DNA of 48,551 bases, taken from contig CAJJBY010000012.1 in assembly GCA_905182545.1 (NCBI GenBank), forward strand, positions 1 to 48,551, written 5' to 3'. The translations under genes were made by a program, and so were the position numbers. Each line of letters starts with the position of its first letter. Within the stretch, counting starts at the first letter, position 1. This document shows positions 1-48,551 of this stretch, piece after piece. This DNA comes from an uncultured Candidatus Puniceispirillum sp. (lineage in GTDB: Bacteria > Pseudomonadota > Alphaproteobacteria > Puniceispirillales > Puniceispirillaceae). Below the pieces are notes generated by a model, which saw only the letters and a list, made by a program, of their open reading frames with translations, made no database searches and was not told the origin of the DNA.

Positions 1-4
1 AGAA

Positions 5-91
5 TGGTGCGGCCGAGAAGACTCGAACTTCCACGGGGGTTAGCCCACAGCGACCTCAACGCTGCGCGTCTACCAATTCCGCCACGGCCGC
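5..91 (-). tRNA. tRNA-Leu (anticodon GAG)
   Basis: Read on the minus strand this folds as an 87-nt class II tRNA. The acceptor stem GCGGCCG pairs with CGGCCGC, the discriminator is A and CCA is encoded. The anticodon loop TTGAGGT gives GAG, which reads CUC leucine codons. A variable arm sits before the T arm (GTTCGAGTC). The gene lies at the window edge, divergent from lipB. Confidence 0.96.
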
Positions 92-307
92 ACGTCTGAG
101 GTGCCACCTATATGTCACCTTCATTCTCATTTATCAAGCCTGTTTCGCCGCCGAAGGCGAAAAAGACAAAAGCCAGCCAATTAGTCGCTTTCGTGCATCA
201 GCCCCCTAAAGCCATCATGACCGGCGCGAAAACATAGCCAGCCAGCAAAAGGCAAGCTATGCTATAGCCATTAACCATGATGGCTTTTTGCTAACCGGAT
301 CATAACC
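92..307. other. Divergent intergenic region tRNA-Leu / lipB
   Basis: No gene is visible in these 216 bases. A short inverted repeat, AGCCAT (266-271) and ATGGCT (280-285), is followed by five T just ahead of the lipB start, so it resembles a weak plus-strand terminator or attenuator. No convincing sigma70 promoter was found for either side. Confidence 0.4.
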
Positions 308-1009
308 ATGCCGCCAGCAGCCCCGCCTGAAAATGCGAATCAAAACGCCGCCGCACTGCCAGTGCCTAGCTTGCCGCTGGCATGGCGTCATTTCGCCGGT
401 TTCCAGCCCTATGAGCCGCTTTTGGCCGAAATGCAGTCACATGCAACCGCCATTCGCCAGAACGCCGCTGCCGAGGCTGTATGGCTTCTTGAACATCAGG
501 CGGTTTATACCGCCGGCACATCGGCAAAGCCGCATGATCTTTTGGCACCCGGAAATGTGCCCATTTCGCATGTTGGGCGCGGCGGACAATGGACTTGGCA
601 CGGGCCGGGCCAGCGTGTTGCCTATGTCATGCTTGACCTCAGCCGCCGTGGTCAGGATGTGCGCGCCCTTGTTCATGGGTTGGAAAGCTGGATCATTACC
701 AGCCTTGCCGCCTTTGGCATTGCCGGTCAACGGCGCGATGGCTTGCCCGGAATCTGGGTTAAAAACGGCAAAAGCGACAGCGGGCTTGATAAGATTGCGG
801 CGATTGGCATCCGCATCAGCCGCTGGGTCAGCTGGCATGGCATTGCGATTAATCTTGATCCTGATCTGGCCGCTTTTGATGCCATTGTGCCATGCGGCGT
901 TCATGATGGCGGGGTGACATCATTTGCCGATCTTGGTGTTAGCGCTAGCATGGATGATCTTGACCATGTTCTAAAGGCGCAATTTCCGGTGTTTTTCCCA
1001 AACCCGTAG
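308..1009 (+). CDS. lipB: Octanoyl-[ACP]:protein N-octanoyltransferase LipB
   Basis: LipB moves the octanoyl group from acyl carrier protein to lysines of lipoyl domains, the first step of lipoate synthesis on pyruvate and 2-oxoglutarate dehydrogenase E2 subunits in the cytoplasm. The 233-aa product has the family signature RGGQWTWHGPGQ (residues 91-102), the catalytic lysine in DKIAAIGIRI (K162) and the catalytic cysteine in VPCGV (C196). Length is typical, with a slightly long Pro/Ala-rich N terminus; the true start could be a little downstream. It is single and convergent with the ATP12 cluster. It ends in TAG, so TAG is an ordinary stop here. Confidence 0.96.
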   Translation: MPPAAPPENANQNAAALPVPSLPLAWRHFAGFQPYEPLLAEMQSHATAIRQNAAAEAVWLLEHQAVYTAGTSAKPHDLLAPGNVPISHVGRGGQWTWHGPGQRVAYVMLDLSRRGQDVRALVHGLESWIITSLAAFGIAGQRRDGLPGIWVKNGKSDSGLDKIAAIGIRISRWVSWHGIAINLDPDLAAFDAIVPCGVHDGGVTSFADLGVSASMDDLDHVLKAQFPVFFPNP

Positions 1010-1072
1010 CATAATCCACTGCACCATAACCCACCGACAATAGCGTAAGAAACCAGCGGCAAAGGCCTGTTA

Positions 1073-1119
1073 GCTAGTTGGCAAAGGCTAGTTGGCAAAG
1101 TAGCGGCTAGTCGGCAAGC
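1073..1119. repeat. Imperfect 14-bp tandem repeat, three copies
   Basis: GCTAGTTGGCAAAG occurs at 1073-1086 and again at 1087-1100. A degenerate third copy at 1106-1119 runs into the stop codon of the minus-strand gene. It lies in the convergent gap downstream of lipB. Function is unknown; it may be replication slippage. Confidence 0.75.
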
Positions 1120-1520
1120 CGCAAATCATCCAAAAAATCCAAAAGCGCAATCACCGCCCGTTCGGCATCACCGGCAAGCCAGCGGCCAGCATCCGCCTCG
1201 CCCATCAAACCGTCACTTGGCCCTTCATGGTGAAGCAAATAATTGCGCCGCCCGCGAAGCCAGCCAAGATTGGCCGTACTGCCAGCATAGGCAAATGCCG
1301 CCCCATCAAGATAGCCAGCAGGGCCAGCCTGTTCATGCTGAACAATATCAATAATGGCAGCGGCAAGGATGATCGTGCTTGCTGGCAATCCGGCAGATGC
1401 GCTGGTGATCAATTCACGGTAAAGCAGGCTGGCATGCGGGCCAAACTCGCCCATGTCAAAAGCCGACAGGCGGCCAAGCAAGGGCGCGCTTAGCGCCGCA
1501 TGACCCATTGCCCGTTTCAT
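1107..1520 (-). CDS. Uncharacterised protein, coupled to the ATP12 chaperone gene
   Basis: I do not recognise this 137-aa protein. It starts MKRAMGHAAL at 1520, where the ATG overlaps the TGA of the ATP12 gene (ATGA), so translational coupling is likely. The chain is rich in Ala, Gly and Leu with mixed helices, and has a basic WLRGRRNYLLHHEG segment around residues 90-103 and an acidic C-terminal helix (LLDFLDDLRLAD). No signal peptide or clear membrane segment is visible. In the raw sequence a frameshift in the upstream gene runs into this frame and makes the two look like one fused protein; correcting one base at about 1630 separates them. No function is proposed. Confidence 0.65.
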   Translation of the reverse strand: MKRAMGHAALSAPLLGRLSAFDMGEFGPHASLLYRELITSASAGLPASTIILAAAIIDIVQHEQAGPAGYLDGAAFAYAGSTANLGWLRGRRNYLLHHEGPSDGLMGEADAGRWLAGDAERAVIALLDFLDDLRLAD

Positions 1521-2239
1521 ATCTTTGCCTTTTCCGGCAAAGATGGATCGGCCAGAAACGCCAGAAACCGTGCCGCGTCCTGTAATTCGGCGCGCAAAAA
1601 CCCATGCCGGTCGGCGGTCTCGACAGTCGGTTCCCCATGTTTCGTTCTGCCAAAGCTCATCAAGAAAGGCGAGGTCAAACATCGCGTCACTATCAATCAT
1701 CATCGACACAAACCCAAGCCCCAGCACCAGCGATCCCGACAGGCTGGTGGCGCGATGCAAAATGCCAAGCTGCCAATCATCATGCGCGGCAATCAACGCG
1801 CCGAATTTCACCGCACCGCCTTGCCCGATTGGCATGCTGCCGGTAACAATCTCAAGATGGATATCGTGTTCGGCGGCCAGCCGGTCCAGCCAAGGGCTGC
1901 CACTGATCATGCTGGCGGCTGGCAAGATCAGTTTTGCGCATCACGATAACAAAGCAGATCATTGCCGCCATAGGCAGCAAGTTCGGCCATCACCATATCA
2001 CGTTGCGGCGTCACCCGATCAATCACGGTGACGGCAAGGCTGAATAGCGGCATTGTTGCCGGATCAATATCATCGCCCTGCGCCCGCCATTCATCAGCAA
2101 TCGCCGATGCCAAAGACATTGTTGGCAGGCGCAACAGGCTGCCCGCCGGCGAGCGTAAATTCCGACCCATCAAGCTGGATCGACAGGCCGTCATCTGTCC
2201 GCACGAGACTGACTTGTAAAACCGTTTTTTCGCCGCCAT
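1517..2239 (-). CDS. ATP12-family F1-ATPase assembly chaperone (five frame breaks)
   Basis: ATP12 proteins help the alpha subunit enter the F1 ATPase in mitochondria; alphaproteobacterial homologues are assigned the same role. After correction the product is about 240 aa. Family segments visible are AAKKRFYKSVS at the start, LDGRNLRSPAG, then ASAIADEWRAQGDDIDP, ELAAYGGNDLLCYR, LHRATSLSGSLVLGL and ELWQNETWG, ending LRAELQDAARFLAFL. The frame breaks about five times: near 2205, near 2163 (GGG for GG), 1932-1935 (TTTT for TTT), 1894-1896 (GGG for GG) and near 1630. All are single-base changes that together restore one frame of 723 bases. The ATG at 2239 follows AGGAG. Lesion density is high; sequencing error is favoured over decay. 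Confidence 0.8.
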
Positions 2240-2311
2240 CAGCTCCTGACAATCCCCATAAAATCTAAAATTTTTTATAACCCAAAATTTTGCGCCACTT
2301 TTGGCCATTGC

Positions 2312-3319
2312 CTAATAATCTTGAAACCGCCAGCCTGCTGCCGGTAAATCCATACCAAGATCGGCAAGGCTTGCTTTCAAATGCGGGCTTGGCGGCGCTG
2401 TAATCACTTTTCCATCGGTCAATTTTAACTGCCACGCATGAAGATGCAGCCGGCGTGCGATCAGCCCGCCCGGATGCGCGTCATCACCAGCATATTTCCC
2501 ATCACCGCAAATCGGGTGGCCAATATGCGCCATATGAACGCGCAATTGATGCGTTCTCCCGGTTAACGGGCGCAACGCCATCAGCGCCATTTTCCGACCA
2601 GCATGATCAAGCCGCCGATACAGGGTTTGCGCCGATTGCCCATCTTCGTGAACCTGCATTTTTTCGCCGGCCTTACCGCCAAGCTTTAAAATTGGATCAC
2701 GGATGCTGCCCGACTCAGGCGGCAATCCCATGACCAGCGCAAGATAGGTTTTTTCCAGCCGGTGTTTTTGAAATGCGTCGGTCAGGCTGCGCGCAGCCTC
2801 GATCGTTTTGGCCAACAACAGAACGCCGCTGGTATCTTTGTCAATCCGGTGAACCAGCCTTCATCGGCCTGCCTGCATTGCATCACTCATTGCCCGCATC
2901 ATGCCGTCAATATGGTGATGCGTGCCAGTGCCGCCCTGAACCGCCAGCCCGCTTGGCTTGTTCAACGCCAGCCAGCCCTTGCCTTCGGCAAGGAACATAT
3001 CGTCAAATTGCTGGCGAAGTGAACTGCTGGCCACAATGCGCGGTGCCGCAGGTTTGCTGGCGGCAGGGGTTTCGGCAATCACCGGCGGAAGCCGCAGCGT
3101 CTGGCCGGCGGCAAGCCTTGTCGCCGCCTTGGCCTTGGCACCATCAAGCCGGATCAGGCCATTGCGCAGCATTCGCTCAATCTGCCCTTGGCCAAGCCCG
3201 GGAAATAACCGCCGTAAAAACCGGTCAAGCCGCGTGCCGTCCTCATGGTCGGGAACCGCCTCAAAGCGCCATTTATTATCGGCTGCCGCAGACCCTTTGG
3301 CCACGATATCTTTACTCAT
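2312..3319 (-). CDS. rluC: RluC/RluD-family 23S rRNA pseudouridine synthase (internal in-frame TGA)
   Basis: This family isomerises specific uridines of 23S rRNA to pseudouridine. The N-terminal part holds an S4 RNA-binding domain (RLDRFLRRLFPGL, IERMLRNGLIRLDG). The catalytic domain has LALNKPSGLAVQGG, the active-site motif HRIDKDTSG with the catalytic Asp, and PLTGRTHQLRVHM. An in-frame TGA at 2861-2863 sits just before RLVHRID. It may be one substitution or two compensating indels: dropping one C and adding one A gives AGDERLVHRID, which is very natural. Corrected length is about 335 aa, normal for RluC. The ATG at 3319 overlaps the crcB stop (ATGA). Which uridines are modified cannot be read from sequence. 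Confidence 0.85.
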
Positions 3320-3715
3320 TGCCACATCCCACTATGCCTAACCGCCCAGAAACCCGCGCCAAATGCCAAAAGTGACGATAGCACTGATGCCATAACATAA
3401 GCACCAGCCATTGCCATACCCTGTTTCTGCCATAACTGATCCGCATCAAGCGCAAAGCTGGAAAAAGTGGTCAGCGCCCCAAGCAAGCCAATGGCGAAAA
3501 AGCCCCGCCATGCCTCAGGCAAAACCATGCCAGCTGCAACCGCACCAGCAAGACAGCCCATCAAACCCGAACCGGCAATATTCACCAGCAATGTTCCCAA
3601 TGGCCCTGCGATGCCAAACAGGCCAGCACCAATGCTCAAGGCTAACCCCATAGCGCAAAACAGCACCAATCGCTCCACCCGCCGCAACGGCAGCAATCAT
3701 TGTCGCACTTGCCAT
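3316..3715 (-). CDS. crcB: CrcB/Fluc-type fluoride channel (one frameshift)
   Basis: CrcB (Fluc) is a small four-helix inner-membrane protein that exports fluoride as an antiparallel dimer. The reconstructed 132-aa product starts MASATMIAAVAAGGAIGAV and has GIAGPLGTLLVNIAGSGLMG, the conserved GLLGALTTFSSFALDA, and two further hydrophobic segments. The frame breaks at CCCC 3646-3649, where three C (GGG on the coding strand) would give LRYGLALSIGAG. The ATG lies immediately after the rarA stop, and the gene end overlaps rluC by 4 bp, so rarA-crcB-rluC look like one transcript. No fluoride riboswitch is visible upstream; rarA occupies that place. Confidence 0.85.
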
Positions 3716-5041
3716 CTAGCCCTCATCAGTCTTTTTGCCGGTTTGAAGCGTCGGCTGTTTGCTTGCCCGCAACCGCTCCCAATAGGCAAGCCGTTTGGCA
3801 GTTTCGCGCTCATAGCCGCGTTCAACTGGCTGATAGAAAACCTGCCGATCCATCCCATCAGGAAAACAATTCTGTCCAGAAAACCCGTCTGGATCGTCAT
3901 GGTCATACGCATAATCAGCGCCATAGCCAAGCTGTTTCATCAATTTGGTTGGCGCGTTCAAAATATGCGCTGGCGGGCCAAGAGATCCGGTTTGGGAGGC
4001 AGCCTTTTTTGCGGCCTTAAACGCCTTATAGGCGGCGTTTGATTTTGGCGCTGTTGCCAGATAAATCACCAATCCGGCAATGGCAAGATCGCCTTCAGGG
4101 CTGCCAAGCCTTTCATAGGCCTGCCATGCGGCCAAGGCACGCGGTTGTGCTTCAGGTTCGGCAAGCCCGATATCCTCGGCGGCAAAACGGGTCAAACGCC
4201 GCAGAATATAATGTGGATCCTCACCCCCAGCCAACATACGGGCAAACCAGTAAAGACCAGCATCAGCATCCGATGACCGCATGGATTTATGCAAGGCCGA
4301 CATCAAATTATAATGTTGATCACCTGCCCGATCAAAGGCTGGTGCGCGCCCTGCCACCAATTCGGCAAGGCCGCGACTATCCAGCATTGTCGTTGCTGGC
4401 ATTTCAACAAGCAGACTCGCCATATTCAGCAAATAACGCCCATCGCCATCAGCCATGCCAAGAAGCGTAGCGCGGGCATCTTTATCAATTGGCAAATCAC
4501 GCCCGATATGCGCCTCAAGACGGCTCAAAATTGCCTCAAGCGCGGCACGATCCAACCGGTCAAGAACCAGCACTTGCGCCCGCGACAGCAACGCGCCATT
4601 CAAGGCAAAAGAAGGGTTTTCCGTGGTTGCCCCAACAAGCGTCACCGTACCATCTTCGACGCGCGGTAATAGGCCATCCTGCTGCGCCTTATTAAACCGG
4701 TGGACTTCATCAACAAATAAAAGCGTGCGCCGTCCCTGCAGGCGGCGTTGTGCGGCGCGGTCGAAAACCTTGCGCAATTCACCAACCCCGTCAAATACCG
4801 CCGATATTGATTCAAATGCCATATCAGCCGCATCTGCCAGCAACCGCGCAATTGTTGTTTTGCCAGTACCGGGCGGCCCCCAAAAGATAATTGAGCCAAG
4901 TGACCCATGCGCAAGCATCAAGCGAAGCCGACCCTGCGGGCCAAGCAATGGCGCCTGACCAACAACATCATCAAGCGTTTTCGGACGCAATATCTCTGCC
5001 AGCGGTGCCGCGGGCACGGCCTCAAGATCAAGTTCATTCAT
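3716..5041 (-). CDS. rarA: Replication-associated recombination protein A, AAA+ ATPase
   Basis: RarA (MgsA) is a AAA+ ATPase of the clamp-loader/Mgs1/WRNIP1 family that acts at stalled or gapped replication forks. The 441-aa product has Walker A GPPGTGKT (residues 55-62), Walker B LLFVDEVHRF (107-116), sensor segment LVGATTENPSF, and the C-terminal tetramerisation region with SMRGSD-like SMRSSDADAGLYW and AAEDIG. The start at MNELDLE matches relatives better than the ATG 12 codons upstream. It is the first gene after the rplQ terminator and is followed without a gap by crcB. Confidence 0.95.
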   Translation of the reverse strand: MNELDLEAVPAAPLAEILRPKTLDDVVGQAPLLGPQGRLRLMLAHGSLGSIIFWGPPGTGKTTIARLLADAADMAFESISAVFDGVGELRKVFDRAAQRRLQGRRTLLFVDEVHRFNKAQQDGLLPRVEDGTVTLVGATTENPSFALNGALLSRAQVLVLDRLDRAALEAILSRLEAHIGRDLPIDKDARATLLGMADGDGRYLLNMASLLVEMPATTMLDSRGLAELVAGRAPAFDRAGDQHYNLMSALHKSMRSSDADAGLYWFARMLAGGEDPHYILRRLTRFAAEDIGLAEPEAQPRALAAWQAYERLGSPEGDLAIAGLVIYLATAPKSNAAYKAFKAAKKAASQTGSLGPPAHILNAPTKLMKQLGYGADYAYDHDDPDGFSGQNCFPDGMDRQVFYQPVERGYERETAKRLAYWERLRASKQPTLQTGKKTDEG

Positions 5042-5079
5042 AGGCGCTATATTCACCCAACCATCATATTGGTGCAAAG

Positions 5080-5108
5080 AAAAAAGGGCCGCCCGAAGGC
5101 AGCCCTTT
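5080..5108 (-). terminator. Rho-independent terminator of the alpha operon
   Basis: Reading minus, AAAGGGCTGCC and GGCGGCCCTTT form a stem closed by a TTCG tetraloop, followed by a run of T. This is a textbook intrinsic terminator placed between rplQ and rarA, ending the ribosomal supercluster. Confidence 0.93.
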
Positions 5109-5145
5109 CATTATTCACAATTTATCCTGCGGTTCGCTCCAGCGA

Positions 5146-5580
5146 CTAGGCTACGGCTCCCGCTTCAACTTCGGTTGACTCATCCATTTCAACAGGGCCT
5201 GAATCCTTGCCGCGTGCATCTTCGTCACGATCAACAAGCTCAATTACCGCCATTGCCGCAGAATCGCCATAACGGAAACCAGCTTTTAGCACCCGTGTAT
5301 AACCGCCTGCGCGTTCTTGATAACGCGAGCCAAGAACATCAAACAGCTTTTTGGTCATGGCTTCGCAACGGATCCGTGCAAAGGCCAAACGGCGGGCGTG
5401 AAGATCGCCGCGCTTGCCAAGCGTGATAAGACGTTCAACGACAGGGCGCAATTCCTTTGCCTTTGGCAAGGTTGTCACGATCTGTTCGTGTTTGATCAAA
5501 GCCTGAGCCATGTTGCGGAACAACATTTGGCGATGCTGCGAGGTGCGGTTCAGTTTCCGACCGGCATTACGATGACGCAT
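5146..5580 (-). CDS. rplQ: 50S ribosomal protein L17
   Basis: L17 binds 23S rRNA near the exit of the peptide tunnel. The 144-aa product starts [18 protein letters not shown], the family signature, and continues MLRNMA-like [28 protein letters not shown]. The last 25 or so residues form an acidic tail ([19 protein letters not shown]) beyond the core domain, so it is longer than the 127-aa E. coli protein. It is the last gene of the rpsM-rpsK-rpoA-rplQ unit, 42 bp after rpoA and ahead of a strong terminator. Confidence 0.97.
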
Positions 5581-5622
5581 TGTATTTCTCCTAAGTTCCT
5601 TTGGGATGAGGCTGGTGTGCCG

Positions 5623-6636
5623 TTAAAACGGCTCATCCAAGCGTCGCGCCAATTCTTCAACATTTTCCGGTGGCCAATTGGTGATATCCATACCAAGCTC
5701 AAGATTCATGCCCTTAAGCACTTCCTTGATCTCGTTCAAAGATTTCCGGCCAAAATTAGGTGTCCGCAGCATTTCATGCTCGGTTTTGAGAACCAGATCG
5801 CCAATATAGACGATATTGTCATTCTTCAGGCAATTTGCTGATCGTACAGACAGCTCAAGCTCATCCACCTTACGAAGAAGGTTGCGGCTAAATGGCAACT
5901 CAGGCTCGGTTGGGACTGGCTCGCCTTTTGGCTCTTCAAAGTTAATGAAGGTCTGAAGCTGTTCCTGCAAAATACGCGCCGCATAAGCAACCGCATCTTC
6001 TGGTGTGATTGATCCATCAGTTTCAATAGTCAAAAGCAGCTTGTCATAATCGGTGATCTGGCCAACGCGGGCATTTTCCACCTTATATGCAACCTGCAGA
6101 ACAGGGCTGAAAATCGCATCAATCGGGATCAGACCAATTGGCGAGTCTTCGGAGCGGTGAACGCTGGCAGGGACATAGCCTTTGCCAGTATCAACAGTCA
6201 GTTCCATTGCCAATTTTGCGCCCTTGTCCAAATGACAAAGAACATGGTCAGGATTCATGATATCGACATTGGCTGTCTCGGTGATCATGCCGGCAGTCAC
6301 TGTTGCTGGACCTTCAACATTCAAACGAAGCCGCTTTGGCCCCTCTTCACCCATGCGAACAGCAACGCCTTTGAGGTTCAGCACGAGGTCGGTTACGTCT
6401 TCACGAACGCCAGGGACTGACGAAAACTCATGGACAACGCCTTGAATCTGGACTGAAGTAACCGCAGCACCCTGAAGCGAAGACAACAGAACACGCCGCA
6501 ATGCATTACCAATGGTAACACCAAAGCCGCGCTCAAACGGGCCAACAGCAACAACGGCCTGACTAGGGTTATATTCGGAAACCTTGATTTCCATTTCGTC
6601 CGGCTTTTTGAGGTCTAGCCAATTCTTTTCAATCAT
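5623..6636 (-). CDS. rpoA: RNA polymerase subunit alpha
   Basis: The alpha subunit dimerises to nucleate RNA polymerase assembly, and its C-terminal domain contacts UP elements and activators. The 337-aa product has the N-terminal assembly domain ([25 protein letters not shown]) and a C-terminal domain with [15 protein letters not shown] and [19 protein letters not shown], which carry the helix-hairpin-helix DNA contact. The start MIEKNWLDL at 6636 is preferred over a longer reading into the leader, as alphaproteobacterial RpoA begins this way. It lies 81 bp after rpsK. Confidence 0.97.
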
Positions 6637-6717
6637 GGCGATATCCTTTAATTCGAGATGAACCGGCAACCTGCCACACAACAAATGCCGGTATTAAATT
6701 CAACAATAATGGCTAAA

Positions 6718-7113
6718 TTAAACTCGGCGCCGTTTACGCGGGCGACAACCATTATGTGGAATTGGGGTCACGTCACGGATGGATGTGACATTGAACCCAA
6801 CTGACTGCAATGCACGAAGCGCAGACTCGCGCCCAGAACCGGGGCCTCGTACCTGAACATCAAGCGACTTCATGCCGTGTTCAGCGGCCTTCTTGCCAGC
6901 ATCTTCAGCAGCAAGCTGTGCGGCAAATGGTGTTGATTTGCGCGAGCCTTTGAAGCCCATGCCACCAGCCGATGCCCACGCAATTGTATTGCCCTGAACA
7001 TCAGTGATCGTAACCATTGTGTTGTTAAATGTGGAATTCACATGCGCAACGCCACTGGTGATATTTTTCCGCTCGCGACGACGAACACGGCCTTGGCTTG
7101 GTTGTTTTGCCAT
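6718..7113 (-). CDS. rpsK: 30S ribosomal protein S11
   Basis: S11 sits on the platform of the 30S subunit near the mRNA exit. The 131-aa product has the conserved [18 protein letters not shown], the [14 protein letters not shown] segment and the C-terminal [20 protein letters not shown] tail that contacts 16S rRNA. Length matches the family. It lies 27 bp after rpsM and 81 bp before rpoA. Confidence 0.98.
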
Positions 7114-7140
7114 TTGATTGGTCTCCTAATGTTCGCGTTG

Positions 7141-7509
7141 CTATTTCTTCTTACCGGCAATGGCCTTTGCAGGGCCTTTACGGGTACGCGCATTTGTATG
7201 GGTACGCTGGCCACGAACTGGCAGATTGCGACGATGGCGAAGCCCACGCAAACAACCAAGATCAAGGTAGCGCTTGATATTCATTGAGGTCTGACGACGA
7301 AGATCGCCTTCAACAAGTTGGTCGGCATCAATAATGTCGCGAAGACGAGTCAATTCCTCTTCCGACAAGTCATTGACGCGGCGTTCGTCTGGAACACCCG
7401 CCTTTGCACAGATATTTTTGGCACTGGTTGTCCCAATACCATGAATGTAAGTCAGTGCGATCTCGACCCGTTTTTTGGTCGGAATATTTACACCAGCAAT
7501 TCGTGCCAC
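7141..7509 (-). CDS. rpsM: 30S ribosomal protein S13 (GTG start)
   Basis: S13 forms the 30S head bridges to the 50S subunit and contacts P-site tRNA. The 122-aa product reads [20 protein letters not shown] and ends with the basic [21 protein letters not shown] tail. I chose the GTG at 7509 because AAAAGGAG lies about 8 nt upstream and all relatives begin at this point. The in-frame ATG at 7590 would lie inside the leader, just downstream of the promoter, and would add 27 residues that relatives lack. Confidence 0.96.
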
Positions 7510-7608
7510 AGCCTGGCTCCTTTTCAACTCACGACTATCTTCATCGGTCATCCGCGACGCGGAACCCATTTTACCAGCTTCATCGGGCATTCCCTTTGAA
7601 GGCGGCGA

Positions 7609-7636
7609 ATTATAGGCCTAAACCTGAAACAGTCAA
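7609..7636 (-). promoter_or_regulatory. Sigma70 promoter of the alpha operon
   Basis: On the minus strand TTGACT (7631-7636) and TATAAT (7609-7614) are separated by 16 bp. Transcription would start near 7602, leaving a leader of about 93 nt before rpsM. A small inverted repeat (AACGCA and TGCGTT) lies just upstream near 7640-7653, next to the adk stop. Confidence 0.85.
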
Positions 7637-7652
7637 CCTTAACGCAAATGCG

Positions 7653-8219
7653 TTACCCTAAAATTCGATCTATTTGTGACGCGGCTTCATCAATTGAATT
7701 CATCCCGTCAACAGTCTTCAACACCCCTTTATCCGCATAATACGGAAGGAGCGGTGCTGTATTCTCATGATATACCGCCAATCGCTTGCGCAATGTGTCG
7801 ACATTGTCATCACCTCTGGCGCCACCAGTTTCGGCAGCGCGGTTTTCGATGCGCGCAAAAAGCGCAGCTTCGTCAACCTTAATTTCAATTACACAATCAA
7901 GGGCAAGACCCTTGCTATCCAGCATCTCGTCAAGCGCATGCGCCTGTGCGACGGTGCGTGGAAAACCGTCTAGAATAACGCCATTGGCGCAATCATCATC
8001 ATCAATGCGCGCCGCGATCATCCCAACGATAATATCGTCAGATACAAGGTCGCCGCGATCCATAATCTCTTTGGCGCGAAGCCCAAGATCGGTTCCGGCC
8101 GCAATCGCCGAGCGAAGCATGTCACCGCTTGACAATTGAACAAGACCGCGACCTGTAACAAGCCGTTTAGCCTGCGTACCTTTACCAGCACCCGGTGCGC
8201 CAAACAGAATAATATTCAT
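7653..8219 (-). CDS. adk: Adenylate kinase, short form
   Basis: Adk interconverts ATP + AMP and 2 ADP. The 188-aa product has the P-loop GAPGAGKGTQA (residues 8-18), the AMP-binding SSGDMLR, and DGFPRTVAQA. The LID is the short type without the zinc-finger insertion, hence 188 rather than about 214 residues. The ATG follows the secY stop with no gap, the order seen in many alphaproteobacteria. The 143-bp space to rpsM contains a separate promoter. Confidence 0.97.
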   Translation of the reverse strand: MNIILFGAPGAGKGTQAKRLVTGRGLVQLSSGDMLRSAIAAGTDLGLRAKEIMDRGDLVSDDIIVGMIAARIDDDDCANGVILDGFPRTVAQAHALDEMLDSKGLALDCVIEIKVDEAALFARIENRAAETGGARGDDNVDTLRKRLAVYHENTAPLLPYYADKGVLKTVDGMNSIDEAASQIDRILG

Positions 8220-9554
8220 CTATCTGCGCCCTTTCAAACGAGATTTCTTCACCAAACCTTCATATTGATGTGCCAGCAAATGCGACTGGATCTGACCAAC
8301 CGTATCCAATGTTACCGTTACAACGATCAGCAAGGATGTACCACCAAAATAAAATGGTACGGCATATTTACTAATCAACAGTTCGGGCAGGATACAAATT
8401 GCCGATAGATAGGCAGCACCAAGAACAGTCAAACGGGTCAGCACAAAGTCCAAATAGTCAGCGGTTGATTTCCCTGGACGGATACCCGGGATATAGCCGC
8501 CATATTTCCGCAGATTCTCGGCAGTATCTTCAGGATTGAACACAATCGCTGTGTAGAAGAACGCAAAGAACACGATCATTGCAACATAGATCAGCAGATA
8601 AAGTGGCTGTCCGCGACCCAACATTGCATTCAAGGCAACAAGCCAATCAGCACCTCCGGCCTGTCCACCGGTCAGATTAATGATCGATACGGGCATCAGC
8701 AAAAGCGATGAGGCAAAGATCGGCGGGATCACACCCGGAACATTGATCTTTAGCGGCAGGAATGACTGATCGCCACCAAACACTTTGTTGCCATGTTGGC
8801 GCTTTGGATATTGGACAAGGATCTTGCGAACCGACCGTTCGATAAACACGATAAAGGCAATCACTGCAGCCGCCATAACAAACAGCAACACAATCAACAA
8901 TGAAGACAACGCACCGGTCCGGCCAAGTTCAAGCGTACCGGCAAGCGCGGTTGGCAGATTGGCAACAATGCCAGCGAAAATGATAAGCGAAATACCATTG
9001 CCAACGCCGCGGCTGGTGATTTGTTCGCCTAGCCACATCAAGAACAGCGTTCCACCAACAAGCGTGACAACAGTCGTCACACGGAAAAACAAACCCGGAT
9101 CATCGACAACGCCGCTGGCTGACTCAAGACCAACTGCAATGCCATAGCCCTGAACAGTGGCCAATAACACTGTCAAATAGCGGGTATATTGATTGATCAT
9201 CTTGCGACCAGCTTCGCCGTCCTTTTTCAAGGCTTCGAGCGAAGGCACGATCGCGGTCATTAGCTGCATGATAATCGATGCCGTAATATAGGGCATGATA
9301 TTCAGCGCAAAAATGGTCATCCGACTAAGCGCGCCGCCTGAGAACATGTCAAACATGCCCAGAATGCCGCTTGATTGCTGCGAAAAGATATCGGCAAGCG
9401 CACCCGGATCAATACCTGGCAAAGGCAGATATGTGCCAAGCCGGTAAATGATCAGAGCACCAACAGTAAACCAGAGACGCTTTTTCAGCTCGTCGGCTTT
9501 TGCCAACGCGCCAAACCCTGCGCCTGCTGCCATGCGGTCTGCTGATGATGCCAT
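8220..9554 (-). CDS. secY: Protein translocase subunit SecY
   Basis: SecY is the channel of the Sec translocase in the inner membrane. The 444-aa product shows about ten hydrophobic helices; conserved pieces are RLGTYLPLPGIDP, the plug/TM2 region FSGGALSRMTIFALNIMPYI, QYTRYLTVL, and GGYIPGIRPGKSTADYLD in the cytosolic loop that meets SecA and the ribosome. It is the last gene of the spc group, 17 bp after rplO, and its TAG abuts the adk ATG. Confidence 0.97.
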   Translation of the reverse strand: MASSADRMAAGAGFGALAKADELKKRLWFTVGALIIYRLGTYLPLPGIDPGALADIFSQQSSGILGMFDMFSGGALSRMTIFALNIMPYITASIIMQLMTAIVPSLEALKKDGEAGRKMINQYTRYLTVLLATVQGYGIAVGLESASGVVDDPGLFFRVTTVVTLVGGTLFLMWLGEQITSRGVGNGISLIIFAGIVANLPTALAGTLELGRTGALSSLLIVLLFVMAAAVIAFIVFIERSVRKILVQYPKRQHGNKVFGGDQSFLPLKINVPGVIPPIFASSLLLMPVSIINLTGGQAGGADWLVALNAMLGRGQPLYLLIYVAMIVFFAFFYTAIVFNPEDTAENLRKYGGYIPGIRPGKSTADYLDFVLTRLTVLGAAYLSAICILPELLISKYAVPFYFGGTSLLIVVTVTLDTVGQIQSHLLAHQYEGLVKKSRLKGRR

Positions 9555-9571
9555 ATGCTTTGTCTACCTAT

Positions 9572-10045
9572 CTATTCGGCTGAAACGGCAGGGACAATGA
9601 TCTTGCCACCAGCTTTTTCGACTACTTCAACAGCGGCCTTAGACGCACCCGCTGCATGAATCTCGACCTTTTTCGCGGTCAATTCACCTTTGGCAAGGAT
9701 CCGGACACCGTCACGCACCTTTGAGATGACGCCAGCGCCAACCAATGCTGCCGCATCAACCGGCTTGCTGGCATCCAGCTTGCCTGAATCGATTGCCGCT
9801 TGTAGGCGGCCAAGGTTAACCTCGACATAATTCTTGCGGAAAATATTATTGAAACCGCGCTTTGGCAAACGGCGATGGATCGGCATCTGGCCGCCCTCAA
9901 ACCCGTTGATTGACACGCCTGAGCGCGCCTTCTGACCCTTATGGCCACTGCCTGATGTCTTTCCGGTTCCCGAACCAATACCACGGCCAACCCGCTTGGC
10001 GTTCTTCGTTGCGCCCGGATTGTCTCTGACTTCGTTCAATTTCAT
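9572..10045 (-). CDS. rplO: 50S ribosomal protein L15
   Basis: L15 stabilises 23S rRNA late in 50S assembly. The 157-aa product starts [20 protein letters not shown] and has the long Gly/Arg/Lys-rich extension [19 protein letters not shown], then [18 protein letters not shown], the L15 signature. The globular C-terminal domain ends in [12 protein letters not shown]. It lies between rpmD and secY. Confidence 0.97.
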
Positions 10046-10097
10046 TTGTCACTCCTGCCAGCGCGCCACTTAAAGGCGCTCTGCTGATAAAAACCGT

Positions 10098-10286
10098 TTA
10101 CTGTTGTTCAACCCGAACCAGATGCTTGACCTTATTAATCATACCGCGGACCGATGCTGTATCTTCCAGCTCGCGGGTACGGCCAATTTTGTTCAGCCCA
10201 AGCCCAATCAGGGTCAAGCGCTGGTCAGCCTTACGGCCAATTGCGCTTCTTGTCTGGGTGACAATCACTGTTGCTTTGGCAGCCAT
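10098..10286 (-). CDS. rpmD: 50S ribosomal protein L30
   Basis: L30 is a small late-binding 50S protein that alphaproteobacteria keep in the spc operon. The 62-aa product reads [20 protein letters not shown], then [18 protein letters not shown] and ends [17 protein letters not shown], all typical. The 52-bp gap to rplO is larger than most in this operon. Confidence 0.96.
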
Positions 10287-10300
10287 CTTACTCTCTCCTG

Positions 10301-10873
10301 TTAGGATGCAGCGGCGTCGTTGCCGGTCGCAGCCTTATCTTCACGTTTCACAAGAATGTCGCCAACGCGCTTGCCGCGCTTTTGCGCCACAGCCCGTGGT
10401 GCCTGAATATGGTTCAATGCTGAAAAAGTGGCCTTGATCATATTATGTGGGTTCGAGCTGCCAATTGACTTTGCAACGATATCCTGAATGCCAAGCACCT
10501 CAAAAACAGCGCGCATTGGGCCACCGGCGATGATGCCAGTACCGGCAGGTGCCGCACGAAGCAGAACCTTACCTGCGCCGTAATTGCCCTTATTGTCATG
10601 GTGCAATGTGCGACCGTCACGAAGGGGAATACGAACCATATTGCGCTTAGCGCCTTCCGTTGCCTTGCGGATCGCTTCAGGAACCTCACGGGCCTTGCCT
10701 GTGCCGAAGCCAGCGCGGCCTTTGCCATCACCAACCACAACCAAAGCGGCGAAACCAAACCGGCGACCACCCTTGACAACTTTAGCCACACGGTTAATGC
10801 CAACCAACTTTTCGAGCAATTCGGGCTCTTCGCGCTCCTGGCTACGGTCCCGTCTGTCGTTATTGCGTGCCAT
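10301..10873 (-). CDS. rpsE: 30S ribosomal protein S5
   Basis: S5 helps maintain decoding accuracy and lies at the mRNA entry channel. The 190-aa product has the double-stranded-RNA-binding-type N domain ([19 protein letters not shown]), [21 protein letters not shown], and the C domain with [21 protein letters not shown] and [10 protein letters not shown]. The ATG at 10873 is chosen over a TTG one codon upstream. The residues around the spectinomycin-binding loop look wild type. Confidence 0.97.
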
Positions 10874-10885
10874 CAATCGTGCTCC

Positions 10886-11248
10886 CTAGAATTTCAAACC
10901 GGCTTCGCGCGCGGCTTCAGCCAACGCCTTGACCCGGCCGTGGAAAATATAACCGCCGCGGTCGAAAACCACTGCGTCAATGCCTTTTGCCTTGGCGCGC
11001 TCGGCGACCAATTTGCCAACCACGCTTGCTGCGGCGACATCGGCTGTCTTGCTTAATGCTGATTTGAAATCGGCGTCAAGTGTAGAAGCTGCTGCCAAAG
11101 TGATACCGGCAGTATCATCGATAACCTGAGCATAAATATGCTTTGATGAACGATGCACAGACAAACGAAGCTGTCCTTTGCAGGTCTGCCGTAGCTTGGA
11201 ACGGGTCCGCTGACGGCGGCGTTCAAATAATTCTTTAGATGTAAACAT
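10886..11248 (-). CDS. rplR: 50S ribosomal protein L18
   Basis: L18 binds 5S rRNA and attaches it to the 50S subunit. The 120-aa product has the basic N terminus [37 protein letters not shown], and the C-terminal [26 protein letters not shown] signature. It lies 9 bp after rplF and 12 bp before rpsE. Confidence 0.97.
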
Positions 11249-11257
11249 GACCTGTCC

Positions 11258-11791
11258 CTACTTCTTTTTGCCTTCTTTGCGGACAATATGCTCTTCAGCA
11301 TATTTCACACCCTTGCCCTTATATGGCTCAGGTGGACGCTTTGACCGGATTTCAGATGCAAACTGACCAAGCAATTGCTTGTCAGCGCCAGTGATTGTGA
11401 TTGAAGTGTTATTTTCAACAACCGCAGTCAAACCGGCAGGAACATCCATCTCAACAGGGTGGCTAAACCCAAGGCTAAGCACAATTTTATTGCCCTGCAT
11501 TGCCGCACGATAACCAACACCGTTGATTTCCAATTTGCGGGTAAAGCCACTGCCAACACCGACAACCATATTGCTGATTGATGCACGCATTGTACCCCAT
11601 AGCGATAGCGCAAGCTTAGTTTTGCGCTTTGGCTTTAAGGTGGCAATATTATCGGCAATGCTTAATTCGACCTCACTGTGGAGTGGGGCGCTCAGCTGAC
11701 CGTTTTTTCCTTTGACGACCACCATACCATCCTGCTGTGACAAGGTCACATCAGCCGGGATAACAATCGCACTATTTCCGATACGAGACAT
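11258..11791 (-). CDS. rplF: 50S ribosomal protein L6
   Basis: L6 lies at the base of the stalk near the factor-binding site. The 177-aa product has two similar L6 folds: SRIGNSAIVIPADV at the start, then NMVVGVGSGFTRKLEINGVGY, and in the C-terminal half RSKRPPEPYKGKGVKYAEE, the L6 signature. The tail is basic (RKEGKKK). Length matches the family. Confidence 0.98.
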   Translation of the reverse strand: MSRIGNSAIVIPADVTLSQQDGMVVVKGKNGQLSAPLHSEVELSIADNIATLKPKRKTKLALSLWGTMRASISNMVVGVGSGFTRKLEINGVGYRAAMQGNKIVLSLGFSHPVEMDVPAGLTAVVENNTSITITGADKQLLGQFASEIRSKRPPEPYKGKGVKYAEEHIVRKEGKKK

Positions 11792-11803
11792 GCGAGCAGC
11801 TCC

Positions 11804-12202
11804 TTAAAATACGTGGCAGAGGACTTCGCCGCCAACTTTGGCTGTGCGGGCCTCATTGTCAGACAGGACACCACGCGGAGTAGACAAGATGGCAATGCCA
11901 AGCCCGTTGTACACCCGCGGCAAGTCGCGAAGACCAAAATAAACGCGGCGACCCGGACGGGATACGCGCTTGATTTCAGAAATCACTGGCTGACCTTCAT
12001 GATATTTCAGCTCGATCTTCAGCTCTTTCAGGCCTGGGCGAATATCAACGCTTGAATAATTGCGGATATAGCCTTCGCGTTTAAGAACTTCTAGAACATT
12101 GCTGCGGAACCGTGATGCCGGGCTAGAGACGACGCTTTTACGCGCGTTCTGACCGTTACGGATGCGTGTTAGCATATCGCCAAGAGGATCACTCATAGAC
12201 AT
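11804..12202 (-). CDS. rpsH: 30S ribosomal protein S8
   Basis: S8 is a primary 16S rRNA-binding protein and, in E. coli, represses the spc operon by binding its own mRNA near rplE. The 132-aa product starts [20 protein letters not shown] and ends with [20 protein letters not shown] and GGEVLCHVF, the family signature. Whether autoregulation is kept here is not visible. Confidence 0.98.
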
Positions 12203-12218
12203 TTGCTTTATCTCCTCT

Positions 12219-12524
12219 TTACCAGCTTGACTTCACAACGCCCGGAACCTGACCCATTGAGGCCAAATCGCGAAGGGCGATACGAGACATTCTAAGTTTA
12301 CGGTCATAACCACGTGGACGGCCTGAAACCTCACACCGGTTACGAATACGAATTTTTGCACTATCGCGTGGCTCATCAGCCAGCTTGAGAACGGCCTGGA
12401 AACGATCTTCCATTGACACGTTCTTGTCAGCGATGATTGCCTTTAATGCAGCGCGACGAGCACCACGGGCGGCAACGATACGCTTGCGCTTGTTATTTTT
12501 TTCAACGGCGCTTTTCTTAGCCAT
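12219..12524 (-). CDS. rpsN: 30S ribosomal protein S14, zinc-independent long form
   Basis: S14 binds the 30S head. The 101-aa product is the long form without the four zinc cysteines: only one Cys is seen, in [16 protein letters not shown]. It ends [15 protein letters not shown], which is strongly conserved. It lies 17 bp after rplE and 16 bp before rpsH. Confidence 0.98.
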
Positions 12525-12541
12525 GATTAACCCCTTTGCTC

Positions 12542-13087
12542 TTACGCTTTAACGAACGGGAACTGAAAGCCTACGAGTAACTCGCGGGCCTCATCATCCG
12601 TTGTTGCTGATGTCACCACAATGATATCCATTCCGCGGATTTCATCTACCTGGTCATAATCGACCTCAGGGAAAATGATCTGTTCTTTAATACCCATGGC
12701 ATAGTTGCCACGACCATCAAAGCTCTTCCCATTCAAACCGCGGAAGTCACGAACCCTAGGAAGGGCAATATTCACCAGCCGGTCGAGAAATTCATACATA
12801 TGCTCGCGGCGCAATGTGACCTTACAGCCGATTGGCATCCCTTCGCGCAATTTGAAAGCCGCATTGGCCTTCTTTGAACGAGTGATAACCGGGTTCTGGC
12901 CAGTAATTGCAGCAAGCTCACGGGCAGCATGTTCGACTTTTTTCGAATCACGAACCGCTTCACCAACACCCATATTAATGACAATCTTCTCGAGCTTTGG
13001 CGCCTGCATAGCATTGGCATAACCAAATTTCTCAATCAGAGCCGGGCGAACTGCCGTCAGATAATGTTCTTCTAAACGCGTCTTCAT
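12542..13087 (-). CDS. rplE: 50S ribosomal protein L5
   Basis: L5 binds 5S rRNA and contacts the P-site tRNA. The 181-aa product has [40 protein letters not shown] and the 5S-contact loop [16 protein letters not shown], ending [14 protein letters not shown]. Length and start agree with relatives. It lies 29 bp after rplX. Confidence 0.98.
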
Positions 13088-13116
13088 CTCAGCTTTCTCA
13101 CTCCTTACCCTTGGGC

Positions 13117-13434
13117 TTACGCCAGGGCTTTTCCGGAACGGCGAGCGATCCGGACTTTTTTACCATCTTTTTCCTCATAACCGACACGTGTTGCTGTGCC
13201 GCTGTCAGGATCGATATGTGCAACATTCGAAATATGCAAAGGCGCTTCCATCGAAATAATGCCGCCTGTGTCTGTCTGGGTTGCGCGGCGATGGCGCTTG
13301 ACCATATTAATCCCCTGAACCCGAACACGAGATTCGGCGCGAAGCACTTCAAGAACTTCACCCTTTTTACCTTTGTCACGACCGGTAACCACAATCACCT
13401 GATCGCCTTTTTTGATTTTAAACTTCTCAGCCAT
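13117..13434 (-). CDS. rplX: 50S ribosomal protein L24
   Basis: L24 initiates 50S assembly. The 105-aa product contains a KOW motif ([20 protein letters not shown], residues 8-27), then [10 protein letters not shown] and EAPLHISNV. Its start codon overlaps the last base of the rplN stop (TAATG), which suggests coupled translation. Confidence 0.97.
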
Positions 13435-13802
13435 TACAGCACCTCCGGTGCCAGAGAAATGATCTTCATGAACTTGCGGCCACGCAACTCGCGGGTCACA
13501 GGGCCAAAAATACGTGTGCCAATCGGCTCGTCCTGTTTATTCAACAAAACCGCAGCATTTCGGTCAAAACGGATGGCGCTGCCATCTGCCCGACGAATTT
13601 CTTTGGCTGTCCGCACGATAACCGCACGATGAACATCACCTTTTTTCACCTTGCCGCGGGGAATGGCTTCCTTGACCGAAACAACGATCACATCACCAAC
13701 GCCAGCGACTTTACGGCCTGAACCGCCAAGCACCTTGATACACTGGACACGTCGCGCACCAGAATTATCGGCAACTTCAAGATTTGACTGCATTTGAATC
13801 AT
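13434..13802 (-). CDS. rplN: 50S ribosomal protein L14
   Basis: L14 lies at the intersubunit face next to L19. The 122-aa product starts [20 protein letters not shown] and has [20 protein letters not shown] and [17 protein letters not shown], all signatures of the family. It lies 11 bp after rpsQ. Confidence 0.98.
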
Positions 13803-13813
13803 GTCAGTCTCTC

Positions 13814-14059
13814 CTAGTTTTTCGCTGCATCGTCATAGACCACTTCATGGGTCTTTGACTTAGAAACAGGTGGGCATTCACGAATGCGAACAGAATCACC
13901 TTCTTTGAAGCGGTTTTCAGCGTCATGGGCTGCAAACTTCTTTGATTTGGTAATAATCTTTTTATACACCGGATGCATGATGCGACGCTCGACGCGGACG
14001 GTTACCGTCTTATCGCCTTTATCGCTCACAACAGTGCCTTGCATGGTACGCTTTGGCAT
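13814..14059 (-). CDS. rpsQ: 30S ribosomal protein S17
   Basis: S17 is an early-binding 16S rRNA protein with an OB fold. The 81-aa product has LQG-like [38 protein letters not shown] and [17 protein letters not shown]. It lies between rpmC and rplN with 12- and 11-bp gaps. Confidence 0.97.
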
Positions 14060-14071
14060 AACTAGACTTCC

Positions 14072-14287
14072 CTATTTTGCTGCATTTTCTGCACTGGCTT
14101 TTTGGCCAAGTACAGTTTTGATGCGGGCGATCTCACGGCGCACAATCTTGGCCCGTGTTGGATTTTCGACCTGACCACCAGCGGCCTGAAAACGCAGGTT
14201 GAACTGCTCTTTTTTCAGATCGATAAGCTGTGTCTTCAACTCATCTGGGGTCTTTGCGCGAAGCGCTTCAGCTTTAACAATTGCCAT
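14072..14287 (-). CDS. rpmC: 50S ribosomal protein L29
   Basis: L29 lies at the tunnel exit beside L23 and contributes to the docking site for nascent-chain factors. The 71-aa two-helix product has [35 protein letters not shown] and [14 protein letters not shown]. Start and length are typical. Confidence 0.97.
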
Positions 14288-14301
14288 CGGTGCTTCCCTT
14301 T

Positions 14302-14721
14302 TTAATCAGTATCGCCAAGGCGACGAACAATCCGCGTGTCCAGCGGTAACTTTGCGGCGGCAAGGGTAAATGCCTCTTTCGCCAAATTCCAAGGAACACC
14401 ATCAATCTCAAACATGATGCGGCCAGGCTTTACGCGGGCTACCCAGAATTCTGGTGTGCCTTTACCTTTACCCATCCGAACCTCCGCAGGCTTGCTTGAT
14501 ACAGGCACATCAGGGAAAATCCGGATCCAGACACGACCGGCACGACGCAGGTGACGTGTAATGGCACGACGAGCAGCTTCGATTTGACGTGCTGTTACAC
14601 GCTCAGGTGTTACGGCTTTTAGACCATAAGAACCGAAATTCAGCTGCGTTCCACCCTTTGCAAGACCGTGAATCCGGCCTTTATGGGCTTTGCGAAATTT
14701 TGTACGCTTTGGCGAAAGCAT
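14302..14721 (-). CDS. rplP: 50S ribosomal protein L16
   Basis: L16 contacts the A-site tRNA elbow and organises the peptidyl transferase region. The 139-aa product starts [16 protein letters not shown] and has [40 protein letters not shown] and KLPLDTRIV. The second of two ATGs in a row is chosen as in relatives. Confidence 0.97.
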
Positions 14722-14739
14722 CAACTTATCTCCTAAGAC

Positions 14740-15435
14740 TTAACCGTTGCCGCGTGGCGCTGAGCCAGACTGCTGCTCGGCCATCCGCTTATCCTGGGCC
14801 ATTGGGTCATGAGCCATGACCTCGCCCTTAAATACCCAAACCTTGATGCCGCAGGCACCGTAGGTTGTGAATGCTGTTGCTTCACCGTAATCAACTTCGG
14901 CGCGCAATGTATGGAGTGGAACGCGGCCTTCGCGATACCATTCAGTACGGGCGATCTCGGCACCGCCAAGACGACCAGCGCAGTTGATTCGTACACCCAA
15001 AGCACCAAGACGCATTGCAGATTGAACTGCACGCTTCATCGCGCGGCGAAAACCAACCCGGCGCTCAAGCTGCTGAGCAATATTCTCGGCAACCAACTTG
15101 GCATCAATCTCAGGCTTTCGAACCTCAACGATGTTCAGGCTAACCTCGCCACCAATCCGGCTTGACAGATCAAGACGCAACTTTTCGATGTCCTGACCCT
15201 TTTTACCGATGATCAGACCCGGACGGCCAGCATGAATGGTCACGCGGGCGCGGCCAGCTGGACGCTCGATCACAACGCGGCTGATTGCAGCCTGCTTGAG
15301 GCGATCCATCAAATATGCGCGAAGCTTAATGTCTTCATGAAGCAACTGCCCATAGTTACGGCCAGCATACCAGCGCGAATCCCATGTCCGGTTAATACCG
15401 ACACGCAGGCCGATTGGCTTGACTTTCTGACCCAT
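14740..15435 (-). CDS. rpsC: 30S ribosomal protein S3
   Basis: S3 lines the mRNA entry pore and helps mRNA helicase activity. The 231-aa product starts [20 protein letters not shown] and carries a KH domain ([19 protein letters not shown]) followed by the S3 C domain ([30 protein letters not shown]-like [12 protein letters not shown]). The final 20 residues are a disordered Gln/Gly-rich tail. The ATG at 15435 lies 1 bp after the rplV stop. Confidence 0.98.
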
Positions 15436-15436
15436 C

Positions 15437-15814
15437 CTACTGCTCTCCTCTTTCACCGACGATGATCGTCAGGTGTGAAAATGGCTTTAAAATCCGTGCG
15501 CCGCGGCCTTTGGCTCGTGCGCGGAAACGCTTCATAACAAGACCCTTGCCAACATGCGCTTCTTTCACAAACAACCTGTCAACATCCAATGAATGGTTAT
15601 TTTCCGCATTGGCAATAGCTGATTGCAGCGCTTTTTTCACATCGCCAGCGATACGGCGGCGTGAGAATGACAAAGCGGCAATCGCTTTATTCACATCCAT
15701 GCCCCGGATCATTGTCGCAACAAGGTTCAGCTTTTGTGGGCTGACGCGCAAATTGCGAACGACAGATTTTGCTTCACTGTCAGCCAAGCTGCGTGGATTT
15801 GATTGCTTACCCAT
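15437..15814 (-). CDS. rplV: 50S ribosomal protein L22
   Basis: L22 lines the narrow part of the peptide exit tunnel with its long beta hairpin. The 125-aa product has [40 protein letters not shown], the hairpin region [20 protein letters not shown] and [11 protein letters not shown]. No deletion of the kind seen in macrolide-resistant hairpins is evident. Confidence 0.98.
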
Positions 15815-15823
15815 AACCTACCC

Positions 15824-16099
15824 CTAACGCTTTGATTTCTTGTCGGCGGCATGGCCGTAATAAGTGCGGGTTGGCGAAAATTCACCAAGCTTGTGTCCAA
15901 CCATTTCTTCCGAAACAGACACAGGGATAAATTTATTGCCATTATGCACACCAAATGTAAGCCCAACAAACTGCGGCATAATCGTTGAACGACGTGACCA
16001 TGTTTTGATCACTTCATTCCGACCAGACTCGCGAACCTTGTCCGCTTTCTTCAACAGATGCCCATCAACAAACGGGCCTTTCCAAACTGAACGTGCCAT
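15824..16099 (-). CDS. rpsS: 30S ribosomal protein S19
   Basis: S19 binds 16S rRNA in the head with S13. The 91-aa product starts [20 protein letters not shown] and has [40 protein letters not shown] and [20 protein letters not shown]. Length and order (rplB-rpsS-rplV) are standard. Confidence 0.98.
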
Positions 16100-16114
16100 G
16101 ATTAAGAATGACCC

Positions 16115-16939
16115 TTATGGCTTGCGACGCCGCACAATCAGGCGGTCAGTCTTCTTGTTAGAACGAGTACGCTTGCCCTTGGTTGGCTTACCCCAAGGTG
16201 TTACTGGATGACGGCCACCTGACGTACGACCCTCACCACCACCATGTGGGTGATCAACAGGGTTCATAACCACGCCGCGTACATGCGGGCGACGGCCAAG
16301 CCAGCGATTACGGCCAGCCTTACCAATTTTGATGTTCTGCTGGTCAGGGTTTGATACAGCACCGATAGATGCCATACATTCTGACCGCACCAAACGAACT
16401 TCACCAGATGTCAGGCGCAAAATCGCATAACCGCGATCACGACCAACAAGCTGGATATAGGTTCCAGCTGAACGCGCCAGCTGGCCACCCTTGCCCGGCT
16501 TTAACTCAACATTATGGATCAATGTTCCAACAGGAATATTGGCCAATGGCAGGGCGTTGCCCGGCTTGATGTCAGACCCGATACCGGCTCGAACCTTGTC
16601 ACCAATCGATAAACGCTGTGGTGCCAGAATATAGCTTTGTTCGCCATCTTCATAAGTGATAAGTGCAATGAATGCTGTCCTGTTCGGATCATATTCAATC
16701 CGCTCAACAGTCGCAAGCATACCAGTTTTGGTGCGCTTGAAATCGATTAGGCGATACCGGCGCTTATGGCCGCCACCCTTTTGCCAAGCAGTCACGTGAC
16801 CCGAATTGTTACGGCCACCTGTCTTTGACAGACCCTCAGTCAGCTTTTTAACCGGACCACCCTTATAAAGGGCAGATTTGTCAACAAGGACAAGGTTCCG
16901 CTGGCTTGGGGTTGTTGGATTAAATTTCTTTAACGCCAT
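16115..16939 (-). CDS. rplB: 50S ribosomal protein L2
   Basis: L2 is needed for subunit joining and peptidyl transferase activity. The 274-aa product has [20 protein letters not shown], the SH3-like core, [19 protein letters not shown], and the conserved [20 protein letters not shown] loop with the essential histidine. Start and length match the family. Confidence 0.98.
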
Positions 16940-16943
16940 CTGA

Positions 16944-17270
16944 TTAAACTCCCATCAGGTCAATATTCTGACCCTCAGCCAATGTGACCATTGCCTTTTT
17001 CATGTCAGAGCGACGACCTGGCCGACCTTTAAAGGTTTTGGCCTTGCCCTTTTGGACAATCGTATTCACCGCAGTGACCTTGACATTAAACAGCATTTCA
17101 ACTGCTGCCTTGATTTGTGGCTTGGTTGCGGTGATCGCAACCGCAAAGGTTACCTGACCATGCTCATTCGCTATCGTCGCCTTTTCGGTGATGATTGGAC
17201 GAAGGATCGTGTCATAGGCAGTCGCCTTTGTGACCACAGTTGTTACAGGCTTGCGCGCACGAACACTCAT
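16944..17270 (-). CDS. rplW: 50S ribosomal protein L23
   Basis: L23 at the tunnel exit is the docking site for trigger factor and SRP. The 108-aa product has [60 protein letters not shown] and [20 protein letters not shown]. The N-terminal stretch ([14 protein letters not shown]) is a few residues longer than usual. Its start overlaps the rplD end by 4 bp. Confidence 0.97.
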
Positions 17271-17896
17271 TTCAGGCGCTCCTCAAGATGGGCCGCAGCA
17301 TCCTTGGACAGAACCAGAACATCACGACGCAGGATATCATACACATTAATGCCCTGCTGTGGCAGCACATCAACCAACGGAATGTTACGCGCAGCCTTTA
17401 CAAAGCCTGCATCCAACTCGGCGCCACCAATGATCAGTGCATTCTCAGCACCAAGCTTTACCAGCTGCTCGCGAAGCTTTGCCGTCTTACCAGCAGATTT
17501 GCCAGTTGACGCCAAGCTATCGAGCACCAGAAATTTGCCTTCAGCGACCTTTTTAGACAAAGCCGAACGCAGACCAAGCTGGCGAACCTTCTTTGGCAGA
17601 GCATGACCATGATCACGAACAACCGGACCATGAACAACACCACCACCACGGAACTGAACAACAGCGGCAGAACCGTGACGTGCGCGGCCAGTGCCTTTTT
17701 GTTTGAACATTTTGGCTGTAGTAATTGCCACTTCAGCGCGCGACTTCACCTTGTGTGTGCCGGCGCGGCGTTTGGCAAGCTGCCACTTCACCACACGCGC
17801 AACAATATCGGCGCGCGGTGCGACCCCAAAGACTGCATCGGCAAGCGTAATGTCGCCAGCGGCCTTGTTGTCGATTGTTTTCACATCAATCTTCAT
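17267..17896 (-). CDS. rplD: 50S ribosomal protein L4
   Basis: L4 lines the exit tunnel; in E. coli it also represses the S10 operon. The 209-aa product has the extended-loop region [20 protein letters not shown] and [20 protein letters not shown]-like sequence, then a Rossmann-like C domain. It lies 5 bp after rplC. No clear L4-responsive leader hairpin could be assigned before rpsJ. Confidence 0.97.
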
Positions 17897-17901
17897 GACC
17901 C

Positions 17902-18708
17902 TTATTCCTTCTCGGCTTCGGCATCAACAGCGCCAGGTGCCTCAGCAACGGTCTCGTCAGATGGAGCTGCATCAACAGCAGAATCTTCAACCGCAACATC
18001 CGCAGCCATTGCTTCTTCGCTAGCAGGGGCCAGATCAGACAACAAACCCGCAGGGAATGGCGCATCATCAGGACGTGCCACCTTGATGGCATCACTGATC
18101 AAAACCCAACCATTCTTTGAACCCGGAACCGCACCGCAAAGTAGGACGACGCCCTCGTCATTATCAACAGCAACAACTTCGATATTTTGCGTGGTGTTAC
18201 GCGCGGCACCCATATGGCCAGCCATCTTCTTGCCTTTAAACACCTTGCCCGGATCCTGACACTGGCCAGTTGAACCGTGCGAGCGATGCGAAACCGACAC
18301 ACCATGTGATGCACGAAGACCGGCAAAATTGTGACGCTTCATCGCACCGGCAAAACCTTTACCCTTCGTTGTGCCAACAACATCAACTTTCTGACCAGCA
18401 ACAAAGTGCGATGGTACCAAAGTCGAGCCGACTTCGAGAACCGCATCATCACTAACCCGAAATTCGGCTAGCTTTGACTTCGGCAATACATTGGCTTTCG
18501 CAAAATGACCACGCATCGGCTTTGATACGTTCTTTGCCTTGGCAACGCCCGCGCCAAGCTGAACAGCTGTATAACCATCCCTGTCTTTGCTACGAACTGC
18601 TACAACCTGGACATCGTCGAGTTTTAGAACGGTGACCGGCACATGGTGGCCAGCATCGTTAAACACGCGTGTCATTCCCATTTTACGGGCGATAATGCCG
18701 CTACGCAT
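17902..18708 (-). CDS. rplC: 50S ribosomal protein L3 with long Ala/Glu-rich C-terminal tail
   Basis: L3 initiates 50S assembly and reaches toward the peptidyl transferase centre. The 268-aa product starts [18 protein letters not shown] and has the L3 signature region ([42 protein letters not shown]). About 45 residues after the normal core end form a tail rich in Ala, Glu, Asp and Ser ([20 protein letters not shown] and on to EAEKE). E. coli L3 is 209 aa. The start is at the third ATG of the frame, matching relatives. Lies between rpsJ (16 bp) and rplD (5 bp). Confidence 0.96.
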
Positions 18709-18724
18709 AACTCTGGTCCCCTCC

Positions 18725-19033
18725 CTAGAGCTTAATCTCAACATCAACACCGGCCGCAAGATCAAGCTTCATCAGCGCGTCAACGGTCTGTGGTGTTGGG
18801 TCGATAATATCCAATAGACGCTTATGCGTACGAATTTCGAACTGCTCGCGGCTTTTCTTGTCAATATGCGGCGAGCGAAGCACGGTCATGCGACGCATAT
18901 TGGTCGGCAGCGGGATTGGCCCACGCACTTCAGCACCTGTACGCTTAGCCGTGTTCACGATCTCTGCCGTGGACTGGTCAAGAATACGGTGATCGAATGC
19001 CTTCAATCGGATTCTGATATTCTGGGTTTCCAT
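18725..19033 (-). CDS. rpsJ: 30S ribosomal protein S10
   Basis: S10 is a 30S head protein and, with NusB, a transcription antitermination factor. The 102-aa product has [40 protein letters not shown] and [20 protein letters not shown]. Length matches. It lies 66 bp after tuf, with a terminator-like hairpin in between. Confidence 0.98.
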
Positions 19034-19054
19034 AACTGCCTTACCTCGTTTGGA

Positions 19055-19084
19055 TAAACAAAGAAGGGCGAAAATACGCCCCTC
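19055..19084 (-). terminator. Terminator-like hairpin between tuf and rpsJ
   Basis: On the minus strand GAGGGGCG (19084-19077) pairs with CGCCCTTC (19070-19063) around a 6-nt loop and is followed by a T-rich run. It could be a partial terminator or attenuator dividing the str group from the S10 group. No strong promoter was seen between it and rpsJ, so read-through is assumed. Confidence 0.6.
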
Positions 19085-19099
19085 TTAACTATAGCCTTA

Positions 19100-20290
19100 T
19101 TATTTAATAACCGTTGCGACGACACCGGCACCAACGGTGCGGCCACCTTCGCGGATCGCAAAGCGAAGACCTTCATCCATCGCGATTGGCGCGATCAATG
19201 TCACAGTCATGGCAATGTTATCACCAGGCATAACCATCTCGGTACCTTCCGGCAATTCTACAGATCCGGTCACATCAGTTGTGCGGAAATAGAATTGTGG
19301 ACGATAGTTCGAGAAAAACGGTGTATGACGACCGCCCTCATCCTTGGTCAGAACATAGGCCTCACATTTGAATTCGGTATGTGGCGCGATTGAACCTGGC
19401 TTACACAAAACCTGACCACGCTCAACATCTTCACGCTTGGTACCACGAAGAAGAACACCAACATTATCGCCAGCTTCGCCCTGATCCAAAAGCTTGCGGA
19501 ACATCTCAACACCGGTACAAGTTGTCTTGACTGTGTCTTTCAGACCAACAATCTCGATCTCTTCACCAACATTCACAATGCCGCGCTCGATACGGCCAGT
19601 CACAACAGTACCACGACCTGAAATTGAGAACACATCCTCAATCGGCATCAAGAATGGCTGATCCTTTGGACGCTCGGGCTGGGGAATGTAAGTATCAACA
19701 GCTTCCATCAATGCCTTGATCGCGTCACGGCCAATGGTCTCATTGCTATCTTCCAATGCAGCCAAGGCTGAACCACGAACGATCGGAATATCATCGCCAG
19801 GGAAATCATATGATGACAACAGCTCGCGAATTTCCATCTCAACAAGCTCAAGCAACTCTTCATCGTCAACCTGATCAACCTTGTTCATGAATACGCATAA
19901 AGCTGGAACACCAACCTGACGTGCCAACAAGATGTGCTCGCGTGTTTGTGGCATCGGGCCATCAGCTGCTGATACAACCAAAATCGCACCATCCATCTGC
20001 GCCGCACCTGTGATCATGTTCTTCACATAATCGGCGTGACCAGGACAATCCACATGCGCATAGTGACGGTTCGCTGTCTCATATTCAACATGCGCTGTTG
20101 AAATGGTGATTCCGCGGGCGCGCTCTTCAGGCGCCTTGTCAATCTGGTCATATGCTGAATACTCAGCTCCACCAGACTCAGCCAAAATCTTGGTGATCGC
20201 TGCGGTCAGTGAAGTCTTGCCATGGTCAACATGGCCAATTGTGCCAATGTTGCAATGCGGCTTGGAACGGTCAAACTTTTCCTTGGACAT
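19100..20290 (-). CDS. tuf: Elongation factor Tu, copy 1
   Basis: EF-Tu brings aminoacyl-tRNA to the ribosome with GTP. The 396-aa product has the P-loop GHVDHGKT (residues 19-26), DCPGHADY (81-88) and NKVD (136-139), then the two beta-barrel domains. It lies in the usual place after fusA. It is nearly identical to the copy at 39841-41031: I count five base differences, one of which changes a residue (Asp189 here, Glu in the other). Identity stops close to the start codon. Confidence 0.98.
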
Positions 20291-20319
20291 CTTATCTGCT
20301 CTCCTGCTCGTTAGTTCGG

Positions 20320-22459
20320 TTAGGCCATCTTGGCGCGGACTTCATCCGCAACCGCTTGAGGCACTTGTTCGTAATGGTCAAAAGTCATTGAATACTGGGC
20401 GCGGCCTTGGCTCATTGAGCGCAAAGTATTGATATAGCCAAACATATTGGCAAGCGGCACCATCGCATCTATCGAGCGAGCGTTGCCACGTTGATCCATA
20501 CCGCCAACATTACCGCGGCGGCTGTTCAGATCACCAATAATATCGCCCATATATTCTTCAGGGGTCAGAACTTCGACCTTCATGACTGGCTCGAGCAATT
20601 TCGGGCTTGCCTTGTTCATGGCTTCGCGGAAAGCAGCACGACCTGCAATCTCAAAGGCCAGAACTGAAGAGTCAACGTCGTGGCTTGCGCCATCAACAAG
20701 CTCGGCTTCAAAGTCAATCACTGGGAAACCGGCAATTGTACCCGACTCTTTCGCCTGATTAATACCTTTCTCGACACCTGGTATGTATTCCTTGGGAACC
20801 GACCCACCAACAACTGAATTGCTAAACTGAAACCACCCTCAGCCAAAGGCGAAAACCGGATTTTAACTCGTGCAAACTGACCTGTACCACCAGATTGCTT
20901 CTTGTGGGTGTAATCAACTTCAACTTCTTTGGTGATGGTCTCCCGATACGCAACCTGCGGCGCACCAATATTGGCTTCAACCTTAAATTCACGCTTGAGA
21001 CGATCAACCAAAATATCGAGGTGCAATTCGCCCATACCACGCATGATGGTCTGACCTGATTCAAAGTCGGTACTAACCTGGAAAGATGGATCTTCGGCAG
21101 CTAGACGCGCTAGGCCTGCACCCATTTTCTCTTGGTCATTCTTTGTCTTTGGCTCAATCGCGATCTCGATGACCGGATCCGGGAAGGTCATTGTCTCAAG
21201 AACAACTGGCTTCAACGGATCACACAAAGTGTTACCTGTAGTGCTGTCCTTCATGCCAGCAAGCGCGACAATGTCACCGGCAAAGGCTTCTTCGATTTCT
21301 TCGCGGTTGTTTGAATGCATCATCATCATCCGGCCAACGCGCTCGCGCTTGCCTTTTGTTGAATTAAGCAGGCTGTCGCCCTTTTCTCAAAATACCTGAA
21401 TAGATACGAACAAAGGTCAATGAACCGACAAATGGGTCATTCATAATCTTGAAAGCAAGGCCAGAGAACGGCTCGGCGTCATTTGCACGGCGCTCGATGT
21501 CACGAGTTTCAGTCGACATCATCCGGTGCAAAGCCGGTGTAGGCAGCGACATCCAACGGACCTGGCAAATAATCAATAACGCCGTTCAACAAAGGCTGAA
21601 CACCCTTGTTCTTAAAGGCCGATCCACACAGAACCGGAACAAACGACATGTTCAATGTGCCTTTACGGATCAAACGCTGGATTGTCTCGACATCAGGCTC
21701 TTCGCCGTCAAGAAACTTTTCCATCACGTCATCGTCCTGCTCGACAATCAACTCGATCAATTCAGCGCGCATCTCAACGGCTTTATCAGCAAGCTCTGGA
21801 CGGATTTCATTGAGACGCCAAGTCGCGCCCAAATCTTCTGAGTCCCAAACCCATTCCTGCATGGTCACAAGATTGATCAGACCGGCAAATTCATTCTCGG
21901 CACCGATTGGCAAATGCACTGGCAAAGGCTGTGCGCCAGTACGGTCTTTGATCATGTTGACGCAGTTAAAGAAGTCAGCGCCGATCTTGTCCATCTTATT
22001 GACGAAAACGATCCGCGGCACTTTATAACGGTCAGCCTGACGCCAAACTGTTTCTGTTTGTGGCTCTACACCGGCATTCGCATCAAGAACGCAAACCGCG
22101 CCATCAAGAACCGCCAATGAACGCTCAACCTCAATCGTGAAGTCAACGTGGCCTGGTGTGTCGATGATGTTAAAGCGGAATTTTGCAGCTTCAGGATCAT
22201 CACCATGCTCGCCTGATGGATCGGTGCCGTTTTCAGTGCGGTACCAGAAACAGGTTGTCGCAGCAGAGGTGATGGTAATTCCACGCTCTTGCTCTTGCTC
22301 CATCCAATCCATGGTCGCATTGCCGTCATGCACTTCACCGATCTTGTGTGACCGGCCTGTGTAATAAAGAATCCGCTCGGTCGCAGTGGTTTTACCGGCA
22401 TCAATATGCGCCATAATACCAAAATTGCGATAACGATCTAAATTATATTCGCGTGCCAT
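20320..22459 (-). CDS. fusA: Elongation factor G (three frame breaks)
   Basis: EF-G drives translocation on the ribosome. The reading starts [20 protein letters not shown] and holds the P-loop [18 protein letters not shown] and [10 protein letters not shown], then domains II-V with [17 protein letters not shown] and the C-terminal [20 protein letters not shown]. The frame breaks near 21520; at 21380-21390 (net one extra base in a TTTT/AAAA/GGG stretch, where [14 protein letters not shown] is expected); and near 20850, where three T on the coding strand stand for four (EGGFQFSNSV). All parts are highly conserved, so sequencing error is much likelier than loss of an essential gene. Confidence 0.93.
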
Positions 22460-22481
22460 GATCTAGCTCCTACTAACTCAA

Positions 22482-22964
<483 letters not shown>

Positions 22965-23336
22965 TTACTTAGGACGCTTGGCGCCATATTTCGAACGACG
23001 CTGGCGACGATCACTGACGCCCTGTGTGTCCAAAGTACCGCGAATGATGTGATAACGCACACCCGGAAGGTCTTTTACACGACCGCCGCGAATCATCACC
23101 ACTGAGTGTTCCTGCAAATTATGCCCTTCACCAGGGATATAGCTGGATACTTCAAACCCATTGGTAAGACGCACACGGGCGACCTTACGAAGCGCCGAGT
23201 TCGGCTTCTTCGGTGTTGTTGTGTACACTCTGGTGCATACGCCACGCTTTTGTGGACATGCTTCCATAGCCGGAACTTTGGTACGTGCTATCGGACGCTT
23301 GCGCCCGTGACGAATCAACTGGTTAATCGTTGGCAT
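22965..23336 (-). CDS. rpsL: 30S ribosomal protein S12
   Basis: S12 sits at the decoding centre and controls accuracy. The 123-aa product starts [15 protein letters not shown]. The streptomycin-determining positions look wild type: Lys in [13 protein letters not shown] and Lys in [12 protein letters not shown]. It is the first gene of the str group, after a leader of about 190 nt. Confidence 0.98.
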
Positions 23337-23533
23337 TCCTGCCCCTTTTTTCTCGACCTAAACGCACAAAACGTGCAACAGGGCCGTTCTGCTCTAACTA
23401 GATATGAGCAGAACACCCATCCTTCTCCGCTGGCGGAGCCTCATTTTCGACACCTAATATTCTGACCTAGCGTCTAGATCGACCACTGTTTTGCAGCAGG
23501 GTGATCCACCACCTAAGTCCAAAAGGTTGCCGG

Positions 23534-23562
23534 ATACTATTTTTTGCAGGGCGAACGGTCAA
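23534..23562 (-). promoter_or_regulatory. Sigma70 promoter of the rpsL-rpsG-fusA-tuf operon
   Basis: On the minus strand TTGACC (23557-23562) and TAGTAT (23534-23539) are spaced by 17 bp. Transcription would start near 23527, about 190 nt before the rpsL ATG. Confidence 0.8.
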
Positions 23563-23604
23563 GCGGTTTTTACGCCTTCCCCTCGGTTATCCGCATTTTT
23601 TTTC

Positions 23605-23639
23605 ATTCGCCGCCAGATTCACGGTATCTGGCGGCGAAT
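23605..23639 (-). terminator. Perfect 14-bp hairpin directly after rpoC
   Basis: ATTCGCCGCCAGAT (23605-23618) and ATCTGGCGGCGAAT (23626-23639) form a perfect stem with a 7-nt loop, starting 2 bp past the rpoC stop. On the transcript the stem is followed by an A run rather than a U run, so it is not a standard intrinsic terminator; it may protect the 3' end or assist Rho. Confidence 0.65.
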
Positions 23640-23641
23640 TC

Positions 23642-27833
<4,192 letters not shown>

Positions 27834-27928
27834 CTATTTATCTCCCCAACATTAGTTGGTGTCGTGTGAGTCAATTGCGGTTAGGTCAGCCAGACCAGCC
27901 CTGATAACAAGGCTGGTCAGATGCCGGT

Positions 27929-32108
<4,180 letters not shown>

Positions 32109-32217
32109 CAGTGATCCCTCGTCAAAATTCCAGCTGCCGGTGACCAAATTTGATAGCCATAGGCGCTTTTTAAATGGGTTTCGGACCGGTTATAAAACCG
32201 CCGATTATTAAACGACC

Positions 32218-32249
32218 TTGCACCGGACAGCCGAAACCGCCCGGTGCAA
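32218..32249 (-). promoter_or_regulatory. rplL-rpoB intergenic hairpin
   Basis: TTGCACCGG (32218-32226) and CCGGTGCAA (32241-32249) form a perfect 9-bp stem in the 180-bp gap before rpoB. A second small stem CGGTT / AACCG lies near 32187-32200. By analogy with E. coli, which has an attenuator and RNase III site here, these may set the lower expression of rpoBC relative to rplJL. There is no good U tract. Confidence 0.55.
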
Positions 32250-32288
32250 AATATTTTAGACAGCTAAGAAACTAACTGTACTGCCAAG

Positions 32289-32666
32289 TTATTTAACTTC
32301 GACAGTTGCGCCAGCTTCTTCAAGCTTTGCTTTGATCTGCTCGGCTTCGTCCTTAGACACGCCTTCTTTAACAGCCTTTGGTGCGCCTTCAACCAGATCT
32401 TTGGCTTCTTTCAGGCCAAGACCAGTGATGGTGCGGACTTCTTTAATGACGTTGATCTTTGAAGCGCCTGCAGACGCCAAAATTACATCAAATTCAGTCT
32501 TTTCTTCTGCTGAGCCACCGGCGTCACCACCAGCAGGCATTGCAACTGCCATAGGAGCAGCAGCGGCAGAAACGCCCCACTTCTCTTCTAGCATTGTTGC
32601 TAATTCAGCAGCTTCAAGAACTGTCAGGTTAGAGAGGTCTTCTGCAATTTTTGCGATATCAGCCAT
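32289..32666 (-). CDS. rplL: 50S ribosomal protein L7/L12
   Basis: L7/L12 dimers form the mobile stalk that recruits translation factors. The 125-aa product has the N-terminal dimer domain ([20 protein letters not shown]), an Ala/Gly-rich hinge, and the factor-binding domain [40 protein letters not shown] and [11 protein letters not shown]. The start MADIAK at 32666 is chosen over an ATG four codons upstream. Confidence 0.97.
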
Positions 32667-32705
32667 GATATACTCCATTAAGGCTTGAACTTCTGATTGA
32701 GGGCA

Positions 32706-33227
32706 TTACGCCCCTTGCTGCAATTGGTCTTCGCGTGCCTTGATCACACGGGCAACTTTGCCGGCCGGAGCCTGCGTAACCCGAGCAATTTTGGCTGCCG
32801 GAGCTTGGATAAGCCCGACAAGCTTGCCACGCAATTCGTCAAGAGAAGGCATTGTGGCCAATGCTTCAACGCCAGCTTTGTCGAGAGTTTTCCCGTCCAT
32901 GCTGCCGCCAACAATGGTCAGCTTTTTGTTTCCCTCGGCATAATCAACGAGGATTTTGGCAGCTGAAACTGGGTCTTGCGACATACCAACGGCTGTTGGT
33001 CCAGTGAACAGGCTGTCAAGATCTTCGAAGCGCGTGCCTTTAAGCGCTAGCTTGGCAATCCGATTTTTGGTTACCTTGAAGCCAGCTTCGGCGTCCCGCA
33101 TTTTTTTGCGCAGGTCACCGCTTTCCGCAACGGTCATACCAACCTGATGCGCCACAACAATTGTTGATGACTCATTGAAGGCTGATTGCAGCGTTTCGAT
33201 CAGTTCGGCTTTTTCTGTTCTATTCAC
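32706..33227 (-). CDS. rplJ: 50S ribosomal protein L10
   Basis: L10 anchors L7/L12 dimers to the ribosome. The 173-aa product has the N-terminal rRNA-binding domain (MNRTEKAELIETLQSAFNES, VTKNRIAKLALKGT, FTGPTAVGMSQDPVSAAKIL) and a C-terminal helix for L7/L12. Its C-terminal third carries two similar segments, APAAKIARVTQ and APAGKVARVIK. It is preceded by a structured leader of about 270 bp. Confidence 0.97.
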   Translation of the reverse strand: MNRTEKAELIETLQSAFNESSTIVVAHQVGMTVAESGDLRKKMRDAEAGFKVTKNRIAKLALKGTRFEDLDSLFTGPTAVGMSQDPVSAAKILVDYAEGNKKLTIVGGSMDGKTLDKAGVEALATMPSLDELRGKLVGLIQAPAAKIARVTQAPAGKVARVIKAREDQLQQGA

Positions 33228-33500
33228 CGATCGTCTCCGCTCTCGTTTGGGCAGTGTGGGCCAACCACGATCTGCCTTGTTGCAAAATGGACCGACGATT
33301 ATCGCCAGTCCGCTGGCCTGCCCATAAGAAGTTCAAGCGGTATGATCCACTCTTGCTCCCCGTCTATTACGGGTGATTAAGTCCTGCCGATGGCAGCACC
33401 CCCGTAGTCTTGGACAGGTGCGGGGCATTTGCACTTCTTGCATTTGCCCCTAATTTTCAGCCAAGCCAAAGGCAGCGGCTGAAAAATCTGTGTTTTGGCC
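33228..33500 (-). promoter_or_regulatory. rplA-rplJ leader with stem-loops (L10 leader position)
   Basis: No gene is present in these 273 bp. On the coding strand a stem AUUUUCAGCC-type arm (TTTTCAGCC 33454-33462 with GGCTGAAAA 33477-33485) comes first, then GGGGCA-AA-TGCA / TGCA-AA-TGCCCC (33422-33450) with a 5-nt loop, and further stems downstream. This is where L10-(L12)4 binds mRNA to repress rplJL in other bacteria. I could not draw the kink-turn with certainty. Confidence 0.6.
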
Positions 33501-34192
33501 TTATTGTGCGGCCGCATCCTCAACGAACACACCAGCACTCATTGTTGATGAAATCGTAATCTTTTTCACATACTGGCCTTTGGCACCTGATGGGCGCGCT
33601 TTGCGAACCGCATCGATAAAGGCTGTTGCATTCTCAACGATTTTGGTTTCGTCAAAGCTTGCCTTGCCGATACCAGCATGAACAACACCTGCCTTTTCGG
33701 CGCGATACTGAACTTCACCAGCTTTAGCAGCGTTCACCGCCGCAGTCACATCGGCAGTTACCGTTCCCAATTTTGGGTTTGGCATCAAACCACGTGGGCC
33801 AAGCACCTTACCAAGACGACCAACAACACCCATCATATCAGGGTTGCAATCACCCGGTCAAAGCCTGACTCGCCATTTTGGATGGCTTCGGCCAGATCTT
33901 CAGCACCAACCAGATCAGCACCCGCTGCTTTGGCTTCATCAGCCTTGGCATCTTTAGCGAAAACGGCAACGCGCATGGTCTTGCCAGTGCCGTTTGGCAT
34001 GGCAACAACACCGCGAACCATCTGGTCTGCATGACGTGGATCAACGCTGAGATTCATCGCAATTTCGATGGTCTCGTCAAATTTTGCTTTTGCATTGCCT
34101 TTTACCAGAGCCACCGCTTCGGCAAGCCCATAGGCCTTGTTCCGGTCGATTGCTTCATAGGCTGCTTTTAAATTTTTGCTATTTCTTGCCAT
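33501..34192 (-). CDS. rplA: 50S ribosomal protein L1 (one frameshift)
   Basis: L1 forms the stalk at the E site and in E. coli represses the rplK-rplA mRNA. The corrected product is about 230 aa: [57 protein letters not shown], then [20 protein letters not shown] and [13 protein letters not shown]. The frame breaks at GGG 33841-33843; a fourth G restores [13 protein letters not shown]. The ATG at 34192 lies 4 bp past the rplK stop. Confidence 0.95.
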
Positions 34193-34196
34193 GTTC

Positions 34197-34628
34197 CTAG
34201 CCCTCCACGACTTCGAGGCCCATGGCACGGGCAGATCCCATAACCATTTGCATTGCGCCTTCGACGTCAACTGCATTCATATCGCCCATTTTCTGATCGG
34301 CAATTTCGCGCACCTGCGCCATTGTAATTTTACCAGCGACCAAGCGGCCCGGCTCTTTTGATCCGCTTTTCAGACCAGCTGCTTTTTTTAAAAAATAGCT
34401 AACCGGTGCTGTTTTTGTGACAAAAGAAAACGACTTGTCCTGAAACACGGTGATGACCACCGGTACCGGCATGTTCTTTTCCAGTGAATCTGTTGCAGCG
34501 TTAAACGCCTTACAAAATTCCATGATGTTGACACCACGCTGGCCCAATGCCGGTCCAACTGGAGGCGACGGGTTGGCCGCGCCTGCCGGAATATTCAGCT
34601 TGATGTAACCTTGGATCTTCTTTGCCAT
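34197..34628 (-). CDS. rplK: 50S ribosomal protein L11
   Basis: L11 is part of the GTPase-associated centre. The 143-aa product has [40 protein letters not shown] with the Pro residues involved in thiopeptide binding, and the RNA-binding C domain ([20 protein letters not shown]). The start at 34628 is chosen over a longer reading. A small stem CGCCTG / CAGGCG lies in the 85-bp gap upstream. Confidence 0.97.
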
Positions 34629-34713
34629 CTCAATGCTTCCCTGACATAGATACCGCCTGCCACCGACAGGCGTTGTGTTCATTTGCCGCCCAAAAGTACG
34701 GCATGTTAAAACT

Positions 34714-35244
34714 TTATATTTTTTCGACCTGGCTATATTCCAGCTCAACCGGCGTTGACCGACCAAAGATCGACACCGCCACCTTCAACCGCGCCTTATC
34801 ATCATCGGCTTCTTCGACATAGCCATTGAATGACGCAAATGGCCCATCAGCCACCCGCACCTGCTCGCCAATATCAAAGGTGATTGTCGTGCGCGGACGC
34901 TCGACCCCTTCGCTAACCTGGCGAATCAGACGCTCAGCCTCTTTATCAGTGATCGGAATTGGACGGCCTTTTCCACCAAGGAAACCGGTTACACGCGGCT
35001 GGCTTGTCACCATTTGCCACGCTTCGTCACTCAATTCCAATTTCACCAGAATGTAACCCGGGAAAAATTTACGCTCGCCCTCAACGCGGACACCGCGCTT
35101 GACTTCGACCACATTCTCGGTCGGAACCATGACGTCTTCTACCTGATCTTCTAGTCCATGCGTGGCAGCTTGCTCACGGATAGACTGTGCGACCTTTTTC
35201 TCAGATCCTGAGAAGACATGAAGGACATACCAACGCTTGGCCAT
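34714..35244 (-). CDS. nusG: Transcription termination/antitermination protein NusG
   Basis: NusG binds RNA polymerase, suppresses pausing and links it to Rho or the ribosome. The 176-aa product has the NGN domain ([40 protein letters not shown]) and the C-terminal KOW domain ([20 protein letters not shown]). The start MAKRWYV at 35244 is preferred over a reading 14 codons longer. It lies 57 bp after secE. Confidence 0.97.
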
Positions 35245-35301
35245 TACCACTCTTTCCCGATGCGATTCGCCGAGACGAAACGACAAAAACCCTCTTCGTT
35301 C

Positions 35302-35499
35302 TTAACCACCAAGGCCAAGGACAAACTGGACACCATTCGACAACACCCAATCAACCAACAGAAAAAACAACGCGGCGATTGTTGTCATTATAAACACAGT
35401 CAATGTAGCAGTGCCAGTTTCACGCCGAGAAGCCCAGGAAATCCGATTGATTTCCTGACGGACCTGTCTAACAAATTGTGCGGGCGACACTTTAGCCAT
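35302..35499 (-). CDS. secE: Protein translocase subunit SecE
   Basis: SecE clamps SecY in the inner membrane. The 65-aa product is the short single-helix form: an amphipathic stretch (FVRQVRQEINRISWASRRET) and one membrane helix at about residues 32-55 (TLTVFIMTTIAALFFLLVD). The start MAKVSPAQF at 35499 is preferred. In most proteobacteria tRNA-Trp and tuf lie directly upstream; here an accessory block separates them by about 4 kb. Confidence 0.95.
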   Translation of the reverse strand: MAKVSPAQFVRQVRQEINRISWASRRETGTATLTVFIMTTIAALFFLLVDWVLSNGVQFVLGLGG

Positions 35500-35688
35500 C
35501 GATATCTGCCAATTCAAGTTCTAATTAACCAAGACATGACAATCAACACCCTACGTTTTCCGTGGGTTTTCGATCAGGCTAACGGCCAACATCTAATGAG
35601 ATTGATATTGGCAATTTTTACCGTGAAAGGCTGGTCGCACATCCTTAGATGAGGGCTTCTATCAAAACCATTGCACGAAGGCAACCAT

Positions 35689-36878
35689 TTATCGTGAATT
35701 TGGCGCCAGAAAAGATGACAAGACCGCACATAAGGCCATGATCAACAGACCGGTTGCCGTTACGCTAAAATGATAGGCACCGCCAAGCGCAATGATTGCG
35801 CTTCCCGCGACCCCACCAAACAGCATTTGCATTGCCCCCAAAAGGCCGGTACCAGCACCGCTATTGCGTCCGGCGGCGCGCATGCTGCAAATCATCGCAT
35901 TCGCAATGACAAGCCCATTGCAGACGCCAAAACAGAAACATAAAAACGACAATAATAAAGGCGTCAACAAGCCGGTCAAACCCCCAGCCAGCATCAGCAT
36001 TGGCACCAGTGCCGTTAGCAGGCTGCCAAGATAGGCCATCCGGACAACACCAACCCGCCCAACCAGCAAACCATTGATGTAATTGCCAAGAATATAGCCG
36101 ATTGAGGTCATGGCGAAGAACAAGCCATATTCCAGCGGGCCAATCCCCATCCGGTCAAATGCATATGGCATTGCAACGCCCATCGCGAAAAACATGCCCA
36201 CCGCAAGGCCGCTTGTCAGACCATGAAACATAACACCTGATGTCTTGAGCAAAGCCAGATAAGCGGCAATCAATGATGCCGGCCGAAACAGCACCGGATC
36301 ACCGCGCCGCGATTCGTCAATAAACAGATAGGACATGACCGCAATCAACAACCCGCCCATCACCATGATGCCAATACTGCCTCGCCAGCCAATAAATTCG
36401 GCGATCACCCCGCCAAAGGCAAATCCAATTGCTGGAACAATGGCCTGCGCACTGCTGACAATTGATAATTTGCGCGCCGCCTCAGTGCCTTGATAGACAT
36501 CATTCACGATCACCCGCCCCATCGTCATGCAGGCCGCGGCACCCGCACCTTGCAAAATCCGAAACCCGATCAGCATGTCAATTGTTGTCGATAATAGCGC
36601 ACCAATGCCGCCAATGATGAAAATCACCGAACCGCCAAGCAAAATCTTTTTGCGGCCAAACCGGTCAGAGAGTGACCCGCTGATTAATTGGCTGATCGCA
36701 ACCGACAGCATAAAGGCGCTAAACACAAGCTGCGCCCGATCGGCCGAGCCAAAAAATCATCACGCAAAATGGTGATAACGGGTGACAGAAGGGACAGCCC
36801 AAGATTGGCGCTAGATGCCGCGAGAATCAGCACCCCAATGGGCGGCACCTTTACGGGCAACACAGCCGATGATGACAT
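35689..36878 (-). CDS. MFS drug-efflux transporter, Bcr/CflA type (one frameshift)
   Basis: Members of this family are 12-helix proton antiporters that export drugs such as bicyclomycin, or small metabolites. The corrected product is about 396 aa. MFS motif A appears as GSLSDRFGRKKILLGG after helix 2, and motif C-like GFRILQGAGAAACMTMGRV lies in helix 4-5. The frame breaks in the A run at 36751-36756; one more base gives DDFFGSADRAQLVFSAFML. The start MSSSAVLPVKVPP (36878) is a choice. Substrate is unknown. It lies just upstream of secE but is likely transcribed on its own. Confidence 0.85.
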
Positions 36879-36964
36879 AGATACTCCGGCATACTCTAAA
36901 AAGGTCAGGCCAACAGCAGCCAGCATAAAACAGATCAGTCAGAACGGCCAATCAATGCGTCAAA

Positions 36965-37609
36965 TCAAACCCGTAATTCATCATAGGATACCATCACATG
37001 CGACCGATAGGCTGGCCGCTGGCATAGCAAATCATAATAGCGCCGCAAATGCGGCAAATTACGCCGCACAACATCAATATCGTAATAACGATATAAACAA
37101 TAGCCCAAGGCGATATCGGCAAGCGTGAACTCATCACCGGCAAGATAGGTGCTTGTGGCAAGCTTGGCATCGGCTATCGCCAGCATGGTTTCAACAGTCA
37201 CCAACGCCGCGGCAATAGCGTTATGGTCAATTTCATCAGCTGGCGTGCGAACCAATTTCCAAAAGAGGGTCATAATGAAAACATGACCAAAATTCCATTT
37301 TGCCCATTCGGCCCATTTATCAATCTGCGCCCGCGCTGCTGCATCTTTTGGCCAGAAAACATCATTACCATATTGATTGGCAAGATAACGCAATATCGAA
37401 GTCGATTCAAAAATCGGCTGGCTATCACCATCGATTAAGACCGGCACACGTCCATTAGGATTCATCTGCTTGAACGCATCTGTATCAACCACACCGTAAA
37501 TAAAGCCGGCATCAACCCGCTGATAAGCAAGACTTAGCTCATCAAGCGTCCAGAGAACCAATTGAACATTGACCGAGGATTTACGCCCCCAAATGCGGAT
37601 GTCACCCAT
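36965..37609 (-). CDS. Glutathione S-transferase family protein
   Basis: GSTs conjugate glutathione to electrophiles or reduce disulfides. The 214-aa product has a thioredoxin-fold N domain (MGDIRIWGRKSSVNVQLVLW, where the SSxN motif supplies the likely catalytic serine; NPNGRVPVLIDGD with the cis-proline; FESTSILRYLA with the Glu-Ser that binds glutathione) and an all-helical C domain (LAGDEFTLADIALG). The start at 37609 fits the family; the reading upstream is unrelated. Divergent from the dehydrogenase gene. Confidence 0.9.
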   Translation of the reverse strand: MGDIRIWGRKSSVNVQLVLWTLDELSLAYQRVDAGFIYGVVDTDAFKQMNPNGRVPVLIDGDSQPIFESTSILRYLANQYGNDVFWPKDAAARAQIDKWAEWAKWNFGHVFIMTLFWKLVRTPADEIDHNAIAAALVTVETMLAIADAKLATSTYLAGDEFTLADIALGYCLYRYYDIDVVRRNLPHLRRYYDLLCQRPAYRSHVMVSYDELRV

Positions 37610-37672
37610 GAAAATATCTCTCCGGCATGGTGAAACTATAAGGCAAGCGTGGTTTTGAAGGCGGGCTGTCAT

Positions 37673-37947
37673 ATCCGCAAATAACGCTGCCCCATCTTGG
37701 CGACAAGCATCATGAAGATCAAGCCACAGTAGCCCTAAATTATGACGCTCAATATATACCCATTAATATATGCCCCTCAATATATGAAGTTTACCCCATT
37801 GCCGTAACGGCTCAATCCGCTTCTACCAGCCAAAGCTGCAAAACAGCATTTACCAGCGCTATCAAAATGAGCTAGCGTTTTCTCATCGAATATCTTTCAT
37901 CAAATATCATCTGCCGCCATGACCATCGGCAAAGGGAACTATTTCAT
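37673..37947. promoter_or_regulatory. Divergent promoter region GST / dehydrogenase
   Basis: This AT-rich 275-bp gap separates two divergent genes and must hold both promoters. A 14-bp-period repeat lies in its middle (37749-37790). The dehydrogenase ATG is preceded by AAAGGGAA at a good distance. No clear sigma70 pair could be fixed with confidence. Confidence 0.5.
37749..37790. repeat. Three copies of a TCAATATAT repeat at 14-bp period
   Basis: TCAATATAT (37749-37757), TTAATATAT (37763-37771) and TCAATATAT (37777-37785) lie exactly 14 bp apart, each followed by a C-rich or GA spacer. They may be operator sites in the divergent promoter or a simple slippage repeat. Confidence 0.7.
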
Positions 37948-38796
37948 ATGAAATCAATTGGATTTGTTGGGTTGGGCGCAATGGGGTCAGTCATGGCGCC
38001 TTTGCCGGTTAAAGCAGGTTTCACCGTCACCGGATTTGATCCGGCGGCACATCTTGATGAATCATGCGGTGTGGTCATGGCTGCAAATTTGCACGATCTT
38101 GCCAGCTGCGACGCCATCGTTTTGATGCTTCCCGATGGCACCGTGGTCACCAAGGTTGCGACCAGCCTTGCCCAAGCCGGTTTTGCTGGTCTGTTGATTG
38201 ATATGTCATCCAGCCAACCAGACGGCACAATCGCGCTCGGCAAACAGCTTGACGAAAGCAGTATTCGCCTGATTGACGCGCCGGTTTCAGGTGGGCGCAA
38301 AAAAGCCGCGCTTGGCAAATTGATGGTGATGGCAGGTGGCAGCGCGGCTGATCTGAAAGCTGCTGGCACGCTATTGGCCTGTTTTGGCACGGTTGCCCAT
38401 GTCGGGCCACTTGCCGCAGGCCATGCGATGAAGGCATTGAATAATTATGTTTCGGCGGCGGGTTTGCTTGCCAGCATGCAGGCCTTGGCAACGGCGGAAT
38501 CATTCGGCATTGCGCCTGAAACCTTTACCAAGGTCATTAACGGATCGACCGGCCGCAACAACACAACCGAGGTCAAGCTGGAACCTTTCATCATTTCACG
38601 CCGCTATGATTCAGGCTTTTTCCTGCGTTTGATGGCCAAAGATGTCGGTATTGCCAGCAGCTTGATCAAAAATGCCGGATTTGACGCGCCCATCACCACG
38701 GCCTTGAATGAATATCTGGAAAGCGCGGTTGATCATCTTGGGGCGGATGCCGACCATACCGGCCTTTACGAAATGGTTAATCCAGCCAAATCATAA
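37948..38796 (+). CDS. Beta-hydroxyacid dehydrogenase (3-hydroxyisobutyrate dehydrogenase family)
   Basis: These enzymes oxidise 3-hydroxyisobutyrate, tartronate semialdehyde partners or related acids with NAD(P). The 282-aa product has the Rossmann motif GFVGLGAMGSVMA (residues 5-17), substrate-binding DAPVSGGRKKA (110-120), and the catalytic lysine in GHAMKALNNYV (K162), then KDVGIASSL. The family segment after SGG normally reads VxGA; RKKAALG here is somewhat unusual, so substrate is left open. It is the only plus-strand gene between lipB and rlmB. Confidence 0.9.
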   Translation: MKSIGFVGLGAMGSVMAPLPVKAGFTVTGFDPAAHLDESCGVVMAANLHDLASCDAIVLMLPDGTVVTKVATSLAQAGFAGLLIDMSSSQPDGTIALGKQLDESSIRLIDAPVSGGRKKAALGKLMVMAGGSAADLKAAGTLLACFGTVAHVGPLAAGHAMKALNNYVSAAGLLASMQALATAESFGIAPETFTKVINGSTGRNNTTEVKLEPFIISRRYDSGFFLRLMAKDVGIASSLIKNAGFDAPITTALNEYLESAVDHLGADADHTGLYEMVNPAKS

Positions 38797-38807
38797 ACTC
38801 ATCACAT

Positions 38808-39515
38808 CTAGCGATAGCCAGCACCCATTGCCTGCAAGGCCTTTTCGCCATAATCCATCAATTCATATTTCAACGATATTGATGCCATTTTTGCCGCAGC
38901 CGCATCAGGGGTTTTCGGCAAAGGTGGATCCGGCGGAAAGAAACCATAGGCAAAGCTTGAGGCACCGGCTGTTGGCGTGCCAATCATCGTAAGCAATTTG
39001 TCGATATGCTTGTTCAATTCGGTATCAATATTCTGAACATCATGCGCAAGGCTTTGCACTGGCGCGCTTGCTGACCCTCGCATCTTGGCAAGCTCGGCGC
39101 GCAATTCATTGAGATAGCGCGGCACATCATGGCGCGAAAACGCCATGCCGGTTCGGCGCTCGACAAGTTCCATCGCGGCAAATTCGACACGAAGCTTGCG
39201 CACAAAATAATATTCGCGGCTTTGCCGTGCCTTGGCCCGATTTGCCGCCACACCAAACCCATTTGACGCTGTTTGCGAATCAGGTCGCCACCGCCTGACC
39301 GATTGCTGCTGGCGGCGCTACCTGCCCCGTCCGGCACTTGAACTGGCACTTGAAGAGGCGCCCGAATTGGCAGATGCGTCATTGCCACTGCCGCCGCTTG
39401 GCGCGTCATCGGCATCCGCACTTACCGATGCTGGTTCGGCATCACTGCTAAAACCCGGATATTGTGCAAAGGCAAGATCAGGCCGGCCAAACAGAACCGC
39501 CATGACAACCAGCAT
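38808..39515 (-). CDS. Exported protein of unknown function (frame broken twice)
   Basis: I do not recognise the family. The N terminus MLVVMAVLFGRPDLAFAQYP is a signal peptide with a likely AFA-Q cleavage. A low-complexity linker of Ser, Ala, Gly and Asp follows, then a helical, charged domain (KARQSREYYFVRKLRVEFAA, VPRYLNELRAELAKMRGSA) and a C-terminal part ending ALQAMGAGYR. An in-frame TAG at 39318-39320 interrupts the linker. A pair of compensating one-base shifts, near 39325 and near 39252, gives the more natural GSAASSNRSGGGDLIRKQRQ, so indel error is favoured over a true stop. About 235 aa when joined. Confidence 0.6.
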
Positions 39516-39682
39516 AGACAGGCCGCCATAATGCCGTGGCCATGACAATGACCGGCAAGAACCCGCAGCAGCTTGATCAATCACAATCGGACGAACGCAT
39601 CGATTGAGTTTCCTTTTCGCGCCAGCCAAACATATAGCTGGCCATCAGACCGGTTAACGTCGCATATGGCGCGGTGTTTAGG

Positions 39683-39726
39683 AAAATAAAAACCCTTCCG
39701 ACCGGAAAGGCCGAAAGGGTTTTTTA
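39683..39726 (-). terminator. Strong terminator after tuf2-tRNA-Trp
   Basis: On the minus strand CCCTTTCGGCC (39719-39709) pairs with GGTCGGAAGGG (39703-39693) over 11 bp around a 5-nt loop, followed by TTTTTATTTT. T runs also follow on the plus side, so it could act in both directions. It ends the tRNA-Tyr-tuf-tRNA-Trp transcript and insulates the accessory block. Confidence 0.9.
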
Positions 39727-39728
39727 TT

Positions 39729-39804
39729 TGGCAGGAGTGGAGGGGCTCGAACCCCCAGCCCCCGGTTTTGGAGACCGGTGCTCTACCAATTGAGCTACAC
39801 TCCT
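39729..39804 (-). tRNA. tRNA-Trp (anticodon CCA)
   Basis: The minus strand folds as a 76-nt tRNA with acceptor AGGAGTG / CACTCCT, discriminator G as usual for tRNA-Trp, encoded CCA, anticodon loop CTCCAAA and T arm GGTTCGAGCC. It lies 36 bp after tuf copy 2, the usual tuf-trnW pairing. Confidence 0.97.
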
Positions 39805-39840
39805 AAATGACCGGCAATCCAAGGATTGCCGAGATCATTA

Positions 39841-41031
39841 TTATTTAATAACCGTTGCGACGACACCGGCACCAACGGTGCGGCCACCTTCGCGGATCGC
39901 AAAGCGAAGACCTTCATCCATCGCGATTGGCGCGATCAATGTCACAGTCATGGCAATGTTATCACCAGGCATAACCATCTCGGTACCTTCCGGCAATTCT
40001 ACAGATCCGGTCACATCAGTTGTGCGGAAATAGAATTGTGGACGATAGTTCGAGAAAAACGGTGTATGACGACCGCCCTCATCCTTGGTCAGAACATAGG
40101 CCTCACATTTGAATTCGGTATGTGGCGCGATTGAACCTGGCTTACACAAAACCTGACCACGCTCAACATCTTCACGCTTGGTACCACGAAGAAGAACACC
40201 AACATTATCGCCAGCTTCGCCCTGATCCAAAAGCTTGCGGAACATCTCAACACCGGTACAAGTTGTCTTGACTGTGTCTTTCAGACCAACAATCTCGATC
40301 TCTTCACCAACATTCACAATGCCGCGCTCGATACGGCCAGTCACAACGGTACCACGACCTGAAATTGAGAACACATCCTCAATCGGCATCAAGAATGGCT
40401 GATCCTTTGGACGCTCGGGCTGGGGAATGTAAGTATCAACAGCTTCCATCAATGCCTTGATCGCTTCACGGCCAATGGTCTCATTGCTATCTTCCAATGC
40501 AGCCAAGGCTGAACCACGAACGATTGGAATATCATCGCCAGGGAAATCATATGATGACAACAGCTCACGAATTTCCATCTCAACAAGCTCAAGCAACTCT
40601 TCATCGTCAACCTGATCAACCTTGTTCATGAATACGCATAAAGCTGGAACACCAACCTGACGTGCCAACAAGATGTGCTCGCGTGTTTGTGGCATCGGGC
40701 CATCAGCTGCTGATACAACCAAAATCGCACCATCCATCTGCGCCGCACCTGTGATCATGTTCTTCACATAATCGGCGTGACCCGGACAATCCACATGCGC
40801 ATAGTGACGGTTCGCTGTCTCATATTCAACATGCGCTGTTGAAATGGTGATTCCGCGGGCGCGCTCTTCAGGCGCCTTGTCAATCTGGTCATATGCTGAA
40901 TACTCAGCTCCACCAGACTCAGCCAAAATCTTGGTGATCGCTGCGGTCAGTGAAGTCTTGCCATGGTCAACATGGCCAATTGTGCCAATGTTGCAATGCG
41001 GCTTGGAACGGTCAAACTTTTCCTTGGACAT
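39841..41031 (-). CDS. tuf: Elongation factor Tu, copy 2
   Basis: This is the second EF-Tu gene, 396 aa, with P-loop [16 protein letters not shown] and NKVD. It differs from copy 1 at about five bases, giving Glu189 instead of Asp189. Identity covers the whole coding region and ends almost at the start codon and just past the stop, while flanking DNA differs. That pattern suggests gene conversion between the copies. It is intact, as is copy 1. Confidence 0.98.
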
Positions 41032-41165
41032 CTTGCTTTCGCCCTTTTTCTCGATTTAGAGGGCCAACGTTGCACAACGTCTTTGCGGCCCGTTTGATTT
41101 CAACCCGAAACGATGGCGGCTTGCCAACGTTACGCAGCGCAAATACGCTTTCGTCTTTGCGGCAA

Positions 41166-41250
41166 TGGTGGTGGAGGTAGGATTCGAACCTACGTACGCT
41201 ACGCGGGCAGATTTACAGTCTGCTGCCTTTAACCACTCGGCCACCCCACC
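41166..41250 (-). tRNA. tRNA-Tyr (anticodon GTA)
   Basis: The minus strand folds as an 85-nt class II tRNA with acceptor GGTGGGG / CTCCACC, discriminator A, encoded CCA, anticodon loop CTGTAAA (GTA) and a variable arm. It is the first unit of the tRNA-Tyr-tuf-tRNA-Trp transcript. Confidence 0.97.
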
Positions 41251-41303
41251 GGATTGCCATTTTTATCGAACGCTCTTTGCTTGCAAAACAACGACGATCC
41301 TGC

Positions 41304-41332
41304 GAGATAAAAAGGCACAGCTAATTTGTCAA
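41304..41332 (-). promoter_or_regulatory. Sigma70 promoter for tRNA-Tyr-tuf-tRNA-Trp
   Basis: On the minus strand a perfect TTGACA (41327-41332) and TATCTC (41304-41309) are spaced by 17 bp. Transcription would start near 41297, about 47 bp before the mature tRNA-Tyr. The promoter lies just ahead of the divergent rlmB start. Confidence 0.8.
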
Positions 41333-41347
41333 CAAAGAAGTCGTCTT

Positions 41348-42313
41348 ATGACCCCAAAAAGCGCGAAAAAACAACATTCGGCGAAAAACCCGCACCGAAA
41401 TCGGCAAAAGCCAATTCCCAATCGCGGTGATGTTAACGCTGACGGCGGACGCCATAATGCCAATAAGCGACCCTCGCATCACGGGCAAACCGCCACCGCA
41501 ACCGGCAAGACCGCCCCAAAACCCCCACAAAATGGCTATTTCATCTGGGGACGCCATGCAGTTTTTGCCGCGCTTGCGAATCCGGATCGCCGGATTCAAC
41601 AGCTTTATGTCGCCGCCGACAGTGCCGACAGTCTAGAAACCGAAATTGGCCATCTTGACCAGCAGCGTCAAAATGATATCCCCACGCCGCAAATGATTGA
41701 ACGTGAACGGCTTGATGGCATCGGCGGGGCTGGCGAAAAGGCTGTTCATCAGGGCATGGCCGCCGCGGTCTGGCCGCTTGATCCCCCGCATCTTGACGAT
41801 TTTCTAGCGGGGCTTGCCGCCAGCCAAGACATAACAGCAACCGCAGACTGCGCATCACCAGTGCGGCTATTGCTTCTTGATCAGCTATCCGACCCGCGCA
41901 ATGTCGGGGCGATCATGCGCTCAGCACGCGCTTTTAGCGTTGCCGGCCTGATCACCACATTTCGCAATGCCGCTGAAGAAAATGGCGTTCTGGCTCGAAC
42001 CGCATCGGGGGCGCTTGATCATGTGCCTTTAATCCGCGTGGTGAATTTGGCTCGCGCCATCAAACAATTGCAGGATAATGGGTTTTTGGTTGCTGGCCTT
42101 GCTGGCGAAGGCGATGTCGAGGTTGGCGCACTTGCCGCCCATCAACGGCTTGCCATCATGCTTGGCGCTGAAGGCAGCGGTTTGCGCCGCCTGAGCCGCG
42201 ATCATTGCGACATGCTTGTCCGGATCAATATCAATGATGATGCCGAAAGCCTGAATGTGTCGAATGCGGCCGCCATCGCGCTTTATGCCGCTAGCCTATA
42301 TCAAGCTGATTGA
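41348..42313 (+). CDS. rlmB: TrmH/RlmB-family rRNA 2'-O-methyltransferase
   Basis: SpoU/TrmH enzymes methylate ribose 2'-OH of rRNA or tRNA with SAM; RlmB acts on a guanosine of 23S rRNA. The 321-aa product has a basic, low-complexity N-terminal 60 residues, then the substrate-binding domain from YFIWGRHAVFAALANP. The knotted catalytic domain shows LLDQLSDPRNVGAIMRSARA (motif 1), IMLGAEGSGLRR (motif 2) and NINDDAESLNVSNAAAIALY (motif 3). The start MTPKSAKKQ at 41348 is chosen since the frame upstream runs through tRNA-Tyr. RlmB versus a tRNA-specific member is not certain. Confidence 0.88.
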   Translation: MTPKSAKKQHSAKNPHRNRQKPIPNRGDVNADGGRHNANKRPSHHGQTATATGKTAPKPPQNGYFIWGRHAVFAALANPDRRIQQLYVAADSADSLETEIGHLDQQRQNDIPTPQMIERERLDGIGGAGEKAVHQGMAAAVWPLDPPHLDDFLAGLAASQDITATADCASPVRLLLLDQLSDPRNVGAIMRSARAFSVAGLITTFRNAAEENGVLARTASGALDHVPLIRVVNLARAIKQLQDNGFLVAGLAGEGDVEVGALAAHQRLAIMLGAEGSGLRRLSRDHCDMLVRININDDAESLNVSNAAAIALYAASLYQAD

Positions 42314-42363
42314 CCGCCTGAACCTCCGATATTGGTGACCCTTTGCCAAAAGAGGTGGCCAGT

Positions 42364-42852
42364 TCAAGAGAGGCGACCTTGAACTAGCCCAGTCAAAAAT
42401 TTTAGGCCATCATCGCCGCATATGGCCTTGTGCGGCGCGTCTTTGGCAAAAGATGAATTTAACGCCGCGCGAATGATCGCCAGACCAGTTTGTCCCGCTT
42501 CGGCCTTTGTTGCGACGCGACTTGCGCTTGCGTCTTTTTCCATTGCGCCTTTTTCGAGGGCGGCTAGCGCCCCATGATGATTTTCGGCCTCGACTTTCCG
42601 GAAAAGGATCAACCCCAATACACGAAGCTGCCATTGCGGCATTTCAGCCAATTGCCGCCGCTGTTTTGCCAAATCGGCACGGGCTGTATAAAAACACAAA
42701 GGTTTGCGAAGCCACCAAGCCATCCCCGCCGGACCCCCGTAGCGGACGCAATCCATGCGCGGTTTGACGGTTTGCATGATCGTTTTGATAAGTCGTTTAT
42801 CAATCCGTCGCCGTTGGTGTCTGACCATCCGTGAAGCGAAAAAAACCACCAT
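42364..42852 (-). CDS. Uncharacterised 162-aa protein
   Basis: I do not recognise this protein. It has a basic N terminus (MVRHQRRRIDKRLIK), a hydrophobic-aromatic stretch GGPAGMAWWLRKPLCFY, and a helical charged middle (ENHHGALAALEKGAMEKDAS). Three in-frame ATGs (42852, 42825, 42774) are possible starts. It is convergent with rlmB and divergent from the LysR remnant. Codon use resembles the host, and the frame is open over 489 bp, so a real gene is likely but not certain. Confidence 0.5.
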   Translation of the reverse strand: MVVFFASRMVRHQRRRIDKRLIKTIMQTVKPRMDCVRYGGPAGMAWWLRKPLCFYTARADLAKQRRQLAEMPQWQLRVLGLILFRKVEAENHHGALAALEKGAMEKDASASRVATKAEAGQTGLAIIRAALNSSFAKDAPHKAICGDDGLKFLTGLVQGRLS

Positions 42853-42949
42853 GTTTCACGGCGCTTTTTCGCCTCACTGGATCATTTTGGTTAATTCAAC
42901 CTATTTTGAATAATGATAAATTTTGGATTTAATCATCACGGATGATGAT

Positions 42950-43805
42950 ATGCATAAAACTCTTGATTTGAGCGCACTTCGTTCTTTTGTGGCTGTTGCC
43001 GATATTGGCGGCGTGACCGCGGCGGCAGGCAAATTGAATTTGACCCAGTCAGCCGTATCAATGCAGATCAAACGGCTTGAAACGCTTCTTGGCCGACGAT
43101 TAGTCACCCGCCAAGGACGCGGTATTGAGCTGTCGGTTCATGGCGAGCAACTATTGGATTACGGTCGTCAAATTCTTGGCATCAATGATAAGGTTTAGAA
43201 CCGGATGACGCATGAGGCGTTTGAGGGCAAACTCGTCATCGGGGTTCCACCTCAATATTTTATATCCGCATATCCCGAAGATTTTAAAAAAATTTAGCGA
43301 TGCCTTTCCGCGCGTTGAGGTCAAACTGATCTCAACCCGAACGGTCGAGCTCAAAGAAGAATTTGCCAAAGGCAGGCTGGATTTGACCCTGACCAACGAA
43401 TCCGAAAATGCCAAAGGGTGGTGAAAAGCTGGCATCTTATCCGCTGAAATGGTTTTGCCAGCGCGGAAACACCCAAATATGGAAAAAGCGGCCATTGCCG
43501 CTGGCCGATGACCAGCGCTGCGTCTTTCAGAAACATCCAACAGACAGTCTTGACGCCGAAAATATTCCGTGGGATCTCGCTTTTGTTGCAGCATGCGATA
43601 TTGATTGCATTTCCTATATCAGCGCTGGCATTGCGGTTGTCGCCGTTTTACAAGGAACCGAACCTGAAGATTAGCATGAAATCCCCGCCAGCGCAGGCCT
43701 TCCCAAATTATCCGAATTCATGATTTATCTTTGATCACCGATGGGCCGGAAAGCCTTTTGGCGCATCACCTTGCCAGTATTGCCCGTGATGCCTTTGCGT
43801 ATTAG
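42950..43805 (+). pseudogene. LysR-family transcriptional regulator, degraded
   Basis: The N-terminal winged-helix domain is clear: LDLSALRSFVAVADIGGVTA, SAVSMQIKRLETLLGRRLV and ELSVHGEQLLDYGRQIL. Then an in-frame TAG (43196-43198) falls where Trp would fit (DKV-W-NRMTHEAF). The effector domain continues in other frames (YPHIPKILKKFSDAFPRVEV, KGRLDLTLTNESEN, GIAVVAVLQGTEPED) with breaks near 43250, near 43420 and near 43735. A second TAG at a likely Trp (PED-W-HEIP) is also present. It ends SIARDAFAY at 43805. At least five lesions in 856 bp suggest a true pseudogene, though error is also possible. Confidence 0.8.
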
Positions 43806-43869
43806 GCCAATAACCGGTCATGAAATGGGGCAGATTTCGCCAAAAGACATTTTTTTCACATGACAGCTA

Positions 43870-43897
43870 TTGACCACGCAGAAATCTCTGTTAAAAA
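43870..43897 (+). promoter_or_regulatory. Possible promoter of tRNA-Thr
   Basis: TTGACC (43870-43875) and TAAAAA (43892-43897) are 16 bp apart and lie about 10 bp ahead of the mature tRNA-Thr. The -10 box is weak. Confidence 0.4.
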
Positions 43898-43907
43898 GCC
43901 GGTTATT

Positions 43908-43983
43908 GCTGGCGTGGCTCAATTGGTAGAGCACCCGATTTGTAATCGGGCGGTTGGGAGTTCGAGTCTCTCCGCCAGCACCA
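43908..43983 (+). tRNA. tRNA-Thr (anticodon TGT), integration target
   Basis: A 76-nt tRNA with acceptor GCTGGCG / CGCCAGC, discriminator A, encoded CCA, anticodon loop TTTGTAA and T arm GAGTTCGAGTC. Its last 17 bases plus two more (43967-43985) recur inverted at 45287-45305, and a phage-type integrase fragment follows, so it is the likely attachment site of a mobile element. Confidence 0.97.
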
Positions 43984-43985
43984 TT
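43967..43985 (+). mobile_element. Attachment core (attL-like) in the tRNA-Thr 3' end
   Basis: TCTCTCCGCCAGCACCATT covers the 3' half of the T arm, acceptor, CCA and two more bases. The same 19 bases occur on the opposite strand at 45287-45305. Downstream at 44051-44070 lie two GGTAGACC boxes, fitting an element-side integrase arm. Confidence 0.7.
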
Positions 43986-44050
43986 TCCCCCATTGCATCA
44001 TGTGTTAACACATTGAAATTGAAGCGTTGTTGTTCGTTTTGATTGATGTG

Positions 44051-44070
44051 GGTAGACCATATGGTAGACC
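44051..44070 (+). repeat. Paired GGTAGACC boxes, possible integrase arm sites
   Basis: GGTAGACC occurs at 44051-44058 and 44063-44070, a 12-bp step. The same pair with the same step occurs inverted at 45397-45416. They overlap the integrase start codon, so an integrase or excisionase bound here could also repress int. Confidence 0.65.
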
Positions 44071-44384
44071 ATTTTAGTACTTATCTTTACCAGAAGCGTG
44101 GCTTCTTCTACTTCTCTAGGCGTGTTCCAAAGGAAGTGCAGCGTTGCCATTCTAAGCAGCGCATCGTGCTTGCGTTGAACACCAGAAGCCGTGCCAAGGC
44201 TCTCAAATATTCTCAAGTCATATGTCAGCGATTAGATGAGCGATGGCTGCCTATGAGACTGGATGCGCTGGGGTTAGGCAATGTGATGGCATTGACGATG
44301 CGCTTGCAGATTTATCAAAACAACGATAAATGTTTGCCAAAAGCTAGAGCACTTCAACAAGCACAGTGCCTCCATTGGCCGTAA
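44061..44384 (+). pseudogene. int: Tyrosine-type site-specific integrase, N-terminal fragment
   Basis: The start MVDHFSTYLYQKRGFFYFSR-RVPKEVQ is typical of the N-terminal arm-binding region of large phage-type integrases from alphaproteobacteria, followed by ALNTRSRAKALKYSQVICQR. Homology-like sequence fades at about 44340, near the end of the opposite-strand methyltransferase, and no core-binding or catalytic domain (Arg...His-x-x-Arg...Tyr) is present. Full-length relatives are roughly 400 residues or more, so this is a stump of about 95 residues plus unrelated codons. Confidence 0.8.
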
Positions 44385-45030
44385 ACCCAGCGTACCGGTA
44401 TTTTACCTTATTCGATTCACAAAACTCTTGCCATGCTTTCCACTCATGCTGTCGCCAAGCAGGATAATTAAAGTATTCATCAAAAAGCACGTAAGAACCT
44501 GCGGTTAACTTATCGCCAACTGTTTCTAGAATTGTTTTAGTTGAACTGTACAAATCGCAATCAATGTGGCAAAAGCTAATATTATCAAGCATTTGCTCTC
44601 GAAATCTCGGTAGCGTATTCTCAAAAAGTCCCTTAATAAGAACTACATTATTTAACACCTTTGGTAACCGAGTTTGCTTGAAGGTACCCGAAACCGCATT
44701 ATGCCCCGCCCAGTCTTCAGGCAAACCCTCGAAAGTGTCAAAGCCGTAAACTTTTGTGCCATTAGGGGTAAAAGATGCAATCGTGTTTATTGATCGGCCT
44801 GTTGCAACGCCAAACTCCAAGTAATCCCCTTGCTGACGACAGTTCTTAATCGCGTATTCAATAATCTCTTTCTGGCTCTCAAAAATAACTGCATCATTCA
44901 TGTTCTTTTGAACGTAATCAACAGCTTCATTTCTTGCCCGAATTTGCAATTCATAAAGAATGTTTTGTGAAAAGTATTTGTAATAAAGCCGTCTAACAAA
45001 GGCTTCCCAAATGTTTCGCTTTTTTGCCAT
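44344..45030 (-). CDS. TylF/MycF-like class I SAM methyltransferase
   Basis: TylF-family enzymes O-methylate sugars of macrolides; relatives in surface-polysaccharide loci likely modify glycans. The 228-aa product has the SAM motif YLEFGVATGRS (residues 70-80), GFDTFEGLPEDWAG (97-110), the metal-binding acidic stretch FCHIDCDLYSST (153-164) and LFDEYFNYPAW (182-192). It is intact and lower in GC than the host genes. It abuts the integrase stump tail to tail. No glycan genes lie nearby, so its substrate is unknown; it looks like cargo or flanking island DNA. Confidence 0.88.
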   Translation of the reverse strand: MAKKRNIWEAFVRRLYYKYFSQNILYELQIRARNEAVDYVQKNMNDAVIFESQKEIIEYAIKNCRQQGDYLEFGVATGRSINTIASFTPNGTKVYGFDTFEGLPEDWAGHNAVSGTFKQTRLPKVLNNVVLIKGLFENTLPRFREQMLDNISFCHIDCDLYSSTKTILETVGDKLTAGSYVLFDEYFNYPAWRQHEWKAWQEFCESNKVKYRYAGFTANGGTVLVEVL

Positions 45031-45286
45031 TATCTACCTGCGGTGAATCAGTCGAGAAAGGGATTGCTATTCAATGAAGCTGTGATTTTAAGGTCAACGA
45101 TGAAATAAACCCTCGCAACCTACACTGTTTTGAAATGTGGTTATTTAAAATAGCTTCTTTTCAACATCCGTCCAATTGATTATCGACTTTGTAGCTTAAA
45201 GTAACAGTTTTACAGGTTCCATACTCCAACAAGTCACACCCCAGCACTTCCAAAAGTACAGTGAAATCAAAATTTTCAGGAGGGGG

Positions 45287-45305
45287 AATGGTGCTGGCGG
45301 AGAGA
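45287..45305 (-). mobile_element. Inverted attachment core (attR-like)
   Basis: The minus strand reads TCTCTCCGCCAGCACCATT, identical over 19 bases to the tRNA-Thr 3' end, and then CCCCC as the tRNA flank reads TCCCC. Upstream on that strand lie two GGTAGACC boxes (45416-45397). This is the layout P arm, core, host side, as in attR, but in opposite orientation to the attL-like site. Confidence 0.7.
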
Positions 45306-45396
45306 GGTAGTCTCTCTGTATAAGCACCAACTCATCACGTAATTGAAGCTATCTGTAGAATCTCACACGTAACTGTACTCGTCAATGCACTGTTTT

Positions 45397-45416
45397 GGTC
45401 TACCCAGTGGTCTACC
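45397..45416 (-). repeat. Paired GGTAGACC boxes (minus), possible integrase arm sites
   Basis: GGTCTACC at 45397-45404 and 45409-45416 is the reverse complement of the pair near int, with the same 12-bp step and similar flanks (continuing CAATCA-like sequence on both). This supports one integrase acting on both ends. Confidence 0.65.
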
Positions 45417-45669
45417 CAAACTCAATCACCTTATTCCCTGCACAGAACTATCCTCAATCGCTCTACATTGACTCAGGACAGGCTTAAGCTGTGTTCGATA
45501 TACGGATGTATGTTTGATGGGGGTATGTGCCTACACAAGGCTTGTAGGGAGGTTAATTGCTTATCGTTACTGAGTATAGGGAGAGTGAGGTATGTAGGTG
45601 GTTAATAACTACCTCTATAAATACACTTAACTGTATCACTTAAGGTGCATTAGCAAAGTTTATGTAGTC

Positions 45670-45745
45670 AATATATCACCCCGGGGGCATGGGCCATAGG
45701 GGGTGTGTAGGTATTATATTGTTGGGCTCTGCAACAGATGGGGTG
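45670..45745. repeat. 76-bp direct repeat, copy 1
   Basis: Matches 46131-46206 with about 8 mismatches; a central stretch of 34 bases is identical. On the minus strand it contains AATATAATAC then TACACACCCCCTATGG, and CACCCC pairs with GGGGTG as an outer stem. The two copies flank the small phage-like gene. Confidence 0.9.
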
Positions 45746-45793
45746 AAATAGCTGGTAACCATTTTAATCAGCCATACAGAGTCACTGACAGGC

Positions 45794-46027
45794 TCAAGCA
45801 CTTTTTTTGAGGTCAGTTTCCGGTTCTGGGACGGTATGAACAAGAGTTTTCTCGAGTGTGTGGATAAAGCCGTCGTGGGCCATTTTTGTTTGCCCCACAT
45901 CGAGTTCTAGCTCATGAATTTTTGACGCGCAACGATTGATTTGCTGTATCAAGGACATCTGACCGGCTGTCAAATCTGATAGTTTAAATTCGATGCCATT
46001 AAGCGTTATTTTTTTCTCATCTGACAT
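45794..46027 (-). CDS. Small phage-type protein (DUF6447-like)
   Basis: The 77-aa product starts MSDEKKITLNGIEFKLSDLT and continues with a helical segment (SLIQQINRCASKIHELELDV) ending at charged residues. Small proteins with this pattern, a short beta hairpin NGxxF/Y followed by a coiled helix with LxxxxxKIxELE, are common in marine phages and are uncharacterised; the DUF6447 link is from memory. It lies between two copies of a 76-bp repeat. Start at 46027 is chosen over one 8 codons upstream. Function unknown. Confidence 0.55.
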   Translation of the reverse strand: MSDEKKITLNGIEFKLSDLTAGQMSLIQQINRCASKIHELELDVGQTKMAHDGFIHTLEKTLVHTVPEPETDLKKSA

Positions 46028-46130
46028 GTTAACTCCAATACAAGCTTCCAATTAATTTGTTTAGGCTTAACAAGCATGCATGCTACATGCCAAAGCTTGT
46101 GATGGTTTGATTCTCATTTAATTGTTAGGA

Positions 46131-46206
46131 AATATCTCACCCCGGGGGCATGGGCCATAGGGGGTGTGTACGTATTATATTCATGGGGTCTGCAACAGGT
46201 GGGGGT
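46131..46206. repeat. 76-bp direct repeat, copy 2
   Basis: Second copy, 461 bp from the first and about 100 bp upstream of the small minus-strand gene. On the minus strand it reads TAATACGTACACACCCCCTA, which recalls single-subunit phage RNA polymerase promoters and also has a sigma70-like TATAAT. A promoter role is plausible but unproven. Confidence 0.85.
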
Positions 46207-46286
46207 TATTTGTTAGAGCAATGGACTCTGATAGAGTTGGTGTTCTGAGTTTTGGATTTCACATTTAATGAAAGGGGCGCGGTAGA

Positions 46287-46481
46287 GTGGGTTTTATTTT
46301 TGGGATATTCAGATTTTTTAGGCTGCCGATTCAGATGGCAATTGGTCTTTATCTTGCTTTCATGTTGCTGATAGGCACGGCTGCAGGTATCGCCTATTTT
46401 GCTCACGGTATCGACTACTGCAATGAATTCAAGTTCGCAGTAAGCTGCAGAGAAGATATTACCAATTCTTCGGAGCTTTGA
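46287..46481 (+). CDS. Small membrane protein (64 aa)
   Basis: GTG start preceded by AAAGGGGCG. The product has one hydrophobic helix at about residues 17-38 (MAIGLYLAFMLLIGTAAGIA) with a basic N-terminal side and a short C-terminal tail holding two Cys (YCNEF, VSCRED). Its TGA overlaps the ATG of the polymerase-like gene (TGATG), so the two are probably coupled. No family is recognised; similar small proteins in phages include holins and accessory membrane proteins, but this is not evidence of role. Confidence 0.5.
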   Translation: MGFIFGIFRFFRLPIQMAIGLYLAFMLLIGTAAGIAYFAHGIDYCNEFKFAVSCREDITNSSEL

Positions 46482-47826
46482 TGAACGAGCATCTGACAGA
46501 CATAGTTAATAGGCTAGCGTCTCAGATAACTGAACAAGAGGGGCGTGACCGAAAGCGCATGGAGCTCAAGCCAATTTTCTGCACGGGATGAACACCTTAT
46601 TATTCAGCTGTGGAAAGGCACTCAAATACATGAGGGCTTTGAAGGCGGTATTAATAAAAGGGCTGGTTGGTATTCTGAAAACTCAAGGTATAGAGACCCC
46701 AACTTAACCTACAAGCAGACTGTGGCCGCTTATGACGGCTTGATTAAGCTTGGCTTGGTGCAAGAAACTCAAAGGGGCTATTTCAATCGTGAAACCCTTG
46801 AAGGTAAAATCACACGCTTTGCCGCCAATGATGAACTGCTCTCAGTCTTTTCAGACATAAAAGATGACCCTTTCAAAGCTATTCAGCCCGACCTTTCTTC
46901 TGAGTCAATAATTCTAAGGGATAAGATAGACGGTAAAAAGCAGCAGATAGATTACCTAGACACTCCCGGCGTCAACGAGATGCGGGACAATCTCCTACTA
47001 ATCAACAAATGCCTTAAAGCACATTACCCAGACATAAGAATAAGAGATGATGAGTGGCTTCCTTAGCAAGAGCGGATTATGGCTGACCCAAAGAAGCAGC
47101 CCATAGACCTTACACGCAGAACGTTAGTTCGAATATTTTCAGAGGGTCGTTTTGAAGAGGTGGTAGGTTTTATCGGGGCTGGTGGGAAAATGTACCAAGT
47201 GAGTATCGTAAATATATTACTATCGATGGCAAGCGGACCAATGAGTATGACTACTCCCAGCTAAACCCGCACATGGTTTACATCCTAAGGGAAAAGGAAT
47301 TAGGCAGTGAGGATGCCTATGGCAGGGTATTTGATGGTGAGCATCGTGACCTTGTAAAAGAAGCGTTCAATGCGATGGTCCAATCCGCAACACCTTTGTT
47401 GAAAGAGCCAGAGACATTGATTTGAGTGAGGTGGACTTTGACTGGCCTTTTCTCAGGCAGGCCATACTGGATGCCACAAACCTATTCAAGATATGTTCTT
47501 TAAGGGACATGGTAACTACCTTCAATATATCGATAGCGTTATGGCTGAGGACATCATGCTTAAATTTGTTAAGTCTGAGTTTGTACCCGTATTACCAGTG
47601 CATGACAGTTTCATCGTTCAGCTATGGCCATGGTGAGTTGGGGGAGCTAGAAGAAGACATGCGAAGAGCATTTCATGGTCACTTTAAAAAGGACATCAAA
47701 GTCAAAGAGGAGATAGGTGTGATGCTTCCGTCTTCATTTGACGGCAAAGATTGGGATGAACTATCTTTTGAGGAGCAAGTGCATGGTCCACCTGAATACA
47801 GTCAGTGGGAAGATAGAAACTCCTAA
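46481..47826 (+). pseudogene. Polymerase-like mobile-element protein, broken (HDSF motif)
   Basis: Pieces in several frames join into one protein of about 440 aa: MNEHLTDIVNRLASQITEQE; ARDEHLIIQLWKG...EMRDNLLLINKCLKAHY; DLTRRTLVRIFSEGRFEE; GGRFYRGWWENVPSEYRKYI with EYDYSQLNPHMVYILRE; HKPIQDMFFKGHGNYLQYID with FVPVLPVHDSFIV; and LEEDMRRAFHGHFKKDIKV. The pattern GGRFY-x-GWW, E-x-D(Y/F)-x-x-x-(H/N)P and PVHDSF(I)V is that of an uncharacterised plasmid/phage protein family; HDSF resembles motif C of family A DNA polymerases and T7-type RNA polymerases. An in-frame TAG (47064-47066) and four or more frame changes (near 46560, 47160, 47400, 47475, 47630) break it. Confidence 0.7.
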
Positions 47827-48015
47827 ATGGTAAAAATAGTTATCATGTCCATATTCGCTATTGCACTCGTAATTTTCGCAATGCGTTTCCTGCCAACATT
47901 ACGTTTTCAAATTCAACGCATCTTGCAAAACCCATTCGTACGAGCAATCCTGTTCAGAGGATTGTGGCGGTTGGTGCAGTTTTTGACATTAAGAAGGTCG
48001 GCAAATGTTCAATAA
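47827..48015 (+). CDS. Small membrane protein (62 aa)
   Basis: The ATG directly follows the TAA of the polymerase-like gene. The product has one N-terminal hydrophobic helix (IVIMSIFAIALVIFAMRF) and then a basic amphipathic region (RFQIQRILQNPFVRAILFRG, LTLRRSANVQ). It overlaps the DUF445 gene by 11 bp, so co-translation is likely. No family is recognised. Confidence 0.5.
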   Translation: MVKIVIMSIFAIALVIFAMRFLPTLRFQIQRILQNPFVRAILFRGLWRLVQFLTLRRSANVQ

Positions 48016-48551
48016 AAGCCTGACAACAAATATAGTTTCTCTTGCAATTATAGCCGTCAGTTACCTTTCACCAAAATACAATGAGATAATATACCTGACT
48101 GGTCTGTTCGCACTCTCCGGTGGAATTACAAACTGGCTAGCCATTCACATGCTATTTGAGAAAATACCATTTTTTTATGGGTCAGGGGTAATTCCAAGCA
48201 GATTTGAAGAATTTAAATTGGGGATAAAGCACCTTGTAATGACAGAATTTTTCACTCCGCAAAATATTAACGTTTTTTTTGGAGCAACAAACTGAGGTCT
48301 TTTCAGCAGATATTAACAACGTGATTGATTTTGACCGTGTGTTTGATGGATTAGTTGAAGCCATAGAAGGTTCATCTATGGGGAGTATGTTAGCAATGCT
48401 GGGTGGTAGAAAAGCACTGGAACCCCTAAAGGAACCTATCACCCTGAAACTTCAAGAAATCATTTGGGAAATGAAAGAGTCAAAAACTGGTGATAAAAAT
48501 TTGGCTACATCGTTATTATCTCAGGTGGAGCAAATAGTTGACCAGCGACTT
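48005..48551 (+). CDS. DUF445-family membrane protein, partial at window end (one frameshift)
   Basis: DUF445 (E. coli YjiN-like) proteins are membrane-anchored and of unknown function. The start MFNKSLTTNIVSLAIIAVSY is followed by the family signature LFALSGGITNWLAIHMLFEK and VIPSRFEEFKLGIKHLVMTE. An eight-T run at 48273-48280 breaks the frame; afterwards FSADINNVIDFDRVFDGLVE and LEPLKEPITLKLQEIIWEMK continue the protein to the window end. The homopolymer makes sequencing error the likely cause. The family is usually chromosomal, so its place beside a mobile polymerase-like gene is notable. Confidence 0.8.

Follow-up and report, generated by a model that had tools for sequence, protein, structure and literature searches.

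The mobile elements described here share with lambda-type tRNA-integrating islands, ICEs and prophages a tyrosine integrase beside attL at the 3' end of a tRNA gene, arm-type boxes on both sides of the core, and a direct attR at the far end. Under lambda-type rules, a site with the P' arm after its core and a site with the P arm ahead of its core form an attL/attR pair. In the yeast 2-micron plasmid, with its Flp/FRT system, the recombinase gene occupies one of two halves, and the inverted repeats that separate these halves contain the recombination sites. The locus presented below carries attL- and attR-like sites that are inverted to each other, and comparison with its relatives places it in a family of integrated elements with a third att site.

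The window analysed here is the whole of a 48,551-base contig (C12) from a genome of 13 contigs. A tRNA-Thr(TGT) gene located by ARAGORN at 43908-43983 (plus strand) is the target gene, and its 3' end forms the att core. The earlier note had pointed out that the 19 bases at 43967-43985 recur on the minus strand at 45287-45305; this repeat is exact, and it extends to an inverted match of 24 nt (43967-43990 and 45282-45305) at 96% identity, with one mismatch (23/24). The match scores 21, compared with 10 for the best of five shuffles of the sequence downstream at the window locus and 16 for the best shuffled score over all loci in that control run. The left copy (43967-43990, plus strand) is the core of site A, the attL, and is followed by a P' arm at 43991-44070 that holds twin GGTAGACC boxes at 44051-44058 and 44063-44070. 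The right copy (45282-45305, minus strand) is the core of site B, inverted relative to A, and its P arm at 45306-45418 (minus strand) holds twin GGTAGACC boxes at 45416-45409 and 45404-45397. The claim of twin boxes at a 12-bp step beside both copies was borne out (44051-44070, and 45416-45397 on the minus strand): they lie 3' of the left core and 5' of the right one, and the proposed arm order, core then P' on the left and P then core on the right with one of the two flipped, is right. Site B of the window retains its core and P arm and lacks the P' arm of A. Inside the P arm, a promoter-like TTGACG at 45385-45380 and GATTCT at 45362-45357 (minus strand) are aimed at the B core. Between the two sites lie an integrase stump (44043-44384, plus strand), with a DUF6538 domain at 44082-44258 and without the catalytic part, and a TylF-like methyltransferase gene (44344-45030, minus strand) in the position and direction of the gene that converges on the integrase gene (int) in relatives. 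Past site B the cargo includes a polymerase-like gene of the phrog_4756 family in three broken pieces (46529-47823, plus strand) and a DUF445 gene (48005-48551, plus strand) whose frame is broken near 48295 and which is cut by the contig end. A GC-rich 79-nt direct repeat (90%) lies beyond the P arm of B at 45665-45743 and 46126-46204, and related stretches occur in contigs C2, C10 and C13. A direct attR, site C, was not found up to the contig end and would lie beyond it; the contig ends within a 638-bp stretch (47914-48551) that is 98.6% identical to one in C2, where it has the opposite orientation relative to int.

What the window carries from 43908 to the contig end is a relic, the decayed copy of an element from a three-site family that integrates at tRNA genes. 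The sole domain match of its integrase stump is the N-terminal DUF6538, so the catalytic residues of tyrosine recombinases are missing from this copy; the conserved R, K, HxxR, H/W and Y positions are present in ten aligned integrases of relatives. A search for the catalytic domain PF00589 gave no match in the window contig and five in other contigs of the genome, with two each in C2 and C7 and one in C10. The junction at 44340 looks like the loss of roughly 0.85 kb of int, as judged from its length in relatives, beside the gene that normally converges on it. Because its integrase is truncated, the window copy cannot flip by itself, and since the integrases in C2 and C10 are also broken, a flip in this genome would need an Int from elsewhere. 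The idea that 43986-45286 is an invertible segment thus fits the element family better than the window, where the copy lacks a catalytic domain.

The assembly itself calls for some care. Split frames at 20718-22459, 23642-27833 and 27929-32147, in genes that we take to be fusA-, rpoC- and rpoB-like, suggest assembly indel errors, so that single frameshifts in the window should be read with caution; the missing part of the integrase is not a frameshift. Two almost identical 396-aa genes, presumably EF-Tu-like, are also present at 19100-20290 and 39841-41031. Broken frames in essential genes, together with the frequency with which contigs stop near B, lend something to the earlier note's simplest reading, an inversion or chimeric join at about 44340. 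This reading of the inverted site as a one-off event or an assembly fault retains hardly any probability and was rejected in view of the recurrence of the layout in relatives, at other tRNA genes of the same genome, in single-contig genomes, in isolates and in a finished replicon. In the home genome, a search with the att region as query followed by contig-contig comparison located two further cases in which an inverted copy lies 3' of a broken integrase, one of 94 nt (97.9%) at tRNA-Leu in C2 and one of 91 nt (100%) at tRNA-Arg in C10, as well as an inverted site near one end of C13, about 6 kb from an oppositely oriented copy of its arm. The inverted sites in the window are not accidental and are likely the worn remains of a widespread mobile-element family.

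A survey of relatives revealed how common the inverted site is. DUF6538 matches are present in 48 of 61 genomes of the family, and 60 of those places were sampled; to these were added 78 of 79 loci from a species-genome scan (L198, in which the match begins inside int, was left out), two of 13 viral-contig loci from an alignment scan (L242 and L243, the other 11 being more distant), and the window with two loci of its own genome. The resulting 143 loci were reduced to 124 distinct loci when 6 and then 13 duplicates were dropped. A locus was credited with site B when the sequence upstream of int had an inverted copy downstream of it that scored 20 or more; shuffled sequence reached at most 16 and 14 in two control runs. 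The layout of tRNA gene, core, P' arm and int, followed by a core and P arm on the opposite strand, is present in 82 of the 124 loci, including a finished replicon, which contradicts a join peculiar to the window. What had been named in advance as counting against the earlier proposal, relatives without the boxes or an unrelated RNA gene as the source of the 45287 sequence, was not borne out. Thirteen further contigs stop less than 400 bp past int and 29 loci show no B; some of these 29 (L060, L071 and L091) have an inverted core without a matching P' arm, others have a broken int, and L164 has too little upstream sequence (38 bases). Measured from the start of the int domain, site B begins after 1.1-2.5 kb in 76 of its 82 loci and after 3.6-7.5 kb in the other six; in 33 of the 82, fewer than 800 bp of fetched sequence follow B.

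The layout occurs in SAR116, roseobacters and Gammaproteobacteria, in single-contig genomes, in isolates and on the finished megaplasmid of Ruegeria sp. TM1040. Carriers of B include Ruegeria conchae, R. faecimaris, R. lacuscaerulensis, Donghicola eburneus, Thioclava sp., Maritalea mobilis, Thalassovita mediterranea, Nitratireductor aquimarinus, Tranquillimonas rosea and gammaproteobacterium HTCC2207. A tRNA gene lies directly upstream of int in 98 of 142 loci, with Leu (26), Arg (20), Gly (17), Thr (15), Phe (14), Asn (3), Ser (2) and SeC (1) as targets. In a later batch of 20 loci, three were duplicates and the other 17, many of them broken or short, stand outside the 124; four of these 17 reach a score of 20 (L270 with 51, L273 with 95, L274 with 22 and L275 with 23). 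A class-level control drawn on DUF6538 contained B in 6 of 20 loci (L143, L144, L145, L146, L148 and L161; L145 and L146 appear to duplicate the contigs of L190 and L233), and in 11 of the 14 control loci without B the sequence continues for 12 kb or more past int. The inverted site is thus a property of a group of integrases and not of all that carry DUF6538. Site B was also tried as the marker of a single integrase clade and rejected: a FastTree of 111 integrases needs 19 changes between 76 rows with B and 25 scored without it (the latter including barely testable ones such as L164, with its 38 bases upstream), which leaves no single clean gain. Among viral contigs, two single-protein scans gave no relative; L242 has B, and L243 has only a 17-nt match, with 33 bases upstream. 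Phage records gave three distant matches to int, and plasmid records gave 29, one of them close. L161, a distant class-level relative, has a 419-aa integrase, a tRNA-Ser and a 140-nt inverted match behind int.

A complete element carries all three sites, namely A (attL), the inverted B behind int, and a direct C (attR). At A the tRNA gene and core are followed by the P' arm and int. Site B, on the minus strand, consists of a P arm and a core, usually followed by 40-80 nt of the P' arm of A, and this P' part often breaks off at a start codon or short of the P' boxes. Site C, a P arm and core in direct orientation, was found in eight relatives and in TM1040, and the int domain and C are 4.2-13.2 kb apart in the eight. 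The P arms of B and C are held in common over 197-394 bp at 96-100% identity in L058, L059, L066, L072, L073, L100, L105 and L223, and over 141 and 150 bp at 93% in L082 and L086. On the TM1040 megaplasmid, where the element lies at tRNA-Phe and its int is annotated with an open frame, the A/B repeat is 85 nt (100%), the B/C repeat is 1,148 bp (100%), and a type I restriction system lies between B and C. Each end of this B/C repeat (L255, 13487-14062 and 23831-24406) contains a whole BRO-family gene, both with the same protein accession. Matching twin boxes in the P and P' arms occur in 27 of 60 elements (the window and 26 others), each at a 12-bp step, and in none of 300 shuffled pairs. Tandem elements at one tRNA gene were seen in L060, L071 and L100; there, the next element's P' arm comes after C, so that the P-arm promoter of C points at the next int.

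A recurrent feature of the P arms bears on what B might do. TTGAC occurs at -130 to -50 from the core in 49 of 66 P arms, compared with 6.8% of shuffled arms, and at -85 to -81 in 37 of those 49; TAAACT- or TAAGCT-like hexamers often lie 16 nt behind TTGACN, and the two together make up a promoter-like motif that is aimed through the core. One reading of B is regulatory and not recombinational, in which a second copy of the P-arm promoter would drive the convergent gene or an antisense transcript of int, and RecA would homogenize the repeats and flip the cargo. The motif indeed points from B at int in those 49 of 66 arms, and the longest frame behind int converges on it in 39 of 49 loci (those with B at 1.3-2.7 kb). 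A promoter copy alone needs neither a core that matches the element's own tRNA gene nor matching twin boxes, and loci with a reversed int exist; we consider a purely regulatory B unlikely.

Several observations are indicative of exchange between the sites. Twelve pairs of related elements were compared, and their P' arms at A and B show concerted evolution: mismatches make up 21 of 1,610 positions (1.3%) inside an element and 141 of 1,465 (9.6%) from one element to another, a contrast that is exaggerated and an upper estimate because well-preserved repeats were chosen (inverted matches of at least 71 nt only, with elements that may recur in several pairs). There is no A-B mismatch in 32 of 55 elements, and in L217 and L224 the arms are identical at 66 of 66 positions inside each element and differ at 2 of 66 between the two. 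Cargo orientation varies as well. Among 25 pairwise cargo rows, nine compare loci that both have B; seven of these are inverted (C12-L025, L025-L184, L068-L087, L059-L073, L083-L099, C12-L083 and L217-L224) and two have the same orientation (L026-L082 and C12-L099), in rows that share loci and are not independent and of which only L059-L073 has both cargo ends fixed by site C. The other 16 rows include a locus without detected B, and the L064-L091 row and four L070-L090 rows are probably host DNA. The polymerase-like gene runs forward in six loci with B (C12, L099, L105, L184, L192 and L223) and reversed in five (L025, L083, L100, L235 and L270); among loci where B was not detected, L200, L215 and L220 carry it forward and L071 reversed, and the five of 20 loci in which it lies upstream of int were not counted. 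All of this evidence for both orientations, of int and of cargo, is drawn between species and not within one population.

We favour, with a probability of roughly 0.55, an interpretation in which these loci form a three-site element family, recombination between A and B inverts the int module, the cargo is flipped through B and C, and the window holds a decayed member. Recombination between A and C, an attL/attR pair in direct orientation, would excise the element. Sites A and B likewise have the arms of an attL/attR pair and are inverted, so that the same excision-type reaction would be expected to invert the int module. Such an inversion would place a complete attP before int, which would then be driven by the P-arm promoter, and would leave an attB-like site at the tRNA gene with the convergent gene next to it. 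The reverse reaction would be of the attP x attB kind, and a preference for int next to the tRNA gene would fit B sites without P' boxes. The cargo could plausibly flip by recombination in the long B/C repeats, catalysed by Int or by RecA in ordinary homologous recombination. Random cargo orientation and alike repeats could both come from homologous recombination alone. Further points against this interpretation are that 29 of 124 loci show no B, that only four of the 17 later loci reach the score, that a reversed int is rare, and that B often has no P' boxes.

Two loci have a reversed int module. In L186 (Candidatus Puniceispirillum sp. AH-135-F23) int is reversed, a full P arm, core and P' arm precede it, and an intact tRNA-Arg gene lies behind int and faces it, followed by a gene of 319 aa; this arrangement has the form expected after such an inversion. 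Its integrase is 85% identical to that of its nearest relative, L063, and the notion that L186 is a simple mirror image of L063 was discarded, since the two have different convergent genes and reshuffled P' arms. L273 is arranged in a similar way, with a tRNA-Gly gene that lies 5.5 kb from a decayed int. These two loci, one of them with a decayed int, stand against 98 in which int lies beside the tRNA gene. Reversed loci might instead be integrations through B, if B were a spare attP through which the circle may integrate in either orientation. L186 and L273 would fit this, yet two such loci against 98, and the common lack of P' boxes in B, make it very improbable.

Under the three-site interpretation, the circle excised through A and C would be expected to contain two inverted attP-like sites, each within a repeat of about 300-1,200 bp, with int in one of the halves between them and the cargo in the other. 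This geometry raises the possibility of amplification like that of the 2-micron plasmid, in which recombination during replication turns the fork and multiplies copies. The repeats are kept alike, and a polymerase-like replication candidate is a frequent cargo gene. On the other side, the circle is reconstructed from integrated elements, many B sites lack P' boxes, and a replication gene is not evident in every complete element, so that we hold amplification to be doubtful. A combined scheme would make these elements a bacterial counterpart of the 2-micron plasmid, with a single integrase that integrates and excises the element, inverts DNA to switch the promoter that drives it, and amplifies the circle through fork reversal; it is likewise speculative and has a low probability.

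Cargo varies among elements. L058 carries between B and C (7795-18241) a Mza-like defence set, with matches to MzaB, MzaC, MzaE and a C5 methyltransferase; L059 carries a primase-like protein (AEP-TOTE) and L073 an AAA_25 ATPase. The polymerase-like gene that recurs as cargo belongs to the phrog_4756 family, and DYS and HDSF are family A polymerase motifs. A structure model of the L220 member (mean pLDDT 78.4) aligns with single-subunit RNA polymerases (best Z 13.2 over 241 residues) and with T7 DNA polymerase (Z 11.9 over 243 residues), although Foldseek alone was weak, with one match below E 0.001. Because some cargos are defence genes, namely the Mza-like set and the type I restriction system, the architecture of these elements bears on how defence genes move. 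Since an inverted third att site is conserved at many tRNA targets and across two or more classes of marine bacteria, the simple attL-int-attR picture misses part of how such elements work. The architecture may also explain why assemblies stop at such islands, and the cultured carriers offer direct test beds for integrase-driven inversion, cargo flipping and copy-number control.

Our literature search gave no recognised description of an integrase gene between inverted att sites, and 'DUF6538' appeared in no paper searched; with the subscription literature mostly outside its reach, the search is weak evidence of novelty. Int-pTN3 of Thermococcus nautili is a tRNA-targeting tyrosine integrase that was demonstrated in vitro to invert DNA lying between inverted tRNA sites (PMC5495485), which shows that an enzyme of this kind can carry out the proposed chemistry. 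Its sites are host tRNA genes and the outcome is chromosomal inversion, whereas here the sites are built into the element (PMC5495485). GIsul2 likewise is an integrase element with three att sites, but its third, attLR, is described without an inverted orientation, and the words 'inverted' and 'inversion' are absent from the accessible text (PMC9376610). SGI1-type tandem arrays also have extra att sites between elements at one target, and the present family includes tandems too; in those arrays the internal attP sites are direct (PMC2297512), whereas B is inverted and lies behind int. A strand-biased circularizing integrative element is characterised by an intA-tfp-intB-srap gene block (PMC10214605). 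The likeness to the 2-micron plasmid would lie in an int gene in one half and inverted repeats that carry the sites, within a circle deduced from integrated elements; the elements described here differ in integrating at bacterial tRNA genes, and their amplification is hypothetical. Compared with lambda-type islands, ICEs and prophages, this family has a third att site that is inverted, lies behind int and carries the P arm of attR, and this third site gives the elements two nested inverted pairs.
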